Below, piece by piece: positions 1 to 64,000 of a stretch of 64,000 nt of DNA. Positions within the stretch are counted from its first letter, which is position 1, and each line of letters begins with the position of its first letter. Source of the DNA: Sinorhizobium meliloti 4H41 (GTDB lineage Bacteria > Pseudomonadota > Alphaproteobacteria > Rhizobiales > Rhizobiaceae); contig NZ_AQWP01000006.1 in the NCBI RefSeq assembly GCF_000375585.1, positions 186,001-250,000 on the forward strand. The letters are read 5' to 3'. The position numbers were made by a program, and so were the translations under genes. The notes beneath the pieces are model-generated. The model worked only from the letters and a program-made list of their open reading frames with translations. It ran no database searches and had not been told where the DNA came from.

Positions 1-309
1 GCTGATGATCACTTTGGTTCCGTAGGTTCTCTCGATCGCTTCCCTGTTCGCCGCGAGAATCGGAAGTTCCACGTCGGTTCCCGGAATGAGGATGTCGGGC
101 CGTTCCGCACGCAGGAGTTCGCCAAGCCGGTCCAGATATAAAGGGTCCCTGGCCATCGGCACGAGATAGGCGGCATCCCCCCAGTAAAGCCCGGCCGAGA
201 GCGGACTCGGATCCCCCACGATTATTGTCGCGTTCAACGTCGAGCGCCGCAGGGCGCGAATGATGCCTTGCCCGAGCAGGGCGCCCGCCCCTGTAATAAA
301 GACCTTCAT
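1..309 (-). CDS. ATP-grasp family protein (N-terminal part, runs off the window)
   Basis: Only the first 103 codons are present; the gene continues past the left edge. The start is the ATG at 309, overlapping the stop of the upstream PHP gene by 4 bases (ATGA). The protein opens with MKVFITGAGALLGQGIIRAL, a Rossmann-like glycine-rich loop, and continues with a segment reading RPDILIPGTDVELPIL. This matches the pre-ATP-grasp domain of carbamoyl-phosphate-synthase-like ATP-grasp proteins, which often sit in surface polysaccharide clusters. The ATP-binding core is outside the window, so the reaction cannot be stated. The overlap suggests co-translation with the PHP gene. A nucleotide-sugar epimerase is the main alternative, but the later residues fit ATP-grasp better. 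Confidence 0.65.
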   Translation of the reverse strand, partial: MKVFITGAGALLGQGIIRALRRSTLNATIIVGDPSPLSAGLYWGDAAYLVPMARDPLYLDRLGELLRAERPDILIPGTDVELPILAANREAIERTYGTKVIIS

Positions 310-1046
310 GACCGCCCTGCTCCCAATTCGATTAGCTGATCTCTGCAATGACCCAGTTCGCTCAACCGGTGCGCATCGGAACCGATCGAAACGATCGGAT
401 TCACCTCTTCGCACAGAGCCAGAAACGCCGGCATGTCGACGAGGTAGGAGGAGTTGATCTCGATCGCGATCCGCCGTTCGAGCGTCGCACTCATCAAGTC
501 CCTGAAATAGGTTTCCGGAAAACGCCCGTGCCGCCTCAGGCTCATGCCGCCCGGATGGGCCAGGATGTCGATGGGCGCGTTCCTGACCATTCCCATCGAC
601 AGGCGGAACTCGATCTCGGCCGTCTCTTCATAGGAAAGCTGCTTGAAATCCAGATAGCCGCCGCGGCCGTCCGGGAGCCGGTGAACGACGCCGAGAACGA
701 TATCGCATTGATCCAGCACATCCTGCGATACATCCAGTCTGCCGTCGTCAGCCATGGCCTTCGTCTCGCAGCCGACATAGACGCTCATATGGCCGAAACT
801 CCGCGCAACGGAGAGGATCTCGTCCCTGAATTCCGGAAACCACGACGTGTCCTCGCGCACATGCTCCGTGAACGCCAGCGCGGCGAGACCGCGCTCACTG
901 GCCGCTTGGAGGATTTCAAGCGCGGTCGCCTGGCCGTCGGTCCAACTCGTATGGACCTGGAACTCCACATTCATGTGCTCCCGGCTGAGGTTCCGGAAGC
1001 GGCTGAACGCAGGCTTGCGGGTCTGCGTCTTCCGTGGTCCGTGCAT
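306..1046 (-). CDS. PHP-domain metal-dependent hydrolase
   Basis: A 246-residue protein with a PHP (polymerase and histidinol phosphatase) fold. Metal-site motifs are visible: VEFQVHTSWTDG near residue 26, FTEH near 58, ILAHPGG near 160 and SIGSDAH near 220. PHP proteins are phosphoesterases or related hydrolases using a trinuclear metal centre; the substrate here is unknown. The reading frame is open to 1103, but the ATG at 1046 has GAAGGG eight bases upstream, while the 1103 ATG has no ribosome site and would overlap the preceding gene. It lies between the amidotransferase and ATP-grasp genes on one strand with tight spacing, so it probably belongs to the same polysaccharide-modification operon. 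Confidence 0.75.
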   Translation of the reverse strand: MHGPRKTQTRKPAFSRFRNLSREHMNVEFQVHTSWTDGQATALEILQAASERGLAALAFTEHVREDTSWFPEFRDEILSVARSFGHMSVYVGCETKAMADDGRLDVSQDVLDQCDIVLGVVHRLPDGRGGYLDFKQLSYEETAEIEFRLSMGMVRNAPIDILAHPGGMSLRRHGRFPETYFRDLMSATLERRIAIEINSSYLVDMPAFLALCEEVNPIVSIGSDAHRLSELGHCRDQLIELGAGRS

Positions 1047-1077
1047 GGAGATTGCCCTTCGATAAGCATCGTGAACT

Positions 1078-3039
1078 TCAACCGGAGCGTACCCACCGGT
1101 CATGCCAGAGATTGAACATCAACACCGACCACAGCTGCGGTCCCCAGTCGCGATCGCCGGCAATGTGCGCTTTCCAGCGACTGACGATCGGCTCGGCACG
1201 CAGGATACCGTCGCGCTCCAGGCGAGCCGGCGACAGCATCTCTTCCGCCCAGGCGCGCAGCGGCCCACGCAGCCAGGCGTTTACGGGAACGCCGAATCCG
1301 CGCTTTGGAACACTTATGAATTGTTCCGGCAGCCGTCGGGAAAGCAGCTTGCGCAACGCGGGCTTGCCTTTTGCTTCGGAAAAACAGAGCGACCGTGGTG
1401 CGCGCCAAGCCAATTCGATGAAGCGGTAATCGAGCAACGGCGCCCGCATCTCCAAACCCACCGACATCGATGCGCGGTCCATCTTCACGAGGATGTCGTC
1501 AGGCAGATAGTCGACCATGTCGCTGTACATCATCCGGTCGACTGCGCCCAGACAAGCCGGCTTTCGTTTGGAGGTCATTGCGGTCGGCAGCTCGACGCCC
1601 CCGATCACGAGTCCCGCCGGATCCGACCAGAGCGAACGAAAGTCCAGATAACGGTCATCCGGATCCTGTATTTCCAGAAGCTCGGCTAGTCTTCTCAGGC
1701 GTTTGCCCGTCAGTTCATCCTGAAGCGAAGACGGACGCACCTGTCGTCCCGCGGCCGCGGCAAATTCGAGTGCCCATTGAGGCGCGTGCCTCGCTGCCCG
1801 CAGGGCAATGGCGGGCGTCTTTTTCGCAAGACGATCGAAGGCGATCATTTGCCGATAGCGCTTGTAGCCACCGAAGAACTCGTCCCCGCCATCGCCGGAG
1901 AGCGCCACAGTCACCGTTCTCCGCGCCAATTTCGAGACAAGCAGCGTTGGAATCTGCGACGGGTCGGCAAACGGCTCGTCATACACATCCGGCAATTCGT
2001 CCACGAGGCGCAGCGCCGTGTCCGGTTCGGCGGTGATCTCGGTGTGATCGGTGCCGAGCTGCTTGGCGATGGCAGACGCCATATCGGCCTCGTTATACTG
2101 CTCCTCCAGGAATCGCACCGTGTAGGTTTTCACCGGTGACGTCGAAACTTCCTGCATCACGGCGGATATCAGGGAGGAGTCGACACCGCTGGAAAGGAGC
2201 GCCCCGACGGGGACATCAGATACCAGACGCTCGCTCACCGCGCGCTTCAATGCCTCGTCGAGCTCATCGAGGGCTTCGTCCGGGCTTTCGATCCGTTGCG
2301 CCGACCCTTGTTCCGCGGCGTCGAAAGCATCCCAATAGCTCTTCACTCCGGCCAGCGCGGCCGACGTCGAGGCAGGCGGGGCGTCGACCGAAAGGCTTAG
2401 CCAGGAACCATGCGGAAGCTTGAAGATGCCGCGATAGATCGAATAGGGCGTCGGCACGTAGCCATGCCGAAAGAAAAGCGTCAGCGCATCGCGGTCGACT
2501 TCAGCCGACTGGAAAGCCGGATGCGCCTTGATGCTTTTCAGCTCGGACCCGAAAGCGACGGCGCTTCGGGACACACCGATATAGAGCGGCTTCTTCCCGA
2601 TCCGGTCGCGGGCGAAGATGATCTGCCGTGCCGCGCTGTCGTAAAGCGCAAAGGCAAACATGCCGTTGCAGCGTCGCAATGCACTTTCGACACCGTAGGT
2701 CTCGATTGCCTCCAGGAGCACTTCCGTATCCGAATGGCCGCGAAACCGAGACCCGCGTTCCTCCAACTCGGACCTCAGGGACAGGAACCCGTAGATTTCC
2801 CCGTTGAACACGATCGAGTAGCGGCCGCTGCTGGAATGCATCGGCTGAGCACCTGCGGGAGAAAGGTCGATTATGGAGAGCCGGCGGTGACCAAGACCGA
2901 CGCGCCCCTCGCGATCCAGCCATGTAGCGGAGGCATCCGGCCCGCGATGAGCAAGCGCATCCGTTATGCGCGTCAGCGTCCGGGCCAGCTCATAGCCTCC
3001 CTGCTGCGTATAGTCTATCAGACCGGCAATTCCACACAT
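1078..3039 (-). CDS. asnB: Asparagine synthase-like glutamine amidotransferase
   Basis: A 653-residue glutamine-hydrolysing asparagine synthase homologue. The start at 3039 is fixed by MCGIAGLIDY, which places the catalytic Cys at position 2, and by AAAGGGA upstream. The N-terminal class II amidotransferase domain spans about residues 1-220 (RGPDAS, FNGEIYG and GHSDTEVLLE are visible). The synthetase domain follows, with the PP-loop LLSSGVDSSLISAV and ALSGDGGDEFFGGYKRY. Family members either make asparagine or transfer ammonia to carboxyl groups of uronic acids in surface polysaccharides. The neighbouring PHP and ATP-grasp genes favour the second role, but that is inference. Reverse-strand frames here are shadows. 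Confidence 0.85.
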   Translation of the reverse strand: MCGIAGLIDYTQQGGYELARTLTRITDALAHRGPDASATWLDREGRVGLGHRRLSIIDLSPAGAQPMHSSSGRYSIVFNGEIYGFLSLRSELEERGSRFRGHSDTEVLLEAIETYGVESALRRCNGMFAFALYDSAARQIIFARDRIGKKPLYIGVSRSAVAFGSELKSIKAHPAFQSAEVDRDALTLFFRHGYVPTPYSIYRGIFKLPHGSWLSLSVDAPPASTSAALAGVKSYWDAFDAAEQGSAQRIESPDEALDELDEALKRAVSERLVSDVPVGALLSSGVDSSLISAVMQEVSTSPVKTYTVRFLEEQYNEADMASAIAKQLGTDHTEITAEPDTALRLVDELPDVYDEPFADPSQIPTLLVSKLARRTVTVALSGDGGDEFFGGYKRYRQMIAFDRLAKKTPAIALRAARHAPQWALEFAAAAGRQVRPSSLQDELTGKRLRRLAELLEIQDPDDRYLDFRSLWSDPAGLVIGGVELPTAMTSKRKPACLGAVDRMMYSDMVDYLPDDILVKMDRASMSVGLEMRAPLLDYRFIELAWRAPRSLCFSEAKGKPALRKLLSRRLPEQFISVPKRGFGVPVNAWLRGPLRAWAEEMLSPARLERDGILRAEPIVSRWKAHIAGDRDWGPQLWSVLMFNLWHDRWVRSG

Positions 3040-3174
3040 GAGACATCCCTTTGGCGGTGCAGTGCGAAGCGCTCTTGGCTGCCAAGGCGCGTCGCATTCG
3101 AACGTATTCACGCGACGCGCCTCAGGCCATTTTTGTGCAAAGCGCCCATAACTCCTTGGACGCACGGGCCGTCT

Positions 3175-3981
3175 CTAGAGAACCTCCAATGCAGGCGACA
3201 TGTCCGCCCAGGCGATGAAGTGCGGGTTTGCGAAGGCGCTGTCCTCCTCCTGCACCGTCTTGCCGTAGAGGAGGCGCGAGCCGTCCAGGCGAACGACCGA
3301 TCCGCCGGCAGCTTTCAGCACCGCGTCGCCGGCAGCCGTATCCCACTCCATCGTGCGGCCAAACCGCGGATAGACGTCCGCCTTGCCTTCCGCCAGCAGG
3401 CAGAATTTCAGCGACGATCCCACGGAAGCGTAATTCATCACGCCATGGCCGGTGAGGAAGGCCTCGGTCTCGGAACTGTTGTGCGAGCGGCTGGCGACCG
3501 CCGTCAGTTCCGCACCCCGCATCCGCACGCGGATCGGCTGCCGGTGCTCGAGTGCCCATGCGGGATCGAGCAGAAGCTTTTCCGCCCTGCCGCGATCGGC
3601 GACATAGGCACAGCGCTGCGCGGGTGCATAGACGATGCCGGCAACCGGCACATTGCCCTCGATGAGGGCAATGTTGACGGTGAAGTCGTTGCGGCGATTG
3701 ATGAATTCCTTCGTGCCGTCGAGCGGATCGACGAGAAAGAACGTGCCGCCGCTGATATCCGGGACGCGGCCCGAGGAAACAGACTCCTCGGCAACCACCG
3801 GGATGTGCGGAAACGCCGCCGCAAGTCTCTCGAGAATGATCGCTTCGGCCCGCTCGTCGGCCTCGGTGACGGGCGATTGATCGTCCTTGTAGCAGACTTG
3901 GGGACCGGCGTCGTAGACGTCGAGAATTGCCGCACCCGCATCGAGCGCCATACGCTCCAGCATTTCGCAAAGGGGCGTCAT
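3175..3981 (-). CDS. cysQ: 3'(2'),5'-bisphosphate nucleotidase CysQ
   Basis: A 268-residue inositol-monophosphatase-superfamily enzyme. It removes the 3'-phosphate from PAP or PAPS, recycling the by-product of sulfate reduction and sulfotransfer. Metal-binding motifs are clear: AEES near residue 65, [20 protein letters not shown] at about 86-105 and [16 protein letters not shown] near 213. Length is typical of CysQ. The start overlaps the stop of cysNC by 4 bases (ATGA), so sulfate activation and PAP removal are co-translated. The 135 bases between its stop and the amidotransferase start suggest the next gene may have its own promoter. Confidence 0.93.
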
Positions 3982-5879
3982 TTCTCCTCCATCCTGCGGT
4001 CAAGGAATTCCTCGATCGCGAGCGCCAGGTCGGTGGGTTCATGGCCGACGGTGCGTATATGGAGTTCCGGATTTTCCGGGGCCTCATAGGGCGAGGATAC
4101 GCCGGTGAAGTTCGCGATCTGGCCGGCGAGGGCCTTCTCGTAGAGCCCCTTCGGATCGCGGCGCGCACACTCGTCGAGCGGCGTGTCGACGAAGATCTCG
4201 ATGAACTCGCCCTCCTCCATCAATTCCCGCGCCATACGCCGTTCGTCGCGGAACGGCGAGATGAAGGAGACGAGAACGATCAGACCGGCATCGGCCATGA
4301 GCTTGGCCACCTCCGCCACGCGACGGATGTTCTCTACCCGGTCCTCCTCGGTAAAGCCGAGGTCCCGGTTGAGGCCGTGACGTACATTGTCGCCGTCGAG
4401 CAGGTAGGTGTGCTTGCCCTGGGCGTGGAGTATCCTGTCGAGCTCGTTCGCTATGGTCGATTTTCCGGAGCCGGAAAGCCCGGTGAACCAGAGAACGGCA
4501 GGGAGCTGATTTTTCATGGCGCTGCGCGCGCTCTTGTTCACCTCGAGCGCATGCCAGTGGACGTTGTCTGCGCGCCGGAGCGGAAAATCGATCAACCCCG
4601 CACCGACCGTGGCATTCGTCACCCGGTCGACGATGATGAAATTGCCCGTCGCCCGGTTGTCCTTGTAGGCGTCGAAGGCGATCGGAGCCTGTGTCGAGAT
4701 GTTGCAGACACCGACTTCATTCATCTGCAGCGACTTCGCCGCCTCACGGATGAAGCTGTTGATGTTGACCTGATGCTTGAGCGTGGTGACCGTCGCGCTG
4801 ACGCTGTCGGTCTCCGTGCGCAGGATGTAGCTTCGTCCCGGCATCATCGGGTTTGCATCGAACCAGATCACATGCGCCTGGAACTGGTCCGCCACGAAGG
4901 GCCGGGCACCGGGGGCGACGAGCATATTGCCGCGGGACGCATCCACCTCGTCAGAGAGGACCAGCGTCACCGCTTCGCCTTCCCCTGCCGTCGCAAGCTC
5001 CCCGTCATAGGTCACGATCGCCTTGACCGATGTGCGCTGCCCCGTCTTCGCGACGACGACCGGATCGCCCACGGAAATCCTCCCGCAGGAGATCTGCCCG
5101 GCATAGCCGCGAAAATCCGCGTTCGGCCGCATGACCATTTGAACCGGGAAGCGGAAAGGCTTTGCCTGGTCCGTTGGCTCGAGTTCCACCGTTTCCAGAT
5201 ATTCGAGCAGCGCCGCCCCTCTGTACCAGGGCGTATTGGCCGAAGCCGAGATGACGTTGTCGCCGTCGCGCGCCGAGATCGGGATCGGCCGGATGCTGGC
5301 AAAACCGAGCTCTTTGGCGAAAGCCATGTAGTCGGCGACGATTTCCTCGTACACCTGTTGTTGAAAATCGACGAGATCGATCTTGTTGACGGCCAGCACG
5401 ACATGACGGATGCCGAGCAGCGAGGCGATATAGGAGTGGCGCCGGGTCTGCTGGAGAATGCCCTGCCGGCTGTCGATGAGAATGATGGCGAGATCCGCCG
5501 TCGAAGCGCCGGTCACCATGTTGCGCGTATATTCCTCGTGGCCGGGCGTATCGGCGACGATGAACTTGCGTTTGGACGTGGCAAAATAGCGATAGGCCAC
5601 GTCGATGGTAATGCCCTGCTCGCGCTCGGCCTCAAGCCCGTCGAGAAGCAAGGCGAGATCGATTTCCTTGCCGTTGGCGGCGCCGGGAGAGCCGACGCGC
5701 CCGAGGTTCGCGAGCTGGTCCTCGAAGACCAGCTTCGCATCGTAAAGCAGCCGCCCGATCAGGGTCGATTTGCCGTCGTCGACCGAACCGCAAGTGATGA
5801 ATCTGAGGATCGACTTGTTGTCGTGCTCGGCCAGATGCGCTTCAATGTCATGCGGCGGTATGGATTGAACATACGACAT
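3978..5879 (-). CDS. cysNC: Bifunctional sulfate adenylyltransferase GTPase subunit / APS kinase (CysN-CysC, NodQ-like)
   Basis: A 633-residue fusion. The EF-Tu-like GTPase (about residues 1-440) carries [32 protein letters not shown] and NKIDL; with CysD it makes adenosine 5'-phosphosulfate from ATP and sulfate. The C-terminal APS kinase (about 450-633) carries [14 protein letters not shown] and phosphorylates APS to PAPS. This is the architecture of rhizobial NodQ, which supplies PAPS for sulfation of Nod factors or surface polysaccharides. No nod genes are in the window, so a nodQ2-type housekeeping or polysaccharide role is inferred. Its ATG shares one base with the cysD stop (TGATG), which suggests translational coupling of the two subunits. 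Confidence 0.95.
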
Positions 5880-6778
5880 CAGAAGTAGCCCTCCCGCTTC
5901 TTTTTCTCCATCGCCCCGACTTCATCCGTGTCGATCAGCCGGCTCTGCCGTTCGGACGTGCGCACCGTCAGCATTTCCCGCAATATCTCGGGAACGGTGA
6001 CGGCGTCGGACTCGACCGCCCCGGTCAGCGGATAGCAGCCAAGCGTGCGGAAACGCACCAGCTGTCGGGTAACCTCCTCTTCGGGCTGGATGGGCATGCG
6101 GTCGTCGTCGACCATGATCAGCATGCCGTCTCGTTTGACGACCGGGCGCATGGCCGCGAAATAAAGCGGCACGATCGGAATTTCTTCGCGCAGGATGTAT
6201 TGCCAGATATCGAATTCGGTCCAGTTGGAGAGCGGGAAGACCCGCATCGTCTCGCCTTGCCCGACCCGCGTATTGTAGGTCTTCCACATCTCAGGCCGCT
6301 GGCGCTGCGGATCCCAGCCGTGCTGTGCGCTGCGGATCGAGAAGATGCGTTCCTTGGCGCGCGACTTCTCCTCGTCGCGCCGCGCGCCCGCGAGCGCCGC
6401 GTCGAAACCGTATTTCTCGAGCGCCTGCCGGAGGCCCATCGTCTTCATCACATGGGTGTGCACGTTGGAGCCGTGCGTAAAAGGGCCTATGCCCTGATCT
6501 ATCCCGTCCTGATTGACGTGAACGAGGAGATCGAAGCCGAGCTCTCGCGCCATCCGGTCGCGAAACTCGATCATCTCCCGGAACTTCCATTTGGTATCTA
6601 CATGCAGAAACGGAAATGGCGGCTTGGCGGGGTAGAACGCCTTCATCGCCAGGTGCAGCAATACCGAGGAGTCCTTGCCGATCGAGTAAAGCGCGACCGG
6701 GTTTGAGAATGTTGCAACAACTTCTCGAATGACATGGATCGCTTCGGCTTCGAGCCGCCGAAGATGGGGAAGAGACAT
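5879..6778 (-). CDS. cysD: Sulfate adenylyltransferase small subunit CysD (NodP-like)
   Basis: A 299-residue ATP pyrophosphatase-fold subunit of ATP sulfurylase. The PP-loop reads [18 protein letters not shown] near residues 31-48, followed by [10 protein letters not shown] and the R-rich segment [18 protein letters not shown], all standard for CysD/NodP. AGAGGG lies upstream of the ATG at 6778, which follows an AT-rich gap. It is first in a three-gene cysD-cysNC-cysQ operon with overlapping junctions. It acts in the cytoplasm with CysN. Whether it serves cysteine synthesis or sulfation of surface molecules cannot be read from sequence alone. Confidence 0.95.
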
Positions 6779-6985
6779 ATCGCAATCCCTCTGATTTTAA
6801 ATAATAAAAATGGCATGCAAATAAAAAAGTAGCCGCCTGCGAAATGTTGCAGACGCAATCAAATAATCGTGCAGCAGTTAAATGTGATCCCGCCGACTGG
6901 TGCGCATTTAAGCGCTATATCGGCAATATTTCAAGTAAGAATAACAATCCTCATTTCCGCGGACGATTCGCGGCCCCGGTAGCGC

Positions 6986-8215
6986 TCAGGGCAACCCCAC
7001 GGCCCGCGTCTTCAGGATCGCCGAAAAACGCGGATCGAAGGTCCGACTGATCGGCTCGGCCGCGGCACCGATCGCAACCGCCCACGGGTCCGTGAAACCC
7101 AGTTGCAGCCGCGGCGCGCTGCGTTGCCTCCGCTCGGCGATCGATGGCAGCAGCGGGTGGAGAGCGTCCATGAGAAGTCGGGCGAGTCCGGACGGCATGC
7201 CGCCGCACAGAATGATCGTCTGCGGATCGAAAACCGTTTCGAGCAACTGGATCGTCGCCCGCAATTCGAACGCCGCGTCTGCGATCCAGGCAGCTACGCG
7301 ACGATCCTTCGAACAAGCGATGGCGTCGATGCGGCCGTAGAGATCGCCATCGGCGGGATCGATCTCGAGAATCTTGCACAGCGAGGCGATCGATATGCGA
7401 TGCTCCAGCGGTGCCCTCCCGTCGTCGGCGCCGCCACGCGGCCTGCTCAAAATCATGCCGATCTCGCCGGCATTGCCATGCGAGCCGCGATAGAGTTCGC
7501 CATTGAGGATCAGCCCCGCTCCAAGCCCGTAACCGAGATAGACGCAGAGGGCGTGGTCCACTCCATGGGCAGCGCCGACCATCTTTTCCGCGGTCGCGGC
7601 CGCCGCCGCGTCGTTCTGGAGGCGCACGTCGAGACCGGTCCCCGCCGAGAGCCTTTCAAGCAAGGGAAAGCTCTGCCAGGCAGCCATCATCCAGGGATCG
7701 TCGGCCTCGGCGTCGACGCCGAACGGGCCCGGCATAGCAACACCCAGGCCAACGAGACGGTCCTTGGATTGCGGTGCGATGGCCGAAAGTTCCTGCCGTG
7801 TTTCGTCGATCAACGTCAGTATGGCCCCGACACCCGTCTCAGGGCCGCCGGCCGGCAGGATTACCTCGTTGCGGGCGAGGACTGTGCCGATCAGGTCGAC
7901 GGCGACCGTGCGCGTCACGTGGCGGTCGATCTGAAGACCGATGGCAAAAGCGCCTTCCGGCACCAGCCGATAGGGCGTCGATGGCTGCCCGCGCCCCTTG
8001 CGCACCGCGGCAAGCGACGCCACGAGCCCGTCGTTCTCGAGCTCCTCGATGATGTTGGAAACGGCCTGCTTGGTGAGTGCGGTCGCACGCGCCAGATCGG
8101 CCCGCGACAAGTGCCCGTTCAGCCGCAGAGCGTCGATCATGACGCGGCGGTTGTGTGCGCTCGCGCCTTCCTGATTGGTGCCGCTCTTCGCCCGGATCGG
8201 GCGGATCTCGTTCAT
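6986..8215 (-). CDS. ROK family transcriptional repressor
   Basis: A 409-residue NagC/Mlc/XylR-type regulator. A winged-helix DNA-binding domain occupies about residues 15-85 (LSRADLARATALTKQAVSNI is the recognition region). The ROK sugar-sensing fold follows, with the nucleotide/sugar loop YLGYGLGAGLILNGELYRG and the GNAGEIG motif. The cysteine-rich zinc motif of active ROK kinases is not evident, as expected for a regulator. The frame opens at 8236, but the ATG at 8215 has AAGAGGA eight bases upstream, so I use that. It is divergent from the sugar importer operon starting at 8439, with a perfect palindrome between, which indicates autorepression and control of that operon. Confidence 0.88.
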   Translation of the reverse strand: MNEIRPIRAKSGTNQEGASAHNRRVMIDALRLNGHLSRADLARATALTKQAVSNIIEELENDGLVASLAAVRKGRGQPSTPYRLVPEGAFAIGLQIDRHVTRTVAVDLIGTVLARNEVILPAGGPETGVGAILTLIDETRQELSAIAPQSKDRLVGLGVAMPGPFGVDAEADDPWMMAAWQSFPLLERLSAGTGLDVRLQNDAAAAATAEKMVGAAHGVDHALCVYLGYGLGAGLILNGELYRGSHGNAGEIGMILSRPRGGADDGRAPLEHRISIASLCKILEIDPADGDLYGRIDAIACSKDRRVAAWIADAAFELRATIQLLETVFDPQTIILCGGMPSGLARLLMDALHPLLPSIAERRQRSAPRLQLGFTDPWAVAIGAAAEPISRTFDPRFSAILKTRAVGLP

Positions 8216-8256
8216 GAACAAATCCTCTTGACACATCTGGACTATTGAACAAGAAA

Positions 8257-8277
8257 TAAGTCAAGACAATTGACTTA
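8257..8277. promoter_or_regulatory. Candidate ROK repressor operator (perfect 8-bp inverted repeat)
   Basis: TAAGTCAA, five bases, TTGACTTA: a perfect inverted repeat in the AT-rich gap between the divergent ROK gene and the importer operon. Each arm contains a TTGACT element that could act as a -35 hexamer on either strand, so a bound dimer would occlude both promoters. A weaker 5-bp hairpin follows at 8282-8297. Assignment to the ROK protein is inferred from position. Confidence 0.65.
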
Positions 8278-8438
8278 ATAAGAGGTCGAAGAACCTCGGG
8301 GGAACGAAAGCGGCCCGAAATGCCCGCGAGCGCTCCGGTTTGATTTGTCGACGGCGGCCGCGAGAAGCGGCGGAATTCCTGTTCGGCGCGCGGCAGGCGC
8401 GCCGCGAAGACTGCAACGGTCAGCTACTGGAGGCGACA

Positions 8439-9677
8439 ATGTTGAAATCCACCCGCAACGCTTTGATCGGCGCGACGCTCATCGGGGCTGGCTTCACCGG
8501 CCATGCCCAGGCCGAAACGACGCTGAACGCGCTGTTCATGGCACAGGCCGCTTATAGCGAGGCCGATGTGCGCGCCATGACGGAGGCTTTCGCCAAGGCC
8601 AACCCGGACATCAAGGTCAATCTCGAATTCGTTCCCTATGAGGGACTGCACGACAAGACGGTGCTCGCCCAGGGTTCCGGCGGCGGCTATGACGTCGTCC
8701 TCTTCGACGTGATCTGGCCTGCTGAATACGCGACCAACAACGTCCTCCTCGACGTTACGGACCGCGTCACGGACGAGATGAACAAAGGCGTCCTGCCGGG
8801 AGCATGGACGACTGTGGAATATGACGGCAAACGTTACGGAATGCCGTGGATCCTCGACACGAAGTATCTCTTCTACAACAAGGAAATCCTTGACAAAGCC
8901 GGTATCAAGGAACCGCCGAAGACCTGGGAGGAACTTGCCGAGCAAGCCAAGGCGATCAAGGACAAGGGGTTGCTCGAAAGCCCGATCGCCTGGAGCTGGT
9001 CTCAAGCGGAAGCGGCGATCTGCGACTACACGACGCTGGTGAGCGCCTATGGCGGCAAATTCCTCGACGGCGGCAAGCCGGCCTTCACCACCGGCGGCGG
9101 GCTCGATGCGCTGAACTACATGGTAACGAGCTACACGTCGGGGCTCACCAACCCGAACTCGAAGGAATTCCTCGAGGAGGATGTACGGAAGGTCTTCCAG
9201 AACGGCGAAGCCGCCTTCGCGCTCAACTGGACCTACATGTACAATCTCGCCAACGATCCCAAGGAGAGCAAGGTGGCCGGCAAGGTGGGCGTCGTTCCGG
9301 CCCCGGGCGCTGCCGGCAAGAGCGAGGTTTCGGCGGTCAACGGCTCCATGGGGCTCGGCATAACCGCGACCAGCAAGCACCCCGAAGAAGCCTGGAAATA
9401 CATCGTCCATATGACCTCGCAGGAGACGCAGAACGACTATGCCAAGCTGAGCCTCCCGATCTGGGCCTCTTCCTATGAGGACCCCGAAGTGACGAAGGGC
9501 CAGGAGGAACTGATCGCTGCCGCCAAGCGCGGACTTGCCGCCATGTATCCGCGCCCGACGACGCCAAAATATCAGGAGCTTTCGACCGCCCTGCAGCAGG
9601 CGATCCAGGAAGCCCTGCTCGGCCAGTCTTCTGCGGAAGATGCCCTGAAGAGTGCCGCCGAGAACAGCGGTCTCTGA
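8439..9677 (+). CDS. Sugar ABC transporter periplasmic substrate-binding protein
   Basis: A 412-residue family 1 extracellular solute-binding protein. The start at 8439 follows GGAGG by five bases and gives a typical signal peptide, MLKSTRNALIGATLIGAGFT, ending near the AQA site at residue 25. The longer open frame from 8340 lacks a signal peptide and is rejected. The mature part has the usual bilobal features (VPYEGLHDKTVLAQ; YYNKEILDKAGIKEPPKTW with a leading F). It delivers an unknown sugar or amino-sugar conjugate to the two permeases downstream. It is separated from them by 238 bases holding a RIME repeat, whereas all later genes in the operon overlap. Confidence 0.9.
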   Translation: MLKSTRNALIGATLIGAGFTGHAQAETTLNALFMAQAAYSEADVRAMTEAFAKANPDIKVNLEFVPYEGLHDKTVLAQGSGGGYDVVLFDVIWPAEYATNNVLLDVTDRVTDEMNKGVLPGAWTTVEYDGKRYGMPWILDTKYLFYNKEILDKAGIKEPPKTWEELAEQAKAIKDKGLLESPIAWSWSQAEAAICDYTTLVSAYGGKFLDGGKPAFTTGGGLDALNYMVTSYTSGLTNPNSKEFLEEDVRKVFQNGEAAFALNWTYMYNLANDPKESKVAGKVGVVPAPGAAGKSEVSAVNGSMGLGITATSKHPEEAWKYIVHMTSQETQNDYAKLSLPIWASSYEDPEVTKGQEELIAAAKRGLAAMYPRPTTPKYQELSTALQQAIQEALLGQSSAEDALKSAAENSGL

Positions 9678-9755
9678 TGACGGCTCGGTCGGTCGCGGAC
9701 GCGTTCGCCGTCCGGGCCGGCGCCCCAGCGCGCGGTCGGTGCGGCGACGGCGTTT

Positions 9756-9867
9756 CCTCGTCATCCCTGTGCTTGTCACGCGATCCTTCGGCGCCTGCGG
9801 CGCTGAAGGAGCTTTCAGCCCAAGAACCTGGGCTGGCTGGATTCCTGTGACAGGCACAGGAATGAGG
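9756..9867. repeat. RIME-type palindromic intergenic repeat, copy 1
   Basis: About 112 bases bounded by imperfectly complementary ends (TCATCCCTGTGCTTGTCAC near the left, GTGACAGGCACAGGAATGAGG near the right). Inside are a GC-rich hairpin and the palindrome AGCCCAAGAACCTGGGCT. Related copies are at 26021 and 38503, sharing CTTTCAGCCCAAG and CTGGCTGGATTCCTG. This is the rhizobial intergenic mosaic element type. It sits inside an operon, between the binding-protein and permease genes. Confidence 0.85.
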
Positions 9868-9915
9868 GTCTTGATTGCGTATTGCCGGTAGCTACCGAAG
9901 AAGAGGTTTCCATTC

Positions 9916-10797
9916 ATGACCGGCACCTGGATTTCGACGCGCGCTTGGCTTCTGATGTTGCCGCTCCTCGTGGTGATGACTGCCGTAATCGGCTGGCCGC
10001 TCGTCGACACCGTTCGGCTCTCCTTCACCGATGCGAAGCTCGTCGGCACCGAGGGCGGTTTCATCGGACCGGCGAACTACTACAAAATGCTGACCGGATC
10101 GAACTTTCAGCGGGCACTCGTCACCACGACCTGGTTCGCAGTCATTTCGGTTGCCGCAGAAATGGTGCTCGGCGTCCTTGCCGCGCTCCTTCTCAACCAG
10201 CAATTCCGCGGGCGAACGGCGCTTCGTGCATTGATGATCCTGCCGTGGGCACTGCCGACGGTGGTCAACGCGACCCTCTGGCGGCTCATCTACAATCCGG
10301 AATATGGCGCGCTCAATGCCGCGCTGACGCAGCTCGGCCTCCTCGCCAGCTATCGCTCCTGGCTCGGCGAGCCGGGAACAGCGCTCGCCGCGCTGATCGT
10401 CGCGGATTGCTGGAAGAACTTTCCGCTGGTGGCGCTGATCGCACTCGCCGCGCTCCAGGCCGTGCCGCGCGACATCACCGCTGCATCGCTCGTCGATGGG
10501 GCCGGTCCGTTCAACCGTTTCCGCTTCGTCATCATGCCCTATCTCGCCGGCCCGCTGCTGGTGGCGCTGGTGCTGCGGACCATCGAGGCATTCAAGGTCT
10601 TCGACATCATCTGGGTGATGACGCGCGGCGGACCGGCAAACAGCACACGCACGCTCTCGATCCTCGTCTATCAGGAAGCGTTTTCCTTCCAGCGCGCCGG
10701 CTCCGGCGCGTCGCTTGCACTCATCGTCACCCTGCTCGTGACAATCCTTGCCGCCGCCTATGCGGCGCTCCTTCGAAAGGCCGCCGGAGCTTCGTGA
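9916..10797 (+). CDS. Sugar ABC transporter permease (MalF type)
   Basis: A 293-residue inner-membrane permease with about six hydrophobic segments, starting with WLLMLPLLVVMTAVIGWPLV. The EAA loop that contacts the ATPase is visible as AASLVDGAGPFNRFRFVIMP near residues 193-212. AGAGG lies about ten bases before the ATG. Its stop shares one base with the start of the second permease (TGATG). With the binding protein before it and the ATPase at 13599 it completes a CUT1-type importer. Confidence 0.92.
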   Translation: MTGTWISTRAWLLMLPLLVVMTAVIGWPLVDTVRLSFTDAKLVGTEGGFIGPANYYKMLTGSNFQRALVTTTWFAVISVAAEMVLGVLAALLLNQQFRGRTALRALMILPWALPTVVNATLWRLIYNPEYGALNAALTQLGLLASYRSWLGEPGTALAALIVADCWKNFPLVALIALAALQAVPRDITAASLVDGAGPFNRFRFVIMPYLAGPLLVALVLRTIEAFKVFDIIWVMTRGGPANSTRTLSILVYQEAFSFQRAGSGASLALIVTLLVTILAAAYAALLRKAAGAS

Positions 10798-11642
10798 TGG
10801 AACGCCAGAGCCCCCTCTTTTCCGTCTTCATCCATGCGAGTGCCCTGCTTCTGGCCGTCGTCATCCTCGCGCCGGTCGCCTGGCTGTTGATCATGAGCAT
10901 TTCGCCTGCCGCGGACCTCAGTGCCAAACCGCTGGCCTGGTGGCCGAGCGACATCGACCTCTCGCGGTATCGCACGCTTTTGTCGGCTGTCGAGAACAGT
11001 GCCGGTGCGGCCTTCATCGCCTCGCTCCTGAACAGCCTCAAGGTCGCCGGAATGGCGACGCTCGCCGCTGTGGTCGTTGCCGTTCCGGCCGCCTGGGCCG
11101 TGTCGCGCACGCCGGCCGTCGCCTGGTCGCTCTATGCCGTAATCGCCACCTATATGCTGCCGCCTGTCGCCCTTGCCGTGCCACTCTATATGGGTCTTGC
11201 CTATTTCGGCCTGCTCAATTCCGTCTTCGGCCTGGCGCTCGTCTACCTCACCATTCTCGCCCCTTTCACGACCTGGCTCCTGAAATCGGGCTTCGATTCC
11301 ATACCGCGGGAGATCGAGAGCGCGGCGATGATCGACGGCGCGCGGCTGGACCAGATCCTGAGGCTCCTGACGCTGCCGCTTGCCGCCCCTGTCATGGCGA
11401 CCTCTGCGCTCTTCGCCTTCCTGCTCGCCTGGGACGAATTCTTCTACGCGCTGCTCTTCACCTCCGACCAGCGCGCCAAGACCCTCACGGTCGCCATCGC
11501 CGACCTCGCCGGCGGCCGTGTTTCGGACTACGGGCTGATCGCAACCGCCGGGGTCCTTGCCGCCCTGCCTCCGGTGTTGATCGGCCTTATCATGCAAAGA
11601 GCCCTGATTTCCGGGCTCACCAGCGGCGGCGTCAAGGGATGA
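10797..11642 (+). CDS. Sugar ABC transporter permease (MalG type)
   Basis: A 281-residue permease starting MERQSPLFSVFIHASALLLA, with six predicted membrane segments. The EAA motif reads ESAAMIDGARLDQILRLLTL near residues 177-196. The reading frame extends upstream to 9882, but that stretch lies inside the preceding permease in another frame and is not expected to be translated. The ATG at 10797 overlaps the previous stop by one base, and the C-terminus overlaps the SIS gene by four. It forms the transmembrane pore with the MalF-type partner. Confidence 0.92.
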   Translation: MERQSPLFSVFIHASALLLAVVILAPVAWLLIMSISPAADLSAKPLAWWPSDIDLSRYRTLLSAVENSAGAAFIASLLNSLKVAGMATLAAVVVAVPAAWAVSRTPAVAWSLYAVIATYMLPPVALAVPLYMGLAYFGLLNSVFGLALVYLTILAPFTTWLLKSGFDSIPREIESAAMIDGARLDQILRLLTLPLAAPVMATSALFAFLLAWDEFFYALLFTSDQRAKTLTVAIADLAGGRVSDYGLIATAGVLAALPPVLIGLIMQRALISGLTSGGVKG

Positions 11643-12664
11643 CCATGAGCATATCGAAGGACCGCCCGGCAGGGCTCATTGCAATCGACCGGGAGATGGC
11701 GCGCCAGCATGCCGACGCGATCGCTTCCTACGAGGGAGCGACGGCCACAGCGCAGCGGATCGCCTCATCGCTGAAAGCGACGGGCCGACTCCTACTTCTC
11801 GGCATGGGCGGTTCGCATGCCGTCGGCCGCGCCGTCGAACCGCTCTATCGCGCCCTTGGCATCGAGGCGGTCGCCGTCCCGCTTTCCGAACAACTCGGCG
11901 CACCGCTATCGATCGAAGGCAAGACCGTTCTCGTCACTTCGCAATCGGGCGAAAGCGCGGAAGTGCTGCGCTGGTTCCGCGAAACGGACGGCGGCACAAG
12001 CGAGACATTCGGGCTGACGCTCGAAGAGGACGCATTCCTGGCCACGGCCGTGCCTTCGCTCGTCGGATCAGGCGGGACGGAGCGGGCCTTTGCGGCCACG
12101 CGCAGCCTGACGGTGACCTTTGCGCTGCACCTGGCGGTCCTCGCCGCCCTCGGCACCGATCCTGCCGACTCACTTCACGCCCTGAACGACCCCGAGGCGC
12201 CGGCAATCGACGGCGCGCTCGCAATGCTCGCCGATGTCGTCGCGATCGTCACCTCCGGCCGCAAACTGCAGGGTCTCGCCGAAGCGATCGCCCTTGGCCT
12301 TACGGAACTCTCCCGTCTGCCCTGTTTTTCGCTCGAAGGCGGGCAGTTGCGCCACGGGCCGATGGAAATGCTGGGGCCTTCTGTCGGCGTTGTCCTCTTC
12401 CGCGCCGCCGATCCGACCGCCAAGCTCGTCGGAGCCATGGCAACCTCGGCAGCCGAAGCCGGCTCGCCGGTTATCGTCTTCGACGCATCGGGCGAGCCTC
12501 CGGCTGCGGGTGCCACGACAATCCCCTTCAAGCCGGCGGCCGGCATGGCCGCGATCCTCGCTATGCTTCCGGTCGCGCAATCCCTGATGATCGCTTTTGC
12601 CGACGCCCGCGTCGAAAACGCCGGGACGCCGGTGCGATCCTCCAAGGTCACCCGGAGCGAATGA
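11639..12664 (+). CDS. SIS-domain phosphosugar isomerase/deglycase
   Basis: A 341-residue cytoplasmic protein with two sugar-isomerase (SIS) domains. Visible motifs are LLGMGGSHAVGRAVEPLYRA near residue 50, the phosphosugar-binding VLVTSQSGESAEVLRW near 97, and EGGQLRHGPMEMLGP near 228, the segment that holds catalytic residues in GlmS-, AgaS- and FrlB-like enzymes. It has no glutaminase domain. Such proteins convert amino-sugar phosphates or cleave phosphorylated Amadori products. Pairing with a PfkB kinase and an importer resembles the fructoselysine (frl) and fructose-asparagine (fra) systems. ATG at 11639 overlaps the permease stop; a second ATG lies at 11645. Confidence 0.8.
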   Translation: MTMSISKDRPAGLIAIDREMARQHADAIASYEGATATAQRIASSLKATGRLLLLGMGGSHAVGRAVEPLYRALGIEAVAVPLSEQLGAPLSIEGKTVLVTSQSGESAEVLRWFRETDGGTSETFGLTLEEDAFLATAVPSLVGSGGTERAFAATRSLTVTFALHLAVLAALGTDPADSLHALNDPEAPAIDGALAMLADVVAIVTSGRKLQGLAEAIALGLTELSRLPCFSLEGGQLRHGPMEMLGPSVGVVLFRAADPTAKLVGAMATSAAEAGSPVIVFDASGEPPAAGATTIPFKPAAGMAAILAMLPVAQSLMIAFADARVENAGTPVRSSKVTRSE

Positions 12665-13602
12665 CGATGCGTCCGCTTGCAGCCATCGGCAACGTCAACG
12701 TCGATCTGATACTCGGCCCGGCCGAACCCTGGCCAAAGCCCGGCACTGAGGTCATCGTCGATCATGACGAACTGCGCGTCGGCGGCTGCGCCGGCAACAA
12801 CGCTCTTGCCTGGGATTCGCTCGGCGTGGACTATGTGATTGCGGCCAATGTCGGCAACGATCAGTTCGGCACCTGGCTGAAGGAGGCGTTCGGGAAGCGC
12901 TCGCACGACTGGCCGGTGGAAGCGGTCGGCACGACGCTTTCGGTGGGCATCACCCACCCGGACGGCGAACGCACCTTCTTCACGACGCGCGGCCACCTGC
13001 CGCTGTTCAGCTTCCCGCAAGTGCACTCGATGCTAGACGGCAACCGACTTCGAGGCGGCTATGCGCTGCTTTCCGGTTCCTTCCTGACGGACGCGCTCAC
13101 CCTTGCCTATGACGCCCTTTTCGACTGGGCGGACGCCCACGACATCGCCGTGGGCCTCGACACCGGGTGGCCGCTCGAGGGCTGGACGGAGACCAACAGG
13201 CTCAAGACGCTCGGCTGGCTGAAACGCTGTCATTGCGCCCTTTTCAACGAGGTGGAGACGACCACGCTTACGGGTCTGTCCGATCCGGCCGAAGCCGCGC
13301 TGAGCCTGAAGGGCGAAATGCCTGCGGACGCCATCGTCGTCGTCAAGCGCGGCCCCAATGGAGCGCTCGCCATCGATCGGGACGGCGGAATTTTTTCCGT
13401 GCCGGCGCCGCAGGTTCAGGTCGTGGATACGATCGGCGCCGGCGACGTCTTCAATGCGGGCTTCCTGGCGGCACTCGCCGCCGACATGCCGCTCGAAGCC
13501 TGCCTCAAGACCGGGGTTACGATCGCCTCGGAAGCGATCTCCACCCTTCCGCGCCGCTACGGCAAGCCCCTTTCTGCCTTTCTCGAGGAATCCAGGCGAT
13601 GA
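12661..13602 (+). CDS. PfkB family carbohydrate kinase
   Basis: A 313-residue ribokinase-fold kinase. The N-terminal signature [11 protein letters not shown] and glycine-rich [19 protein letters not shown] (about residues 40-58) are followed by the C-terminal PfkB signature [18 protein letters not shown] (about 258-275), whose Asp is the catalytic base. It phosphorylates a sugar or sugar conjugate using ATP. Overlap of four bases with the SIS gene before and the ATPase gene after indicates strict co-translation. The likely order of action is import, phosphorylation by this kinase, then the SIS enzyme. The substrate is not determinable from the sequence. Confidence 0.88.
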
Positions 13603-14681
13603 GCGCTCTCGAAATCCGCAACATCCACAAGCGCTACGGCGAGGTGGAAACGCTGAAGGGCATCGACATCGCGCTCGAAAGCGGCGAGTTCCTCGTGCTG
13701 CTCGGTTCCTCCGGCTGCGGCAAGTCCACGCTGCTCAACATCATTGCCGGGCTTGCCGAACCGAGCGGCGGCGACATCCTGATCGGCGAGCGTTCGGTCC
13801 TAGGAGTCCATCCCAAGGATCGCGACATCGCGATGGTGTTTCAGTCCTATGCTCTCTATCCGAACCTGAGCGTCGCCCGAAACATCGGCTTCGGCCTCGA
13901 AATGCGCCGCGTGCCGCCGGCCGAGCGCGACAAGGCGGTGCGCGACACCGCAAGGCTGCTGCAGATCGAGAACCTGCTCGACCGGAAGCCGGGCCAGCTT
14001 TCCGGCGGCCAGCGTCAGCGCGTCGCGATCGGCCGGGCCCTGGTGCGCAATCCCGAGGTGTTCCTCTTCGACGAGCCGCTGTCGAATCTCGACGCGAAGC
14101 TCCGCATGGAGATGCGCACCGAACTCAAACGCCTGCACCAGATGCTGAAGACGACGGTCGTCTATGTGACCCACGACCAGATCGAGGCGATGACGCTCGC
14201 AACCCGCATCGCCGTGATGCGCGACGGCCGCATCGAGCAGCTCGCCACGCCGGAAGAGGTCTACGACCGCCCTTTAACACTCTATGTCGCCGGCTTCGTC
14301 GGCTCGCCGCCGATGAACATTCTAGACGCCGAGGTGACCGCAAGCGGCCTGAAGCTCGACGGTTGCGAGGAGGTGCTTCCCCTGCCGGCAGCCTTTAACG
14401 GGGCCGCCTCGGCCGGACGGCGCGTGAAGGTCGGCATTCGACCGGAGGCATTGCGGCTCGCAGCCGGGTCAGAGGTTCGGCGATTGACCGCGCATGTCGA
14501 GGTTGTGGAACTCACAGGGCCGGAACTCGTGACCACGGCCACAGTCGGCAGACAGCGCATCACCGCCTGCCTGCCGCCGCGCACGGCAGTCGGAATGGGA
14601 TCGGCTCATGCCTTCACCTTCGACGAGACGGCCCTGCATCTGTTCGATCCGGAAAGCGGCCGCTCGCTTAGAACGGAATAG
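13599..14681 (+). CDS. Sugar ABC transporter ATP-binding protein (UgpC/MalK type)
   Basis: A 360-residue ATPase. Walker A is [15 protein letters not shown] (about residues 32-46), the signature is [16 protein letters not shown] (about 133-148) and Walker [13 protein letters not shown], followed by the switch His in VTHDQIEAM. The C-terminal third is a TOBE-type regulatory domain as in MalK/UgpC. The frame is open upstream to 13167 but true homology begins at [14 protein letters not shown]; its ATG overlaps the kinase stop (ATGA). It is the last gene of the six-gene operon and energises the importer. Confidence 0.93.
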
Positions 14682-14711
14682 AGAGAAGAGCGACCTACCA
14701 CCAATGCGGAG

Positions 14712-14736
14712 GCGGCTGTCACCGTCCGGCAGCCGC
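14712..14736. terminator. Candidate bidirectional stem-loop between convergent genes
   Basis: GCGGCTG and CAGCCGC form a 7-bp stem around an 11-base loop at the convergent junction of the ATPase operon and the IclR gene. It overlaps the last codons of the IclR gene and has no clear T run, so terminator function is only possible. Confidence 0.35.
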
Positions 14737-15579
14737 TCGTGCAGAAGCCTCCCTGTCACTGCGATAGCCAAGCTTCTCGGAGAGCTCGCCAGCTCCGTCG
14801 ATCAACACGCGGAGATAGGCCTCGCGGTTGCGCAGACCGTCCTCTTTCGGTGCGACGAGGCAGAGCGTCGCGATGCAGACCGCTTCCGCGTCGTAGACCG
14901 GGACGGCGAAGCAATGGGTGAAGCTGTCGACGATGCTGTTGAAGGTGAAATAGCCTTCCTTCTTGGCTTTGCGGACTTGAGCGATGAATTCGGAGGGCTC
15001 GAGGCGCGTGCCATCCGGCAGGACGAAATCCTCCTGCGGTATGAAGGCCAGGATCTCCTCGTCGCTCATGTGATCCACCAGGAGACGGCCGGATGCGGTC
15101 CACGGAATGGCGACCGGTTCGCCGATATTGGTGGAGATTCGGAACGGGCGGCTCCCCTCGTTCATCAGAACGACGGCATATTTGTTGCCTTCGAGCTGGC
15201 ACATCTGCGCCGTCTCGCGTGTCTCCTCGGCGATCCGCGCCAGAAGATGCTCGCTTTCGCGCATCAGGTCGAACTGTTCGGCATAGGCCGCGCCGAGGAA
15301 ATAGAGCTTGCGCCCGAGAAAGACGCGGCCGTCATCGCCGCGATACTCGATGACCCCCTGGCGGACGAGCAGGTTGACGAGCTCATAGACCGACGAACGC
15401 GGCGCGCCGATCCCTTGCGCGATCTCGTTGGGGCGCAAGGGCTGACGCTGCAAACGCAGGAAATCGAGAATTTCGAAAGCCCGGTCGAGACCCCTGGCCC
15501 TGCGATTTATCGTGTCTTCCGCCTCCGCCACCGCGCCCTCCTTGCCGCTTCTATTCCGGCCCTTCAGAATTGACCTCAA
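14719..15579 (-). CDS. IclR family transcriptional regulator
   Basis: A 286-residue regulator. The N-terminal winged helix (about residues 28-90) contains ARGLDRAFEILDFL and PNEIAQGIGAPRSSVYELVN. The C-terminal IclR effector domain (about 100-275) includes ISTNIGEPVAIPWTASGRLL. It overlaps the RidA stop by four bases and is the last gene of the amino acid importer operon, so it is probably co-transcribed with what it controls. Its effector is likely the transported compound. An internal start after the basic N-terminus is possible. Confidence 0.85.
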   Translation of the reverse strand: MRSILKGRNRSGKEGAVAEAEDTINRRARGLDRAFEILDFLRLQRQPLRPNEIAQGIGAPRSSVYELVNLLVRQGVIEYRGDDGRVFLGRKLYFLGAAYAEQFDLMRESEHLLARIAEETRETAQMCQLEGNKYAVVLMNEGSRPFRISTNIGEPVAIPWTASGRLLVDHMSDEEILAFIPQEDFVLPDGTRLEPSEFIAQVRKAKKEGYFTFNSIVDSFTHCFAVPVYDAEAVCIATLCLVAPKEDGLRNREAYLRVLIDGAGELSEKLGYRSDREASARAAAGR

Positions 15580-15959
15580 TTAGCCTTGTAGGCGACGCAG
15601 TCAACTTCGACCTTGCAGTCGACCATCATGCGCGACTGGACGCAGGCGCGGGCCGGCGGGTTGGCGCCGAAATACTCCGCATAGACGCCGTTGAAGGTCC
15701 AGAAGTCACGGGGGTCGTCGAGCCAGACGCCGACACGCACCACATCTTCGAGCCCATAGCCGGCTTCGTGCAGGATTGCGATCATGTTTTCGATCGCCTT
15801 GCGGCTTTCGGCGACGATTCCGCCGCCGACGATCTCGCCCGCCTCCATGGCGACCTGACCCGAAACATACAGCCACCCGTTCGCCTCCACGGCGCGTGCA
15901 AATGGCAGGGGCTGCTTGCCCGCGCCGGTTTCGCCCGTTCCATAACGCTTGATCGTCAC
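15576..15959 (-). CDS. RidA family protein (YjgF/Rid), arginine-containing
   Basis: A 127-residue Rid protein. The segment NPPARACVQSRMMVDCKVEV retains the Arg that in RidA hydrolyses enamine/imine intermediates of PLP enzymes. Its position, between an amino acid importer ATPase and an IclR gene and divergent from a PLP D-amino-acid enzyme, fits a role in clearing reactive imines during amino acid breakdown. The stop overlaps the IclR start, and 36 bases separate it from the ATPase gene. It differs from the RidA paralogue at 30835, which lacks this Arg. Confidence 0.85.
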   Translation of the reverse strand: MTIKRYGTGETGAGKQPLPFARAVEANGWLYVSGQVAMEAGEIVGGGIVAESRKAIENMIAILHEAGYGLEDVVRVGVWLDDPRDFWTFNGVYAEYFGANPPARACVQSRMMVDCKVEVDCVAYKAN

Positions 15960-15995
15960 GCTTCACTCCACTTCTTCATCAAATTCATTGCTTGC

Positions 15996-16763
15996 TCAGT
16001 TGAACGTCGAGGTCTTCAAAAACTCCGCCAGGCGTTCGGTCCTCGGTTTCAGGAACATCTCGCGCGGGTCCCCCTCCTCGCCGATGCGCCCCTGGTTCAT
16101 GAAGATCACCCGGGACGAGACCTCGTAGGCGAAGCGCATCTCGTGAGTGACGATCAGCATGCTCATCCCATCCTCGGCGAGACCCTTGATGACCTGCAAG
16201 ACCTCGTTGACGAGCTCCGGATCGAGCGCCGAAGTGACCTCGTCGAAGAGCATGAGCTTCGGATTCATGGCGATGGCACGGGCGATCGCCACGCGTTGCT
16301 GCTGGCCGCCGGAAAGCTGCCCCGGATAATGGTCCTTGCGCGAGAGCAGGCCGACCCGGTCGAGCCATTTCTCGGCAAGCACCCTCGCCTCGTCGCGGCT
16401 CATCTTTTTCACTTTGACAAGCCCGAGCATGACATTGGCCGCGGCGGTCATATGCGGAAACAGGTTGAACTGCTGGAAGGCCATGCCGGTCAGTGCGCGC
16501 TGGCGGGCGATCTCCCGCTCGGGCTTGCGCCGGCGGGCGCCTCCTGCCGTCTCGTAGCCGATCTCCTGGCCGTCGATGGCGATCGTGCCGCCCTGAAACT
16601 CCTCTAGCATGTTGATGCAGCGGAGCATCGTCGTCTTGCCCGAACCGCTGGAGCCGATGATGCTGATCACCTCCCCCTGGCGCATCGAGCAATCGACGCC
16701 CTTCAGCACCTCGACCGTGCCGTAGCGTTTGTGAAGATCGCGGATTTCGAGAAGATTGGTCAT
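15996..16763 (-). CDS. Polar amino acid ABC transporter ATP-binding protein
   Basis: A 255-residue GlnQ/HisP-type ATPase starting [20 protein letters not shown]; the frame extends to 16817 but homology starts here. Walker [21 protein letters not shown], signature [16 protein letters not shown], Walker [15 protein letters not shown] and switch VTHEMRFA are intact. A short basic insertion ([17 protein letters not shown], about residues 73-89) follows the first beta region, common in this family. It energises the two permeases encoded upstream. Confidence 0.92.
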
Positions 16764-16776
16764 GGGATTGCGAGCC

Positions 16777-17436
16777 TCACGATGGAACGGCGGTCTTGCG
16801 CTCGACGTAACGGCCAAAGCGCTCGATGCCGTAATTGATGACGAAATAGAGAAAGCCTGCGAAGAAATAGAATTCGAGGCTCATGAAGGTGCGGGAAATC
16901 ACTTCCTGCGTCCGCAGCAGCAACTCGCTCACGCCGATGATGGAAAGCAGCGTCGATGCCTTGACCATCTCGGCCGCTGTGTTGACCCAGGCAGGAAGTG
17001 CCTGCCGCAAAGCCTGCGGGGCAAGCACATAGGCGAAGGTTTGCGCAAAGGTCAGACCGATCGCCTTGGCGGCTTCGGTCTGTCCCTTTGGGATCGACTG
17101 CACCGCGCCACGCACCAGTTCGCCGACATGCGAGCTGCAGAAGACGGCGAGGGCCAGAACACCGGCCTGGAACGGTCCGAGATCGATGCCGATCGTGCTC
17201 AGGACATAGTAGCTCGCGAGCACCAGGACGAGCACCGGCGTGCCGCGGATGAAATCGGTGTAACCGCGCACGAGCCATTTGAAGGGACGGAACCCGTAGA
17301 CGAGCGCCAGACCGACGAAGACACCGAGCACGGTGCCGACGGCGATCGAGAGAAGCGATATCGAGACGGAGACGCCGAGCCCTTTGAGGAGCGGTATCCG
17401 GGCAAGCCAGAGCTGGTCGAGAAACGAGAAATCCAT
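16777..17436 (-). CDS. Polar amino acid ABC transporter permease (HisM/GlnP type)
   Basis: A 219-residue permease starting [20 protein letters not shown], with AGGTGA before the ATG at 17436. The frame is open to 17520 but that part overlaps the preceding permease. Hydrophobic helices and [18 protein letters not shown] plus the EAA-like [20 protein letters not shown] are typical of the HAAT/PAAT family. It forms a heterodimer with the next permease. The gap to the ATPase gene is 13 bases. Confidence 0.9.
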
Positions 17437-17441
17437 GACGG

Positions 17442-18104
17442 TCACCTCGGCACTGCAAGACGCCGCTCGGCGGCGCGCATAAGGGCGGCCAGCAACGAGC
17501 AGGTCGCGACATAGAGGCAACTCGCAACGATCCAGGTCTCGATGACGCGGAAGGTCTCGACGTTGATCTTGCGTGCCTCGAAAGTGAGTTCCGGAACCGC
17601 GATCGCGGCGGCGAGCGAGGTGTCCTTGAAGAGCGAGATCATCGTACTGCTAAGCGACGGCAGGACGCTGCGCAGCATCAGCGGAATGATGATCGACGTG
17701 CGTATCTGCATCTCCGTAAGCCCGATCGCGAGCCCCGCCTCGCGCTGGCCCGGCGGTATGGCGATGAGGCCGCCGCGAAACACTTCGGCAAGATAGGCCC
17801 CCGAGTAGATGGCAAGCGTCGCGACGAAGCTCTCGATCTTGCCCAGACGGACTCCGAGTTCAGGAAGCGCGAAATAGCTGAAGAGGACGAGAACGAGGAT
17901 CGGCGTGTTGCGGATCACGGTGACGTAGAGCCCGGCAGGCTTGCGCAGCAATGCCCTCCTGGAAACGAGCCCAAAGGCCGTGATCAACCCGATCACGCAA
18001 CCCGCGAGGATCGCGACAAATGCGAGGCCGAGGCTGAGCGCCAGACCTTCGAGAAGCAGGTCGAACGAGCGCCAGACGGCCGCGAAGTTCAAGGAATATG
18101 TCAT
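17442..18104 (-). CDS. Polar amino acid ABC transporter permease (HisQ/GlnP type)
   Basis: A 220-residue permease beginning MTYSLNFAAVWRSFDLLLEG. The longer frame to 18158 would start inside the strong hairpin at 18129-18156 and is unlikely. VIRNTPILVLVLFSYFALPE and the EAA segment EAGLAIGLTEMQIRTSIIIP are diagnostic. It is followed five bases later by the second permease gene. The ribosome site is weak, which with the upstream hairpin would lower its yield relative to the binding protein. Confidence 0.88.
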   Translation of the reverse strand: MTYSLNFAAVWRSFDLLLEGLALSLGLAFVAILAGCVIGLITAFGLVSRRALLRKPAGLYVTVIRNTPILVLVLFSYFALPELGVRLGKIESFVATLAIYSGAYLAEVFRGGLIAIPPGQREAGLAIGLTEMQIRTSIIIPLMLRSVLPSLSSTMISLFKDTSLAAAIAVPELTFEARKINVETFRVIETWIVASCLYVATCSLLAALMRAAERRLAVPR

Positions 18105-18128
18105 GGAAGAAGCCGTTTCATGGAACAA

Positions 18129-18156
18129 GGCGGCTCCGCCAAGAGGCGGAGCCGCC
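18129..18156. terminator. Perfect 12-bp hairpin after the binding-protein gene
   Basis: GGCGGCTCCGCC, loop AAGA, GGCGGAGCCGCC: a perfect 12-bp GC-rich stem 11 bases past the stop of the solute-binding gene and 24 bases before the permease start. There is no T run, so it more likely protects the upstream mRNA 3' end or partly blocks read-through than ends transcription. Confidence 0.8.
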
Positions 18157-18167
18157 ATTGGCAGGGC

Positions 18168-19010
18168 TCACTTGTACTCGATGGGGAAACCGATCTGCGG
18201 CGGGGTGAGGTCCTTGCCGAACCAGGTCTTGAACGACTTCGCATAAAAATCGAATTCGACACCGGTCATGGCTTCGTGCAGCGCCGTGTTGACGAAGTTC
18301 AGCCAGTCCTGATCACCGCGCCGGACGCCGCAGGCGTAGGTCTGCGGGTTCCAGCCATAGCCGGCGTCCTTATAGCGCCCCGAGTTCTGGGTCATGTACC
18401 AGGCGAGCGAGGACTGGTCGGTCGCGGCGGCATCGGCGCGGCCGGATTCGAGCGCCTGATAGATCAGGTCGACGGACTCGTACTGGTCGACCGTCGCCTC
18501 CGGCAAGGCCGCATGGACCATGTCCTCGGCATAGACGTTCTGCAATACGGAAATCGTCACCGAAGAGCCGGCAGCTTTCAGCGCTTCATAATCGGCATAC
18601 TCGCCGTCCGCCTTCAGCATCAGGCCGACGCCTTCACGGTAGTAAGGGATCGTGAAGGCGATCTGCTGAGCGCGTTCCCCGGTAACCGTCATGAATTGGC
18701 AGGTGATATCCACCTTGCCGGTGGTGATGTTCGGAATACGGGCATCGGACGACTGGTTGACGAACTCGATCTTCTCCGGGTCCCCGAAGAGCGCCTTTGC
18801 GATGATGCGGCCCATATCGACGTCGAAACCCTGAAGCTTGTCTTCGGCGCTCTTGAAGTGCCACGGCGCGTTGGTGCTGCCGGTGCCGAGTACCAGATGG
18901 CCGCGGCTCAGAATTTCATCGAGCTTGCTCGATGCCTGTTGTGCTTGCGCCGGCATGGCCGCCAGCACGGCCGCGATGACGCTCGCGGCGACCGTGAATT
19001 TGCTGATCAT
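18168..19010 (-). CDS. Amino acid ABC transporter periplasmic binding protein
   Basis: A 280-residue family 3 solute-binding protein. The signal peptide starts MISKFTVAASVIAAVLAAMP and is cleaved near AQAQ at residue 24. The mature protein has the family 3 opening LDEILSRGHLVLGTGSTNAP and FDVDMGRIIAKALF. AGGGGAGG precedes the ATG. It is first in an operon of binding protein, two permeases, ATPase, RidA and IclR. The amino acid bound is unknown; the divergent D-amino-acid enzyme suggests a hydroxy- or D-amino acid. Confidence 0.9.
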   Translation of the reverse strand: MISKFTVAASVIAAVLAAMPAQAQQASSKLDEILSRGHLVLGTGSTNAPWHFKSAEDKLQGFDVDMGRIIAKALFGDPEKIEFVNQSSDARIPNITTGKVDITCQFMTVTGERAQQIAFTIPYYREGVGLMLKADGEYADYEALKAAGSSVTISVLQNVYAEDMVHAALPEATVDQYESVDLIYQALESGRADAAATDQSSLAWYMTQNSGRYKDAGYGWNPQTYACGVRRGDQDWLNFVNTALHEAMTGVEFDFYAKSFKTWFGKDLTPPQIGFPIEYK

Positions 19011-19116
19011 TGAAAGACCTCCCCTTTTGCTCCCATCATATATTCCGGTATAATGGACATGCGTCCCAAATAACGGATTGACCCATCAAATGCCTTGGGC
19101 CATTATTTGTCAAGCA

Positions 19117-19142
19117 GGATCGGCTACATTCGCCGCCGATCC
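19117..19142. promoter_or_regulatory. Inverted repeat in the divergent promoter region
   Basis: GGATCGGC, ten bases, GCCGATCC: an exact 8-bp inverted repeat upstream of the PLP enzyme gene. The 157-base divergent gap also holds TATAAT at 19049-19054 on the plus strand. An operator for the IclR protein of the adjacent operon is possible but unproven; an mRNA leader hairpin is the alternative. Confidence 0.45.
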
Positions 19143-19167
19143 ACTTCGCATCGAGGAAACGCCCCGC

Positions 19168-20226
19168 ATGACACTGCCGATCGAAACCCCCGCCGTGCTG
19201 GTCGATCTCGATATCGCCCGGCGCAATGTCCTTGCGTTTCAAGCCTATGCCGACCGGAACGGCATCCGCGTGCGCCCGCACATAAAGACCCACAAGCTTC
19301 CGCAGATGGCCGAGCTGCAGCTCGATGCAGGGGCGATCGGCATCACCTGCCAGAAGGTGACGGAGGCGGAGGCGATGGTCGACGGCAGCGCCCGGATCGA
19401 GGATGTGCTGATCACCTACAACCTCCTCGGGACCGAGAAGCTCGCGCGGCTCGCGCGACTCAACGAAAAGGTGACGGTCAGCGTCGTCGCGGACAATGCG
19501 ACCGTCGTCGACGGGCTCGCAGCTTTCTTCGCCGATGCCGGCAAGCCCTTGACCGTACTTGTCGAATGCAACACCGGGGCAGATCGTTGCGGCGTCGGGA
19601 CACCGCCCGAGGCGGCGCGCCTTGCCCGGCGCATAGCCGAGGCACCGGGACTGCGCTTCGGCGGATTGATGACCTATCCGCCGGCCGATGGCGCCGCACG
19701 CGTCCAGACCTTCATGAGCGATGCGAAGCGGCTGATCGAGGCAGAGGGGCTCGAAGTTCCCTGCATTACATCAGGTGGCACGCCCGGTATGATGCAGGCA
19801 GCCGAGGCGCCGATAGCGAGCGAGCACAGGCCGGGTACGTATATCTATAACGACCGGTCGCTGGTTGCCCGTGGCGTGGCGTCATGGGACGACTGCGCCC
19901 TCACCGTTCTCGCGACCGTGGTCTCGGTTCCCAGCGAAAAGCGGGCGATCATCGATGCCGGCAGCAAGGTCCTGACCTCCGACCTGCTGGGTCTCACCGG
20001 CTACGGCCACGTGCTCGGCCGCGACGACATACGTATCGATCAGCTCTCCGAGGAGCATGGCCGCCTCGTCTCGGACGGTCCTATCGGGCTAAAGGTCGGC
20101 GAACAGGTCCGCATCGTTCCGAACCATGCCTGCGTCGTGACCAACATGGTCGACGCGGTCCACGTCATCGAGAGCGGCACGCCAAAAGGAACATGGACGG
20201 TCGTCGCCCGCGGCCGCGTCCTTTGA
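19168..20226 (+). CDS. PLP-dependent D-amino acid aldolase/dehydratase (DSD1 / D-threonine aldolase family)
   Basis: A 352-residue fold-type III (alanine-racemase-like) enzyme. ETPAVLVDLDIARRNV opens the protein, and RPHIKTHK at about residues 37-44 carries the PLP lysine. TSGGTPGM near residue 202 binds the phosphate, and NHACVVTNM near 321 resembles the metal-site region of D-serine dehydratase and D-threonine aldolase. GAGGAAA lies eight bases before the ATG; the upstream in-frame ATG at 19078 has no such site. It cleaves or deaminates a beta-hydroxy D-amino acid, probably the substrate of the divergent importer. Subfamily (dehydratase versus aldolase) is undecided. Confidence 0.82.
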   Translation: MTLPIETPAVLVDLDIARRNVLAFQAYADRNGIRVRPHIKTHKLPQMAELQLDAGAIGITCQKVTEAEAMVDGSARIEDVLITYNLLGTEKLARLARLNEKVTVSVVADNATVVDGLAAFFADAGKPLTVLVECNTGADRCGVGTPPEAARLARRIAEAPGLRFGGLMTYPPADGAARVQTFMSDAKRLIEAEGLEVPCITSGGTPGMMQAAEAPIASEHRPGTYIYNDRSLVARGVASWDDCALTVLATVVSVPSEKRAIIDAGSKVLTSDLLGLTGYGHVLGRDDIRIDQLSEEHGRLVSDGPIGLKVGEQVRIVPNHACVVTNMVDAVHVIESGTPKGTWTVVARGRVL

Positions 20227-20331
20227 GCGGGCTCCCGGTCACGGCGGCGCCTGGTGAGCCTTAAGAGCCCGCCGGGGACCCGAAAACCATTAGTCCACAA
20301 TTTTAGTGCATTTCTAGAATGTCGTGCTATT

Positions 20332-20361
20332 TTATCGGCGGCAGAGAGCCAAGACCGATAA
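20332..20361. other. Weak inverted repeat in the cysP upstream region
   Basis: TTATCGG and CCGATAA lie 16 bases apart in the 266-base gap between the PLP enzyme and cysP. The gap is AT-richer than its surroundings and must hold the sulfate operon promoter. No CysB-type site could be assigned with confidence. Confidence 0.25.
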
Positions 20362-20492
20362 CGGGCACGGCATTCTTTCAGCAGCTCGCATATTGACAGG
20401 ACTTTTCAAAAAACCGCCTCCAGGCGTCATAAGTTTGCGTTGAAGTAGTCTACCAAATCGATAGCTTTATCTGGCAAAAGATGGAGGTCGAA

Positions 20493-21518
20493 ATGAGCTC
20501 GAATAGTCTTGCCGGAATAGTCAAATTAGCGCTTATCGTCGGAAGCCTGCAGCTTGGCTCGATTGGCCTCGCGGCTGCGGACACGACGATCCTGAACGTG
20601 TCCTACGACCCGACTCGGGAACTTTACAAGGAATTCAACGCGGCCTTTGCCGAAAAATGGCAGGCCGACACCGGCGAAACCGTGACGATCCAGACATCGC
20701 ATGGCGGTTCCGGCAAGCAGGCCCGTTCGGTCATCGACGGGCTGGAGGCCGACGTCGTGACGCTGGCCCTCGAAGCGGATATCGACGCGATCGCCAAGGA
20801 AAGCGGCAAAATTCCCGCCGATTGGAAGTCCCGCTTCGATAACAACAGTGCGCCTTACACCTCGACCATCGTCTTCCTCGTCCGCAAGGGCAACCCCAAA
20901 GGCATCAAGGATTGGGGCGATCTCGTCAGGGAGGATGTGCAGGTAATTACGCCCAACCCGAAGACTTCGGGCGGCGCTCGCTGGAACTTCCTGGCCGCCT
21001 GGGCCTGGGCACGTGCCGCCAATAACGGGGACGATGCGAAGGCACAGGAATATGTGGCGCAGCTTTTCAAGCATGTGCCGGTTCTCGACACCGGCGCGCG
21101 CGGCGCGACGACCACCTTCGTCCAGCGCGGCCTTGGCGATGTGTTGCTGGCCTGGGAAAACGAAGCCTATCTGTCACTGGAAGAACTGGGCCCCGACAAT
21201 TTCGACATCGTCACGCCGTCGATCTCGATCAAGGCGGAGCCCCCCGTTGCGCTGGTCGATGGCAACGTCGACAGCAAGGGTAGCCGCAAGGTCGCCGAGG
21301 CCTATCTCGACTATCTCTACAGCGATGTCGGGCAGAAGATCGCGGCCAAACACTACTACCGGCCGTTCAAGCCTGAACTGGCGGATCCCAAGGACACCGC
21401 GCGCTTCGCCGAATTGAAGCTCGTCACGATCGACGACTTCGGCGGCTGGAAGGAAGCTCAGCCGAAATTTTTCGGCGACGGCGGGGTCTTCGATCAGATC
21501 TACAGGCCGGGGCAATGA
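20493..21518 (+). CDS. cysP: Sulfate ABC transporter periplasmic binding protein
   Basis: A 341-residue sulfate/thiosulfate-binding protein (Sbp/CysP). The ATG at 20493 has GGAGG five bases upstream; the in-frame ATG at 20481 contains that site and is rejected. A signal peptide ends near the AAA at residue 29. Family motifs are [53 protein letters not shown] and [20 protein letters not shown]. It captures sulfate for the CysTWA importer. The stop overlaps cysT by four bases. Confidence 0.95.
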
Positions 21519-22381
21519 TATCGATGACCGCTCGCAGCAACACGCGGTGGCGATTTCGGCAGCCGAGCGTCATTCCGGGTTTCGGATTGGCGCTCGGCGT
21601 GACGCTGGCATGGCTCACCATCATCGTTCTCATTCCTCTCTCCGGACTGCTGTGGCGCTCGAGCGGCCTCGGATGGTCGAAATTCGTGGAACTGGCGCTT
21701 GACGAGCGCACGGTCAACGCATTGACGATCAGCTTCGGCACGGCCTTCATCGCCGCCGTTGTCAACCTCGTCTTCGGCGTGCTCCTCGCCTGGGTTCTCG
21801 TGCGCTATCGCTTCCCCGGCAAGCGCGTGATCGACGCCATGGTCGATCTGCCCTTCGCCCTGCCGACCGCGGTCGCCGGCATTGCGCTCACGACGCTTTA
21901 TGCGCCGAACGGCTGGATCGGCTCGCTGCTCGCTCCGCTCGGCATCAAGATCGCCTTCACTCCGGCCGGGATCGTCGTGGCGCTGATCTTCGTCGGCTTG
22001 CCCTTCGTCGTGCGTACCGTGCAGCCGATCATGGAAGAGATCGACAAGGAAGTCGAAGAGGCGGCTGCGACCCTCGGCGCCACCCGCTTCCAGACGATCA
22101 GCCGGGTCCTGTTGCCCGGTCTCCTGCCTGCCGGGTTGACCGGCTTCGCACTCGCCTTTGCCCGCGGCGTCGGCGAATATGGTTCGGTGATCTTCATCGC
22201 CGGCAACCTTCCCTATGTCTCGGAGATCGCGCCGCTTCTGATCGTCATCCGCCTCGAGGAATTCAACTATCCGGCAGCAACCGCGATCGCCGCGGTAATG
22301 CTCCTGCTTTCCTTCATGATGCTGCTGGTCATCAATGTGATCCAGGCGTGGAGCAGACGGAGATATGGTTATGGCGCATGA
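21515..22381 (+). CDS. cysT: Sulfate ABC transporter permease CysT
   Basis: A 288-residue inner-membrane permease of the CysT/CysU family. [20 protein letters not shown] is the family hallmark, and the ATPase-contact loop reads [20 protein letters not shown]. The ATG overlaps the cysP stop, with a second in-frame Met three codons later. The 3' end overlaps cysW. It forms the sulfate channel with CysW. Confidence 0.95.
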
Positions 22382-23246
22382 TGCCGGCTACGCTTCCAAT
22401 ACGCTTGTCACGGCCGCAACCTCGGAAACGCCGCTTTCACGCGTGGTCCTGACCGCCGTGGCGCTCGGTTTCGTCGCGCTCTTCCTGCTTCTGCCGCTCG
22501 CCACGGTGTTCATCGAGGCGTTCCGCAAAGGAGCGATGGAGTTCTTCACGGCGCTTGGCGATCCCGAGACCTTTTCCGCGATCCGTCTGACACTGCTCGT
22601 CGCCGGGATCGCCGTGCCGCTCAATCTCGTCTTCGGGGTGGCGGCCGCCTGGGCCATCGCGAAATTCGAGTTCAAGGGCAAGGCGTTCCTGACGACGCTG
22701 ATCGACCTGCCCTTCTCCGTCTCGCCAGTGATCTCCGGCCTCGTTTTCGTGCTGCTATTCAGCTCTCACAGCGCGCTCGGACCGATCCTGCAAAGCTACG
22801 GCATCCAGATCCTCTTTGCCGTTCCGGGTCTCGTGCTCGCCACCGTCTTCGTGACCTTCCCCTTCGTCGCGCGTGAATTGATCCCGCTGATGCAGGAACA
22901 GGGAACGGCCGACGAGGAGGCGGCACTTTCGCTGGGCGCCACCGGCTGGCAGACCTTCTGGCATGTGACGCTTCCCAACATAAAATGGGGCCTGCTCTAC
23001 GGCGTGCTTCTCTGCAATGCCCGCGCCATGGGCGAATTCGGTGCGGTCTCGGTCGTGTCCGGCCATATTCGCGGGCAAACGAACACCATGCCGTTGCAGG
23101 TCGAAATCCTCTACAATGAATATAATTTCGTCGCCGCCTTCGCGGTGGCGGCGCTCCTGGCGCTCCTGGCGCTGGTAACGCTCGTTTTGAAGACTGCTCT
23201 TGAACTTCGCTACAGCGACGAGATCGCTGCCAGCCGCAGGCACTGA
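22371..23246 (+). CDS. cysW: Sulfate ABC transporter permease CysW
   Basis: A 291-residue permease. [19 protein letters not shown] and [20 protein letters not shown] match CysW, as does the late segment [20 protein letters not shown]. An ATG at 22365 is in frame, but GGAG sits only two bases before it and eight bases before the ATG at 22371, so I prefer 22371. The start overlaps the end of cysT; the gap to cysA is 15 bases. Confidence 0.94.
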
Positions 23247-23261
23247 AAGGTCCAGACCTCC

Positions 23262-24365
23262 ATGGAAGTCCGCGTCCAGAATATTCGCAAGGAATTTGGC
23301 CGTTTTCCCGCGCTCGAGGACGTTTCCCTCGACATCCGCTCGGGTGAACTGATCGCGCTCCTCGGCCCCTCCGGCTCCGGCAAGACCACGCTGCTCAGGC
23401 TGGTCGCCGGGCTCGAAAGCCCGACCGAAGGCACGATTTTCTTCGGCGACGAGGATGCGTCGAAGAAGACCGTGCAGGAGCGCAACATCGGCTTCGTTTT
23501 CCAGCATTATGCGCTTTTCCGCCACATGACGGTGCTCGACAACGTCGCTTTCGGTCTGAAGGTGCGGCCCGCCAAACGGCGGCCGGCGGCTGCCGACATC
23601 CGCCGCAGGGCGCTCGACCTGCTGGAACTCGTGCAACTCTCCGGGCTGGAGAAACGCTACCCTGCCCAGCTTTCGGGCGGGCAGCGCCAACGCGTCGCAC
23701 TCGCCCGCGCCATGGCCGTCGAACCCAACGTTCTGCTCCTCGACGAGCCCTTCGGCGCGCTCGATGCGCAGGTGCGCAAGGAGCTGAGGCGGTGGCTGCG
23801 CGAAATCCACGATCGCACCGGCCACACCACGATCTTCGTCACTCACGACCAGGAGGAAGCACTCGAGCTTGCCGACCGCGTCGTCGTGATGAGCAAGGGC
23901 GCGATCGAGCAGGTCGGCACGCCCGACGAGATCTATGACCATCCGGTCTCGCCCTTCGTCTACGGCTTCATCGGCCAGTCCAACTGCCTCGACGTCACCC
24001 TCGCCAATGGCGAAATCTGGCATGAGGACCGCCCGATCGGCCTTCGTGCCGGGAACGAACCGGACGGCGCCGCAACCCTCTATTTCCGCCCGCACGACGT
24101 GGAACTCATCGACGGCTGCGGCGGTTGCCTCGCCGGCCTCGTCACGGCCAGCCGGCGCGTGGCGGGCACCCGGCATCTGGAACTCGACCTCGGACGTACG
24201 CACCCTCCGGTCGAGATCGAGCTACCGCCGGAACGGGCCGCCTCCACGGACCACACGCGCATCGCCTTCCGGCCGACGCGATGGAAGCTATTCCGCAAGG
24301 GCGGACAAAAGGAAGCACCGCCGATAGAGGAGGAGGCGCCGGTGCTCGCGGCCACCGGCACGTGA
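23262..24365 (+). CDS. cysA: Sulfate/thiosulfate ABC transporter ATP-binding protein CysA
   Basis: A 367-residue ATPase. Walker A is [20 protein letters not shown], the signature [16 protein letters not shown], Walker [21 protein letters not shown] and the switch [18 protein letters not shown], the CysA pattern. The C-terminal region (about 240-350) is a TOBE-like domain starting near [10 protein letters not shown]. It ends the cysPTWA operon. Together with cysD-cysNC-cysQ at 3175-6778 the window holds both sulfate uptake and activation. Confidence 0.95.
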
Positions 24366-24397
24366 GGCGGTGAACCCGGGCTGTGGAAGCGCGGATT

Positions 24398-24419
24398 CGC
24401 CCGGTCTGGACGCCGGGCG
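24398..24419. terminator. Candidate hairpin after cysA
   Basis: CGCCCGG, eight bases, CCGGGCG: a 7-bp GC stem about 30 bases past the cysA stop. No T run follows, so rho-independent termination is uncertain. Confidence 0.35.
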
Positions 24420-24476
24420 TTGATCTGCCGAATTAATCGGTTCCGATCGAATGAATCCTGCGGTAGAAACCGTCCA

Positions 24477-25841
24477 ATGTCTGTTATCGATGATCTCACG
24501 AGCGCACTCGGCGATGCCGTGCTCACCGGCGACCGGATCGCCGAACGTCACCGCGGCGATGCGAGCCTCACGGGCCGGATCCTCCCCCTGGCGGTCGTTC
24601 GCCCGGCAAGCGTTGCCGAGGTCGCCGACGCGCTGAGGATCTGCAACGCGCATCGCCAGGCCGTGGTGCCGCAGGGTGGCTTGACCGGGCTCGCCGGCGG
24701 CGCCAATCCGTGCGCTGGCGACGTTGCCATTTCGCTGGAGAGACTTTCCGGCATCGAGGAGATCGATGCTGCCGCAGGTACGATGACGGTGCTCGCCGGA
24801 ACACCCCTCGAAGTCGCCCAGCGCGCGGCCGAGGATGCCGGTTTCCTGTTGCCGATCGATCTGGGGGCCCGCGGCTCCTGCCAGATCGGCGGCAATCTGG
24901 CCACGAATGCCGGCGGCATCCGGGTGATCCGCAACGGTGTGGCGCGCGACAATGTGCTGGGGCTCGAGGCCGTTCTTGCGGACGGAACCGTGATTACGTC
25001 GATGAACAAGATGATCAAGAACAACACGGGCTACGACCTGCGGCAGCTCTTCATCGGTTCGGAAGGCACGCTCGGCATCATCACACGGGCGGTATTGCGC
25101 CTGCGCCCGCTACCGGCCGGGCGGCTGACGGCGCTCTGCGCGCTCGACAACTATGAGAATGTCGTCGCTCTGCTCAAGCGGGCACAGAAGGAACTCGCTG
25201 GCCTCTCCGCCTATGAGGCGATGTGGGAGAGCTATTTCCGTTTCAACTGCGAGGCAGAAAAGCTCAGGCTTTTCGAAGCCACTCCCGCTTTCGCCGTCAT
25301 CGTCGAAGAGGACCTGCAAGGCCATGAAGCGGAACGCGAACGGTTCGAAATGTTTCTCGGGCGAGCCCTGGAGGACGGCGTGATCGGCGACGCGCTGATC
25401 GCGCAATCGCAAAAAGAGGCTCAAACCTTCTGGCGTATCCGCGAGGGTCACGCGCTGGATCGGCTGCCCCTGCTTCTCAACTTCGATGTCAGCCTGCCGA
25501 TCGGCGCGATCGGCAGCTTCGCCGACGATTGCGGCACGGCGCTCCGGGCCAAGTTCCCCGAAGCGCACGTGTCGTTCTTCGGCCATGTCGGCGACAGCAA
25601 CCTTCACATCGGCTTTTCCGTTCCAGGCGCAACCGAGGAAACGGCGCACACGGTCGACGCCGTCGTCTACGGACTGGTCGGCACCTATCGCGGCTCGGTT
25701 TCCGCCGAGCACGGGATCGGCCTCCTGAAGCGCGACTTTCTCGATCGCTCCCGCAGTTCGGCGGAACTCGAACTCATGCGGCGCATCAAGAATGCCTTCG
25801 ATCCGAACGGTATTCTCAATGCCGGCAAGGTCGTAGCCTAA
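24477..25841 (+). CDS. FAD-linked 2-hydroxyacid oxidase/dehydrogenase (GlcD/D2HGDH family)
   Basis: A 454-residue flavoprotein of the vanillyl-alcohol-oxidase superfamily. The FAD-binding PCMH domain spans about residues 20-220, with VPQGGLTGLAGGANP, GGNLATNAGGIRVIRNG and LFIGSEGTLGIITRAVLRLR. The C-terminal cap (about 225-450) has GHVGDSNLHIGFSVP and SAEHGIGLLKRDFLDRSRS, with metal-site histidines typical of D-lactate, D-2-hydroxyglutarate and glycolate dehydrogenases. It oxidises a D-2-hydroxyacid. It stands alone, 111 bases after cysA, so its partner pathway is unclear. The ATG at 24477 begins the recognisable domain; no strong ribosome site is seen. Confidence 0.85.
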   Translation: MSVIDDLTSALGDAVLTGDRIAERHRGDASLTGRILPLAVVRPASVAEVADALRICNAHRQAVVPQGGLTGLAGGANPCAGDVAISLERLSGIEEIDAAAGTMTVLAGTPLEVAQRAAEDAGFLLPIDLGARGSCQIGGNLATNAGGIRVIRNGVARDNVLGLEAVLADGTVITSMNKMIKNNTGYDLRQLFIGSEGTLGIITRAVLRLRPLPAGRLTALCALDNYENVVALLKRAQKELAGLSAYEAMWESYFRFNCEAEKLRLFEATPAFAVIVEEDLQGHEAERERFEMFLGRALEDGVIGDALIAQSQKEAQTFWRIREGHALDRLPLLLNFDVSLPIGAIGSFADDCGTALRAKFPEAHVSFFGHVGDSNLHIGFSVPGATEETAHTVDAVVYGLVGTYRGSVSAEHGIGLLKRDFLDRSRSSAELELMRRIKNAFDPNGILNAGKVVA

Positions 25842-25853
25842 GCCTTTTGAATT

Positions 25854-25943
25854 TCATTTTGAGTTTATGACGGCTGCCGCGAGATGGATAATGGCGTTGA
25901 AGCTCTGTCGGTTTGTCGGCATGATGCGCTTGAATTCCTTGAG
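25854..25943 (-). pseudogene. IS5-type transposase C-terminal relic, copy 1
   Basis: Read on the minus strand, a short segment encodes KEFKRIM...NRQSFNAIIHLAAAVINSK followed by a stop. This is the tail typical of IS5-family DDE transposases. Relative to the copy at 38338 it has small deletions around the ALRADKTDQ segment that disturb the frame locally. No inverted repeats or catalytic part remain. A perfect 9-bp hairpin (25970-25993) and a RIME repeat follow. Confidence 0.6.
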
Positions 25944-25969
25944 TACCGACCTTGCGCTGCTGCATGTCT

Positions 25970-25993
25970 CCATTGATCGTAGCCGATCAATGG
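25970..25993. repeat. Perfect 9-bp hairpin between IS relic and RIME copy 2
   Basis: CCATTGATC, loop GTAGCC, GATCAATGG. The equivalent position in the second composite copy also holds a 9-bp palindrome (38439-38458), but of different sequence. Confidence 0.7.
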
Positions 25994-26020
25994 ACAAAAA
26001 CGTGCAATCTCTCCTCCGTT

Positions 26021-26137
26021 CTCATCCCTGTGCTCGTCTCAGGGATGAGAGCAGCGCCGCGTCTGCGGCGCGCGAAGCGTTCTTTCAGCCCAAGGACTTG
26101 GTCTGGCTGGATTCCTGCGACAAGCACAGGAATGAGG
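26021..26137. repeat. RIME-type palindromic repeat, copy 2
   Basis: About 117 bases, from CTCATCCCTGTGCTCGTCTC to CACAGGAATGAGG. It shares GAGAGCAGCGCCGCGTCTGC and TTCTTTCAGCCCAAGGAC with copy 3 at 38503. It ends about 35 bases before the stop of the RES toxin gene. The 330-base stretch 25842-26171 thus holds only the IS relic, a hairpin and this repeat. Confidence 0.85.
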
Positions 26138-26171
26138 AAATCAAACAAGCGGCGGCGGCTGGCCCGAATCT

Positions 26172-26726
26172 TCAAACCCATGAGGCGGGCGATTTCGGCA
26201 GCCGGCCATCGGGGTCGATGACGCCGAGACGCGGTTCTTGCGGACCGTTCCAACGCCAGAGGGCAACACAGGTGCCGCCGGGCGACATGAAGGATGGATA
26301 GATCACCCCATGGAAGTCGCGCGCCAGAAGCTCCGACTGGAGCCTGTGGGTCTCCGGCACCGCGCCCTTGTCGAGCGCATCACGCCATTCGCAGCGATGG
26401 ATCGCCTCATCCACACCAAGCTCCACAAGAAGCCTGACATCCGTGAGGTCCGCGAGCCTCGCCCCCAGCAGCTCGAGCTGCACGATCAGTGCCGGATGCT
26501 GGACGAAACCCTGATTGTATTCGGCCCAGGCGGTGGAAAGCTCGCGCGCGCCATAGATCGCAGGCACGCCGATCGGGTTCCAGCGGCCACCGAAGCGAGC
26601 AGCACCCGCGCCGGATAGCGGCATATGTGCCCAGCGTGGAACGAAGGCGCGCCAGAGCGTTATCGGCTCGACCGACGCCGTCGGTTCCGGATCGGGCCGC
26701 GATGCGGGCGGAATGTGTTTCCTCAT
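26172..26726 (-). CDS. RES-domain toxin (predicted NAD+-degrading)
   Basis: A 184-residue RES-domain protein. LWRAF near residue 24, FGGRWNPIGVPAIYGARELS at 45-64 and AEYNQG near 68 supply the conserved Arg, Tyr and Glu of the family. The C-terminal MSPGGTCVALWRWN supplies the Ser region. Characterised RES toxins (MbcT, ParT) attack NAD+ or phosphoribosyl substrates; the exact activity here is inferred. The start lies six bases after the antitoxin stop on the same strand, giving the usual antitoxin-toxin order. Confidence 0.85.
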   Translation of the reverse strand: MRKHIPPASRPDPEPTASVEPITLWRAFVPRWAHMPLSGAGAARFGGRWNPIGVPAIYGARELSTAWAEYNQGFVQHPALIVQLELLGARLADLTDVRLLVELGVDEAIHRCEWRDALDKGAVPETHRLQSELLARDFHGVIYPSFMSPGGTCVALWRWNGPQEPRLGVIDPDGRLPKSPASWV

Positions 26727-26732
26727 CCCGTC

Positions 26733-27104
26733 TTAAGCGTAGACGCCGGCGCGTACCGATTCGAGATAGGCGAGCACCTTGTCGGCCTTGCCTTCACCGA
26801 CCAGGTCGAATGCCGTCTTGCCGGCCCAGCCGGGAATAGGCTGGTGCTTGAACCAGATGACGGCGCGGGCTTCGTCGCCCGCCATTTCGGAAGCCATGGC
26901 CAGGATGCGGACGACCTTGCTCAAGGCGCTGTCGACCTTCCGGGCGCCGGATTTGGCCGTCAGCGTATTGCGGGCGACACCGATCAGCTTGGCGAGTTCG
27001 GCGAGCGTGACGCCCAATCGGTCCGCGACCAGGCGGGCCGAGAGAAACGGGGAATGATCGTCCCCGAAACGGGCTGCAGGGATCTGGAAATCGAGGGCAA
27101 TCAT
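26733..27104 (-). CDS. Xre/MbcA/ParS-type antitoxin of the RES toxin
   Basis: A 123-residue protein. An Xre-like helix-turn-helix lies at about residues 22-65 (VADRLGVTLAELAKLIGVAR then NTLTAKSG). The toxin-binding DUF2384 domain follows at about 75-123 (WFKHQPIPGWAGKTAFDLVG, ending RAGVYA). The C-terminal tail of such antitoxins plugs the toxin active site. It is first in the pair and should repress its own promoter through the perfect 12-bp inverted repeat just upstream (27107-27155). Confidence 0.87.
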   Translation of the reverse strand: MIALDFQIPAARFGDDHSPFLSARLVADRLGVTLAELAKLIGVARNTLTAKSGARKVDSALSKVVRILAMASEMAGDEARAVIWFKHQPIPGWAGKTAFDLVGEGKADKVLAYLESVRAGVYA

Positions 27105-27106
27105 GA

Positions 27107-27155
27107 GAAATCGATCCTGTTTTGATCGGGTCCCTATAAAAATAGGATCGATTTC
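27107..27155. promoter_or_regulatory. Toxin-antitoxin operator: perfect 12-bp inverted repeat
   Basis: GAAATCGATCCT at 27107-27118 and AGGATCGATTTC at 27144-27155 are exact reverse complements separated by 25 bases. One arm lies directly before the antitoxin ATG over its ribosome site; the other lies between the -35 and -10 hexamers. Dimer or tetramer binding by the antitoxin would block both transcription and translation initiation. Confidence 0.8.
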
Positions 27156-27162
27156 CCGTCAA
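27133..27162 (-). promoter_or_regulatory. Candidate promoter of the toxin-antitoxin operon
   Basis: On the minus strand TTGACG (27157-27162) and TATAGG (27133-27138) are 18 bases apart, with an alternative TTATAG at 17. The upstream operator arm fills the spacer. The start codon lies about 28 bases downstream of the -10. Confidence 0.6.
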
Positions 27163-27180
27163 TTCAAGCGCAATCTCGGC

Positions 27181-27966
27181 TCATAGCCGCCAGGAGGGAT
27201 TGCGCCGTTCAAAGAAGGCCGACACGCCCTCCCGTGCTTCGTCCGTTTCCCAGCTATCGGCAAGCTGTTCTATCGTCGCGGCGATGACGGCGTCGGTGAT
27301 GGGAAGACCCAGCGACCGCGCAAGCCGCTTCGCCCGCCCGGCGGCGCCCGGGGCCGCGACCAGATAGGCCGTCACCGCGGCTTCGACGGCTCCGTCCAGC
27401 ATGGTGCCGTCGACGACCGTCGTCACGAAACCGGCGACCTTCGCCTCCTCCGCACCGAAGATCCGCGCCGACATGAACAGAGGCCGCGCCCGCGCCTCGC
27501 CTGTCCGGGCAACGACATAGGGGCTGATCGTCGCCGGGATCAGCCCGAGGCGCGTCTCGGTCAGGCCGAATTGGGCGCCGGAAGCGGCGATCACCGTGTC
27601 GCAGACGCTGATCAGCCCGACGCCGCCGCCGAAGGCGTTCCCATGCACGCGCGCAATCAGCGGCTTCGGCAGATCGTTCAGCGCCTTCAACATCATCGCA
27701 AGCCGCGTCGCCTCGGCGATCCGCGTCGGCCGGTCGGCGGAAAACTGCTGACGCATCCATTCGAGATCGCCGCCGGCACAGAAACTCTTGCCTTCGGCGT
27801 CAAGAATGACTGCCCTGATCGATGTGTCGGTTGCGAGCCGGCCTGCGACGGCCGTCAATTCGCCGATCATGGTGGCGGAAAGCGCATTGTGCTTTGCCGA
27901 ACGGGCAAGCGTCACCCGGGCGACGCCGCGCTGGTCGATGGCACAGCGGATCGTATCGAAGTTCAT
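27181..27966 (-). CDS. Enoyl-CoA hydratase/isomerase, probable methylglutaconyl-CoA hydratase
   Basis: A 261-residue crotonase-fold enzyme. GKSFCAGGDLEWMRQQF (about residues 59-75) and GNAFGGGVGLISVCDTVIAA (about 107-126) form the CoA site and oxyanion hole; the Glu of TETRLGLIPATISPYV matches the acid/base position. In the leucine pathway this step hydrates 3-methylglutaconyl-CoA to HMG-CoA. The assignment rests mostly on neighbours. The frame is open to 28110, but the ATG at 27966 has GAGGAG upstream and overlaps the hmgL stop. It is the last gene of the operon. Confidence 0.85.
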   Translation of the reverse strand: MNFDTIRCAIDQRGVARVTLARSAKHNALSATMIGELTAVAGRLATDTSIRAVILDAEGKSFCAGGDLEWMRQQFSADRPTRIAEATRLAMMLKALNDLPKPLIARVHGNAFGGGVGLISVCDTVIAASGAQFGLTETRLGLIPATISPYVVARTGEARARPLFMSARIFGAEEAKVAGFVTTVVDGTMLDGAVEAAVTAYLVAAPGAAGRAKRLARSLGLPITDAVIAATIEQLADSWETDEAREGVSAFFERRNPSWRL

Positions 27967-28832
27967 GCTGCGCTCCTCAGCGATAGTGCAAAAGCAGCGG
28001 CGCGCTCGAGTTTGTCCGAGTCGAGGCCGCTGGCAAAACCCCGCGCCTCGAGAAAGGCGTTCACCGCAAGCGTATCGACATTGCCGGCCGCTCCCGGCGC
28101 ATAGGGACAACCGCCGAGCCCGCCGGCCGAAGCGTCGAAAACCCGGATACCGCGCTCCAGTGCTACCGCGATATTCTCCAGCGCCCGGCCGGACGTGTCG
28201 TGGAAATGCCCGGCGAGTTTCTTGGCATCGATCTCGCGGAGCGCCGCTGTCAGCATGGCATCGACCGCTTCCGGCGTGCCGCGCCCGATCGTGTCGCCGA
28301 GGCTGATCTCGTAGCAGCCGAGGTCGGCAAGCAGCCGCGCGACGCGGGCGGTCTGCGCCGGTGCGATCGCGCCCTCATAAGGACATTCGACGACACAGCT
28401 CACATAGCCGCGCAGGGGAATGCCTTGGCGCCGGCTTGCTTCGGCGACCGGCCGAAAACGCTCGATGCTTTCGACGATCGAGCAGTTGATGTTCTTCTCG
28501 GAGAAGCTTTCCGACGCCGAGGCAAAGATCGCGACCTCGTCGGCGCCAGCCGCAAGCGCCGCCTCGAAGCCGCGCATATTGGGCGTCAATGCCGCGTAAC
28601 GCGTGCCCGGACGCCGGACGATGTCAGCCATGACAGCCGGCGCATCGGCCAATTGCGGTACCCAGCGCGGACTGACGAAGCTCGTGACTTCAATGCGCTC
28701 GTAACCGCAGTCGGACAGCAGATCGACGAGCCTGACCTTGTCCTCGGTGGCGACGAGCCGCGACTCGTTTTGAAGACCGTCGCGCGGCGCCACCTCGACA
28801 ATCGTGACACGCTCCTTTGCCGGCGACTTCAT
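27963..28832 (-). CDS. hmgL: Hydroxymethylglutaryl-CoA lyase
   Basis: A 289-residue TIM-barrel lyase that splits HMG-CoA into acetoacetate and acetyl-CoA, the last step of leucine breakdown. VEVAPRDGLQNESRLVATED near residue 12 holds the metal-binding Asp and catalytic Arg. SLGDTIGRGTPEAVD and HFHDTSGRALENIAVAL hold metal-binding His and Asn-region residues, and GGLGGCPYAPGAAGN near 250 contains the catalytic Cys loop. The reading frame runs upstream to 29873 inside mccA, but that part is a shadow. The ATG at 28832 overlaps the mccA stop by four bases. Confidence 0.95.
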   Translation of the reverse strand: MKSPAKERVTIVEVAPRDGLQNESRLVATEDKVRLVDLLSDCGYERIEVTSFVSPRWVPQLADAPAVMADIVRRPGTRYAALTPNMRGFEAALAAGADEVAIFASASESFSEKNINCSIVESIERFRPVAEASRRQGIPLRGYVSCVVECPYEGAIAPAQTARVARLLADLGCYEISLGDTIGRGTPEAVDAMLTAALREIDAKKLAGHFHDTSGRALENIAVALERGIRVFDASAGGLGGCPYAPGAAGNVDTLAVNAFLEARGFASGLDSDKLERAAAFALSLRSAA

Positions 28833-30817
28833 TGCGCCGCCTCCTCCGTCAGCGTCACGAGCACCGTGCCCTCGCTGACCTGAGCGCCTTCCGCCACATG
28901 CACATTGGCGATCGTGCCCTCGCGTGAGGCCGAGAGCGTCAGTTCCATCTTCATCGCCTCCATCACGACGAGTGCCTGTCCCTTTGTCACCGCGTCGCCG
29001 GCGCCGACCCGCACCAGCTTCACGAGACCCGGCATCGGCGCGACCAACTCGTCGTCGGCAATTTCGCTGCTCTGCCCGCCGGTCAATCCGTCCGGCAGCT
29101 GGAACACCAGGTTGCGCCCGCCATGGAAGAGCGTCAACGCCTCGCGATCCCGCGAGAAACGGATCAGGCGCTTCTGTCCGGCCACCTCGAGCCGGGCACC
29201 ACCCTCGAAGCGGTCGAGCACCAGGACGGGCAGCGTGCTCGCGCCGGCACGCACGGCGAACTGGTCGCGGCCGCGCGAAGCCAAGGTCACGGTTACGCGG
29301 TCGTCCGCATGCTCGATCACCACCATGCGGTGCGCGTCGCCCCAGATTTGCCAGGAGCCGAGCGACGACCATGGATCGCTCGACTTGTTCGGATCGAGCG
29401 CGCCGGTCGATATGATCGCCGCCAGCGCCAGCGCCTCGTCGCCGGGTGCGACCGGCGCGGTCAGGCGCTCGATCTCGCGGTCGATCAGCCCCGTATCCGG
29501 ATGGCCGGAGCGGAAGTCGTGCTCTTCCGTCAGGCGGATGAGAAAATCGCGGTTGGTAACGGTGCCGCCGATGCGGCATTCCTTGAGAGCCTCCTGCAAC
29601 CCACCGAGCGCCGCCGAACGGTTCTGGCCATGCACGATCACCTTCGCAATCAGCGGATCGTAATAGGGCGTGATCGTATCCCCCTGCCGGACGCCGGAAT
29701 CGATCCGCGCAGTATCCTCGGGAAAGCTCAATTGCGTCAGCCGGCCGGTCGCCGGCAGGAAGCCCCGGGCCGGATCCTCCGCATAGAGGCGCGCCTCGAA
29801 GGCCCAGCCGTTCATGGAAATATCGGCCTGTTTCTTCGGCAGCGGCTCGCCGCTGGCGACCCGCAACTGCCATTCCACGAGATCGATGCCGGTGATCGCT
29901 TCCGTGACCGGATGCTCCACCTGCAGCCGCGTGTTCATCTCCATGAAATAGAAGTGATCCGGCCAGAGACCGTTGGTCACGTCGGCGATGAATTCCACCG
30001 TGCCGGCGCCGACATAGCCGATCGCCTGGGCGGCTCTGACCGCCGCATCGCCCATCGCACGGCGGACCTCGGCCGTCATGCCGGGCGCCGGCGCCTCCTC
30101 TATCACTTTCTGATGTCGCCGTTGCAGCGAGCAGTCGCGCTCGAAGAGGTGAACGATATTGCCGTGCCGGTCGCCGAAGACCTGCATCTCGATGTGACGC
30201 GGCTTCGTCAGATAGCGCTCGATAAGCACCGAACCGTCGCCGAAGGCGGATTCGGCCTCCCGTCGTGCGGCCTCCAGCGCCGGGCCGAAATCCTCCTGCC
30301 GCTCGACCCGGCGCATGCCTCTGCCGCCGCCGCCCGCCCGCGCCTTGATCAGCACCGGATATCCGATCTCCCGTGCCCTCTCGGCAAGAAAGGATGCATC
30401 CTGCTCATCGCCGTGGTAGCCGGGCACGACCGGTACTCCGGATCGTTCCATGAGCGCCTTGGCCGCGTCCTTGAGACCCATGGCGCGGATCGCGGCCGGC
30501 GGCGGCCCGACGAATATCATGCCTGCTTCTTCGACAGCCTCGGCGAAATCGGCGTTCTCCGAGAGAAAACCATAGCCCGGATGAATGGCTTGTGCGCCGA
30601 CGCTTCTTGCCGCTTGAACGATGGGCGCAATCGCCAGATAGCTTTCGGCGGCGGGCGCTCCCCCGATCCGGATCGCCTCGTCGGCGAGCGCCACATGCAG
30701 CGCGTCTCCGTCTGCGTCGGAATAGACGGCGACGGTGCGAATGCCGAGCCGTCGCGCGGTGCGGATGATGCGGCAGGCAATCTCACCGCGATTGGCAATC
30801 AGGAGCTTCGAAAACAT
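28829..30817 (-). CDS. mccA: 3-methylcrotonyl-CoA carboxylase biotin-containing alpha subunit
   Basis: A 662-residue biotin carboxylase. The carboxylase domain (about 1-450) begins FSKLLIANRGEIACRIIRTA and contains ATP-grasp signatures KARAGGGGRGMRRV and FMEMNTRLQVEHPVTEAITG. A central linker domain follows. The biotinyl domain near the C-terminus has the lysine motif VMEAMKMELTLSA. With the mccB product it carboxylates 3-methylcrotonyl-CoA. Context with ivd and hmgL separates it from propionyl-CoA carboxylases. Confidence 0.93.
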   Translation of the reverse strand: MFSKLLIANRGEIACRIIRTARRLGIRTVAVYSDADGDALHVALADEAIRIGGAPAAESYLAIAPIVQAARSVGAQAIHPGYGFLSENADFAEAVEEAGMIFVGPPPAAIRAMGLKDAAKALMERSGVPVVPGYHGDEQDASFLAERAREIGYPVLIKARAGGGGRGMRRVERQEDFGPALEAARREAESAFGDGSVLIERYLTKPRHIEMQVFGDRHGNIVHLFERDCSLQRRHQKVIEEAPAPGMTAEVRRAMGDAAVRAAQAIGYVGAGTVEFIADVTNGLWPDHFYFMEMNTRLQVEHPVTEAITGIDLVEWQLRVASGEPLPKKQADISMNGWAFEARLYAEDPARGFLPATGRLTQLSFPEDTARIDSGVRQGDTITPYYDPLIAKVIVHGQNRSAALGGLQEALKECRIGGTVTNRDFLIRLTEEHDFRSGHPDTGLIDREIERLTAPVAPGDEALALAAIISTGALDPNKSSDPWSSLGSWQIWGDAHRMVVIEHADDRVTVTLASRGRDQFAVRAGASTLPVLVLDRFEGGARLEVAGQKRLIRFSRDREALTLFHGGRNLVFQLPDGLTGGQSSEIADDELVAPMPGLVKLVRVGAGDAVTKGQALVVMEAMKMELTLSASREGTIANVHVAEGAQVSEGTVLVTLTEEAAQ

Positions 30818-30834
30818 GCGCCTCTTTTCCGGTG

Positions 30835-31218
30835 CTATTGCGCCGCTACCACTTCGACTTCCATGAGCCAGGCCGAATCGAAAATGCCGGTGATCACCAC
30901 CGTTATCGCCGGCGCCAGCGAGCCGAGATAGTCGTTGCGGATTTCACGGTTTGCCACGACATGCTGCCTGTCGGCGAGATAGGTCGTGACCTTGACGATG
31001 TCGGTCTTGGACATGCCGGCCGCCTTGAGCTGCGCATCGACGTTCAGCCAGACCTGGCGCGCCTGCGCTTCGAAACCTTCCGGCACGACGTCGTCCGACG
31101 TCACCGGAATTTGGCCGCTGACGAAAAGCATCCGCCGGAAATCCTCGACGCTGACAGCCTGCGAATAACCGCCGCGCGGCTGCGGTGCATTCAGGGCATT
31201 GATGTTGTCGCGTTTCAT
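30835..31218 (-). CDS. RidA-like protein lacking the catalytic arginine
   Basis: A 127-residue Rid family protein inserted between mccB and mccA. GGYSQAVSVEDFRRMLFVSG and DIVKVTTYLADRQHV are family features. Where RidA has the P-A-R-T/S motif, this protein reads SLAPAITVVITGIFDSAWLM, so Ile replaces the Arg needed for imine hydrolysis. The ATG at 31218 has AGAGGT eight bases upstream; a GTG at 31236 overlapping the mccB stop is an alternative. It may bind an acyl-CoA intermediate or act as a structural or regulatory partner; that is speculation. Confidence 0.8.
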   Translation of the reverse strand: MKRDNINALNAPQPRGGYSQAVSVEDFRRMLFVSGQIPVTSDDVVPEGFEAQARQVWLNVDAQLKAAGMSKTDIVKVTTYLADRQHVVANREIRNDYLGSLAPAITVVITGIFDSAWLMEVEVVAAQ

Positions 31219-31232
31219 CTCGGGACCTCTCG

Positions 31233-32840
31233 TCACATTCTGAACAGTCCGAAGCGCGTCTCCTCGATCGGCGCGTTCAAAGCCGCCGACAGAGACAGCG
31301 CCAGCACGTCGCGGCTCTTGCGCGGATCGATCACGCCGTCATCCCAAAGCCTTGCCGATGCATAGAGCGGATGGCTCTGCCGTTCGAACAGATCGAGCAC
31401 CGGCTGGCGAAAGCGTGCCTCCTCCTCTTCGCTCCACGGTTTCCCCGACCGCCTCAAGGCTTCGCCGCGCACCGAGGAGAGGACGCCTGCCGCCTGTTCG
31501 CCGCCCATGACCGAAATGCGGCTGTTCGGCCACGTCCAGAGAAACCGCGGCGAGAAGGCGCGCCCGCACATCCCGTAATTGCCCGCCCCGAACGAGCCGC
31601 CGACCAGCATGGTGATCTTCGGCACCTTCACGGTGGCGACTGCGGTCACCAGCTTGGCGCCGTGCTTGGCAATTCCCTCCGTCTCGTATTTGCGGCCGAC
31701 CATGAAGCCGGTGATGTTCTGCAGAAAGACCAGCGGAATCCTGCGCTGGGCGCAGAGCTCCACGAAATGGGCGCCCTTGACGGCCGATTCCGAGAAGAGC
31801 ACGCCATTATTGGCGACGATGCCGACGGGAATTCCGTGGACATGGGCGAAACCGCAAACGAGCGTGGTGCCGAAGCGCGCCTTGAACTCGTCGAAACGGG
31901 AACCGTCGACAAGCCGGGCGACCACCTCGCGGATCTCGTAGGGCGTCTTGAGGTCGGCGGGGACGATGCCGGCGATTTCCTCCGGGTCATAGAGTGGCGG
32001 CTCCGGCTCGATGCGCTCGACCGGCCACGGCTTCTCACGGTTCAAGGCCGACACGGCCCGGCGCGCCAATGCCAGCGCATGCGCATCGTCGCGCGCAAGG
32101 TGATCGGCAACGCCCGAAAGACGCGTGTGGACGTCGGCGCCGCCAAGGTCTTCGGCCGAGACTACCTCGCCGGTCGCCGCGCGAACGAGCGGCGGCCCTG
32201 CGAGAAAGATGGTGCCCTGCTTTTCGACGATGATCGCTTCGTCGGACATGGCCGGCACATAGGCGCCGCCCGCCGTGCAGGATCCCATGACCACCGCGAT
32301 CTGAGGGATGCCGGCCGCCGACATGTTGGCCTGGTTGTAGAAGATGCGGCCGAAATGGTCCCGGTCCGGAAAGACCTCGTCCTGGTTCGGCAGGTTCGCG
32401 CCGCCGGAGTCGACAAGATAGACGCAGGGGAGCCGGTTCTCCGCCGCGATCTCCTGCGCGCGCAAATGCTTCTTGACCGTCAGCGGATAATAGGTGCCGC
32501 CTTTGACCGTCGGATCGTTGCAGACGATCATGCACTCGCGGCCGGAAATCCGGCCGATGCCGGTGATCAGGCCCGCGCCCGGCGCATCGTCGTTGTACAT
32601 TCCATGGGCGGCGGTCGCTCCGACCTCCAGAAAAGGCGTGCCCGGATCGATGAGAGTAGCGAGCCGATCCCGCGGCAGGAGCTTGCCGCGGCTGACGTGG
32701 CGCTCGCGCGCCGTCTCGCCGCCACCGGCTGCGGCCAGGCGCACCGCGTCCTCGACCGTCGCGATGGCCTCCGTCATGGCCGCGCGGTTCGCCTTGAACT
32801 CCTCCGAGGACGGCGAAATATGCGAACGCAATACTGTCAT
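31233..32840 (-). CDS. mccB: 3-methylcrotonyl-CoA carboxylase beta subunit (carboxyltransferase)
   Basis: A 535-residue carboxyltransferase. The N-terminal half begins near residue 45 with [20 protein letters not shown] and includes [20 protein letters not shown] and [20 protein letters not shown]. The C-terminal half has [40 protein letters not shown] and [20 protein letters not shown], all typical of methylcrotonyl- rather than propionyl-CoA carboxylases. It transfers carboxybiotin's carboxyl to methylcrotonyl-CoA. It starts 27 bases after the ivd stop. Confidence 0.94.
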
Positions 32841-32867
32841 GCTCCCCCCAAGCGTTACCTATTCGGC

Positions 32868-34031
32868 CTATTTCGTTTCGGCGAAGAGCTCCCGTCCGAT
32901 CAGCATGCGACGGATCTCGCTCGTGCCCGCACCGATCTCATACAGCTTGGCGTCGCGCAGCAGCCGGCCTGCCGGATAATCATTGGTGTAGCCGTTGCCG
33001 CCCAGCGCCTGTATCGCCTCCAGCGCCATGGCCGTCGCCTTTTCCGCCGCATAGAGAATACAGCCGGCCGCGTCCTTGCGCGCAGTCTGACCACGGTCGC
33101 ATGCGGCCGCCACGGCATAGACATAGGCCCGCGCGGCATTCATCGTCACATACATGTCGGCAAGCTTTCCCTGCATCAACTGGAACTCGCCGATCGGTTG
33201 CCCGAACTGCTTGCGCTCATGGAGATAGGGGACGACGACATCGAGGCAAGCGGCCATGATCCCGAGCGGTCCGGCAGAAAGCACGACCCGCTCGTAATCG
33301 AGGCCGGACATCAGCACCTTGACGCCCTCGCCCACGCCGCCGAGCACGTTTTCCTCCGGCACCTCGCAATCCGTGAAGATGAGTTCCGACGTGTTCGATC
33401 CGCGCATGCCGAGCTTGTCGAGCTTCTGGCCGGCCGAAAAGCCGGGGAATGCCTTTTCCACCAGGAAAGCGGTGATGCCGCGCGGTCCGGCTGCCGGATC
33501 GGTCTTGGCGTAGACGACCAGGACATCGGCGTCAGGGCCGTTGGTGATCCACATTTTGCTGCCGTTCAGGACGTAACGGTCGCCGCGCTTGTCGGCCCTG
33601 AGTTTCATCGAAACGACATCGGAGCCGGCGCCGGGCTCGGACATGGCAAGCGCCCCGACATGCTCGCCTGAAATGAGCTTCGGCAGATATCTGCTCTTCT
33701 GTGCCGGTTTGCCGTTGCGGTTGATCTGATTGACGCAGAGATTGGAGTGGGCGCCGTAGCTCAGGCCCACCGAAGCCGAGGCGCGGCTGATCTCTTCCAT
33801 CGCCACGCAATGGGCGAGATAGCCGAGTCCCGCACCGCCATGAGCCTCGTCGGCGGTAACGCCGAGCAGGCCGATCTCCCCCATCTCCCGCCAGAGCGAC
33901 ATCGGAAAGGCGTTTTTGCGATCCACATCGTCCGCAAGCGGCGCGATTCGCTCCGCTGCGAAGCGGCGCACGCTCTCGCGCAGCGCATCGATCTCCTCGC
34001 CAAGCGCGAAGTTCAATCCAGCTTCAAACAT
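32868..34031 (-). CDS. ivd: Isovaleryl-CoA dehydrogenase
   Basis: A 387-residue FAD acyl-CoA dehydrogenase that oxidises isovaleryl-CoA to 3-methylcrotonyl-CoA. [20 protein letters not shown] and [20 protein letters not shown] are acyl-CoA dehydrogenase signatures. The catalytic Glu is in the segment [20 protein letters not shown], the location characteristic of isovaleryl-CoA dehydrogenases. [20 protein letters not shown] is also typical. Two ATGs lie six bases apart; GGAGG is eight bases from the one at 34031, so I use it. It heads the leucine operon, with a 184-base upstream gap that should hold the promoter. Confidence 0.93.
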
Positions 34032-34215
34032 TTCCATCTCCTCCCGACGCCCGCTCCACGATCTCCCCATCGCCGAGCAGAAGTGAGCCGCTGCGATGTG
34101 TCGCCGCACGTCCACCTCGCGAACGATAACATCGCCGCCGGCTAATTTCCTTCCAAAGAGCCGGCGTGCCAAGCACGATCTGCAAAGACCGCGGCGGGCA
34201 TTGCGAAACGCAACC

Positions 34216-34752
34216 TTAAAGACGGGCGAGGCCTGCAAGCGCCTCGCGGACGATCTCCGCCAGCGGTTGGGCGACGTCTACGGCGACCGTCCTCACCTCC
34301 CCTGTCGGATCCTCGAGCGTCGCAAGCTGCGTCTGCAGCAAAGAGGACGGCATGAAATGCCCTGTGCGGTGGTGCATCCGCTCCGCAAGCACGGACTCGC
34401 TGCCGTGGAGGAAGACGAAGGCCAGGCCACCGGGTGTACTTTCGCGAAGCTTGTCCCTGTAGCTGCGCTTGAGGGCGGAGCAGGAAACGACAACGGGCTC
34501 CCGGCTCGCCAGCTGCTCTCCGATCGCAGCGAGCCACGGCCAGCGGTCGTCGTCGGTGAGCGGAATCCCCTCGGACATTTTCCTGATGTTTTCCGGAGGA
34601 TGGAGCGCGTCGCCTTCGATGAAGGGATATCCGCAAGCTTCGGAGATCGCCTCCCCCACCGACGATTTGCCGCTGCCGGAGACGCCCATGACGACAATCG
34701 AGCCGGCAAAGCGCCGTGGCGGGGTTGCTTCTGATTTGTACTCAACACTCAT
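34216..34752 (-). CDS. gntK: Gluconokinase
   Basis: A 178-residue P-loop kinase. [20 protein letters not shown] near residue 20 is the Walker A, and [20 protein letters not shown] plus [15 protein letters not shown] are hallmarks of GntK. It phosphorylates D-gluconate to 6-phosphogluconate. It appears monocistronic: the leucine operon starts 184 bases further on and the upstream gene is divergent. The N-terminus has a short extension ([17 protein letters not shown]) beyond the usual start. Confidence 0.92.
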
Positions 34753-34821
34753 TGTCGCAGGCTTCCACTCATTACTGATGTTCCCTTAAATCCTATCCGA
34801 TTCGACGACAACGTTTCGGTT

Positions 34822-34971
34822 ATGAATGCTGCGACTTGCCCCTGGTGCGGCAAGTTCTCTGCCGACCGGCGTTTCGAACCCGACAATCATTGGAAACTTG
34901 CGTTTTGCCACAGAAAGCGACGCGTGCTGATTGCATCGCGGCGTTCATTCAAGCAAACTTATATGCCATAA
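34822..34971 (+). CDS. Possible 49-residue zinc-ribbon-like small protein
   Basis: The 249-base gap between gntK and the Xre gene has an open frame encoding MNAATCPWCGKFSADRRFEP, then a His/Trp-rich stretch, FCHRKRRV and a basic tail. Cys6, Cys9, Cys29 and His30 could bind zinc. No clear ribosome site precedes the ATG, and it ends 30 bases before the Xre start. It is too short for reliable coding statistics; it could be chance or a decayed gene. Confidence 0.3.
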   Translation: MNAATCPWCGKFSADRRFEPDNHWKLAFCHRKRRVLIASRRSFKQTYMP

Positions 34972-35001
34972 GCTGAATCGAACTCGCGAGGAGACTACCA
35001 G

Positions 35002-35460
35002 ATGAACAAGAAGGATCCTAACCCGATCGATGCCTTTGTCGGCTCGCGTGTTCGCATGCGCAGGCTGATGATAGGTCTGAGCCAGGAAAAGCTCGCCGAC
35101 GGGCTCGGCATCACCTTTCAGCAAGTCCAGAAATATGAAAAAGGCACCAACCGCATCGGCGCCAGCCGGTTGCAGGCGATCGCCGACATACTCGGTGTTC
35201 ATCCGAGCTTTTTCTTCCAGCAGGACGAGGGCAGCGCCCAAACGGGCAAGCCCGCTGCAGATGTTCACGAATCCCAGGAGATTTCATCCTTCGTCGCCTC
35301 GAAGGAGGGTATCGCACTCAACCGGGCCTTCCTGAAGATCACCGACCCGGTGCTTCGCAAGAAGATCATCTCTCTCGTCGCGGCGATGGCGCAGACGCCC
35401 GAGTCGGATCAGACCCCCGCCCAATCCGGAACCCGCCACGCGGAATCCCTCCATGGCTGA
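35002..35460 (+). CDS. Xre-family transcriptional regulator
   Basis: A 152-residue DNA-binding protein. A Cro/CI helix-turn-helix occupies about residues 14-68 (SRVRMRRLMIGLSQEKLADG and GITFQQVQKYEKGTNRIGAS). The C-terminal half (about 90-150) is an alpha-helical extension seen in a rhizobial regulator subfamily that includes PraR-type proteins. GAGGAG lies about eight bases before the ATG. The TfuA gene follows on the same strand after 83 bases. Target genes are unknown. Confidence 0.85.
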   Translation: MNKKDPNPIDAFVGSRVRMRRLMIGLSQEKLADGLGITFQQVQKYEKGTNRIGASRLQAIADILGVHPSFFFQQDEGSAQTGKPAADVHESQEISSFVASKEGIALNRAFLKITDPVLRKKIISLVAAMAQTPESDQTPAQSGTRHAESLHG

Positions 35461-35543
35461 AGATCGCCATGAACATGGCTGTCCATGAAGACGATTGGCG
35501 GCGGACAGACTGCCTCCGCCGTTTTCAAATCCACTGAGGCGGA

Positions 35544-36275
35544 ATGAAAGTCGTATTCGTTGGCCCGACCGTTCCGGATGCTGTGCGGTTGGCCGGCGAC
35601 ACGCTCACGATCCGCCCGCCTGCCAGGCAGGGCGATGTTCTCCGGGCGGTGCGCGACGGCGCTGCGGCCATCGGCCTGATCGACGGCAACTTCGAACATG
35701 TCGCCCCCGTTTGGCACAAGGAAATTCTCTTCGCCCTTTCCGAGGGCGTGGCCGTCTTCGGCGCAGCGAGCATGGGTGCTCTGCGCGCGGCCGAATGCGC
35801 CGATTTCGGAATGGCCGGCATCGGCGAGATCTTTCGCCAATATGCAAGCGGCGAGGCCGAAGACGATTCCGACGTAGCACTGCTCCACGCTCCCGAGGAA
35901 CTCGGCTACGCGCCCCTGACCATTCCCCTCGTCAATGTCAGGGCAACCCTCCGCCGACTCCTGGAACTGCAATCGTTGTCCGTCGAAGATGCCGCTGACG
36001 TCGAGGAAGCCGCCTCCTCCATGTTCTACAAGGAACGGAGCTGGGGTGCGATCGCTGCGCGCGCCCGGCTGGTAACGAACGGCGATGCACTGATCGGGAA
36101 GCTGCGGGCGGGCTATGTGGATCAGAAGCGGGCCGACGGCCTCGAGCTTCTGGAAACGCTGCGCAGCCACACAGGCGAACGACAGCACGCGCAATGCCAA
36201 TGGACGTTTCATGCGACCAGCCTCTGGGCGAGAGCGCTTGACCCGTTGCCGACTTCGACAAATAAGCCTGCCTGA
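35544..36275 (+). CDS. TfuA-like protein (orphan, no YcaO neighbour)
   Basis: A 243-residue protein with a TfuA domain over about residues 1-200. KVVFVGPTV near the start, AAIGLIDGNFEHVAPVWHKE at about 41-60, ILFALSEGVAVFGAASMGAL and RAAECADFGMAGIGEIFRQY (about 82-101) are the conserved core. TfuA proteins normally partner a YcaO enzyme to install thioamides in peptides or proteins, or take part in trifolitoxin synthesis. No YcaO gene occurs in this window. The role is therefore open. The 111 bases after its stop are AT-rich, with a small hairpin at 36302-36316. Confidence 0.8.
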   Translation: MKVVFVGPTVPDAVRLAGDTLTIRPPARQGDVLRAVRDGAAAIGLIDGNFEHVAPVWHKEILFALSEGVAVFGAASMGALRAAECADFGMAGIGEIFRQYASGEAEDDSDVALLHAPEELGYAPLTIPLVNVRATLRRLLELQSLSVEDAADVEEAASSMFYKERSWGAIAARARLVTNGDALIGKLRAGYVDQKRADGLELLETLRSHTGERQHAQCQWTFHATSLWARALDPLPTSTNKPA

Positions 36276-36386
36276 ATTTACGCCAGACCGACGGTCATTA
36301 GCCTATTATTTAGGCACCACAGTATATCGCAAAATATTTGGGCATATCCATATTGCGGAAATTGCTGCATCGCATCATGATACGGC

Positions 36387-36977
36387 ATGACCCATCGCGA
36401 CCTCACCATTCTTGTGATTGACGAGAACGCCATCCGCGCCTCGATCATCGAGGAAGGATTGCACGAAGCAGGACACGGCAAAGTCACCGTGATCCATGAG
36501 GTTCATGGCGTCGCCCGGGTCATCGAGACGCTCCGCCCGGACGTGATCGTCATAGACATCGAAAACCCCAACCGGGACATGATGGAACATCTTTTCCAGC
36601 TGACCCGCACGGTCGGTCGCCCGATCGCGATGTTCGTGGACCGCTCCGACACGGCCTCTATCGAAGCGGCCGTCGAGGCAGGCGTCTCGGCCTATATCGT
36701 CGACGGATTGAAGAAGGAGCGCGTCAAGCCGATCCTCGACATGGCCGTCAGCCGCTTCAAGGCGTTCAGCCGGCTTCAGCGCGAACTGGCGGAAGCCAAA
36801 TCCGCACTCGAAGAGCGCAAGCTCGTCGAGCGCGCCAAAGGCATCCTCATGAAAATGCGCAGTCTTTCCGAAGAGGAAGCCTTCGCGCTGCTGCGTCAGA
36901 CGGCGATGAACGAGAAGAAAAAGATTTCGGAGATCGCGCAAAGCGTCGTGACCGCCGCCGGATTGCTGATCCGGTGA
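36387..36977 (+). CDS. nasT: NasT-type ANTAR antiterminator
   Basis: A 196-residue response-regulator-like protein. The receiver-like domain (about 1-120) has IDEN at 11-14 and VIDIENPNRD with Asp57. The ANTAR RNA-binding domain (about 127-192) contains ERAKGILMKMRSLSEEEAFA, LLRQTAMNEKKKISEIAQSV. NasT binds a two-hairpin leader RNA and prevents termination before nitrate/nitrite assimilation genes when released by NasS. The NasS-type sensor gene follows 40 bases later. No nitrate reductase genes are in the window, so it acts on a distant locus. Confidence 0.88.
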   Translation: MTHRDLTILVIDENAIRASIIEEGLHEAGHGKVTVIHEVHGVARVIETLRPDVIVIDIENPNRDMMEHLFQLTRTVGRPIAMFVDRSDTASIEAAVEAGVSAYIVDGLKKERVKPILDMAVSRFKAFSRLQRELAEAKSALEERKLVERAKGILMKMRSLSEEEAFALLRQTAMNEKKKISEIAQSVVTAAGLLIR

Positions 36978-37017
36978 CCGGCCGCTCTTCTGCTGCGGCA
37001 CCTCGGGAGACACCGGA

Positions 37018-38322
37018 GTGAACATATTGACGAACAAAAGTGAACTCACCGGCAAGAAGCTCGCCGCCGGCGGTGCCATGCCGGCGCCAGGTCGCATCCG
37101 CCACGAGGGATCGCGCACCGTCCGCGCAGGATTCATCCCCCTCGTGGACGCGGCCGTGCTGATCGCCGCCGCCGAATTCGGCTTTGCACAGCGCGAAGGC
37201 ATCACCCTCGAACTCGTCAAGGACGTCTCCTGGGCGAATGTACGTGACAGGCTTGCCTTTCGACAGTTCGACGTGGTCCACATGCTTTCACCCATGCCGG
37301 TTGCCGCCATGCTCGGCCTCGGCTCCAATCCGTCGCCGACGATAGCGCCCTTTTCCCTGGGGCGCGGCGGCAACGCAATCACGCTGTCGACGCGGCTCTA
37401 CGGCCTTATGCAGGAGGCAGAAGGGCTCGGCGCAGGCGAAGATGCATTGAAGAATGCCAAGGCCCTGGCGGCGGTCATCCGCAGCGCGCAGGCAGCCGGC
37501 AAGCCGCCGCTGACGCTCGGCGTCACCTACCCCTTCTCGTCCCATAACTACGAGTTCCGCTACTGGCTCGCGGCCGGCGGCATCGATCCCGACCGCGACG
37601 TCAAGCTGATCGTGGTGCCGCCGCCAATGACCTCCGACGCGCTGGCCGCGGGCGCCGTCGACGGCTTTTGCGTCGGGGCGCCCTGGAACATGGTCGCATC
37701 CGAACGCGGCGTCGGCCGCATCGTCGCGACCAAGCAGGACATCTGGCCCTCCGCACCGGAAAAGGTCATCGGTATGCGTCCCGAATGGGCGGAAGCCAAC
37801 AGGGACACGGTCTCGCGCCTGATCGTCGCGCTCGACCGCGCCGCCCGCTGGTCGGACGAGCCGGGCAATCGCGGCCGCCTTGCGGAAGTGCTGGCAGAGG
37901 AACGTCACGTGGCAGCACCGGCCGACATCATCCGCCGGGTGCTTGCGGGCGAATTCGCAGTCGACCCGGAAAGAAACCGCCGCGTCGTCGAGAACTATCT
38001 CGTCTTCCACGCAGACTTTGCCAACTTCCCGCGTCCCAGCCAGGCGCTCTGGACCTACAGTCAAATGGTGCGCTGGGGACAGACATCCTTGTCGAGGCAG
38101 GGAATTGGCGCGGCCATCTCCGCCTATCGTCCGGACCTCTATCGCGAGGCGCTGGGCAAGGGTGCCTTGCCGGCCGACGCGGACGGCAGGCTCGAAGGAG
38201 CAACCGACGGCGATCGTTTCATGGACGGCCACGTCTTCGATCCGGGCAGGATCGACGACTATATCAGGTCCTTTACCGTCGGGGGCAATGGCGGGGTGCA
38301 GCACCCGGGCGATGATATCTGA
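37018..38322 (+). CDS. nasS: NasS-type cytoplasmic nitrate/nitrite sensor
   Basis: A 434-residue protein of the NrtA/CmpA binding-protein family. It begins at a GTG with GGGAG eight bases upstream and has no signal peptide, as expected for the soluble sensor NasS rather than a transporter. RAGFIPLVDAAVLIAAAEFG, GGNAITLSTRLYGLM, LGVTYPFSSHNYEFRYWLAA and FCVGAPWNMVASERGVGRIV are family features. Without nitrate it sequesters NasT; with nitrate it releases it. The order here is nasT then nasS. Confidence 0.85.
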   Translation: MNILTNKSELTGKKLAAGGAMPAPGRIRHEGSRTVRAGFIPLVDAAVLIAAAEFGFAQREGITLELVKDVSWANVRDRLAFRQFDVVHMLSPMPVAAMLGLGSNPSPTIAPFSLGRGGNAITLSTRLYGLMQEAEGLGAGEDALKNAKALAAVIRSAQAAGKPPLTLGVTYPFSSHNYEFRYWLAAGGIDPDRDVKLIVVPPPMTSDALAAGAVDGFCVGAPWNMVASERGVGRIVATKQDIWPSAPEKVIGMRPEWAEANRDTVSRLIVALDRAARWSDEPGNRGRLAEVLAEERHVAAPADIIRRVLAGEFAVDPERNRRVVENYLVFHADFANFPRPSQALWTYSQMVRWGQTSLSRQGIGAAISAYRPDLYREALGKGALPADADGRLEGATDGDRFMDGHVFDPGRIDDYIRSFTVGGNGGVQHPGDDI

Positions 38323-38337
38323 GCTAGACTAAGGCCT

Positions 38338-38430
38338 GTTGAGATGACGGCTGCTGCGAGATGGATAATGGCGTCGAAGCTCTGGTCGGTTTTGTCGGCA
38401 CGCAGGGCGATGCGCTTGAATCATTGAGTA
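38338..38430 (-). pseudogene. IS5-type transposase C-terminal relic, copy 2
   Basis: On the minus strand the segment encodes FKRIALRADKTDQSFDAIIH followed by LAAAVI, the tail of an IS5-family transposase. It is less damaged than copy 1 but lacks a stop at the expected place and any catalytic region. The same order, relic then hairpin then RIME, occurs at 25854-26137. The 482-base gap 38323-38804 holds this composite, then about 180 bases with no gene and a possible GC-rich palindrome near 38750. Confidence 0.6.
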
Positions 38431-38438
38431 CCGAGCGT

Positions 38439-38458
38439 GCGCGTCTCATGAGACGCGC
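38439..38458. repeat. Palindrome between IS relic and RIME copy 3
   Basis: GCGCGTCTC, AT, GAGACGCGC: a perfect 20-base palindrome in the same relative position as the hairpin at 25970-25993. Confidence 0.7.
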
Positions 38459-38502
38459 GGCGCTGCAGGAGGCGTATCGGAGGACTGCAATCTCTCCTTT
38501 TA

Positions 38503-38620
38503 CCTCGTCCCTGTGCTCGTTACAGGGATGAGAGCAGCGCCGCGTCTGCGGCGCGGGAGGCGTTCTTTCAGCCCAAGGACCTGGTCTGGCTGGATTCCTG
38601 TGACGAGCACAGGAATGAGG
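38503..38620. repeat. RIME-type palindromic repeat, copy 3
   Basis: About 118 bases, from CCTCGTCCCTGTGCTCG to GAGCACAGGAATGAGG, nearly identical in its central part to copy 2 (26021) and more diverged from copy 1 (9756). It ends about 185 bases past the stop of the fuconate dehydratase gene, in the gap behind the convergent nasS gene. Confidence 0.87.
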
Positions 38621-38804
38621 AAATCGACAAACGGCCGCGGGTGGCACACCTCGAGAATTTCTGTGGCGTCGCAGTAAATCTCGCCTCCCTTCGGTCGTGA
38701 CCTCGGGCTCCTTCGTCAATCCCCGGGCGGTCGCCATCCTCGTGTCTGGCCCGGGCTTGGCCCGAGAATCCACATGCGAGCCTGACAAAGACAGAGCGCT
38801 CACA

Positions 38805-40082
38805 TCAGCCTTCAAACGTGTAGTCCTCGATCGATTGCTGCTTCATTTCGATCGAGAAACCAGGCCGCTCGGGCGGCATGTAAGCGGCGTTACGGATCAC
38901 GCACGGATCCAGGAAATGTTCGTGCAGGTGGTCGACATATTCGATCACCCGACCGTCCTTCGTGCCGGAAACGGCAACGTAATCGATCATGGAAAGGTGC
39001 TGCACATATTCGCAGAGGCCGACGCCGCCGGCGTGCGGCCAGACGGGCAGTCCGTATTTGGTGGCGATCAGCAGCACCGCCAGTACCTCGTTCAGGCCAC
39101 CCATGCGGCAGGAATCGATCTGCACGATGTCGATCGCGCCCTCGGCGATGAACTGCTTGAACATGATGCGGTTCTGGCACATCTCGCCGGTCGCGACCTT
39201 GACCGGGCCGATCGCCTCGCGGATCTTACGGTGTCCGGCGACGTCGTCCGGGCTCGTCGGCTCCTCGATGAAGAAGGGCTTGGCAAAGGCGAGCTTTTGC
39301 ACCCATTCGATTGCCTCGCCCACTTCCCAGACCTGGTTCGCATCGATCATCAGGTACCTGTCGGGGCCGATCACTTCGCGGGCAATCCTCAGCCGGCGGA
39401 TGTCGTCGTCGAGGTCACGCCCGACCTTCATCTTGATGTGGTCGAAACCTGCGTCGACCGCCTCCTGCGCAAGCCGCCGGAGCTTTTCGTCGTCATAGCC
39501 GAGCCAGCCTGCAGAAGTGGTGTAGCAGGGGTAGCCCTCCTTTTCGAGCCTGGCGATCCGCTCGGCTTTGCCGGGCTCGGCCCGCCGCAGGATCTCGACC
39601 GCCTCGTCGCGGGTGAGAACATCCGTCAAGTAGCGGTAATCGACGATATCGGCGATCTCTTCCGCCGACATGTCGGCGACGAGACGCCACACCGGTTTGC
39701 CGGCATCCTTTGCGAGGAGATCCCAGACGGCGTTGACGATGGCCCCGGTCGCAAGATGGATCGCGCCCTTTTCCGGGCCGATCCAGCGCAGCTGGCTGTC
39801 GCTCGTCAGGTGACGCCAGAAGTGGCCGGGATGTTTCAAAATGCCGCCGATGTCCTGGCCCACCACGAGATGCCGCATGGCCTGGATCGCCATGCAGCAT
39901 ATGTCGTTGCCGCGCCCTATGGTGAAGGTGAGGCCGTGACCCGCCAGCCCCGGCCGATCCGTGTCGAGGATGACGTAAGCCGCCGAATAGTCCGGATCCG
40001 GGTTCATGGCGTCCGAACCGTCGAGGCTCGCCGAGGTCGGGAAGCGAAGGTCGAAGACGCGAAGGTCGGTAATGCGGGTCAT
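38805..40082 (-). CDS. L-fuconate dehydratase (enolase superfamily)
   Basis: A 425-residue mandelate-racemase-subgroup enzyme. KxK in FDHIKMKVGRDLDDDIRRLR (about residue 218-221), metal ligands in YLMIDANQVWEVGEA, FFIEEPTSPDD and KVATGEMCQNR, and the catalytic His in LPVWPHAGGVGL are all visible. GRGNDICCMAIQAMRHLVVG, IVNAVWDLLAKDAGKPVWRL and YRYLTDVLTRDEA match L-fuconate dehydratases closely. It converts L-fuconate to 2-keto-3-deoxy-L-fuconate. The start at 40082 begins the domain; the frame extends upstream without homology. A 120-base gap with a hairpin separates it from the hydrolase gene. Confidence 0.9.
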   Translation of the reverse strand: MTRITDLRVFDLRFPTSASLDGSDAMNPDPDYSAAYVILDTDRPGLAGHGLTFTIGRGNDICCMAIQAMRHLVVGQDIGGILKHPGHFWRHLTSDSQLRWIGPEKGAIHLATGAIVNAVWDLLAKDAGKPVWRLVADMSAEEIADIVDYRYLTDVLTRDEAVEILRRAEPGKAERIARLEKEGYPCYTTSAGWLGYDDEKLRRLAQEAVDAGFDHIKMKVGRDLDDDIRRLRIAREVIGPDRYLMIDANQVWEVGEAIEWVQKLAFAKPFFIEEPTSPDDVAGHRKIREAIGPVKVATGEMCQNRIMFKQFIAEGAIDIVQIDSCRMGGLNEVLAVLLIATKYGLPVWPHAGGVGLCEYVQHLSMIDYVAVSGTKDGRVIEYVDHLHEHFLDPCVIRNAAYMPPERPGFSIEMKQQSIEDYTFEG

Positions 40083-40104
40083 GTTTGCTCCAATACCTAC
40101 AGCG

Positions 40105-40128
40105 CCGCGCGCCTTTTCGGACGCGCGG
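40105..40128. terminator. Intercistronic hairpin before the fuconate dehydratase gene
   Basis: CCGCGCG, ten bases, CGCGCGG: a 7-bp stem in the only sizeable gap (120 bases) in the enzyme half of the operon. It may attenuate or process the transcript; no T run is seen. Confidence 0.45.
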
Positions 40129-40202
40129 AGAACACTGCGGCACTTTGATGCTGCCTGTTCGTGTCCTTCAGTCGAATTGACCGAAGGAAACATGCGAGTA
40201 GC

Positions 40203-41048
40203 TCAGGTGTCGGCGCGAACGCGCTGCTTCTGACTGCCGAGGCCCTCTATGCCGAGTTCGACGATGTCGCCGGCCTTCAGATAGCGCGGCGGCTTCATGC
40301 CCATGCCGACGCCCGGCGGCGTGCCCGTCGAGATGATATCACCGGGGCGCAGCGACATGAACTGCGAGAGATAAGAGACGAGATAGGCGGCGCCGTAGAC
40401 CATCGTCTTGGTCGAGCCGTCCTGCATCGTCTCGCCGTTGACCTTCAGCCACATTGCGAGATCCTGCGGATCCGCCACCTCGTCCTTGGTGACGAGCCAC
40501 GGTCCGGTCGGCCCGAAAGTGTCGCAGGACTTGCCCTTCGTCCACTGACCGTGCCGTTCCGTCTGGAAAGCGCGTTCGGAGACATCGTGGACCGTGCAGT
40601 AGCCGGCGACGTAGTCGAGCGCCTCGGCTTCGCTCACATATTTCGCCGTCTTTCCGATGACGATGCCGAGTTCCACTTCCCAGTCGGTCTTCTCCGAACC
40701 CCGCGGCAGGATCAGATCGTCGTTCGGCCCGACGATGGCGGAAGTCGCCTTCATGAAGATGATCGGCTCCGGCGGCACGGTCGCGCCCGTCTCGGCAGCA
40801 TGATCGGAATAGTTGAGGCCGATGCAGATGAACTTGCCCGTACCTGCGACGCAGGGACCAAGCCTCGGATTGCCGGACACGGCAGGCAGCGCCGCGACAT
40901 CGAGCTTCGCGAGTTCGTCAAGCTTGCCGGGGTCGAGCGCGCCTGCGGCGAGATCGGGAACGTGGCCGGAAATATCGCGGATGATGCCGTCGGAACCGAG
41001 AAGACCCGGCTTTTCCTGGCCCGGTTCGCCATAACGAAGAAATTTCAT
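40203..41048 (-). CDS. Fumarylacetoacetate hydrolase family protein, probable 2,4-diketo-3-deoxy-L-fuconate hydrolase
   Basis: A 281-residue FAH-fold hydrolase. KFICIGLNYSDHAAETGATV, the metal site in DWEVELGIVIGKTAKYVSEA and VHDVSERAFQTER, and SLRPGDIISTGTPPGVGMGM are diagnostic. In the oxidative L-fucose route it cleaves the diketo acid to pyruvate and L-lactate. The start at 41048 has AGGGAAA upstream. The frame is open further to 41822 across the SDR gene but that is a shadow. It is 23 bases from the SDR gene. Confidence 0.88.
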   Translation of the reverse strand: MKFLRYGEPGQEKPGLLGSDGIIRDISGHVPDLAAGALDPGKLDELAKLDVAALPAVSGNPRLGPCVAGTGKFICIGLNYSDHAAETGATVPPEPIIFMKATSAIVGPNDDLILPRGSEKTDWEVELGIVIGKTAKYVSEAEALDYVAGYCTVHDVSERAFQTERHGQWTKGKSCDTFGPTGPWLVTKDEVADPQDLAMWLKVNGETMQDGSTKTMVYGAAYLVSYLSQFMSLRPGDIISTGTPPGVGMGMKPPRYLKAGDIVELGIEGLGSQKQRVRADT

Positions 41049-41071
41049 GTGCTTTTTCCCTGATGAAGCGT

Positions 41072-41806
41072 TCAAATGGTCCAGCCGCCGTCGATGGCGT
41101 AGGCCTGGCCGGAGGTGTAGGTGGCGCCGGCGAGATAGACGGCGAGGTCGGCGATCTCTTCGGGCGTGCCGAGGCGGCCCATCGGCTGGCGGGAGATAAA
41201 GGCCGCGCGCGCCGTTTCGTAGTCTCCCTGTGCCCGCATGCGGCTTTCGAGCGACGGGCTTTCGACCGTTCCCGGGCAGATCGCATTGCAGCGAATGCCG
41301 TCGCCCACATAGTCCGCCGCAACGGCTTTCGTCAGTCCGATGACGGCTGCCTTGGTCACCCCATAGGCGAAGCGGTTCGGCACGCCTTTGATGCTGGAGG
41401 CCACCGAGGCCATATTGACGATCGACCCGTCCTTGCGGGCGATCATGCCGGGCAGCACCGCGCGGATGGTGCGGATCATCGACTTGACGTTGAGGTCGAA
41501 GGCGAAATCGAGGTCCTCGTCCTTCATCGTCAGCACCGAGCCTGCATGCACGAAACCGGCGCAATTGAAGAGCACGTCCACCGCCCCGATTTCTGCGACC
41601 AGCGCTTCGACCGCAGCGGTGTCGAGGACGTCCAGCCGGTGGGTGCTGATGCCCGCCTCGCCTTCGAGGCTGCCGACGGCGTCCGCATTGATATCGGTCG
41701 CATGGACCTTGGCGCCGGCCTTGGCGAAGGCAAGTGCGGTTGCGCGTCCTATGCCCTGCGCCGCAGCTGTGACGAGGACGACCTTTCCGGCAAGGTTCGC
41801 TGTCAT
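41072..41806 (-). CDS. SDR oxidoreductase, probable 2-keto-3-deoxy-L-fuconate dehydrogenase
   Basis: A 244-residue short-chain dehydrogenase. The nucleotide loop reads [20 protein letters not shown] (TAxxxGIG instead of the usual TGxxxGIG), with NCAG near residue 86 and the catalytic YxxxK as [40 protein letters not shown] closely resembles 2-keto-3-deoxy-L-fuconate dehydrogenases and BDH2-like enzymes. It is the only SDR in the operon, so the L-fucose 1-dehydrogenase step is unassigned. The start overlaps the stop of the MaoC gene. Confidence 0.86.
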
Positions 41807-42264
41807 TGGATGGTTCCCTCAAGTTTGCGTTCGACGATCAGAATGTGATCCGCGGCAAGAACGACCTCGCCGCGCTGGTTGATGACCTCGCACCGCTCGA
41901 TGACCCGGCCGGCCCTCGGTCGCTTCGGATCGTCTTCCTTGGCGGCGATGGTGACGCGGGTGCGGATCGTATCGCCGATATGGACAGGGCGGACGAATCG
42001 CAGACGGTCGTAACCGTAAGAGAAGGCGACCGGGTTGATCAAGGAGGCGGTGAGCCCGACTCCGATTGAGAAGATCATCGTGCCGTGGGCAATGCGCTGA
42101 CCGCCGGGCAGCGTTTTGGCGAACTCCGCATCCATGTGGTGCGGGAAGAAATCACCCGTATGCCCGGCATGGACGACGAAGTCCGTTTCCGTGATCGTGC
42201 GTCCGCTCGTCAGCCGCACATGGCCCTGTTCGTAGTCCTCGTAGTAGATCGTCGGCTCGCTCAT
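41803..42264 (-). CDS. MaoC-like hotdog-fold dehydratase
   Basis: A 153-residue single-domain MaoC protein. The catalytic region reads [20 protein letters not shown] (about residues 32-51), keeping the Asp and His of (R)-specific hydratases. ILIVERK closes the domain. The frame is open upstream through the Gfo/Idh gene, but homology starts at [17 protein letters not shown]. It overlaps the SDR start by four bases and follows the Gfo/Idh stop by one base, so it belongs to the fucose operon. It has no known step in the textbook pathway. Confidence 0.85.
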
Positions 42265-42265
42265 T

Positions 42266-43348
42266 TCACTTTTCCGATGGAAGCGCTGCGATCGGCGTTG
42301 CCGGGCGCGCGCTCGATTGATAGGCGGCCTCCACCAGGGCCATCGTCCGCCATGCGTCCTCGACCGACCCGATGAGTTCATCGTCCTCGCCGCAGGCATG
42401 GCGTTGCAGATTGGCCATCCGGTTGGCGAAGGCGTCGGGGAACCACGAACCTTCAAGCGGCACCGAAATCCATTCGCTCTCCCCCGAGGGACGAATCCAC
42501 AGCTCGTCCGGCTCACCGCGCGGATAGTCGAGATTGACGCCGAGCTTGACATAGGCGGCACCCCTCGTCCCGCAGATGCGGAATTCGCAGGCCTGGAACC
42601 TCCGCCCGAAATCGTGGTCGTGATTGACGGAAAGCACGCAGCGCACGGCATCGCCGTAATCGAGGATCGCGGCGGTGCGGGTTTGAGCCACATCGTGGTT
42701 CGGATGGCCGAGGGTCTTGGCGTGAACACCCTGGGGATCGCCTAGGAGACTGCGCACGAGGTCCAGGTAGTGGATGGAATGCATCGCGATCTCGATGCGC
42801 GGCAGTCCCTGCAGGAACGGCCAGAGCCCCCAGGGCGTCGCAAGCGCCAGCCAGGCGTCGAAATCGACAACCTCGCCGAGATAGCCCCTGTCGATCGCGT
42901 CCTTGAGCGCGAGCATCATCGGCGCGAAGCGAAGCTGAAAGTTCACCGCCGCCCCGATGTTCCGCTCACGGCAGATTTCGAGAATTCCGGTCGCCGCCGC
43001 AAGATCGCTGCCCATCGGCTTCTGTATCAGCGCAAAGGAGCCCTTCGGCAGTTGAGACAGGATCGAGGCGTGCGCGGCCGGCGGCGTCGCGAGATCGAAG
43101 ATCGCGTTCTCCGCCGAAAGAGCCTCCCCTTCGCTCGTAAACGCCCTGACATCCCATTGCCGCGCGAGCGCCGCCGCCTTCTCCGCATCCGGATCGAAGA
43201 TGCCGGCCACCGGGAAGCCTGCGTTTCTGTAGGCCGGAAGATGGGCGTCGCCGACGATGCTGCCCGCACCGAAGATGACGATGGGGCGTGGCGTAGCCGG
43301 CTTCGGCCACCATTGCCGCAGCGACGAGGGATCGAAGGTCTCAGTCAT
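42266..43348 (-). CDS. Gfo/Idh/MocA family oxidoreductase
   Basis: A 360-residue NAD(P)-dependent sugar oxidoreductase. The Rossmann fold begins near residue 23 with [20 protein letters not shown], followed by [17 protein letters not shown]. The catalytic Lys region is [19 protein letters not shown] (EKP in most members, QKP here). A C-terminal dehydrogenase-type domain follows. It could oxidise L-fucose to the lactone, a step otherwise missing in the window. It overlaps the mutarotase gene by eight bases. Confidence 0.85.
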
Positions 43349-43670
43349 GGTGGAAGACTTCCTCCATCATAGCCCACCACTCGCCTTGCCTGCGGCTTTC
43401 GAGAGGCTTCTGACAGGGCATGCACACCGACCACCATTCCTGGTTTTTCGGATGTGCCGCCATCTTCGCCATGTCGGCTTCGAAGTCCTCCCCGACATAT
43501 TCCCAGTAGCCGAAGAGAAGATTTTCCGGCTCCTTCAGGAAGATCGAGTAATTCGTGATGTTGCACTCGCTGATCAGCGCGAGAATCTCCGGCCAGACGG
43601 CCGCATGCAGCCGCTTGTATTCCGCCACTTTCGGCGGTTCGAGCCCGATCACCATTCCCATTCTCTGCAT
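43341..43670 (-). CDS. L-rhamnose/L-fucose mutarotase family protein (RhaM/YiiL type)
   Basis: A 109-residue protein. RMGMVIGLEPPKVAEYKRLH, AVWPEILALISECNITNYSI and ENLLFGYWEYVGEDFEADMA fit the RhaM family, which interconverts sugar anomers. The histidine in YKRLH and the W-Y cluster are kept. In this operon it would present the correct L-fucose anomer to the dehydrogenase. The gap to the enolase-superfamily gene is 12 bases. Confidence 0.88.
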   Translation of the reverse strand: MQRMGMVIGLEPPKVAEYKRLHAAVWPEILALISECNITNYSIFLKEPENLLFGYWEYVGEDFEADMAKMAAHPKNQEWWSVCMPCQKPLESRRQGEWWAMMEEVFHHD

Positions 43671-43682
43671 GACCGTTCCCTT

Positions 43683-44795
43683 CTACCGGCGGAACTCGCG
43701 GGTGAACTCGGCGACCGAGCGCGCCTGGACAGCCTCCCAATCCCAGGCGATGCCGATGCCCGGATCGGAAGGCGCGATCGCCCTGCCCTCCCGGATCTCC
43801 ATTCCCTTTTGCGTCAGATCGTCGAGCTGCGGAATGTATTCCACATATTTCCCGTTGGGCACCGCGCAAACGAGGCTCACATGCAGTTCCATCAGGAAAT
43901 GCGGGCAGACGGGAATGTCGAAGGCCTCCGCCGCGTGAGCCACTTTCAGCCAAGGGGTGATGCCGCCGATCCGCGCCACGTCCACCTGGACGATCGAGCA
44001 GGCGCCCTTTTGCATATATTCGCGAAAATGGCGGATGGAATAGACGGACTCGCCGACGGCGATCGGCGTCGGCGTCGACCGCGTCAGGCGGATGTGGCCG
44101 TCGAGATCGTCGGCCGGCAGCGGTTCCTCGATCCAGGCGAGATCGAGTTCGCGGAGCCGGGCGGCGCGGCGGATCGCCTCGTCGACGGTGAAGCCCTGAT
44201 TGCAATCCGTCATGATTTCGAAGCCGTCGCCAAGTGCTGCGCGCATGGCCGAGAGCCTGTCGTAATCCTCCGCCCCGCTCGGCTTGCCGATCTTGACCTT
44301 CGATCCGGAGAAGCCCTTGGCCTTCGCCTGCAACGCGTCGTCTACGAGGGCCTGCTTTTCGATGTGCAGCCAGCCGCCCTCGGTGGTGTAAAGCGGGCAG
44401 CTTTCCTTCGCCCCGCCCGCCAGTTTCCAGAGCGGCAGCTTCTGCTTCTTCGCCCGCAGGTCCCATAGCGCCGTATCGACGGCGGCGAGCGCCAAAGCCG
44501 TTATGGCGCCGATGGTCGTCGCATGCGTCGCAAACTCCATCTTGTGCCAAAGCGCCTCGATGCAGTCCGCGTCTTCCCCGAGCAGGATCGGAACCAGATG
44601 ATCGGAGAGCAGCCGCATGACGGACGATCCGCCTGTTCCGATCGTGTAGCTGTAGCCGGTGCCGGTCGCACCGTCCGCATCCGTGATCGTGACGATCGGC
44701 GTTTCCTGGCTCACGAAGCTCTGGATGGCGTCGGTCCGCTTGACCTTCGGCGGAAGATCCACCATCCGCAGTTCTATTTTCTCGATCCTTGCCAT
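43683..44795 (-). CDS. Enolase superfamily protein (mandelate racemase/muconate lactonizing group)
   Basis: A 370-residue protein. The KxK motif is in GFSGSKVKIGKPSGAEDYDR (about 162-168), metal ligands in IMTDCNQGFTVDEA, LAWIEEPLPADDLDG and PIAVGESVYSIRHF, and a His in DIPVCPHFLMELHVSL. The catalytic set is that of acid-sugar dehydratases and racemases of the MR group. A second enolase-superfamily gene, the probable fuconate dehydratase, lies at 38805, so this one must act on another substrate or isomer. Its stop is 12 bases before the mutarotase and its start one base after the ATPase stop. Confidence 0.85.
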   Translation of the reverse strand: MARIEKIELRMVDLPPKVKRTDAIQSFVSQETPIVTITDADGATGTGYSYTIGTGGSSVMRLLSDHLVPILLGEDADCIEALWHKMEFATHATTIGAITALALAAVDTALWDLRAKKQKLPLWKLAGGAKESCPLYTTEGGWLHIEKQALVDDALQAKAKGFSGSKVKIGKPSGAEDYDRLSAMRAALGDGFEIMTDCNQGFTVDEAIRRAARLRELDLAWIEEPLPADDLDGHIRLTRSTPTPIAVGESVYSIRHFREYMQKGACSIVQVDVARIGGITPWLKVAHAAEAFDIPVCPHFLMELHVSLVCAVPNGKYVEYIPQLDDLTQKGMEIREGRAIAPSDPGIGIAWDWEAVQARSVAEFTREFRR

Positions 44796-44796
44796 G

Positions 44797-45894
44797 TCAG
44801 CCTGCCAAAGCCTTTCCGGTCTCGCCGTCGAAGAGATGCGCCCGGGACAGATCGAGGCTCATGCGCACCGCCTCGCCCGGGCGCAGCGGCCGCGGGTTGA
44901 GCATGCGCGAGACCCAATCCCGCCCGTTGAACTGAGTGAAAACCAGGGTTTCGTTGCCCAGCGGTTCTGTGATCGTGACCGGAAGCTCGATCTCGTGGAC
45001 GGCGTCCGCATCGCCCGCATGGAGGCCGTGCCCCGAAGGATAGACATCGTCCGGCCTAAGCCCGAAGGTCACTTTCTGGCCCTCGCGAACCGAGGAACGG
45101 AAGCGTGGCGGAAGCGGCAGGGTCGCTCCGCTTGCAAAGGCGAGCTTTCCGTCCGTCAGGACCGCCTCCTCCATGTTCATCGGCGGCGAGCCGATGAAGC
45201 CGGCGACGAACTTGGTCGCCGGGCGGCGGAAGACATCCTCCGGCGTGCCCACCTGCTCGATATGCCCGTCGCGCATGATGACGATGCGGTCGGAGAGCGT
45301 CATCGCCTCCACCTGATCATGGGTGACGTAGATCATCGTCGCCTGCATGCGGGCGTGCAGTTTCTTGATCTCGGTGCGCACCTGGGTCCTGAGCTTCGCG
45401 TCGAGGTTCGACAAAGGCTCATCGAAAAGAAAGACGTCCGGCTGCCGCACGATCGCGCGTCCCATGGCGACGCGCTGGCGCTGGCCGCCCGACAGTTGCG
45501 AAGGGCGACGTTCGAGAAGATGGCCGAGATCGAGGATCGCCGCCGCCTCGGCAACGCGCGTCTTGATCTCTTCCGCCGGACGCCCGGCGATTTTCAGCGA
45601 GAAACCCATATTCTCGGCAACCGTCATATGCGGGTAGAGTGCATAGGACTGAAAGACCATCGAGATGTTGCGCGCCCGAGGCGGCAGATCGTTGACCGTT
45701 CGCCCGCCGATCTCAATCGCGCCGCCGCTGACCTCCTCGAGCCCCGCGATCATGCGCAGCGTCGTCGACTTGCCGCAGCCCGAAGGTCCGACGAGCGCAA
45801 TGAATTCGCGATCCTTCACTTCGAGATCGATGCCGTGCACGACTTCCAGAGCGCCGTAGCGCTTGACGAGTTTCTTGAGCGTAACGGGCGCCAT
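44797..45894 (-). CDS. Sugar ABC transporter ATP-binding protein (UgpC/MalK type)
   Basis: A 365-residue ATPase. Walker A ALVGPSGCGKSTTLRMIAGL, signature [20 protein letters not shown], Walker [21 protein letters not shown] and switch VTHDQVEAMTLSDRIVIM are intact. The C-terminal TOBE domain starts near FIGSPPMNMEEAVL. It energises the importer encoded just upstream, probably for L-fucose or a related deoxy or acid sugar. Confidence 0.94.
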   Translation of the reverse strand: MAPVTLKKLVKRYGALEVVHGIDLEVKDREFIALVGPSGCGKSTTLRMIAGLEEVSGGAIEIGGRTVNDLPPRARNISMVFQSYALYPHMTVAENMGFSLKIAGRPAEEIKTRVAEAAAILDLGHLLERRPSQLSGGQRQRVAMGRAIVRQPDVFLFDEPLSNLDAKLRTQVRTEIKKLHARMQATMIYVTHDQVEAMTLSDRIVIMRDGHIEQVGTPEDVFRRPATKFVAGFIGSPPMNMEEAVLTDGKLAFASGATLPLPPRFRSSVREGQKVTFGLRPDDVYPSGHGLHAGDADAVHEIELPVTITEPLGNETLVFTQFNGRDWVSRMLNPRPLRPGEAVRMSLDLSRAHLFDGETGKALAG

Positions 45895-45900
45895 GAACGA

Positions 45901-46767
45901 TTATCCTTTCACCGCGCCGAAGGTCAGGCCCGAGACGAGGTGCTTCTGAATGATGAAGGTGAGGGTCAACGCCGGAACGATCATGACGACCGCAAGCGCG
46001 CACATGCCGCGCCAGTCGATGGTGAATTCGGCGGTGTAGTCGAGGAGCCCCACGGGCAAGGTCTTGGAATTGACGGAGCGGGTAATCTGCGAAGCGAGTG
46101 CATATTCGTTCCAGGACGTCAGGAAAGCGAAGATACCGGCCGACGCAATGCCCGGGCCGGCAAGCGGAAACTCCACCTGCCAGAAGGCCTGCCAAGGGGT
46201 GCAGCCGTCGATCTGCGCGGCTTCCGCGAGATCTTTCGGCACCTGGCGGAAGAATCCGTCGATCAGCCAGATCGTGAAGGGAACGTTGAGCGCGACATAG
46301 GTGAGGATGAGCGAGAAATGCGTATCGATGATGCCGGTGCGCGCATAGAGCATGAAGAGCGGCAGCGACAGCGCGATGCCCGGCACCGCGCGCGTCAGCA
46401 TGAAGCCGAGGAAGATGGCCGACTTCGCCTTGAACCGGTAGCGCGCGAAGGCATAGCCGCCGGCAAGGCCGATCGCCAGGGCGATGACCGTCGAGGTGAC
46501 CGATACGATGAGCGAATTGCGGAAATAGTCCCAGACCGGGACGCCCCCCTGCCCTGCGCCCGAGAACATCGCCCGGTAGGCGTCGAACGAGAGCGTCTCC
46601 GGGATCCAGACCGGCGGCTTGGCCATGATCTCGACCGTCGGCCGCAGCGATGACAGCACGATCCAGAGGCCCGGCAGGCAGATGACAAGCATGGCGAGAA
46701 AGAGCCCCACGAGGTGTGCCACCTTCAGCAACCGCCGCCGCAGGCGATGAGACGCGTTCGTATCCAT
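45901..46767 (-). CDS. Sugar ABC transporter permease (MalG type)
   Basis: A 288-residue permease starting MDTNASHRLRRRLLKVAHLV. The ATG at 46767 shares one base with the stop of the MalF-type gene (TAATG). The EAA loop is EAAQIDGCTPWQAFWQVEFP and the C-terminus FIIQKHLVSGLTFGAVKG is typical. About six hydrophobic segments are present. The upstream frame extension to 47523 is a shadow. Confidence 0.93.
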   Translation of the reverse strand: MDTNASHRLRRRLLKVAHLVGLFLAMLVICLPGLWIVLSSLRPTVEIMAKPPVWIPETLSFDAYRAMFSGAGQGGVPVWDYFRNSLIVSVTSTVIALAIGLAGGYAFARYRFKAKSAIFLGFMLTRAVPGIALSLPLFMLYARTGIIDTHFSLILTYVALNVPFTIWLIDGFFRQVPKDLAEAAQIDGCTPWQAFWQVEFPLAGPGIASAGIFAFLTSWNEYALASQITRSVNSKTLPVGLLDYTAEFTIDWRGMCALAVVMIVPALTLTFIIQKHLVSGLTFGAVKG

Positions 46768-47663
46768 TACCACTCGGCTCCGATCTGCTGGCGCGCCGCG
46801 GCGAGCTTGCGGAAGAAATAGACAGTGAAGACGATCGACAACAGGATGGCGACGTAGGCCATTGCGTTGGCCATGCCCATGCGGGCGTCGCCATAGGCGG
46901 TGCGTCCGATAAGCGTCCAGAGCAGTTCGGTGCGCTTTGCCGGGCCGCCATCCGTCATGATCTTGACGATGTCGTAGGCGCGCGCGACATCGAGCGAACG
47001 GATCGTCATCGCGATGAAGGCGAAGGGCATCAGGTAGGGCCAGGTGACATAGCGGAAGGTCTGCCAGGGCGTGCAGCCGTCGACATGGGCCGCTTCGACC
47101 GGATCCTTGGGCATGGCAAGCAGCCCGGCGAGAATGAGGATCGCGAAAACCGCGGTCGAAGACCAGACCTCTGCGACGATGATCGAGAAGAGCGCGAGAT
47201 TGCCGTCGATCAGCCAGGGGATGGCACGATCGGTGAGGCCCAGCGACTGCAGCGCGTTGTTGACGAAGCCGATATTGTCGTTGAACAGGAACTTGAACTG
47301 GAAGCCCACCAGCACCGGCGAGAACATCATCGGAAACATCATCGCGGTCCGCAACGCCCGCTGGCCGTAAGTCGCCTTGTTGACCAGCAGCGCCAAGCCA
47401 AGACCGAGGAACATCTCGGCGTTGAGCGCGACGGTGAGAAGGAGCACCGTCCGGCCGAAAGCGACCCAGAATTCGGCATTGGTAAGGACGTTCACATAGT
47501 TGCGAAAACCGATGAAGACCCAAAGCGAGTCCGGCTTCGTCAGACGGAACGGGGTGAAACTCGAATAAAGCGAGAAGACGAGCGGCAGCACGATGAACAC
47601 TGCCAGGACGATGAAGGCCGGAAGCAGCAGAAGCGTGGGTGCCGACAGTTTCGAGAGCTTCAT
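46767..47663 (-). CDS. Sugar ABC transporter permease (MalF type)
   Basis: A 298-residue permease starting MKLSKLSAPTLLLLPAFIVL. The extended frame to 47726 would start in the hairpin at 47693-47720 and is rejected. The EAA loop reads EAAHVDGCTPWQTFRYVTWP. It is separated from the binding-protein gene by 69 bases containing that hairpin, and overlaps the MalG-type gene by one base. Confidence 0.92.
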   Translation of the reverse strand: MKLSKLSAPTLLLLPAFIVLAVFIVLPLVFSLYSSFTPFRLTKPDSLWVFIGFRNYVNVLTNAEFWVAFGRTVLLLTVALNAEMFLGLGLALLVNKATYGQRALRTAMMFPMMFSPVLVGFQFKFLFNDNIGFVNNALQSLGLTDRAIPWLIDGNLALFSIIVAEVWSSTAVFAILILAGLLAMPKDPVEAAHVDGCTPWQTFRYVTWPYLMPFAFIAMTIRSLDVARAYDIVKIMTDGGPAKRTELLWTLIGRTAYGDARMGMANAMAYVAILLSIVFTVYFFRKLAAARQQIGAEW

Positions 47664-47692
47664 CGGAGATCCTGGGAAGAGTTCACATGCGT

Positions 47693-47720
47693 GGCGGCGC
47701 CGAAACGGTCCGGCGCCGCC
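47693..47720. terminator. Perfect 10-bp hairpin after the sugar-binding-protein gene
   Basis: GGCGGCGCCG, eight bases, CGGCGCCGCC: a perfect GC-rich stem 12 bases past the binding-protein stop and 29 bases before the permease start. It is placed like the hairpins at 18129 and 53283 and is probably an mRNA-stabilising or attenuating structure. Confidence 0.78.
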
Positions 47721-47732
47721 TTTCAATCGGGA

Positions 47733-49052
47733 TCAGAGCTTGCCGGCGTCTTCGAGGATGCCGGTCGCCTTTTCGGCGGCGGCGTCGAGCGCTTCCTTCG
47801 ACGTCTTGTCGCCGAGGATCGCTGCCTGCAGCTCCGGATAGACTGCGTTGGAGATCTCGATCCACTCAGCCGTCTGCGGCACCGGGAAAGCATGCTTTGC
47901 CGCTTCCTGGAACGCCTGCAGGACCTCGGTCTTGTAGGCGTCGCCTTCCGCGGCCTTGATATTGTAGTCCCAGACGGCGCTTCGCGTCGGCAGCGGGCCG
48001 GCGGCGGATTCGAGCTTCTGGCTGTCCTCATTCGTCAGCCACCAGACGAGCGAGGCGGCTGCTTCCTTGTCGGCGCAGGATTCGGTCACCGAGAAGCCGT
48101 GATGCCCGGACCAGCCGGTGCGCTTGCCGGAGGAGCCGGCCGGCTGAACCTTGACGCCGACATTCCCGGCGACCTTCGACGATTTCGGATCGTTGAAGAA
48201 GGATGCCCAGCCGGGCCAGTCGAGATTGACCGCGATCGAGCCCGAGGCGAAGCCCTGTCCGAGATCGTCCCAGAGATAGTTGGTGGTGCCCGGCGGTACC
48301 GCCTTGTCCTTGTAGAGCTTGACGAACCATTCGAGCGCGCGCACGCCCGCTTCCGAATTGAAGGCGGGGCGGCCGTCCTTGTCGAGATATTCCCCACCCT
48401 CGGCGACCAGCATTTCGTAGAAGCGGCCGTTGATCGCTTCCTCCTTGCCGGCAAACTGGGTGCCGTAGAAATTCGGCGGAGCGGCGAAGAATTCTGCCTG
48501 GTCGCTCACCTGAGCCCAGGTGTCCGGCGGCGCGAGGTCATAGCCGTATTTGGCCTTGAATTCGGTCTTCTTCGCCTCGTCCTGGTATAGGCTCTTTTGG
48601 AAATAGAGCGCGGAGACGTCGAACTGCGCCCGCGGCAGCATGACGAGCTTGCCGTCGAGCGTCGAGGCGTCGATTACGGCCGGTACGAATTTGGCCACTT
48701 CCTCGGAAGGGATGAGGCCGAAAAGGTCCGCATAGATGTCCGGATACTGCGGAGCGAAGGAGGAGTGGTTCGAACCGACGCACCAGGTGAGGCCGCCGGT
48801 GGCGATATCGGATTTGATCTCCTTGTCCAGTTCGAAGTGGTTCTTCTTCGACAGGATATTGACCTTGGCGCCGGTCGCCTTCTCCCATTCGCCGATGCGC
48901 TCATAGAGTTTCTCGTACTGCTGTCCACCGATCAGCTTGGCGTCGATGGTCACGCCTTCGAACTTGCCGGGCAGGTCCGCGGCATTTGCCGCCCCCATTG
49001 CGCAAGCAAGCATGATCACTCCGGCCGATACGCCGGAAAGCAGCCTGTTCAT
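47733..49052 (-). CDS. Sugar ABC transporter periplasmic binding protein
   Basis: A 439-residue family 1 solute-binding protein. GGAGGAA precedes the ATG at 49052. The signal peptide MNRLLSGVSAGVIMLACAMG is cleaved after ANA near residue 24. NLDWPGWASFFNDP and GWSGHHGFSVTESCADKEAA resemble the usual binding-protein C-lobe. It is first gene of a long operon (importer, enolase-superfamily protein, mutarotase, oxidoreductases, hydrolase, fuconate dehydratase), so the ligand is probably L-fucose or a close relative. Confidence 0.9.
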   Translation of the reverse strand: MNRLLSGVSAGVIMLACAMGAANAADLPGKFEGVTIDAKLIGGQQYEKLYERIGEWEKATGAKVNILSKKNHFELDKEIKSDIATGGLTWCVGSNHSSFAPQYPDIYADLFGLIPSEEVAKFVPAVIDASTLDGKLVMLPRAQFDVSALYFQKSLYQDEAKKTEFKAKYGYDLAPPDTWAQVSDQAEFFAAPPNFYGTQFAGKEEAINGRFYEMLVAEGGEYLDKDGRPAFNSEAGVRALEWFVKLYKDKAVPPGTTNYLWDDLGQGFASGSIAVNLDWPGWASFFNDPKSSKVAGNVGVKVQPAGSSGKRTGWSGHHGFSVTESCADKEAAASLVWWLTNEDSQKLESAAGPLPTRSAVWDYNIKAAEGDAYKTEVLQAFQEAAKHAFPVPQTAEWIEISNAVYPELQAAILGDKTSKEALDAAAEKATGILEDAGKL

Positions 49053-49113
49053 TGTACTTCCTCCGCTGAACACGCCCTTCTCCGAGAGCATGAGTCCTCA
49101 TCCGTGAGAAACT

Positions 49114-49136
49114 AATTTATATACAAACGATAAATT
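49114..49136. promoter_or_regulatory. Candidate IclR operator (7-bp inverted repeat)
   Basis: AATTTAT, nine bases, ATAAATT in an AT-rich patch between the divergent binding-protein and IclR genes. Position and symmetry suit a dimeric repressor controlling both. AT-rich composition makes chance symmetry more likely, so confidence is moderate. Confidence 0.45.
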
Positions 49137-49219
49137 TATGGATGGTCAAGGGCCATTCCCTTCCGTCTTCCGCTTTTCATGCGTATATGGAGGGGAATAT
49201 TCATCTGGGAGAGACGCGG

Positions 49220-50002
49220 ATGGACAATGAAGAGTCAGACAAGTATCGCGCGCCGGCACTCGACAAGGGCCTGGACATACTGGAGCTGCTTGCCAGCGTC
49301 GACGGCGGCCTCACGCAGGCTGAGATTTCGAAGAGGCTGAACCGCAGTCCGAACGAGTTCTACCGCATGCTCGACCGTCTGGTGCGCCGCGGCTACGTGA
49401 CCCGTATCGACGGCGATCTCTATTCGCTGACCCTGAAGCTCTTCGGATTGGCGCAGTTGCATGCGCCCGTGCGCCGGCTCGCTTCCTTCGCCACGCCGCT
49501 GATGCGCGAGCTCGCCCAGCGGTCCAAGCAGGCCAACCAACTCGCCGTCTTCGACCGCGGCTCCGCCGTCGTGATCGCGCAGCAGGAGGCGCCGGACTAC
49601 TGGGGCATTTCGATCCGGGTGGGCTCGCATATCAGCCTGTTCGACACCGGATCGGGCCACGTGTTGCTTGCATTCCGTTCGCCGGAGGAACGGGAAATGA
49701 TGATCTCCGAACATGTGCGCAGCAGGGACGAGATCAACCTCACCCCGGAATTCTACGCCCGTCTCGACCAGATCCGCGAGCGCGGCTACGAGATGATGGC
49801 AAGTGCCCAGACCGCCGGTGTCTACAACCTCTCCGCCCCGATCCTTGGGCCCGACGGACGCAGCATCGCAGCGCTCACCTGCCCCTATATCTCCCTGGTC
49901 AACAATCCTTCGGCCCCTGATATCACCGAGACCATATCGCTCCTGCTCAAGACCGCATCGCAGCTCTCGGCGCTCGCCGGAGCCGATGTCGCGCAGGGTT
50001 GA
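49220..50002 (+). CDS. IclR family transcriptional regulator of the fucose-type operon
   Basis: A 260-residue regulator. The winged helix lies at about residues 10-75 (APALDKGLDILELLASVDGG, QAEISKRLNRSPNEFYRMLD), the effector domain at about 85-250 (ISIRVGSHISLFDTGSGHVL, AGVYNLSAPILGPDGRSIAA). The start at 49220 has GGGAGAG six bases upstream; an upstream in-frame ATG at 49142 lacks one. It is divergent from the importer operon and followed by the lactonase gene 50 bases later, so it probably senses an L-fucose pathway intermediate. Confidence 0.88.
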   Translation: MDNEESDKYRAPALDKGLDILELLASVDGGLTQAEISKRLNRSPNEFYRMLDRLVRRGYVTRIDGDLYSLTLKLFGLAQLHAPVRRLASFATPLMRELAQRSKQANQLAVFDRGSAVVIAQQEAPDYWGISIRVGSHISLFDTGSGHVLLAFRSPEEREMMISEHVRSRDEINLTPEFYARLDQIRERGYEMMASAQTAGVYNLSAPILGPDGRSIAALTCPYISLVNNPSAPDITETISLLLKTASQLSALAGADVAQG

Positions 50003-50052
50003 TCCGCGCCGGAAAAACAGACTTCCTATGTGAACGAAGAGGAGGAGCAGCC

Positions 50053-50889
50053 TTGATCATCGACACGCATCTGCATCTGATCGACAAATCCGCGCTCAAC
50101 TATCCGTGGCTCGCCGGGGTTCCCGCGCTCGATCGGGATTTTCTCTATTCGAGCTATGCGGCGGAGGCAAAGCGCGTGGGCATTGCCGCCTCGCTGCATA
50201 TGGAAGTGGACGTCGACCCGGCTGAGATCGAACTCGAAACGCGCGAGGTCGCGCGTCTTGCGGGTGAGCCCGGAAGCCTCCTCAAAGGCGCAATTGCCGC
50301 CTGCCGCCCGGAAGAGGAAGGCTTCGCCGCCTATCTCGCGCGGCAGGAGGAAAACGCCTTCGTCAAGGGCTTCAGGCGGGTGTTGCACGTCGTTGCCGAC
50401 GATCTCTCCGAGCAATCTCTCTTTCGCCAAAACATCAAGCGGCTCTCCGGCACCCGCTTCACCTTCGATCTCTGCGTCCTGCCGCATCAGATGCCGAAAG
50501 CCATGGCACTCGCCGACCTCGCGCCCGACGTACAGTTCATTCTCGACCATTGCGGCGTTCCCGACATAAAGGGTCACGCGGAGCATCCCTGGCGCGATCA
50601 TATGACCGAGATCGCCCGCCGCCCGAATGTCGTCGCCAAGATCTCCGGAGTGGTCGCCTATGCGGAGGAAGGCTGGACGCTCGCCTCCATCCGTCCTTAT
50701 GTCGAGCACACGATCTCGGTCTTCGGCTGGGACCGCGTCGTCTGGGGCAGCGACTGGCCGGTCTGCACCCTCGGCGGCAACCTCTCCACCTGGGTCGCGG
50801 CCACCCAGGCTCTCATCGAAGGCTGCAGTCCCGAGGAACGGAGGAAGCTGCTCTCCGGCAATGCGCGGCGGATCTGGAACCTGCCCTGA
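50053..50889 (+). CDS. Amidohydrolase 2 family protein, probable L-fuconolactonase
   Basis: A 278-residue metal-dependent hydrolase. IDTHLHLIDKSALNYPWLAG at the start carries the HxH motif. FILDHCGVPDIKGHAEHPWR supplies another metal-site His, and VVWGSDWPVCTLGG the catalytic Asp. L-fucono-1,5-lactonases belong to this group. I use the TTG start at 50053, which has GGAGGAG five bases upstream; the longer frame from 49999 has no site. It likely hydrolyses the lactone formed by the fucose dehydrogenase step. It follows the IclR gene on the same strand. Confidence 0.85.
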   Translation: MIIDTHLHLIDKSALNYPWLAGVPALDRDFLYSSYAAEAKRVGIAASLHMEVDVDPAEIELETREVARLAGEPGSLLKGAIAACRPEEEGFAAYLARQEENAFVKGFRRVLHVVADDLSEQSLFRQNIKRLSGTRFTFDLCVLPHQMPKAMALADLAPDVQFILDHCGVPDIKGHAEHPWRDHMTEIARRPNVVAKISGVVAYAEEGWTLASIRPYVEHTISVFGWDRVVWGSDWPVCTLGGNLSTWVAATQALIEGCSPEERRKLLSGNARRIWNLP

Positions 50890-50956
50890 CGATTCTCTCC
50901 CTTGCCCCCTCACCCAGTGCTTGTCACACCGCAATGAGGGCGTGCGGGAGGCGCCG

Positions 50957-51835
50957 TCATGGTGCGCCGCGTTGCCGTTCCAGCGTCTCGAAATGGTCGG
51001 CGATCTCCTTGCCGGTTGCGATCCAAACGTCGCCTTTTGCCTGAACGTGACGCAGGAAGTCGCGAAGGAGGTGCCAGCGCATCGGACGGCCGGAGACTTG
51101 CGGGTGCAAAACGAGCGTCGTGACGCCGCCCCAGGCATGGGTGGCCTCGAATTCGTCGATCCAGAGCGAAAGGACGGCTTCGCGGCCGAAGAGCGGTCGC
51201 GCGCTCGAGCGGCTGGACATCCCGAAATTCCAGTCGTCGAATGCGAAATTGACCGGAATCTCCACCGGGCCCGGCACGCCGTCCGCCGACGCGTGCCGGT
51301 AGGGCAGGATGTCGTCGCGAAACGAGCTGGAATAGCGGATGCCCGTTTTGGCAAGATAGGCGATGAGCTCGGGAAAATTCTCTCCCGAGGGCGCGCGGTA
51401 GCCGACCGGACGGATGCCGAATGCCCGCTGCAGCGCCTCGAAGCCGCGGTCGATCTCCTCGAACGTCTCGTCCAGCCGATCGCGATCCGGCATCTTGTGA
51501 AGATAGCCGTGGTGACCGATCTCGTGTCCGGCCGCGACAATCTTCTCGCAGGCCGCGGGATGGGCAAGCGCCGTCCATCCGGGCGTGAAGAACGTCGCCT
51601 TCATCGCCAGCTCGTCCATCAGTTCGAGGATCCTGGCAATGCCGACGCGCGCATCGTAGCCGCCATGGGAGGTGGTCACCATCCGATCGACATTCGAAGG
51701 ATTGTTGCCGATCCATGCGGTTTCGGCATCCACGTCGAAGCCGATGAAGACGGCGCTCTTCGCGCCGTTCGGCCAGGTCAGCGCCGGCGTTTGCGGCGCC
51801 GGATTGAGCGGACGGGGCGTCAGGTCGTAGGTCAT
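50957..51835 (-). CDS. NodB-like polysaccharide deacetylase family hydrolase
   Basis: A 292-residue carbohydrate esterase family 4 type protein. FIGFDVDAETAW near residue 31 supplies the metal-site Asp. EIGHHGYLHKMPDRDRLDET supplies the two His residues, and VGYRAPSGENFPELIAYLAK the Arg/Pro loop. No signal peptide is present, so it acts in the cytoplasm, as do PuuE-type amidohydrolases of this fold. That suggests an amide or cyclic-imide substrate rather than a polymer. It ends an operon with ArgH-like, transport and MmgE/PrpD genes, 10 bases after the MmgE/PrpD stop. Confidence 0.85.
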   Translation of the reverse strand: MTYDLTPRPLNPAPQTPALTWPNGAKSAVFIGFDVDAETAWIGNNPSNVDRMVTTSHGGYDARVGIARILELMDELAMKATFFTPGWTALAHPAACEKIVAAGHEIGHHGYLHKMPDRDRLDETFEEIDRGFEALQRAFGIRPVGYRAPSGENFPELIAYLAKTGIRYSSSFRDDILPYRHASADGVPGPVEIPVNFAFDDWNFGMSSRSSARPLFGREAVLSLWIDEFEATHAWGGVTTLVLHPQVSGRPMRWHLLRDFLRHVQAKGDVWIATGKEIADHFETLERQRGAP

Positions 51836-51845
51836 CACGAAATCC

Positions 51846-53249
51846 TCAGCAAAAGACGGGACGCTTGTCGCCGTCGCCAGCAAGCAGGGGCTCCAGAGCG
51901 CGGCAATCCTCGACGTGTTCGAGCTCGGCGAGCATCCGCCAGAGCCCGTCCGCCTGCTCCGTTTCGATGCTCATCGCGGCGAGCTCTCCGAACTTGGCGC
52001 GGATGGCGGCGGGGCGCATCGGCCTTTCGGCGGAGCCGGTCGCGCGGGGCACCATTCGTGCCAGACGAGCGCCGTCCTTGAAGAGAAGCGTGACGACCGG
52101 CTCGTCGAGCGGCTGCATCCCATCGTCTACCGTGAGCAGCATGCGGTCCATGACGGCCCGCAGGCGGGAATCGGCACGTCGGTCGGCGGCATAGGCCTGG
52201 AGCCCGGCCGTCAGGAACACGCAGCGTGCCGCAAGCGCATAGGGCAGGCTCATCTGCGTGGGCGCCATGGCGCCGCTCTCACGGGCGCCGCACATGCCCA
52301 TCAGCATGGCGCTCAACCGCAACTCGATCCGCTCGATCTCAACTGCATCACGTCCCGTTTCCGAAAGCAGGTCGTCCAGCGCATCGATCGCCGAATGGGC
52401 GCCCCGGCAGGAAGCGTAAGGTTTGAGGACCGCACGCCTCACCTTCCAGTCTTCGTCCAGTCTTTCGCATAGCTTCTGCGGCTCGCAGACATCCTTGTTG
52501 AACGACAGGAAAAAGCCGCCCCAGACGTCGTCGAAGACCCTGGAGGGGCCGGCAAGGCCCTCCCCTGCCAACCGCGCCGCGAGCAGCCCGCCCTCGGCCG
52601 CGCGGCCGGCATGGACCTTCTTCGCCTGCGATCCGTCATGGATGAAGGCCCAGAGGCCGGAGGAGAAGCTGGTGGCGAGCGTGATCGCATCGCGCGTGGC
52701 AAGATCGTCGAAACCGGAAAGCCTGGCCACGGCCGCCGCAGCCGCAAGCGTGCCGCAGGTGCCCGTGCAATGCCAGCCGAGCCCGTTGTGGCTGTCGTAT
52801 CCGCCCGCCGCTTCGAGGACGCGCCGGCCGGTCTCGTAGCCCGCGACCACGCTGGCGATGAGTTCCCTGCCCGTCACCGGGCGCTTCGCTTCGGCAATCG
52901 CGGCCAGAACGGCGGGAATGACGACGGCGCCCGAATGGTCGCACCCGCCGGAATCGTCGAGTTCGAAAGCGTGTGCCGCGATCCCGTTTATGAGCGCGGC
53001 CTCACGCGCTGCCGTGCGATCGCCGGTGCCCCAGATCAGCGCGCTACCGGGCACACCGGCGGCCCTGCGGGCTATGCCGGCTTCAGCCGATCGCGCGCCA
53101 GCCAGTGCCGCGCCGATCGTGTCCGCGATGTGGACTTTGGTCTTTTCGACGACATCGGCTGGAAGCGCTTCGAACTTAAGGGCTGCAAGAAAGGATGCCA
53201 GCCTGTCGACCGGCGTGTCGGCGGCAACGCGGGGCATGGAACTGCTCAT
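51846..53249 (-). CDS. MmgE/PrpD family protein
   Basis: A 467-residue MmgE/PrpD protein. HIADTIGAALAGARSAEAGI near residue 41, NGIAAHAFELDDSGGCDHSG near 88, GYETGRRVLEAAG, and GLGWHCTGTCGTLAAAAAVA near 155 are the family core. FKPYASCRGAHS-type text appears as LKPYASCRGAHSAIDALDDL. The family includes 2-methylcitrate dehydratase, cis-aconitate decarboxylase and iminodisuccinate epimerase, all acting on tricarboxylate-like or dicarboxyethyl compounds. It sits in an operon with an ArgH-like lyase and amino acid importer, which favours an epimerase role. A 73-base gap with a hairpin precedes it. Confidence 0.88.
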   Translation of the reverse strand: MSSSMPRVAADTPVDRLASFLAALKFEALPADVVEKTKVHIADTIGAALAGARSAEAGIARRAAGVPGSALIWGTGDRTAAREAALINGIAAHAFELDDSGGCDHSGAVVIPAVLAAIAEAKRPVTGRELIASVVAGYETGRRVLEAAGGYDSHNGLGWHCTGTCGTLAAAAAVARLSGFDDLATRDAITLATSFSSGLWAFIHDGSQAKKVHAGRAAEGGLLAARLAGEGLAGPSRVFDDVWGGFFLSFNKDVCEPQKLCERLDEDWKVRRAVLKPYASCRGAHSAIDALDDLLSETGRDAVEIERIELRLSAMLMGMCGARESGAMAPTQMSLPYALAARCVFLTAGLQAYAADRRADSRLRAVMDRMLLTVDDGMQPLDEPVVTLLFKDGARLARMVPRATGSAERPMRPAAIRAKFGELAAMSIETEQADGLWRMLAELEHVEDCRALEPLLAGDGDKRPVFC

Positions 53250-53282
53250 GGTTTGTCGAGAACCGGTCGGCGACGGCGCATT

Positions 53283-53313
53283 TTGCGGCCCCGCCTGTTC
53301 GGCGGGGCCGCAA
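53283..53313. terminator. Perfect 13-bp hairpin after the amino-acid-binding-protein gene
   Basis: TTGCGGCCCCGCC, loop TGTTC, GGCGGGGCCGCAA, starting nine bases past the binding-protein stop on the minus strand. AAAA on the plus strand side is not a T run for the minus transcript beyond the stem. It is the strongest of the three such hairpins in the window. Confidence 0.82.
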
Positions 53314-53322
53314 CGCGGCGGA

Positions 53323-54153
53323 TTACTTCACCGCTTCGCCATTGACGTAAATGCCATCGAGCAAGGTGCCCTCGAGGCCGTATTTTGCGAAAATCGCCTT
53401 GTACTCGCCTGATTCCATCAGGGCCTTCAGCGCTGCAGCATAGGCGTCGCGCAGTTCCGTGTCCTTCTTGGCGAAACCGATGCCCTGATAGACCACGGTG
53501 AAGGGCTCGCCCACGACGGCGTAGGTGTCCTTCTCGAGATCCATCAGATAGGGCAGCGTTTCGGAACCCTGGACGGCGGCGTCGAGCCGGCCTTGCTTGA
53601 GCTGGGCGCGGGCATCGGCGGAGCCTTCCGTCCCGACGACCTTGATGGCTGGCAGCCCCTTGGCTTCGCAATTGGCAGCACTCCATTTCGCCGTCTCGTC
53701 CGGGAAGGAGGTGCGGCGGCTCATGCCGACGGTCTTGCCGCAGAAATCGGTGAGCGTCTTGAACTCGTCCTTGCGGGCAAAGGACGTGTAGAACTGCGCG
53801 CCGGATTTCATGTAATCGATGAAATCGAGCGTATCGCGGCGCTTCGGAAGATCGCTCATGCCGCTATGGATAAGGTCGACGCGGCCGGTCTGAAGCGACG
53901 AGATCATCTGCTCGAAGCCGATATTCGACCACTCGACCGTGGTGCCGAGCTCTTTGGCGAGCGCAACGCCGAGATCGATGTCGACACCCTTAAGTTCGTT
54001 GGTCGCCGGGTCGACATATTCCATCGGCGGATAGTTCGGCTGGTTGGCGACGACGACCTTGCCGGCCGACTTCACCCGCTCGGGCAGGCCGGCGGCACTG
54101 GCGGAGGTTGCGGCGAGGCATGCGACCGTGAGCGCTGCGATATGCTTGTTCAT
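53323..54153 (-). CDS. Amino acid ABC transporter periplasmic binding protein
   Basis: A 276-residue family 3 solute-binding protein. The ATG at 54153 has GGGGA six bases upstream; an ATG four codons earlier is possible. The signal peptide is MNKHIAALTVACLAATSASA. KVVVANQPNYPPMEYVDPAT and KGVDIDLGVALAKELGTTVE open the mature protein. The transported ligand should be the substrate of the ArgH-like lyase in the same operon. It is separated from the ATPase gene by 62 bases and from MmgE/PrpD by the hairpin. Confidence 0.9.
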   Translation of the reverse strand: MNKHIAALTVACLAATSASAAGLPERVKSAGKVVVANQPNYPPMEYVDPATNELKGVDIDLGVALAKELGTTVEWSNIGFEQMISSLQTGRVDLIHSGMSDLPKRRDTLDFIDYMKSGAQFYTSFARKDEFKTLTDFCGKTVGMSRRTSFPDETAKWSAANCEAKGLPAIKVVGTEGSADARAQLKQGRLDAAVQGSETLPYLMDLEKDTYAVVGEPFTVVYQGIGFAKKDTELRDAYAAALKALMESGEYKAIFAKYGLEGTLLDGIYVNGEAVK

Positions 54154-54215
54154 GTGGTTCCCCATCTTGTCCTGGTTCGAGCCGGCGGCTTCGTCTGCCG
54201 CCGTTTTTCTGTTCC

Positions 54216-54986
54216 TCAGCTGTGAACGGCTTTGATGAACTCCGCCGTTCGGGCGCTTTTCGGGGTGCTGAGAACCTCCGATGCCAAGCCTGTTTCGACC
54301 ACCTTGCCGGTTTCCATGAAGGTGACGGTATTCGCCACGTTGCGGGCGAAGCCGAGCTCATGGGTGACGACGATCATCGTCATGCCGGAAGCGGCAAGGT
54401 CCCGCATCACATCGAGCACTTCCGACACCAGTTCAGGGTCGAGCGCCGACGTGGGTTCGTCGAAGAGAATGAGGTCCGGCCTCATGCCCATGGCGCGGGC
54501 GATCGCGACGCGCTGCTGCTGGCCCCCGGAAAGCTCGGAAGGGTAATGGTTCGCCTTGTCCGCCAGTCCCACCCGCTCCAGCAATGCCGAGGCCCTGTCG
54601 CGCGCTTCCTTCACCGGCTCGCCGAGCACCTGCACCGGGCCCTCTGTGATGTTTTCCAGGGCTGTCTTGTGCGGGAACAGGTTGAAGCGCTGGAAGACCA
54701 TGCCGATCCGCCGCCGCTGGCGCGAAATCTCCGCATCGCTGATCTCGTGGAGATTGTTGCCGTCGCGGCGGTAGCCGATCAGTTCGTCCTCGACCCAGAT
54801 TGCTCCGCCGTCCATCCGCTCCAAAAGATTGATGCAGCGCAGAAGCGTGCTCTTGCCCGAGCCCGAGGGACCGATGATGCAGCTCACCTCCCCGCGGGCG
54901 ACGTCCAGGCTGACCTTGTCGAGAGCGCGGAACGTGCCGTAGTTCTTCGTGACGTCGATAGCCTTGACGAGAATATCCTGGTTCAT
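54216..54986 (-). CDS. Amino acid ABC transporter ATP-binding protein
   Basis: A 256-residue GlnQ-type ATPase starting MNQDILVKAIDVTKNYGTFR. Walker A IIGPSGSGKSTLLRCINLLE, signature [20 protein letters not shown], Walker [21 protein letters not shown] and switch VTHELGFARNVA are intact. The upstream frame to 56057 runs through permease and argH in another frame and is a shadow. It pairs with the single fused-type permease at 54995. Confidence 0.93.
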   Translation of the reverse strand: MNQDILVKAIDVTKNYGTFRALDKVSLDVARGEVSCIIGPSGSGKSTLLRCINLLERMDGGAIWVEDELIGYRRDGNNLHEISDAEISRQRRRIGMVFQRFNLFPHKTALENITEGPVQVLGEPVKEARDRASALLERVGLADKANHYPSELSGGQQQRVAIARAMGMRPDLILFDEPTSALDPELVSEVLDVMRDLAASGMTMIVVTHELGFARNVANTVTFMETGKVVETGLASEVLSTPKSARTAEFIKAVHS

Positions 54987-54994
54987 GACCGACC

Positions 54995-55867
54995 TCACAT
55001 GGACGAGCGGATCGATTTCGAACCGCGGCCGAAATAGCGCTCGATATAGTGCTGCCCTATCGAGAGCACGGAGACGACGAGCAGGTACCAGAAGCTCGCG
55101 ACCAGCAGCAGTTCGAGGACGCGGGTATTGGCGAAATAGATGATCTGCGCGTTGTGGAGGATCTCGGAATACTGGATGACGCTGGCGAGCGACGTCAGCT
55201 TCACCATGCCGATCACCTCGTTGCCGACCGGCGGCACCATGACGCGCATCGCCTGCGGCAGGACGATACGGCGCAGCATCATCATCTGCGTCATGCCGAT
55301 CGTGCGCGCAGCCTCGTACTGGCCGCTGTCGACGGACAGGAGCCCGCTTCGCACGACCTCCGAAGTATAGGCGCCCTGGGATATGCCGAGCCCGAGTACG
55401 GCGGCGACGAAGGGCGTCATGACGTCGACCGTCCTGAACTCGAACAGTCCCGGAATGCCGAGCGTCGGGAAGATGAGCGCCAGGTTGAACCACAGCATCA
55501 ACTGCAGCAGCGCCGGGGCGCCGCGAAAGACCCAGATATAGCCGATGGCGATCGACGACAGCACCGGATTGCCTGATATCCGCATGATGGCGATGACGAC
55601 GCCGAGGACGATGCCGAGCCCCATGGCGGCAACGGTCATCAGCAGAGTGTTGTAGAGGCCGGCGAGGATTGCGGGTGCGAAGAGAAAATCGCGGACATAG
55701 CTCCATTCGATCTGCCCGACGCTGAAGGCCCGCACGAGACCTGCAAACAGCAGGAGCACGATGCCCGCCGCAACCATCCGCCCGATATGGCGCTTCGGCA
55801 CCAGTTTCAGATGGGCGATCTCGTATTTGGAATCCGCAGGCGGAGTTGCGAGGCTTGCCACATTCAT
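54995..55867 (-). CDS. Amino acid ABC transporter permease
   Basis: A 290-residue permease with an N-terminal cytoplasmic extension of about 30 residues. FAPAILAGLYNTLLMTVAAM, YIWVFRGAPALLQLMLWFNL and the EAA region EAARTIGMTQMMMLRRIVLP are typical of the polar amino acid family. Only one permease gene is in the operon, so it probably forms a homodimer. The start overlaps the lyase stop by four bases (ATGA). Confidence 0.92.
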   Translation of the reverse strand: MNVASLATPPADSKYEIAHLKLVPKRHIGRMVAAGIVLLLFAGLVRAFSVGQIEWSYVRDFLFAPAILAGLYNTLLMTVAAMGLGIVLGVVIAIMRISGNPVLSSIAIGYIWVFRGAPALLQLMLWFNLALIFPTLGIPGLFEFRTVDVMTPFVAAVLGLGISQGAYTSEVVRSGLLSVDSGQYEAARTIGMTQMMMLRRIVLPQAMRVMVPPVGNEVIGMVKLTSLASVIQYSEILHNAQIIYFANTRVLELLLVASFWYLLVVSVLSIGQHYIERYFGRGSKSIRSSM

Positions 55868-57330
55868 CGGCGTCGCGCCTCCTCTGCGCCGTTCTTCGCG
55901 CCCGCAATGGCCCCGCCGCCGGTCGGGCCGCCGGCAAAGGCGCGGCAGCCGGCAAGCGCCGTTTCGAAGCGGGCGATCTGCTCGCGAACCCGCTCCGGCG
56001 CTGTTGCACCGTAGCCGTTTCTGCTCGCAAGCGCCTTTTCGAGCGCCAGTGCCGCAAGCATCTCCGGCTGAAGCCGCGGATCGATCCCCGGCAGATCCTC
56101 AGCCGTCAGGCCGGCAAGGTCGTGGCCGCGCTCTTCGCAATAGCGCACCACTGCGCCGGTGATCTCGTGCGCTTCGGCGAAAGGCACGTCCCGGCCCACC
56201 AGCCAGTCGGCCACTTCGGTCGCGAGCGTGAAGCCCTTCGGCGCCTCCTCGCGCAGCTTCTCCACGTCGAATTCCAGCGTTCCCACCATGCCGGCAAAGG
56301 CGGGCAGGACCAGTTCGAGAACGTCGATCGTCTCGAACAGGCTGCGCTTGTCCTCGGCGAGATCGCGATTATAGGCGAGCGGCATCGCCTTCATGGTGGC
56401 GAGGAAGCCGGCGATGTTGCCGATCAGCGTGCCCGACATGCCGCGCGTCAGCTCGGCGACGTCGGGATTCTTCTTCTGCGGCATGATCGAGGAGCCGGTG
56501 GAATAGGAATCATGCAGCCGTACCCAGCTGAACTGCTTGGAGCTCCAGAGGCAGATTTCCTCCGCAAGCCGCGAGAGATCCACCGCCACCAGCGAGCAGA
56601 TGAAGAGGAATTCGGCGACGTGATCGCGCGCGGCGACGGCATCGATGGAGTTCTCGCAAGCGGCCGAATAGCCGAGATCGATGGCGGAGAGATCGGGGCG
56701 GCGCGCAATGCCGGAGCCGGCCAGTGCGGCCGCACCCAGAGGCGAGCGATCGAAGCGGCGGTCCCAATCGGCAAAACGCTGCAGGTCGCGCAGCAGCGAC
56801 TGCGCGTGCGCCATGAGGTGGTGGCCGAGCACGACCGGCTGGGCCGGCTGAAGATGGGTAAAGCCGGGCATCACGGTCTCCGTATGCCGGGATGCCTGCT
56901 CCATCAGTGCTTCTTCGATGGCGATCACGCCCCGGGAAAGCTCCCGCGCCATGCGCCGCAGATAGAGGCGCGTATTGTTGGCCGTCTGGTCGTTGCGCGA
57001 CCGCCCGGCGCGAAGCTTGCCGCCAAGCGTGCCGAGGCGCGCCATCAACAGACGCTCGAGAAAGGTATGCAGATCCTCATCAGCCGCAATAGGTTCTTCG
57101 CGGCCGGCACCGACATCGGCTTCGATGCCTTCCAGGGCTGCGCGTATCGCGGAGAATTCACTCTCGTCCAGGACGCCGGCGCGCTTCAACTCGGAAGCAT
57201 GGGCGCGTGAACCTGCAATATCTTCCCTGTACAGTCGAAAGTAAGATCGGGGCGCGCGGGACAGATTGGCAAGCGCTTCGGACGGTCCGGACTTGAATCG
57301 TCCACCCCAAAGCTGAGTGGGCTCGGTCAT
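55864..57330 (-). CDS. Argininosuccinate lyase-like C-N lyase (ArgH paralogue, altered substrate residues)
   Basis: A 488-residue fumarase/aspartase-superfamily protein. LWGGRF (7-12), AGRSRNDQ (108-115), FTHLQPAQP and the signature GSSIMPQKKNPD (279-290) are conserved, so elimination chemistry releasing fumarate is likely. Positions conserved from E. coli to human argininosuccinate lyase differ: the FN(A/D)S element that should lie near residues 23-26 reads LSRA, and YNKDxQEDK reads YNRDLAEDK (Ala325 for Gln). It is also longer than the usual 455-470 residues. It heads an operon with an amino acid importer and MmgE/PrpD gene rather than arginine genes. Annotation as argH is therefore doubtful; a lyase for N-(dicarboxyethyl) amino compounds is proposed. 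Confidence 0.85.
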   Translation of the reverse strand: MTEPTQLWGGRFKSGPSEALANLSRAPRSYFRLYREDIAGSRAHASELKRAGVLDESEFSAIRAALEGIEADVGAGREEPIAADEDLHTFLERLLMARLGTLGGKLRAGRSRNDQTANNTRLYLRRMARELSRGVIAIEEALMEQASRHTETVMPGFTHLQPAQPVVLGHHLMAHAQSLLRDLQRFADWDRRFDRSPLGAAALAGSGIARRPDLSAIDLGYSAACENSIDAVAARDHVAEFLFICSLVAVDLSRLAEEICLWSSKQFSWVRLHDSYSTGSSIMPQKKNPDVAELTRGMSGTLIGNIAGFLATMKAMPLAYNRDLAEDKRSLFETIDVLELVLPAFAGMVGTLEFDVEKLREEAPKGFTLATEVADWLVGRDVPFAEAHEITGAVVRYCEERGHDLAGLTAEDLPGIDPRLQPEMLAALALEKALASRNGYGATAPERVREQIARFETALAGCRAFAGGPTGGGAIAGAKNGAEEARRR

Positions 57331-57510
57331 CTTCGTTCCCTTTATTTGTCATTCTTTCGAAGAAGCTCCCACGGGTGGCATATCCCGGGCAAGCGAAGTT
57401 ATTTCACCAAGCTATGACAAAAACGACTAGCCTTGCTCCGGGCACTTATTTAGGGTCTGCGCAGGGGGCGGAGCGGACGCGCATCGGCTGAATTTGGCGG
57501 AGGAATTTTC

Positions 57511-58413
57511 ATGGCTTCGGGACGGCGGCGCTTGCCTTCGACGACCGCGCTTCAGGTGCTGCTTGCGGTGGCCGAAAGGGGATCGACGAGCGCTGCCGCC
57601 GAAAGCACGTCGCTGTCGCAGAGCGCCGTCAGCAAGCAATTGCTGTCGCTCGAAGAGCTGATCGGCAGCCCCGTCTTCGTCCGGACACCGCGCGGAATGA
57701 TCCCGACGGAAGTGGGCACGATCTATATCGAACAGGCGCGCACCGCATTGAAGGCGATGGAGGACGCCGCCCTTCGGGTCGCCCGCCTGAAACCGGGCCC
57801 GCGCGTGCTGAGATTGCAGGTGCCGCCCATTTTCGGGGACCGGTGGCTGCTGCCGCGCTTCCTTCGCTTTACCGAGCAGCACCCGGAGATCGAGGTGCAG
57901 TTCACGACGTTCGTTTCTCCGACACAGTCCCAGACGCCCGATGCGATATTCCGTTTCCTGAGCGAACCGCTGCCGGACGAGGAGACCAGCTATCTCTTCG
58001 GGCGCGAGGTTCTCGTCGTCAGCGCCCCTTCCTACTGGGAGAAGAACGGCGCTCCGGAGACGATCGAAGATCTCGCCGACGGCATCATGCTGGAGCACCC
58101 GCAGACGCCGCTGCACTGGAATTATTTCGCCAAAGGCCATGGCAAGGACGACCTCGCGGTCCGGCACACCACGCGCTTCGGCTATTATACGATGGTGATC
58201 CGGGCAGCACTTGCCGGACAGGGAATGGCCTTGATCCCGCGCGGCCTTATCCTCGATGACCTTGCGGCGGGAAAGCTCGTCAATCCGAACGGCTTCGGAT
58301 ATCGAAGCGACCATGGCTACTGGTTCGCGAAACCGCGGGACATCGCGCCGAGTGCTTCCATGCGGACGTTCGAGGCATGGCTGATGGCGGAAGCCGAAGG
58401 CATGGGCGACTGA
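57511..58413 (+). CDS. LysR family transcriptional regulator
   Basis: A 300-residue LysR protein. The helix-turn-helix (about 12-70) reads TALQVLLAVAERGSTSAAAE then STSLSQSAVSKQLLSLEELI. The effector domain runs from about residue 92 (RVLRLQVPPIFGDRWLLPRF) to 295. GGAGGAA precedes the ATG. It is divergent from the ArgH-like operon across 180 bases, the classical arrangement for a LysR activator. The gap includes a TTCTT/AAGAA palindrome at 57352-57364, but no convincing T-N11-A box was fixed. Confidence 0.9.
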   Translation: MASGRRRLPSTTALQVLLAVAERGSTSAAAESTSLSQSAVSKQLLSLEELIGSPVFVRTPRGMIPTEVGTIYIEQARTALKAMEDAALRVARLKPGPRVLRLQVPPIFGDRWLLPRFLRFTEQHPEIEVQFTTFVSPTQSQTPDAIFRFLSEPLPDEETSYLFGREVLVVSAPSYWEKNGAPETIEDLADGIMLEHPQTPLHWNYFAKGHGKDDLAVRHTTRFGYYTMVIRAALAGQGMALIPRGLILDDLAAGKLVNPNGFGYRSDHGYWFAKPRDIAPSASMRTFEAWLMAEAEGMGD

Positions 58414-58444
58414 GGGCGGCCGGCCCGGGCCGTGGCGCGCTATC

Positions 58445-58915
58445 TCAGTCCGCCAGCCGCGCGAGCGCCTCTCCGTCGAGCCGGAAGAAGACCTTGTCCG
58501 GTTTGCGTGCGCCGCCCAGGTCTTCATAGAAGGAAAAGAGCCGAGTGTTTTCCGCCTCCGCGGTCCAATCGATGCGCGTGAGCCCGCGCTCCTTCGCCAG
58601 GCTGGCCAGCTTCTGCATCAAGGCCCGGCCGAGGCCGCGGCCCCGCTGTGATCCGCTGACGTAGAGTTCCTTCAGAAAGATGCCCGGCTTCAGGCCCGGC
58701 CCGGGGTAAATCGCGGAGAAGGCGGCGAGACCGAGCACCGAACCATGCTCCTCGGCGACGAGGATCTCCGCGCCCGGCGGCATGGCTTCAAGCCCCGCGA
58801 TTATCTCGGCGCGCGGCGGACAGGCCACGCGGTAGTGCGCCTGCATTTCCTCCATGAGGGCCGCAATTGCGGGGAAGGCTGCGTCATGGGCCTGCAACAG
58901 GCGGATCGGCGTCAC
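58445..58915 (-). CDS. GNAT family N-acetyltransferase
   Basis: A 156-residue acetyltransferase. The acetyl-CoA loop is LYVSGSQRGRGLGRALMQKL (about 92-111; Q/RxxGxG/A present as QRGRGLG), followed by NTRLFSFYEDLGG. I use the GTG start at 58915, with GAGGG seven bases upstream; the frame runs far upstream inside the lysozyme gene and is a shadow there. It begins 10 bases after the GH25 stop, so the two are co-transcribed. The substrate is unknown. Confidence 0.82.
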   Translation of the reverse strand: MTPIRLLQAHDAAFPAIAALMEEMQAHYRVACPPRAEIIAGLEAMPPGAEILVAEEHGSVLGLAAFSAIYPGPGLKPGIFLKELYVSGSQRGRGLGRALMQKLASLAKERGLTRIDWTAEAENTRLFSFYEDLGGARKPDKVFFRLDGEALARLAD

Positions 58916-58925
58916 TTCTGTTCCC

Positions 58926-59936
58926 TCAGCTCGAGCGCGCCGCCACCCAGTTGTGCCAGTCTTCCTCGCTGCCGTTGAAGACGTTGAGGTCGATCCGCCC
59001 GTCGACGCCGTGGGACAGGCCCGAGCCCGAATATTGCCAGAAGATCCATTTGCGCCCGGGATAAACCTTGGACGGGTGCGCCGCGACCGAGCGCAGCCAG
59101 AAGGGATGATTGGGGAACGCGCCCTGCAGATTGTCGCGGTAGAAGTCCGGCGCGGTATAGATGATCGGGCGCTGGCCGTAGTGGCGCTCCAGCTTGTCCA
59201 TGAAGACCTGCATCTTTTCCCGCACCCGTTCCGGCGACGGACGCCGCTTGCAGCTCGACTCGCCGTTCCACTCGACATCGATGACGGGCGGAAGCGCGGT
59301 CGGATCCCGGGGCACGTTGCGGATGAACCAGTCCGCCTGCTCGCCGGCCGTGCGGCACCAATAGAAGAAGTGGTAGGCGCCGCGTTTGAGCCCGGCCTCG
59401 TCGGCCCGGCGCCAGTTCTTCTTGAACATGGGATCGAGGTGATCGCCGCCGTCGGTCGCCTTGATATAGGCGAAGTTGGCGCCTTGCGTGCGCAGCTTCG
59501 CCCAGTTGATTTCGCCCTGCCAGCGCGAAACGTCGACGCCGTGAACGGCGAGTTTGCGCGGCGACCGGGTACCGAAATTGATCGGATGGGCATCGCGGAA
59601 GCTGTGGCTGTAGACGCGCGAGCGGCCGCGCGGCTCGCGCGCGGGATTTTCAGGAGCGAGCATCGCAATGGGTCGAACGGCCGGAACCGGCATGCCCACC
59701 GTCCTTTCCGCCGGCATGAAGGCCTGCGGCTCGGGAACGGTTCCCGCCCAGGCGAGCGCCTCCGGCTGAGGCGCCGCTTGCGCAGGAGCGGCACTGACCT
59801 CCGCCGAAGGAACCGGACTTGCCGGACGGACGACGGAGCTCGTCGTCTCACGCGAGGGCCTGCTCCCCCCGAAGCCGCAACTCGTTAGAGCCAGGCAGGT
59901 TATGACGATCGCTGAGACAGCCGAAAAAGGACGCAT
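58926..59936 (-). CDS. GH25 lysozyme-like lipoprotein
   Basis: A 336-residue protein. The lipoprotein signal MRPFSAVSAIVITCLALTSC ends at the lipobox Cys (residue 20). A Pro/Ala-rich linker runs to about 120. The glycoside hydrolase 25 domain (about 125-330) has HGVDVSRWQGEINWAKLRTQ, FAYIKATDGGDHLDPMF and PPVIDVEWNGESSCKRRPSP, which hold the catalytic Asp/Glu. KATDGG replaces the usual KATEG. It should cleave peptidoglycan at the cell envelope. The ATG at 59936 is preferred over an upstream TTG because it gives the signal peptide. Confidence 0.88.
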   Translation of the reverse strand: MRPFSAVSAIVITCLALTSCGFGGSRPSRETTSSVVRPASPVPSAEVSAAPAQAAPQPEALAWAGTVPEPQAFMPAERTVGMPVPAVRPIAMLAPENPAREPRGRSRVYSHSFRDAHPINFGTRSPRKLAVHGVDVSRWQGEINWAKLRTQGANFAYIKATDGGDHLDPMFKKNWRRADEAGLKRGAYHFFYWCRTAGEQADWFIRNVPRDPTALPPVIDVEWNGESSCKRRPSPERVREKMQVFMDKLERHYGQRPIIYTAPDFYRDNLQGAFPNHPFWLRSVAAHPSKVYPGRKWIFWQYSGSGLSHGVDGRIDLNVFNGSEEDWHNWVAARSS

Positions 59937-60020
59937 GAGGACCCGCACGCAATACAAAAGCCGACGGCAACCGCGCCGTCAGGACCCACTGACGAGACTT
60001 GCTAAAGGGAAATTACCAAG

Positions 60021-60040
60021 AAAGATTGAATCCAATCTTT
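60021..60040 (-). terminator. Candidate terminator after the CoA-transferase operon
   Basis: AAAGATTG, AATC, CAATCTTT: a perfect 8-bp stem 30 bases past the stop of the binding-protein-like gene. On the minus strand the second arm ends in CTTTCTT, a modest T-rich tail. It lies between that operon and the GH25 gene. Confidence 0.5.
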
Positions 60041-60070
60041 ACGCGGGCAGAGTTGCGAGCGATTTCGCCC

Positions 60071-61201
60071 TCAGCGAAAACTCGCAAGAAACAGCCGGTT
60101 GAGATCTTCGACCACGAGCCTGGGCCTTTCCCGGTTCCGCAGCCCCTCGTTCAGGCGGTCCGAGCCCGCCTGCTGGAAGGTCATGTAGCCGTCGTGGCGT
60201 GGCCGGAGCCAGGCGCCTTCGAGCGTCGCCCGCGTCGCGCGGTAAAAATCATGGGTCGCCGCATTGACCGTATCGTCCTGCCAGGCGTCCCCGTGTCCGG
60301 GCTGGCCGCCGGATGCCGCATAGAGGCCGCGCTGCACGCCGGCGCCCGCAACCCCATAGGCGAAATCGATCGCCTGTTCCGGCGCCTGCGAAAAGGCCGA
60401 GACGGCTATGCCCGTCCCGCCGAGCGCCGAGCCGACCGGCCCGGCGGCGCCGACGGTCGGGAAATCGCCGAAGCGGACGAGCGCCGGGCGAAAGCCGGTA
60501 AGGGAATAGCTGACATAGCCGTAGATAAGCGGCGCGCAGACGGCGGGCGAGGCCTCGGCCGCCATGACCTCGAGCACCGCGATCGGGTCCATTCCGAAGC
60601 ATGCGGGGTCGATGAGTGCCGAGATTTCCTGCAGCAGCTCGACCGCCATGGCGCCGGTTTCGGCGTCGACGAGATCGCCCTTACCGGCGCTGCGGCAGGG
60701 ACGGCCGAGATTGCCGCAGAGCGTGTAAAAACTCATCAGCGAATGCGGCGGCCTGAGCGGCAGGAGGACGCCGCCGCTGCGCGCGAGCGCGAGCATATCC
60801 CGCCAGGTCTGAAGGCGATCCGTGCGATCCGGCCGCCAGGCCTGGACCTGGGTCGCCGCGTCGATCGGAAAGGCCCATTGCCGTTCGTTCCACGCGTAGC
60901 TCCGATAGGACGGGCCGACGCTTGCCGCCGAGAGCGCCTGCCGCTCCGCCTCGCGGCCCGGCACGTCCAGGGGCAGCAGGCAATTCTCGCCGGTGATCTG
61001 CCCCACATGCGGATGGTCGATGACGATCAGGTCATAGTTCCTTGCCAGGGTCTCCACCGGAAAGGTTTCGAAATCCTGCAGCGACCGCTTCTCCCACCGG
61101 ATCTCGACGCCCGTCTTTTCCTGCCAGGATTGCGAGCAGGCCACCATCGGATCATAGCCGCGCGGGTGATTCCAGGTCATTCCCTTGAGGACGACGCTCA
61201 T
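60071..61201 (-). CDS. Family 1 solute-binding-like protein without signal peptide
   Basis: A 376-residue protein resembling extracellular solute-binding proteins. LKGMTWNHPRGYDPMVACSQ opens it, followed by LIVIDHPHVGQITGENCLLP and WAFPIDAATQVQAWRPDRTD. Unlike the other binding proteins in the window, it starts directly with the mature-type sequence and has no hydrophobic leader. No permease or ATPase gene is beside it. It overlaps the CoA-transferase gene by four bases. It may be a cytoplasmic ligand-binding or sensor protein. No in-frame upstream extension could supply a signal peptide without running into the CoA-transferase. Confidence 0.72.
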   Translation of the reverse strand: MSVVLKGMTWNHPRGYDPMVACSQSWQEKTGVEIRWEKRSLQDFETFPVETLARNYDLIVIDHPHVGQITGENCLLPLDVPGREAERQALSAASVGPSYRSYAWNERQWAFPIDAATQVQAWRPDRTDRLQTWRDMLALARSGGVLLPLRPPHSLMSFYTLCGNLGRPCRSAGKGDLVDAETGAMAVELLQEISALIDPACFGMDPIAVLEVMAAEASPAVCAPLIYGYVSYSLTGFRPALVRFGDFPTVGAAGPVGSALGGTGIAVSAFSQAPEQAIDFAYGVAGAGVQRGLYAASGGQPGHGDAWQDDTVNAATHDFYRATRATLEGAWLRPRHDGYMTFQQAGSDRLNEGLRNRERPRLVVEDLNRLFLASFR

Positions 61202-62358
61202 AGGCCGAACTCCTCCCTGATCGAGCGGCCATGCTCACCGATCCGCGGGGCGGCGCGCTCGACGCGCGGGCGGCGGCCGTTGATCCTCAGCGGCGAGCGC
61301 GTGGTGGTGATCGATACGTCGTCTTCGCGCATCACCGTCTGCAGCATGTCGAGCACCAGGAAACCTTCGCTTTCCAGAAGCTCGTTCCAGTCGAGCACGC
61401 GCGCGCACCAGATGTCGGCCGGCTCCAGCACGGCCAGCCATTCGTCGACGGTGCTGAGCGCGATGCGGTCAGCAATCAGCGCCTTGATGCGGTCGCGCTC
61501 GGTGAACCACGAGGACGGGTCGTCGCGATAGGGGGCGAGTTCGTCGATCTGAAGCAAATCCGCAAGCTTCGGGATCGGCGTCATGGCGATCGCAAGATAG
61601 CCGTCGCTCGCCGCATAAACGCCGTAGGGTGCGGCGAGATAAGCATGGGCGCTCCGGAATGCCGACCGCTTCGGCAGACGGCCGCCGTCATTGAGATGCG
61701 TGGTCAATACCTCGAACTGGAAATCGACAAGCGCCTCCAGGAGGCTCGTTTCGACGAGGCTTCCCTTGCCGGAAATACCGCGCCGCACCAGCGCCGCGAG
61801 AATTCCTTGAGCGGCGGCGGCGCCGGCCAGCATGTCGCCGATGGCGAGCCCGAAGGGAACCGGCCCCTGCCCTTCGTCGCCGTTCAGCCACATGACGCCC
61901 GAGCGCGCCTGCGCCAGCAGATCCTGGCCGGGACGCTTCACCCAGGGGCCCTCCTCGCCATAACCGCTGATCGAGGCATAGACGATGCGCGGATTGATAG
62001 CCCTGACGGCCTCATAGTCCAGCCCCAGCCTTTCGATGACGCCCGGCCGGAAGTTCTGGATCACGACGTCGGCCCGCGCGAGAAGCCGCTTCAGTGCGGC
62101 AAGATCGGCCTCGTTCTTGAGGTCTATCGCAAGGCTTTCCTTGGCGCGGTTGATCGCGTGGAAAATGGTCGAGTCGCCGCCGATTTCCGTGTCGCTCAGA
62201 TAAAGCCGGCGGGAAAGATCGCCGCCATCTGGCCGCTCGATCTTGATCACCCGCGCCCCGAGATCCATCAGCCGCAGCGAACAATAGGGGCCGGAAAGAA
62301 ACTGGCTCATGTCGACGACCACCAGGCCGGAAAGCGGCAGTTCGGATTCTGTTGTCAT
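61198..62358 (-). CDS. Class III CoA-transferase (CaiB/BaiF family)
   Basis: A 386-residue enzyme. LSGLVVVDMSQFLSGPYCSL, GARVIKIERPDGGDLSRRL, VVIQNFRPGVIERLGLDYEA and the catalytic Asp146 in RPGQDLLAQARSG define the family. It moves CoA between carboxylic acids in the cytoplasm. It is translationally coupled to the binding-protein-like gene. A perfect 9-bp inverted repeat lies 71 bases upstream of its start. Acid substrate and regulator are unknown. Confidence 0.9.
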   Translation of the reverse strand: MTTESELPLSGLVVVDMSQFLSGPYCSLRLMDLGARVIKIERPDGGDLSRRLYLSDTEIGGDSTIFHAINRAKESLAIDLKNEADLAALKRLLARADVVIQNFRPGVIERLGLDYEAVRAINPRIVYASISGYGEEGPWVKRPGQDLLAQARSGVMWLNGDEGQGPVPFGLAIGDMLAGAAAAQGILAALVRRGISGKGSLVETSLLEALVDFQFEVLTTHLNDGGRLPKRSAFRSAHAYLAAPYGVYAASDGYLAIAMTPIPKLADLLQIDELAPYRDDPSSWFTERDRIKALIADRIALSTVDEWLAVLEPADIWCARVLDWNELLESEGFLVLDMLQTVMREDDVSITTTRSPLRINGRRPRVERAAPRIGEHGRSIREEFGL

Positions 62359-62428
62359 GCGTGGTTACTCTTCCCTCATGCAGCGGCAACGCGATGCGGA
62401 TGACTGTCGGACAAAAATAGTGTCTTCT

Positions 62429-62451
62429 TATTTGAATACTTAATTCAAATA
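62429..62451. promoter_or_regulatory. Candidate operator: perfect 9-bp inverted repeat
   Basis: TATTTGAAT, ACTTA, ATTCAAATA upstream of the CoA-transferase gene. Arm length, AT-rich sequence and short spacer suit a dimeric winged-helix regulator such as GntR or MarR types. No regulator gene is next to it. The rest of 62359-62734 holds no gene I can support. Confidence 0.6.
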
Positions 62452-62734
62452 TAGGTGTCCTGACAAGCTGCAAAAGGGACGACGTCCGATGCATGGCGCA
62501 GCTGACTGCCGGAATGAAGCAACGAAAGCACTGGCGATACCTGCCGGATTGGAGACGCGCTGGCGCCATCGAGAGGCGCTCGGAATGCCGCGCATGCGCA
62601 TCACGCTACAGGCCCCACCGGCTCCGCGGCATTTCCTGCAACAAGTTTCTGTCCAAGATGGCATCTGGCCAGAACAAGCCCAATGGGACGCAGACCCGTC
62701 CAGCATCGACTGAACCGGAGAGGTTGGGTGTCGC

Positions 62735-63114
62735 AAGACCTGGAAAGTCCCTGCCGGCTGCGGCCGCAGGATTTCGTGTTCGCGGAAAAGTCCGTCGAGC
62801 CAGACCACGCGTTGATCGCAGGTGAGTACCCAGCTGGCGGGCGTGGTACGGCGCGAGATCGGCATTCGGCTCCATCGTCAGGATGGTATATGTCTCCGGC
62901 CAGGCCGGGTCGCCGGCCGCCAAATCCCCGCGAAATAGAACCAGTCACCAATGGTGAGCGAGAAGCTGAAGTTCCTGTGGCGAAACTCGGACGCGCCAGG
63001 CAGCGGCGGGCGGGGAACGTCCGGGGCTTCCGATCGGACGACGTTCACGGCGCCCGCCAACGTCGCGCGGACGCAGGCCCCACGGCCGCCCCACCATCTC
63101 CACTTCGCCATCAT
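62735..63114 (-). pseudogene. Decayed SRAP (YedK/HMCES-like) gene
   Basis: Three minus-strand frames together give SRAP family sequence: VNVVRSEAPDVPRPPLPGAS and FYFAGIWRPA in the first, AAGDPAWPETYTILTMEPNA then DLAPYHARQ in the second, and DQRVVWLDGLFREHEILRPQ then PAGTFQV in the third. At least two frameshifts separate them, and the N-terminus with the catalytic Cys is missing. The region between SEAPD and GIWRP is also shorter than in the intact gene at 63217, suggesting an internal deletion. It lies head to head with that intact gene. Confidence 0.65.
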
Positions 63115-63216
63115 GGCGCCTCATGATGACGCAGCGGGCGTCGGACTGGCAACCTTCGCGCGCGTCACATACCAGGAACACGATTCCGAGACAATCGGAC
63201 CTGAGACGGAGGATGC

Positions 63217-63804
63217 ATGTGCAATGATTATCGGCTGATGACGGATGTCGCCTCCATCGTCGAGGACTTTGCCGAGCTCAAGATCAAGATCCGTTTCGGT
63301 GAAGGCACCCCGAATCTCGAAGCCCGTGAGGACATCAAGATCACCGATGTTGGGCCGATCGTCAGGGCGATCGACGGAGTGCCGGATGAGGCCGAGCTCG
63401 TACAGCGACGCTGGAGTTGGCCGGGGCCGAACAAGCGGCCGGTGTATAACTTCCGATCAGAGGGACGGGAGTTCAACTCCCGCTGCCTAATTCTTGCCGA
63501 CGGCTTTTACGAGTTCACCGACCCGAAGGATCCGAGCAAGAAGCGCAAGGACAAGTGGCTGTTCACCAAGAAGGACGAGCCGATCTTCTGCATCGCCGGC
63601 ATCTGGCGCAACACGCCCGAGGTCGGGCAAGCCTTCACCATGCTGACGATGGCGCCGGGGCCCGACATCGCTACGTATCACGATCGACAGATCGTGATCC
63701 TTGAGCGCAATGCATGGACTGACTGGCTGAACCCGAGCGTTTCTGCGAAGTCGCTGATCAAACCCCTTCCGGTAGGCACGCTATCGGTAGAGCACGTTGG
63801 CTAG
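63217..63804 (+). CDS. SRAP family protein (SOS-response-associated, abasic-site DNA crosslinking)
   Basis: A 195-residue YedK/HMCES-like protein. Met-Cys at the start supplies the catalytic Cys2 after Met removal. RPVYNFRSEGREFNSRCLIL holds the active-site Asn, LADGFYEFTDPKDPSKKRKD the Glu, and DIATYHDRQIVILERNAWTD the His. FCIAGIWRNTPEVGQAFTML is also typical. The family crosslinks to abasic sites in single-stranded DNA. GGAGG lies just before the ATG. The N-terminal half is somewhat divergent (NFRSEG for NVRSE). No gene was recognised in 63805-64000. Confidence 0.88.
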   Translation: MCNDYRLMTDVASIVEDFAELKIKIRFGEGTPNLEAREDIKITDVGPIVRAIDGVPDEAELVQRRWSWPGPNKRPVYNFRSEGREFNSRCLILADGFYEFTDPKDPSKKRKDKWLFTKKDEPIFCIAGIWRNTPEVGQAFTMLTMAPGPDIATYHDRQIVILERNAWTDWLNPSVSAKSLIKPLPVGTLSVEHVG

Positions 63805-64000
63805 AGTCTGCTCGATTCGCGATGTGTTCACGGGCTTCAAAGTAGCTTGAGCTTTGTCGCCTGCGCCTGCGTGTCGGCATTCAGCGTCCTGCGAGCATCA
63901 TTCATGTGGAAGTTCGCGTAGGTTCGTGTACTCGATGGTGGTGATTGCTCTGCGTGTCCAACGTTCCTGCCATTAGTCGTTTGTGGTGAACCTCAGCCGT

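Follow-up and report, generated by a model that had tools for sequence, protein, structure and literature searches.

A transporter-linked paralogue of argininosuccinate lyase in Sinorhizobium meliloti and its candidate role in cleaving imported succino-compounds

The question raised by this locus of Sinorhizobium meliloti 4H41, analyzed within a stretch of 64,000 nucleotides (the window), is what a lyase resembling argininosuccinate lyase (ArgH) does in an operon with an amino-acid uptake system. Profile and Pfam matches confirmed the operon at 50957-57510, the seven named genes (lyase to NodB-like hydrolase, with a divergent LysR gene) all being intact and of the order and families given in the initial annotation, although that description had overlooked a GNAT gene, a second operon copy, and a separate argH (Table 1). 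The proposal that the operon encodes a nitrogen-scavenging import-and-cleave system is evenly poised. What the sequences show is the gene inventory and how far it is conserved, the position of the lyase in trees and its changed residues, a double recruitment of ArgH, and the neighboring genes; the reactions and the substrate are inferred.

Table 1. Genes of the operon and its flank, with positions in the window.
Feature	Position	Strand	Basis
ArgH-superfamily C-N lyase (operon clade)	55864..57330	-	TIGR00838 510 bits; clade 100/100; Asp30 and Gln325 lost
Amino-acid ABC permease, PAAT family	54995..55867	-	Family match; 47/47 lyase-selected loci
ABC ATPase	54216..54986	-	Family match; 47/47 lyase-selected loci
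Periplasmic solute-binding protein (SBP), family 3	53323..54153	-	Family match; Gly at family Asp position
MmgE/PrpD-family protein, candidate epimerase	51846..53249	-	PF03972 and PF19305
NodB/CE4 (polysaccharide-deacetylase) family hydrolase; candidate ring-opening enzyme or deacetylase	50957..51835	-	PF01522; Asp and HxxxH metal motif
Divergent LysR regulator, GcvA-like but below cut-off	57511..58413	+	LysR gene in 46/47 loci
GNAT acetyltransferase, conserved accessory, convergent with lysR	58445..58915	-	Homologue in 20/47 loci

The lyase and permease genes overlap by 4 bp, the remaining spacings within the operon are 8-73 bp, and the GNAT gene, which counts as part of the operon, starts with GTG at 58915. 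The operon is the counterpart of the S. meliloti pSymB argH2 locus, and in S. meliloti 2011 the PrpD gene gave one uninterrupted full-length match; its second copy lies on a different contig of the same genome, with the GNAT homologue placed at the opposite end of that copy. Scanning the sequence between the lyase gene and lysR by eye for a sigma-54 site gave nothing convincing.

One alternative, that of an ordinary isozyme of argininosuccinate lyase lying next to an arginine uptake system to which it is unrelated, agrees with the score of the window lyase against TIGR00838 (510 bits, above the cut-off of 279.5), with the argH annotation of those matched public records that bear annotation, and with the name argH2 used in S. 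meliloti (PMC2912261, available excerpt). It is nevertheless very unlikely, as the genome has a separate argH elsewhere (615 bits), so that the window lyase is not the sole one, the lyase and transporter genes were joined in 47/47 loci, and two residues kept in every compared protein were gone from every operon lyase. The latter comparison intended 104 ArgH loci and yielded 103 complete ArgH-type proteins (L049 runs off its contig), chosen by similarity or kinship and not each proven biosynthetic. Asp30 and Gln325 (window numbering) were found in 103/103 of these and 0/47 operon lyases, while Glu47, Phe90, and Asn118 were invariant in the 47 and missing from the 103. In addition, the tolC mutant of S. 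meliloti showed argH2 down and the other urea-cycle genes, arcA2 excepted, up (PMC2912261, available excerpt).

The catalytic machinery was retained in spite of these changes. The GSSIMPQKKNPD catalytic loop was kept in the window lyase, as claimed initially, the catalytic Ser was present in 150/150 lyases (47/47 operon lyases and the 103 ArgH-type proteins), and the GSSxMPQKxNP, THLQ, and RSRND loops were kept in the 13 displayed operon-lyase rows of the 47, among which NPD reads NAD in one and NCD in one. The initial annotation had also reported the loss of the FN(A/D)S element and of the Gln of QEDK; both are indeed gone, the Gln being replaced by Ala, but the former loss is not diagnostic because actinobacterial ArgH proteins likewise lack FN(A/D)S and have LSxS instead, which ruled it out as a sign of changed substrate for the window clade. 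The diagnostic losses were those of an Asp near the FN(A/D)S position and of the Gln of QEDK. These two residues presumably contact the arginine half of the substrate in ArgH, and therefore plain argininosuccinate may bind poorly. In the uptake system, 51/51 operon SBPs had Gly at the position of the family Asp that we take to bind the alpha-amino group in amino-acid SBPs. The available excerpts of PMC4701392, PMC12363623, and PMC7601404 state no role for the arginine-side residues of ArgH or the alpha-amino residues of SBPs, and a literature search for argininosuccinate as nitrogen source, dicarboxyethyl arginine, and ArgH active-site residues returned nothing specific.

Phylogenetic analysis placed the operon lyases (28/47 sampled) in a single clade (100/100) joined to actinobacterial ArgH in the main tree, which contained 69 of the 150 lyase sequences (later trees had 38 and 37 rows, and the 38-row tree again joined them to actinobacterial ArgH), the one-clade result being partly built in because the loci were selected by lyase match. 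The grouping foreseen initially as a test thus had a mixed outcome, in that the clade joins the actinobacterial ArgH group but stands apart from the other ArgH of the window genome. The window lyase is a paralogue in which residues invariant elsewhere are altered, and not the ArgH of arginine synthesis; it resembles ArgH (TIGR00838; M. tuberculosis 6iem) in sequence, catalytic loops, and probable chemistry, and differs in the loss of the invariant Asp and Gln, the uptake-operon setting, and the separate argH in the genome. The initial view of an altered ArgH-like paralogue linked both to uptake genes and to an MmgE/PrpD gene was upheld by the residue losses and the operon linkage.

The operon was found in 47 lyase-selected loci including the window, from Alpha-, Beta-, and Gammaproteobacteria; they are part of many more (some of the plasmid matches were fetched), contain the lyase by construction, and fall into 24 clusters at 85% lyase identity, so that they are not independent. 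The permease and ATPase were present in all 47, the SBP and LysR in 46 each, PrpD and the hydrolase in 34 each, and the latter two together in 33. Both were lacking in 12/47 loci and would therefore not be essential, although at least two of these loci are cut or interrupted (L152 and L169), and L152 is probably miscounted since a different contig of its genome (L209) bears both hydrolase genes and PrpD. L140, L147, and L152 start or stop at contig edges.

A second line of evidence came from one Rhizobiaceae genome in which the same type of ABC transporter, both hydrolase genes, and PrpD stand beside an ArgH of another lineage, with another, higher-scoring argH in the same genome. A single origin of the two operon-associated ArgH lineages was rejected (p-AU 7e-11; 37-row tree), so that ArgH was recruited into the operon twice. 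The second recruited lyase keeps both the Asp and the Gln lost in the window clade.

Genes adjoining the operon suggest that the substrate is a guanidino compound, for instance argininosuccinate itself, one of its cyclic or epimerized forms, or a derivative. A ureohydrolase gene adjoins the operon in 8/47 loci, its nearest relatives being 3-guanidinopropionase and guanidinobutyrase (3nip and 3nio, the closest solved structures), and in L127, L130, and L136 (3 of the 8) its product scored 185-193 bits against the agmatinase-type TIGR01230 (cut-off 174.3). A close ureohydrolase was missing from the fetched stretch in the other 39 loci, some of them cut by contig ends; in the window genome, a ureohydrolase 76% identical to the linked gene, its orthologue, lies on another contig. 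Genes for arginase, ornithine cyclodeaminase, and Lrp-type regulators flank the operon in Microvirga and in a lyase-less Paracoccus locus, the arginase neighbors being limited to these two loci. Evidence in the opposite direction comes from a minimal form of the operon (L137), which has histidine-utilization genes as neighbors instead. Expression data are available for the S. meliloti tolC mutant, in which argH2 (-20.7), its ABC genes, and speB2 were down alongside nitrogen-assimilation genes (PMC2912261, available excerpt). The possibility of a guanidino substrate was absent from the initial interpretation.

Catabolic release of fumarate from an imported succino-compound is probably the function of the operon and, as in the initial proposal of a dicarboxyethyl substrate, the best reading of the lyase. 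That the amine half is of guanidino or arginine type, favored by the ureohydrolase and the arginase and ornithine cyclodeaminase neighbors, is a tentative assignment that falls somewhat short of even. It is unlikely that the lyase carries out a related elimination without fumarate, or that the substrate is a dicarboxyethyl amine lacking a guanidino group, e.g., an opine-like amino acid of fungi or plants; Glu47, Phe90, and Asn118, which set the operon lyases apart, may reflect a different partner, but the kept catalytic Ser loop, THLQ, and RSRND and the double recruitment favor ArgH-like chemistry, and the guanidino-degrading neighbors speak against another kind of amine.

The substrate named in the initial annotation, iminodisuccinate (IDS) or EDDS, is highly improbable. 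The operon does pair a protein of the MmgE/PrpD family with a lyase of the ArgH superfamily, EDDS lyase itself matches the ArgH family, and IDS epimerase is an MmgE/PrpD member with His99 and Tyr145 as proposed bases (PMC7347537, available excerpt). However, the window lyase scored 498 bits to mycobacterial ArgH vs. 199 to EDDS lyase (6g3d/6rx8), which belongs to a distant branch of the superfamily and is without the YNxDxxEDK segment kept by the window lyase. The window MmgE/PrpD protein was 29% identical to IDS epimerase (2hp0) and scored slightly higher to B. subtilis 'IRG1' (102 vs. 96 bits); among its relatives (35 rows, 34 after exclusion of one gapped at that stretch), His99 was kept in 34/34 and Tyr145 in 0/34, with Asn instead. 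An amine-oxidizing partner was not found among the operon genes, and a search of 247 Rhizobiaceae genomes for relatives of IDS epimerase gave none with more than 40% identity. In the same genomes, the operon PrpD subfamily, separated by score (at least 381 vs. at most 157 bits; E up to 1e-90), clustered with an ArgH-type lyase in 7/7 places. The NodB-family hydrolase had 3rxz as best PDB match (191 bits; PuuE allantoinase 62 bits), and the Asp and HxxxH metal motif was kept in 34/34 hydrolases of the single and first-of-pair types. It shares family and overall length with PuuE allantoinase (TIGR03212, 3cl6), but its score of 77.1 bits is below the cut-off of 424.6.

In the import-and-cleave system proposed here, the ABC transporter would import an N-(1,2-dicarboxyethyl) compound, with a succinyl group on its amine as in argininosuccinate. 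The ArgH-type lyase would eliminate fumarate and release the amine half, which is most likely a guanidino compound, of arginine type or another, and which ureohydrolases or arginase would degrade. A second module, for the repair of unproductive forms, may consist of the MmgE/PrpD protein, which would invert the succinyl stereocenter, and the NodB-family hydrolase, which would open a cyclic amide or take off an acyl group put on by the GNAT. Argininosuccinate spontaneously forms cyclic anhydrides. A more specific version, which we consider doubtful, is a hitherto undescribed pathway that salvages compounds of the argininosuccinate type, whether spoiled or of environmental origin, and in which uptake would be followed by opening of the cyclic anhydride by the NodB-family amidohydrolase, re-epimerization of the succinyl group by the MmgE/PrpD protein, and release of fumarate by the ArgH paralogue, recruited on two independent occasions, with arginine or guanidino acids passed on to ureohydrolases.

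The closest working analogue, compared by gene class, appears to be the yxe/scm pathway of S-(2-succino)cysteine (2SC). YxeQ is an MmgE/PrpD protein, YxeL a GNAT, and YxeP an M20 peptidase. Loci of this pathway are defined by at least three of YxeK, the acetyltransferase YxeL, the ABC transporter YxeMNO, the deacetylase YxeP, and YxeQ of unknown function, with the class I lyase 2SL as a replacement of YxeK (PMC9706529, available excerpt). At the level of gene classes, the window operon likewise has an acetyltransferase, an ABC transporter, a deacetylase-type hydrolase, an MmgE/PrpD-class protein, and a lyase of class I from which fumarate release is expected. It could be a third form of the pathway, comprising import, GNAT N-acetylation, epimerization, cleavage of N-acetyl-2SC (or a different acetylated succino-amino acid) with release of fumarate, and deacetylation by the NodB-family enzyme. 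Substrate acetylation would account for the ArgH residues lost from the lyase. The window operon differs in its ArgH-derived lyase and in expression linked to nitrogen genes. A third form of the pathway is quite unlikely, as the hydrolase (PF01522; NodB/CE4) belongs to another family than YxeP, the GNAT is optional (missing in 27/47 loci), and guanidino-degrading neighbors would be unexpected; in the tolC mutant the sulfur gene cysN was up 37.5-fold and argH2 down 20.7-fold (PMC2912261, available excerpt), unlike a sulfur-scavenging operon.

If the import-and-cleave proposal is correct, S. meliloti argH2 and dozens of rhizobial and Burkholderia-replicon 'argininosuccinate lyases' would be catabolic enzymes that carry a wrong name, and ArgH-type chemistry would have been drawn twice into one pathway. 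The operon would then provide a new recycling route for fumarate adducts of nitrogen compounds, and biocatalysis could draw on it as a natural source of C-N lyases. It would also give the MmgE/PrpD proteins of succino-adduct operons a testable role; under the salvage version, those proteins, YxeQ included, would be succinyl epimerases in common.

The lyase of the window is an altered ArgH. Profile scores in the window genome were 615 bits for its other argH compared to 510 for the window lyase and 516 for a second copy. The 28 sampled operon lyases formed one fully supported clade in the tree that joined actinobacterial ArgH (100/100), and the alphaproteobacterial ArgH group, including the window genome's own ArgH, lay apart. 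Catalytic Ser281 (window lyase numbering) was present in all 150 proteins, i.e., 47 operon lyases and 103 compared ArgH-type proteins, whereas Asp30 and Gln325 were found in 103/103 ArgH-type proteins and in none of the 47 operon lyases, and Glu47, Phe90, and Asn118 showed the reverse pattern (47/47 and 0/103). As Asp30 and Gln325 presumably touch the substrate on its arginine side, the operon lyases should have kept the succinyl half and the chemistry and changed the amine half. The iminodisuccinate- or EDDS-related substrate of the initial annotation was not supported, as neither iminodisuccinate epimerase nor EDDS lyase membership was found in the tests made and EDDS lyase was distant from the operon clade on a long branch.

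The genes are encoded on the minus strand in the order lyase-permease-ATPase-SBP-MmgE/PrpD-NodB-family hydrolase with a divergent lysR, and the gene coordinates of the initial annotation were confirmed. The lyase and permease genes overlap by 4 bp and the remaining genes are spaced by 8-73 bp. A neighboring region contained a sugar-type SBP, an IclR-type regulator, and an amidohydrolase/lactonase-like gene (named by eye), apparently a separate sugar catabolic operon. A second operon copy, found in the same genome as the window but on a different contig, shared 69% (lyase), 77% (permease), 76% (ATPase), 75% (SBP), 56% (PrpD), 75% (hydrolase), and 57% (LysR) identity with the window, and its GNAT gene (62%) was placed at the opposite end.

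Locations of features and loci
Feature	Location	Remark
GNAT gene	window 58445-58915	convergent to lysR
Sugar-type gene group	window 47733-50889	
Operon of S. meliloti 1021 (L126)	NC_003078 pSymB 733000-747000	
Further ArgH-related gene of the window genome (L004/L125)	G000:C26:18553-22725; 11000-29000	
Tandem NodB-family pairs	L039, L040, L134, L139, L140, L141, L151, L156, L157, L158	second copy without first His
Ureohydrolase beside operon	Agrobacterium (two); Neorhizobium, Rhizobium, Gemmobacter, Microvirga (one each); two other alphaproteobacterial genomes	

The operon is a conserved system with a patchy distribution. At E-values up to 1e-130 and counting the window genome, the lyase was identified in 6/32 genomes of the genus, 9/247 Rhizobiaceae, 4/385 Alphaproteobacteria, and 9/398 Pseudomonadota. 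The S. meliloti pSymB copies had 98-99% lyase identity and further plasmid-borne copies occurred in S. medicae, Rhizobium, Neorhizobium, Agrobacterium, Shinella, Chelatococcus, Microvirga, Gemmobacter, and Burkholderia; 89 of 304 lyase-matched plasmid records were at least 60% identical. On a Shinella sp. WSC3-e plasmid (L169) the operon ended after the ATPase gene and other genes came next, a predicted aac(3)-IIe gene among them, unlike strain WSD5-1 (L128) with the full operon. Among the 47 loci selected by lyase match (window included), uptake and lyase constitute the core (permease and ATPase 47/47; SBP 46/47), LysR was present in 46/47, and PrpD and hydrolase (34/47 each) are a second module found together, with both in 33 loci and neither in 12. 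A GNAT homologue was present in 20/47.

One Rhizobiaceae genome (G511) combined the same permease, ATPase, SBP, PrpD, and hydrolase pair plus a LysR gene with a different lyase. This lyase shared 51% identity with the other ArgH of the window genome, 54% with a Thioglobus ArgH, and only 39% with the window lyase. Another argH in G511 scored above the cluster lyase (624 vs. 563 bits). Grouping of the G511 lyase with the operon clade was rejected (p-AU 7e-11), indicating that ArgH was recruited a second time, independently. The G511 lyase had lost the FNxS element and two residues, the aromatic one preceding Asp30 and the acidic one following EDK, but it retained Asp30 and Gln325; this retention speaks against a substrate change common to both lyase types. 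All seven places of the PrpD subfamily (E up to 1e-90) in the 247 Rhizobiaceae genomes were in a cluster with an ArgH-type lyase, six window-type and one G511-type, so the pathway appears to need ArgH-like chemistry.

Neighboring genes are consistent with a compound of arginine type that has a cyclic or acylated form. In 8/47 loci the operon was adjoined by a ureohydrolase sharing at least 64% identity with the Agrobacterium protein, and a ninth locus had a more distant one (47%); the nearest solved relatives of the Agrobacterium protein were 3-guanidinopropionase (285 bits), guanidinobutyrase (259), and then agmatinases (202), and the window genome's orthologue (76%) lies elsewhere on another contig. 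Microvirga carried an upstream arginase (254 bits vs. a cut-off of 227.6) and ornithine cyclodeaminase with an Lrp-like gene. The ABC-hydrolase-hydrolase-PrpD genes of Paracoccus seriniphilus stood next to genes for ornithine cyclodeaminase, arginase, and Lrp, and the lyase was not found within the 19 kb fetched, as if the housekeeping ArgH suffices there. Against the arginine-type reading, the minimal operon (lyase, ABC, SBP, and LysR) of Pseudorhizobium flavum plasmid 4 (L137) adjoined a histidine-utilization (hut) cluster. The Asp of canonical amino-acid SBPs that binds the free alpha-amino group was Gly in 51/51 operon SBPs, which suits an N-substituted ligand. Overall, sequence comparison gives good support for a catabolic operon in which an ArgH paralogue is coupled to import, and its substrate class may, as a moderate inference, be a succino-guanidino compound. 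Roseomonas and Kozakia plasmid loci (L131, L132, and L133) encoded a homologous ABC transporter and NodB-family gene, and neither lyase nor PrpD was found in the stretch that was fetched. Their neighbors were of hydantoin type (N-carbamoyl-amino-acid hydrolase, amidohydrolase, or racemase) or of the arginine-deiminase family, which likewise fits an arginine-type compound; these loci may represent a sister pathway that acts on other N-substituted amino acids.

The hydrolase occurred as a tandem pair in Burkholderia, Pseudomonas, and relatives. The Asp and HxxxH metal motif was kept in 34/34 single-type hydrolases and first members of pairs while the second member had lost the first His (10/10) and looks like an inactive partner subunit, suggesting an enzyme plus inactive partner.

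The nearest working analogue, likened by class of gene, would be the S-(2-succino)cysteine pathway (yxe/scm), in which the lyase 2SL works together with an acetyltransferase, an ABC transporter, and a deacetylase; components of these classes are also present in the window operon. There, 2SL prefers the N-acetylated substrate and YxeQ is reported to have no known function (PMC9706529). A search of a collection of PMC papers found none on this gene cluster, and the tolC mutant study of S. meliloti 1021 lists the genes only (PMC2912261). SMb21094 was taken as the operon gene studied here because it is the only pSymB match. In that mutant, decreases of 20.7-fold (arrays) and 4.5-fold (PCR) for argH2, 18.7-fold for speB2, and 10.3- to 17.5-fold for the ABC genes accompanied a fall of nitrogen-assimilation genes, lower NtrC being probably behind the fall of nitrogen-compound transport genes according to its authors, and cysN was up 37.5-fold (PMC2912261). 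This pattern agrees with nitrogen scavenging and speaks against a sulfur role. The MmgE/PrpD gene of strain 1021 matched as two pieces, attributed to a frameshift or sequencing error. Strain 2011 gave a one-piece match, as did the majority of the 60 records listed; phenotype screens in 1021 could therefore miss an MmgE/PrpD role.

A further ArgH-related gene of the window genome (228 bits, below the cut-off) had its lyase region inside an open frame of ~920-936 aa, with genes resembling D-Ala-D-Ala ligase and transposase nearby (named by eye); the frame might, at a guess, be an ATP-grasp fusion like PRK02186 in a possible small biosynthetic cluster.
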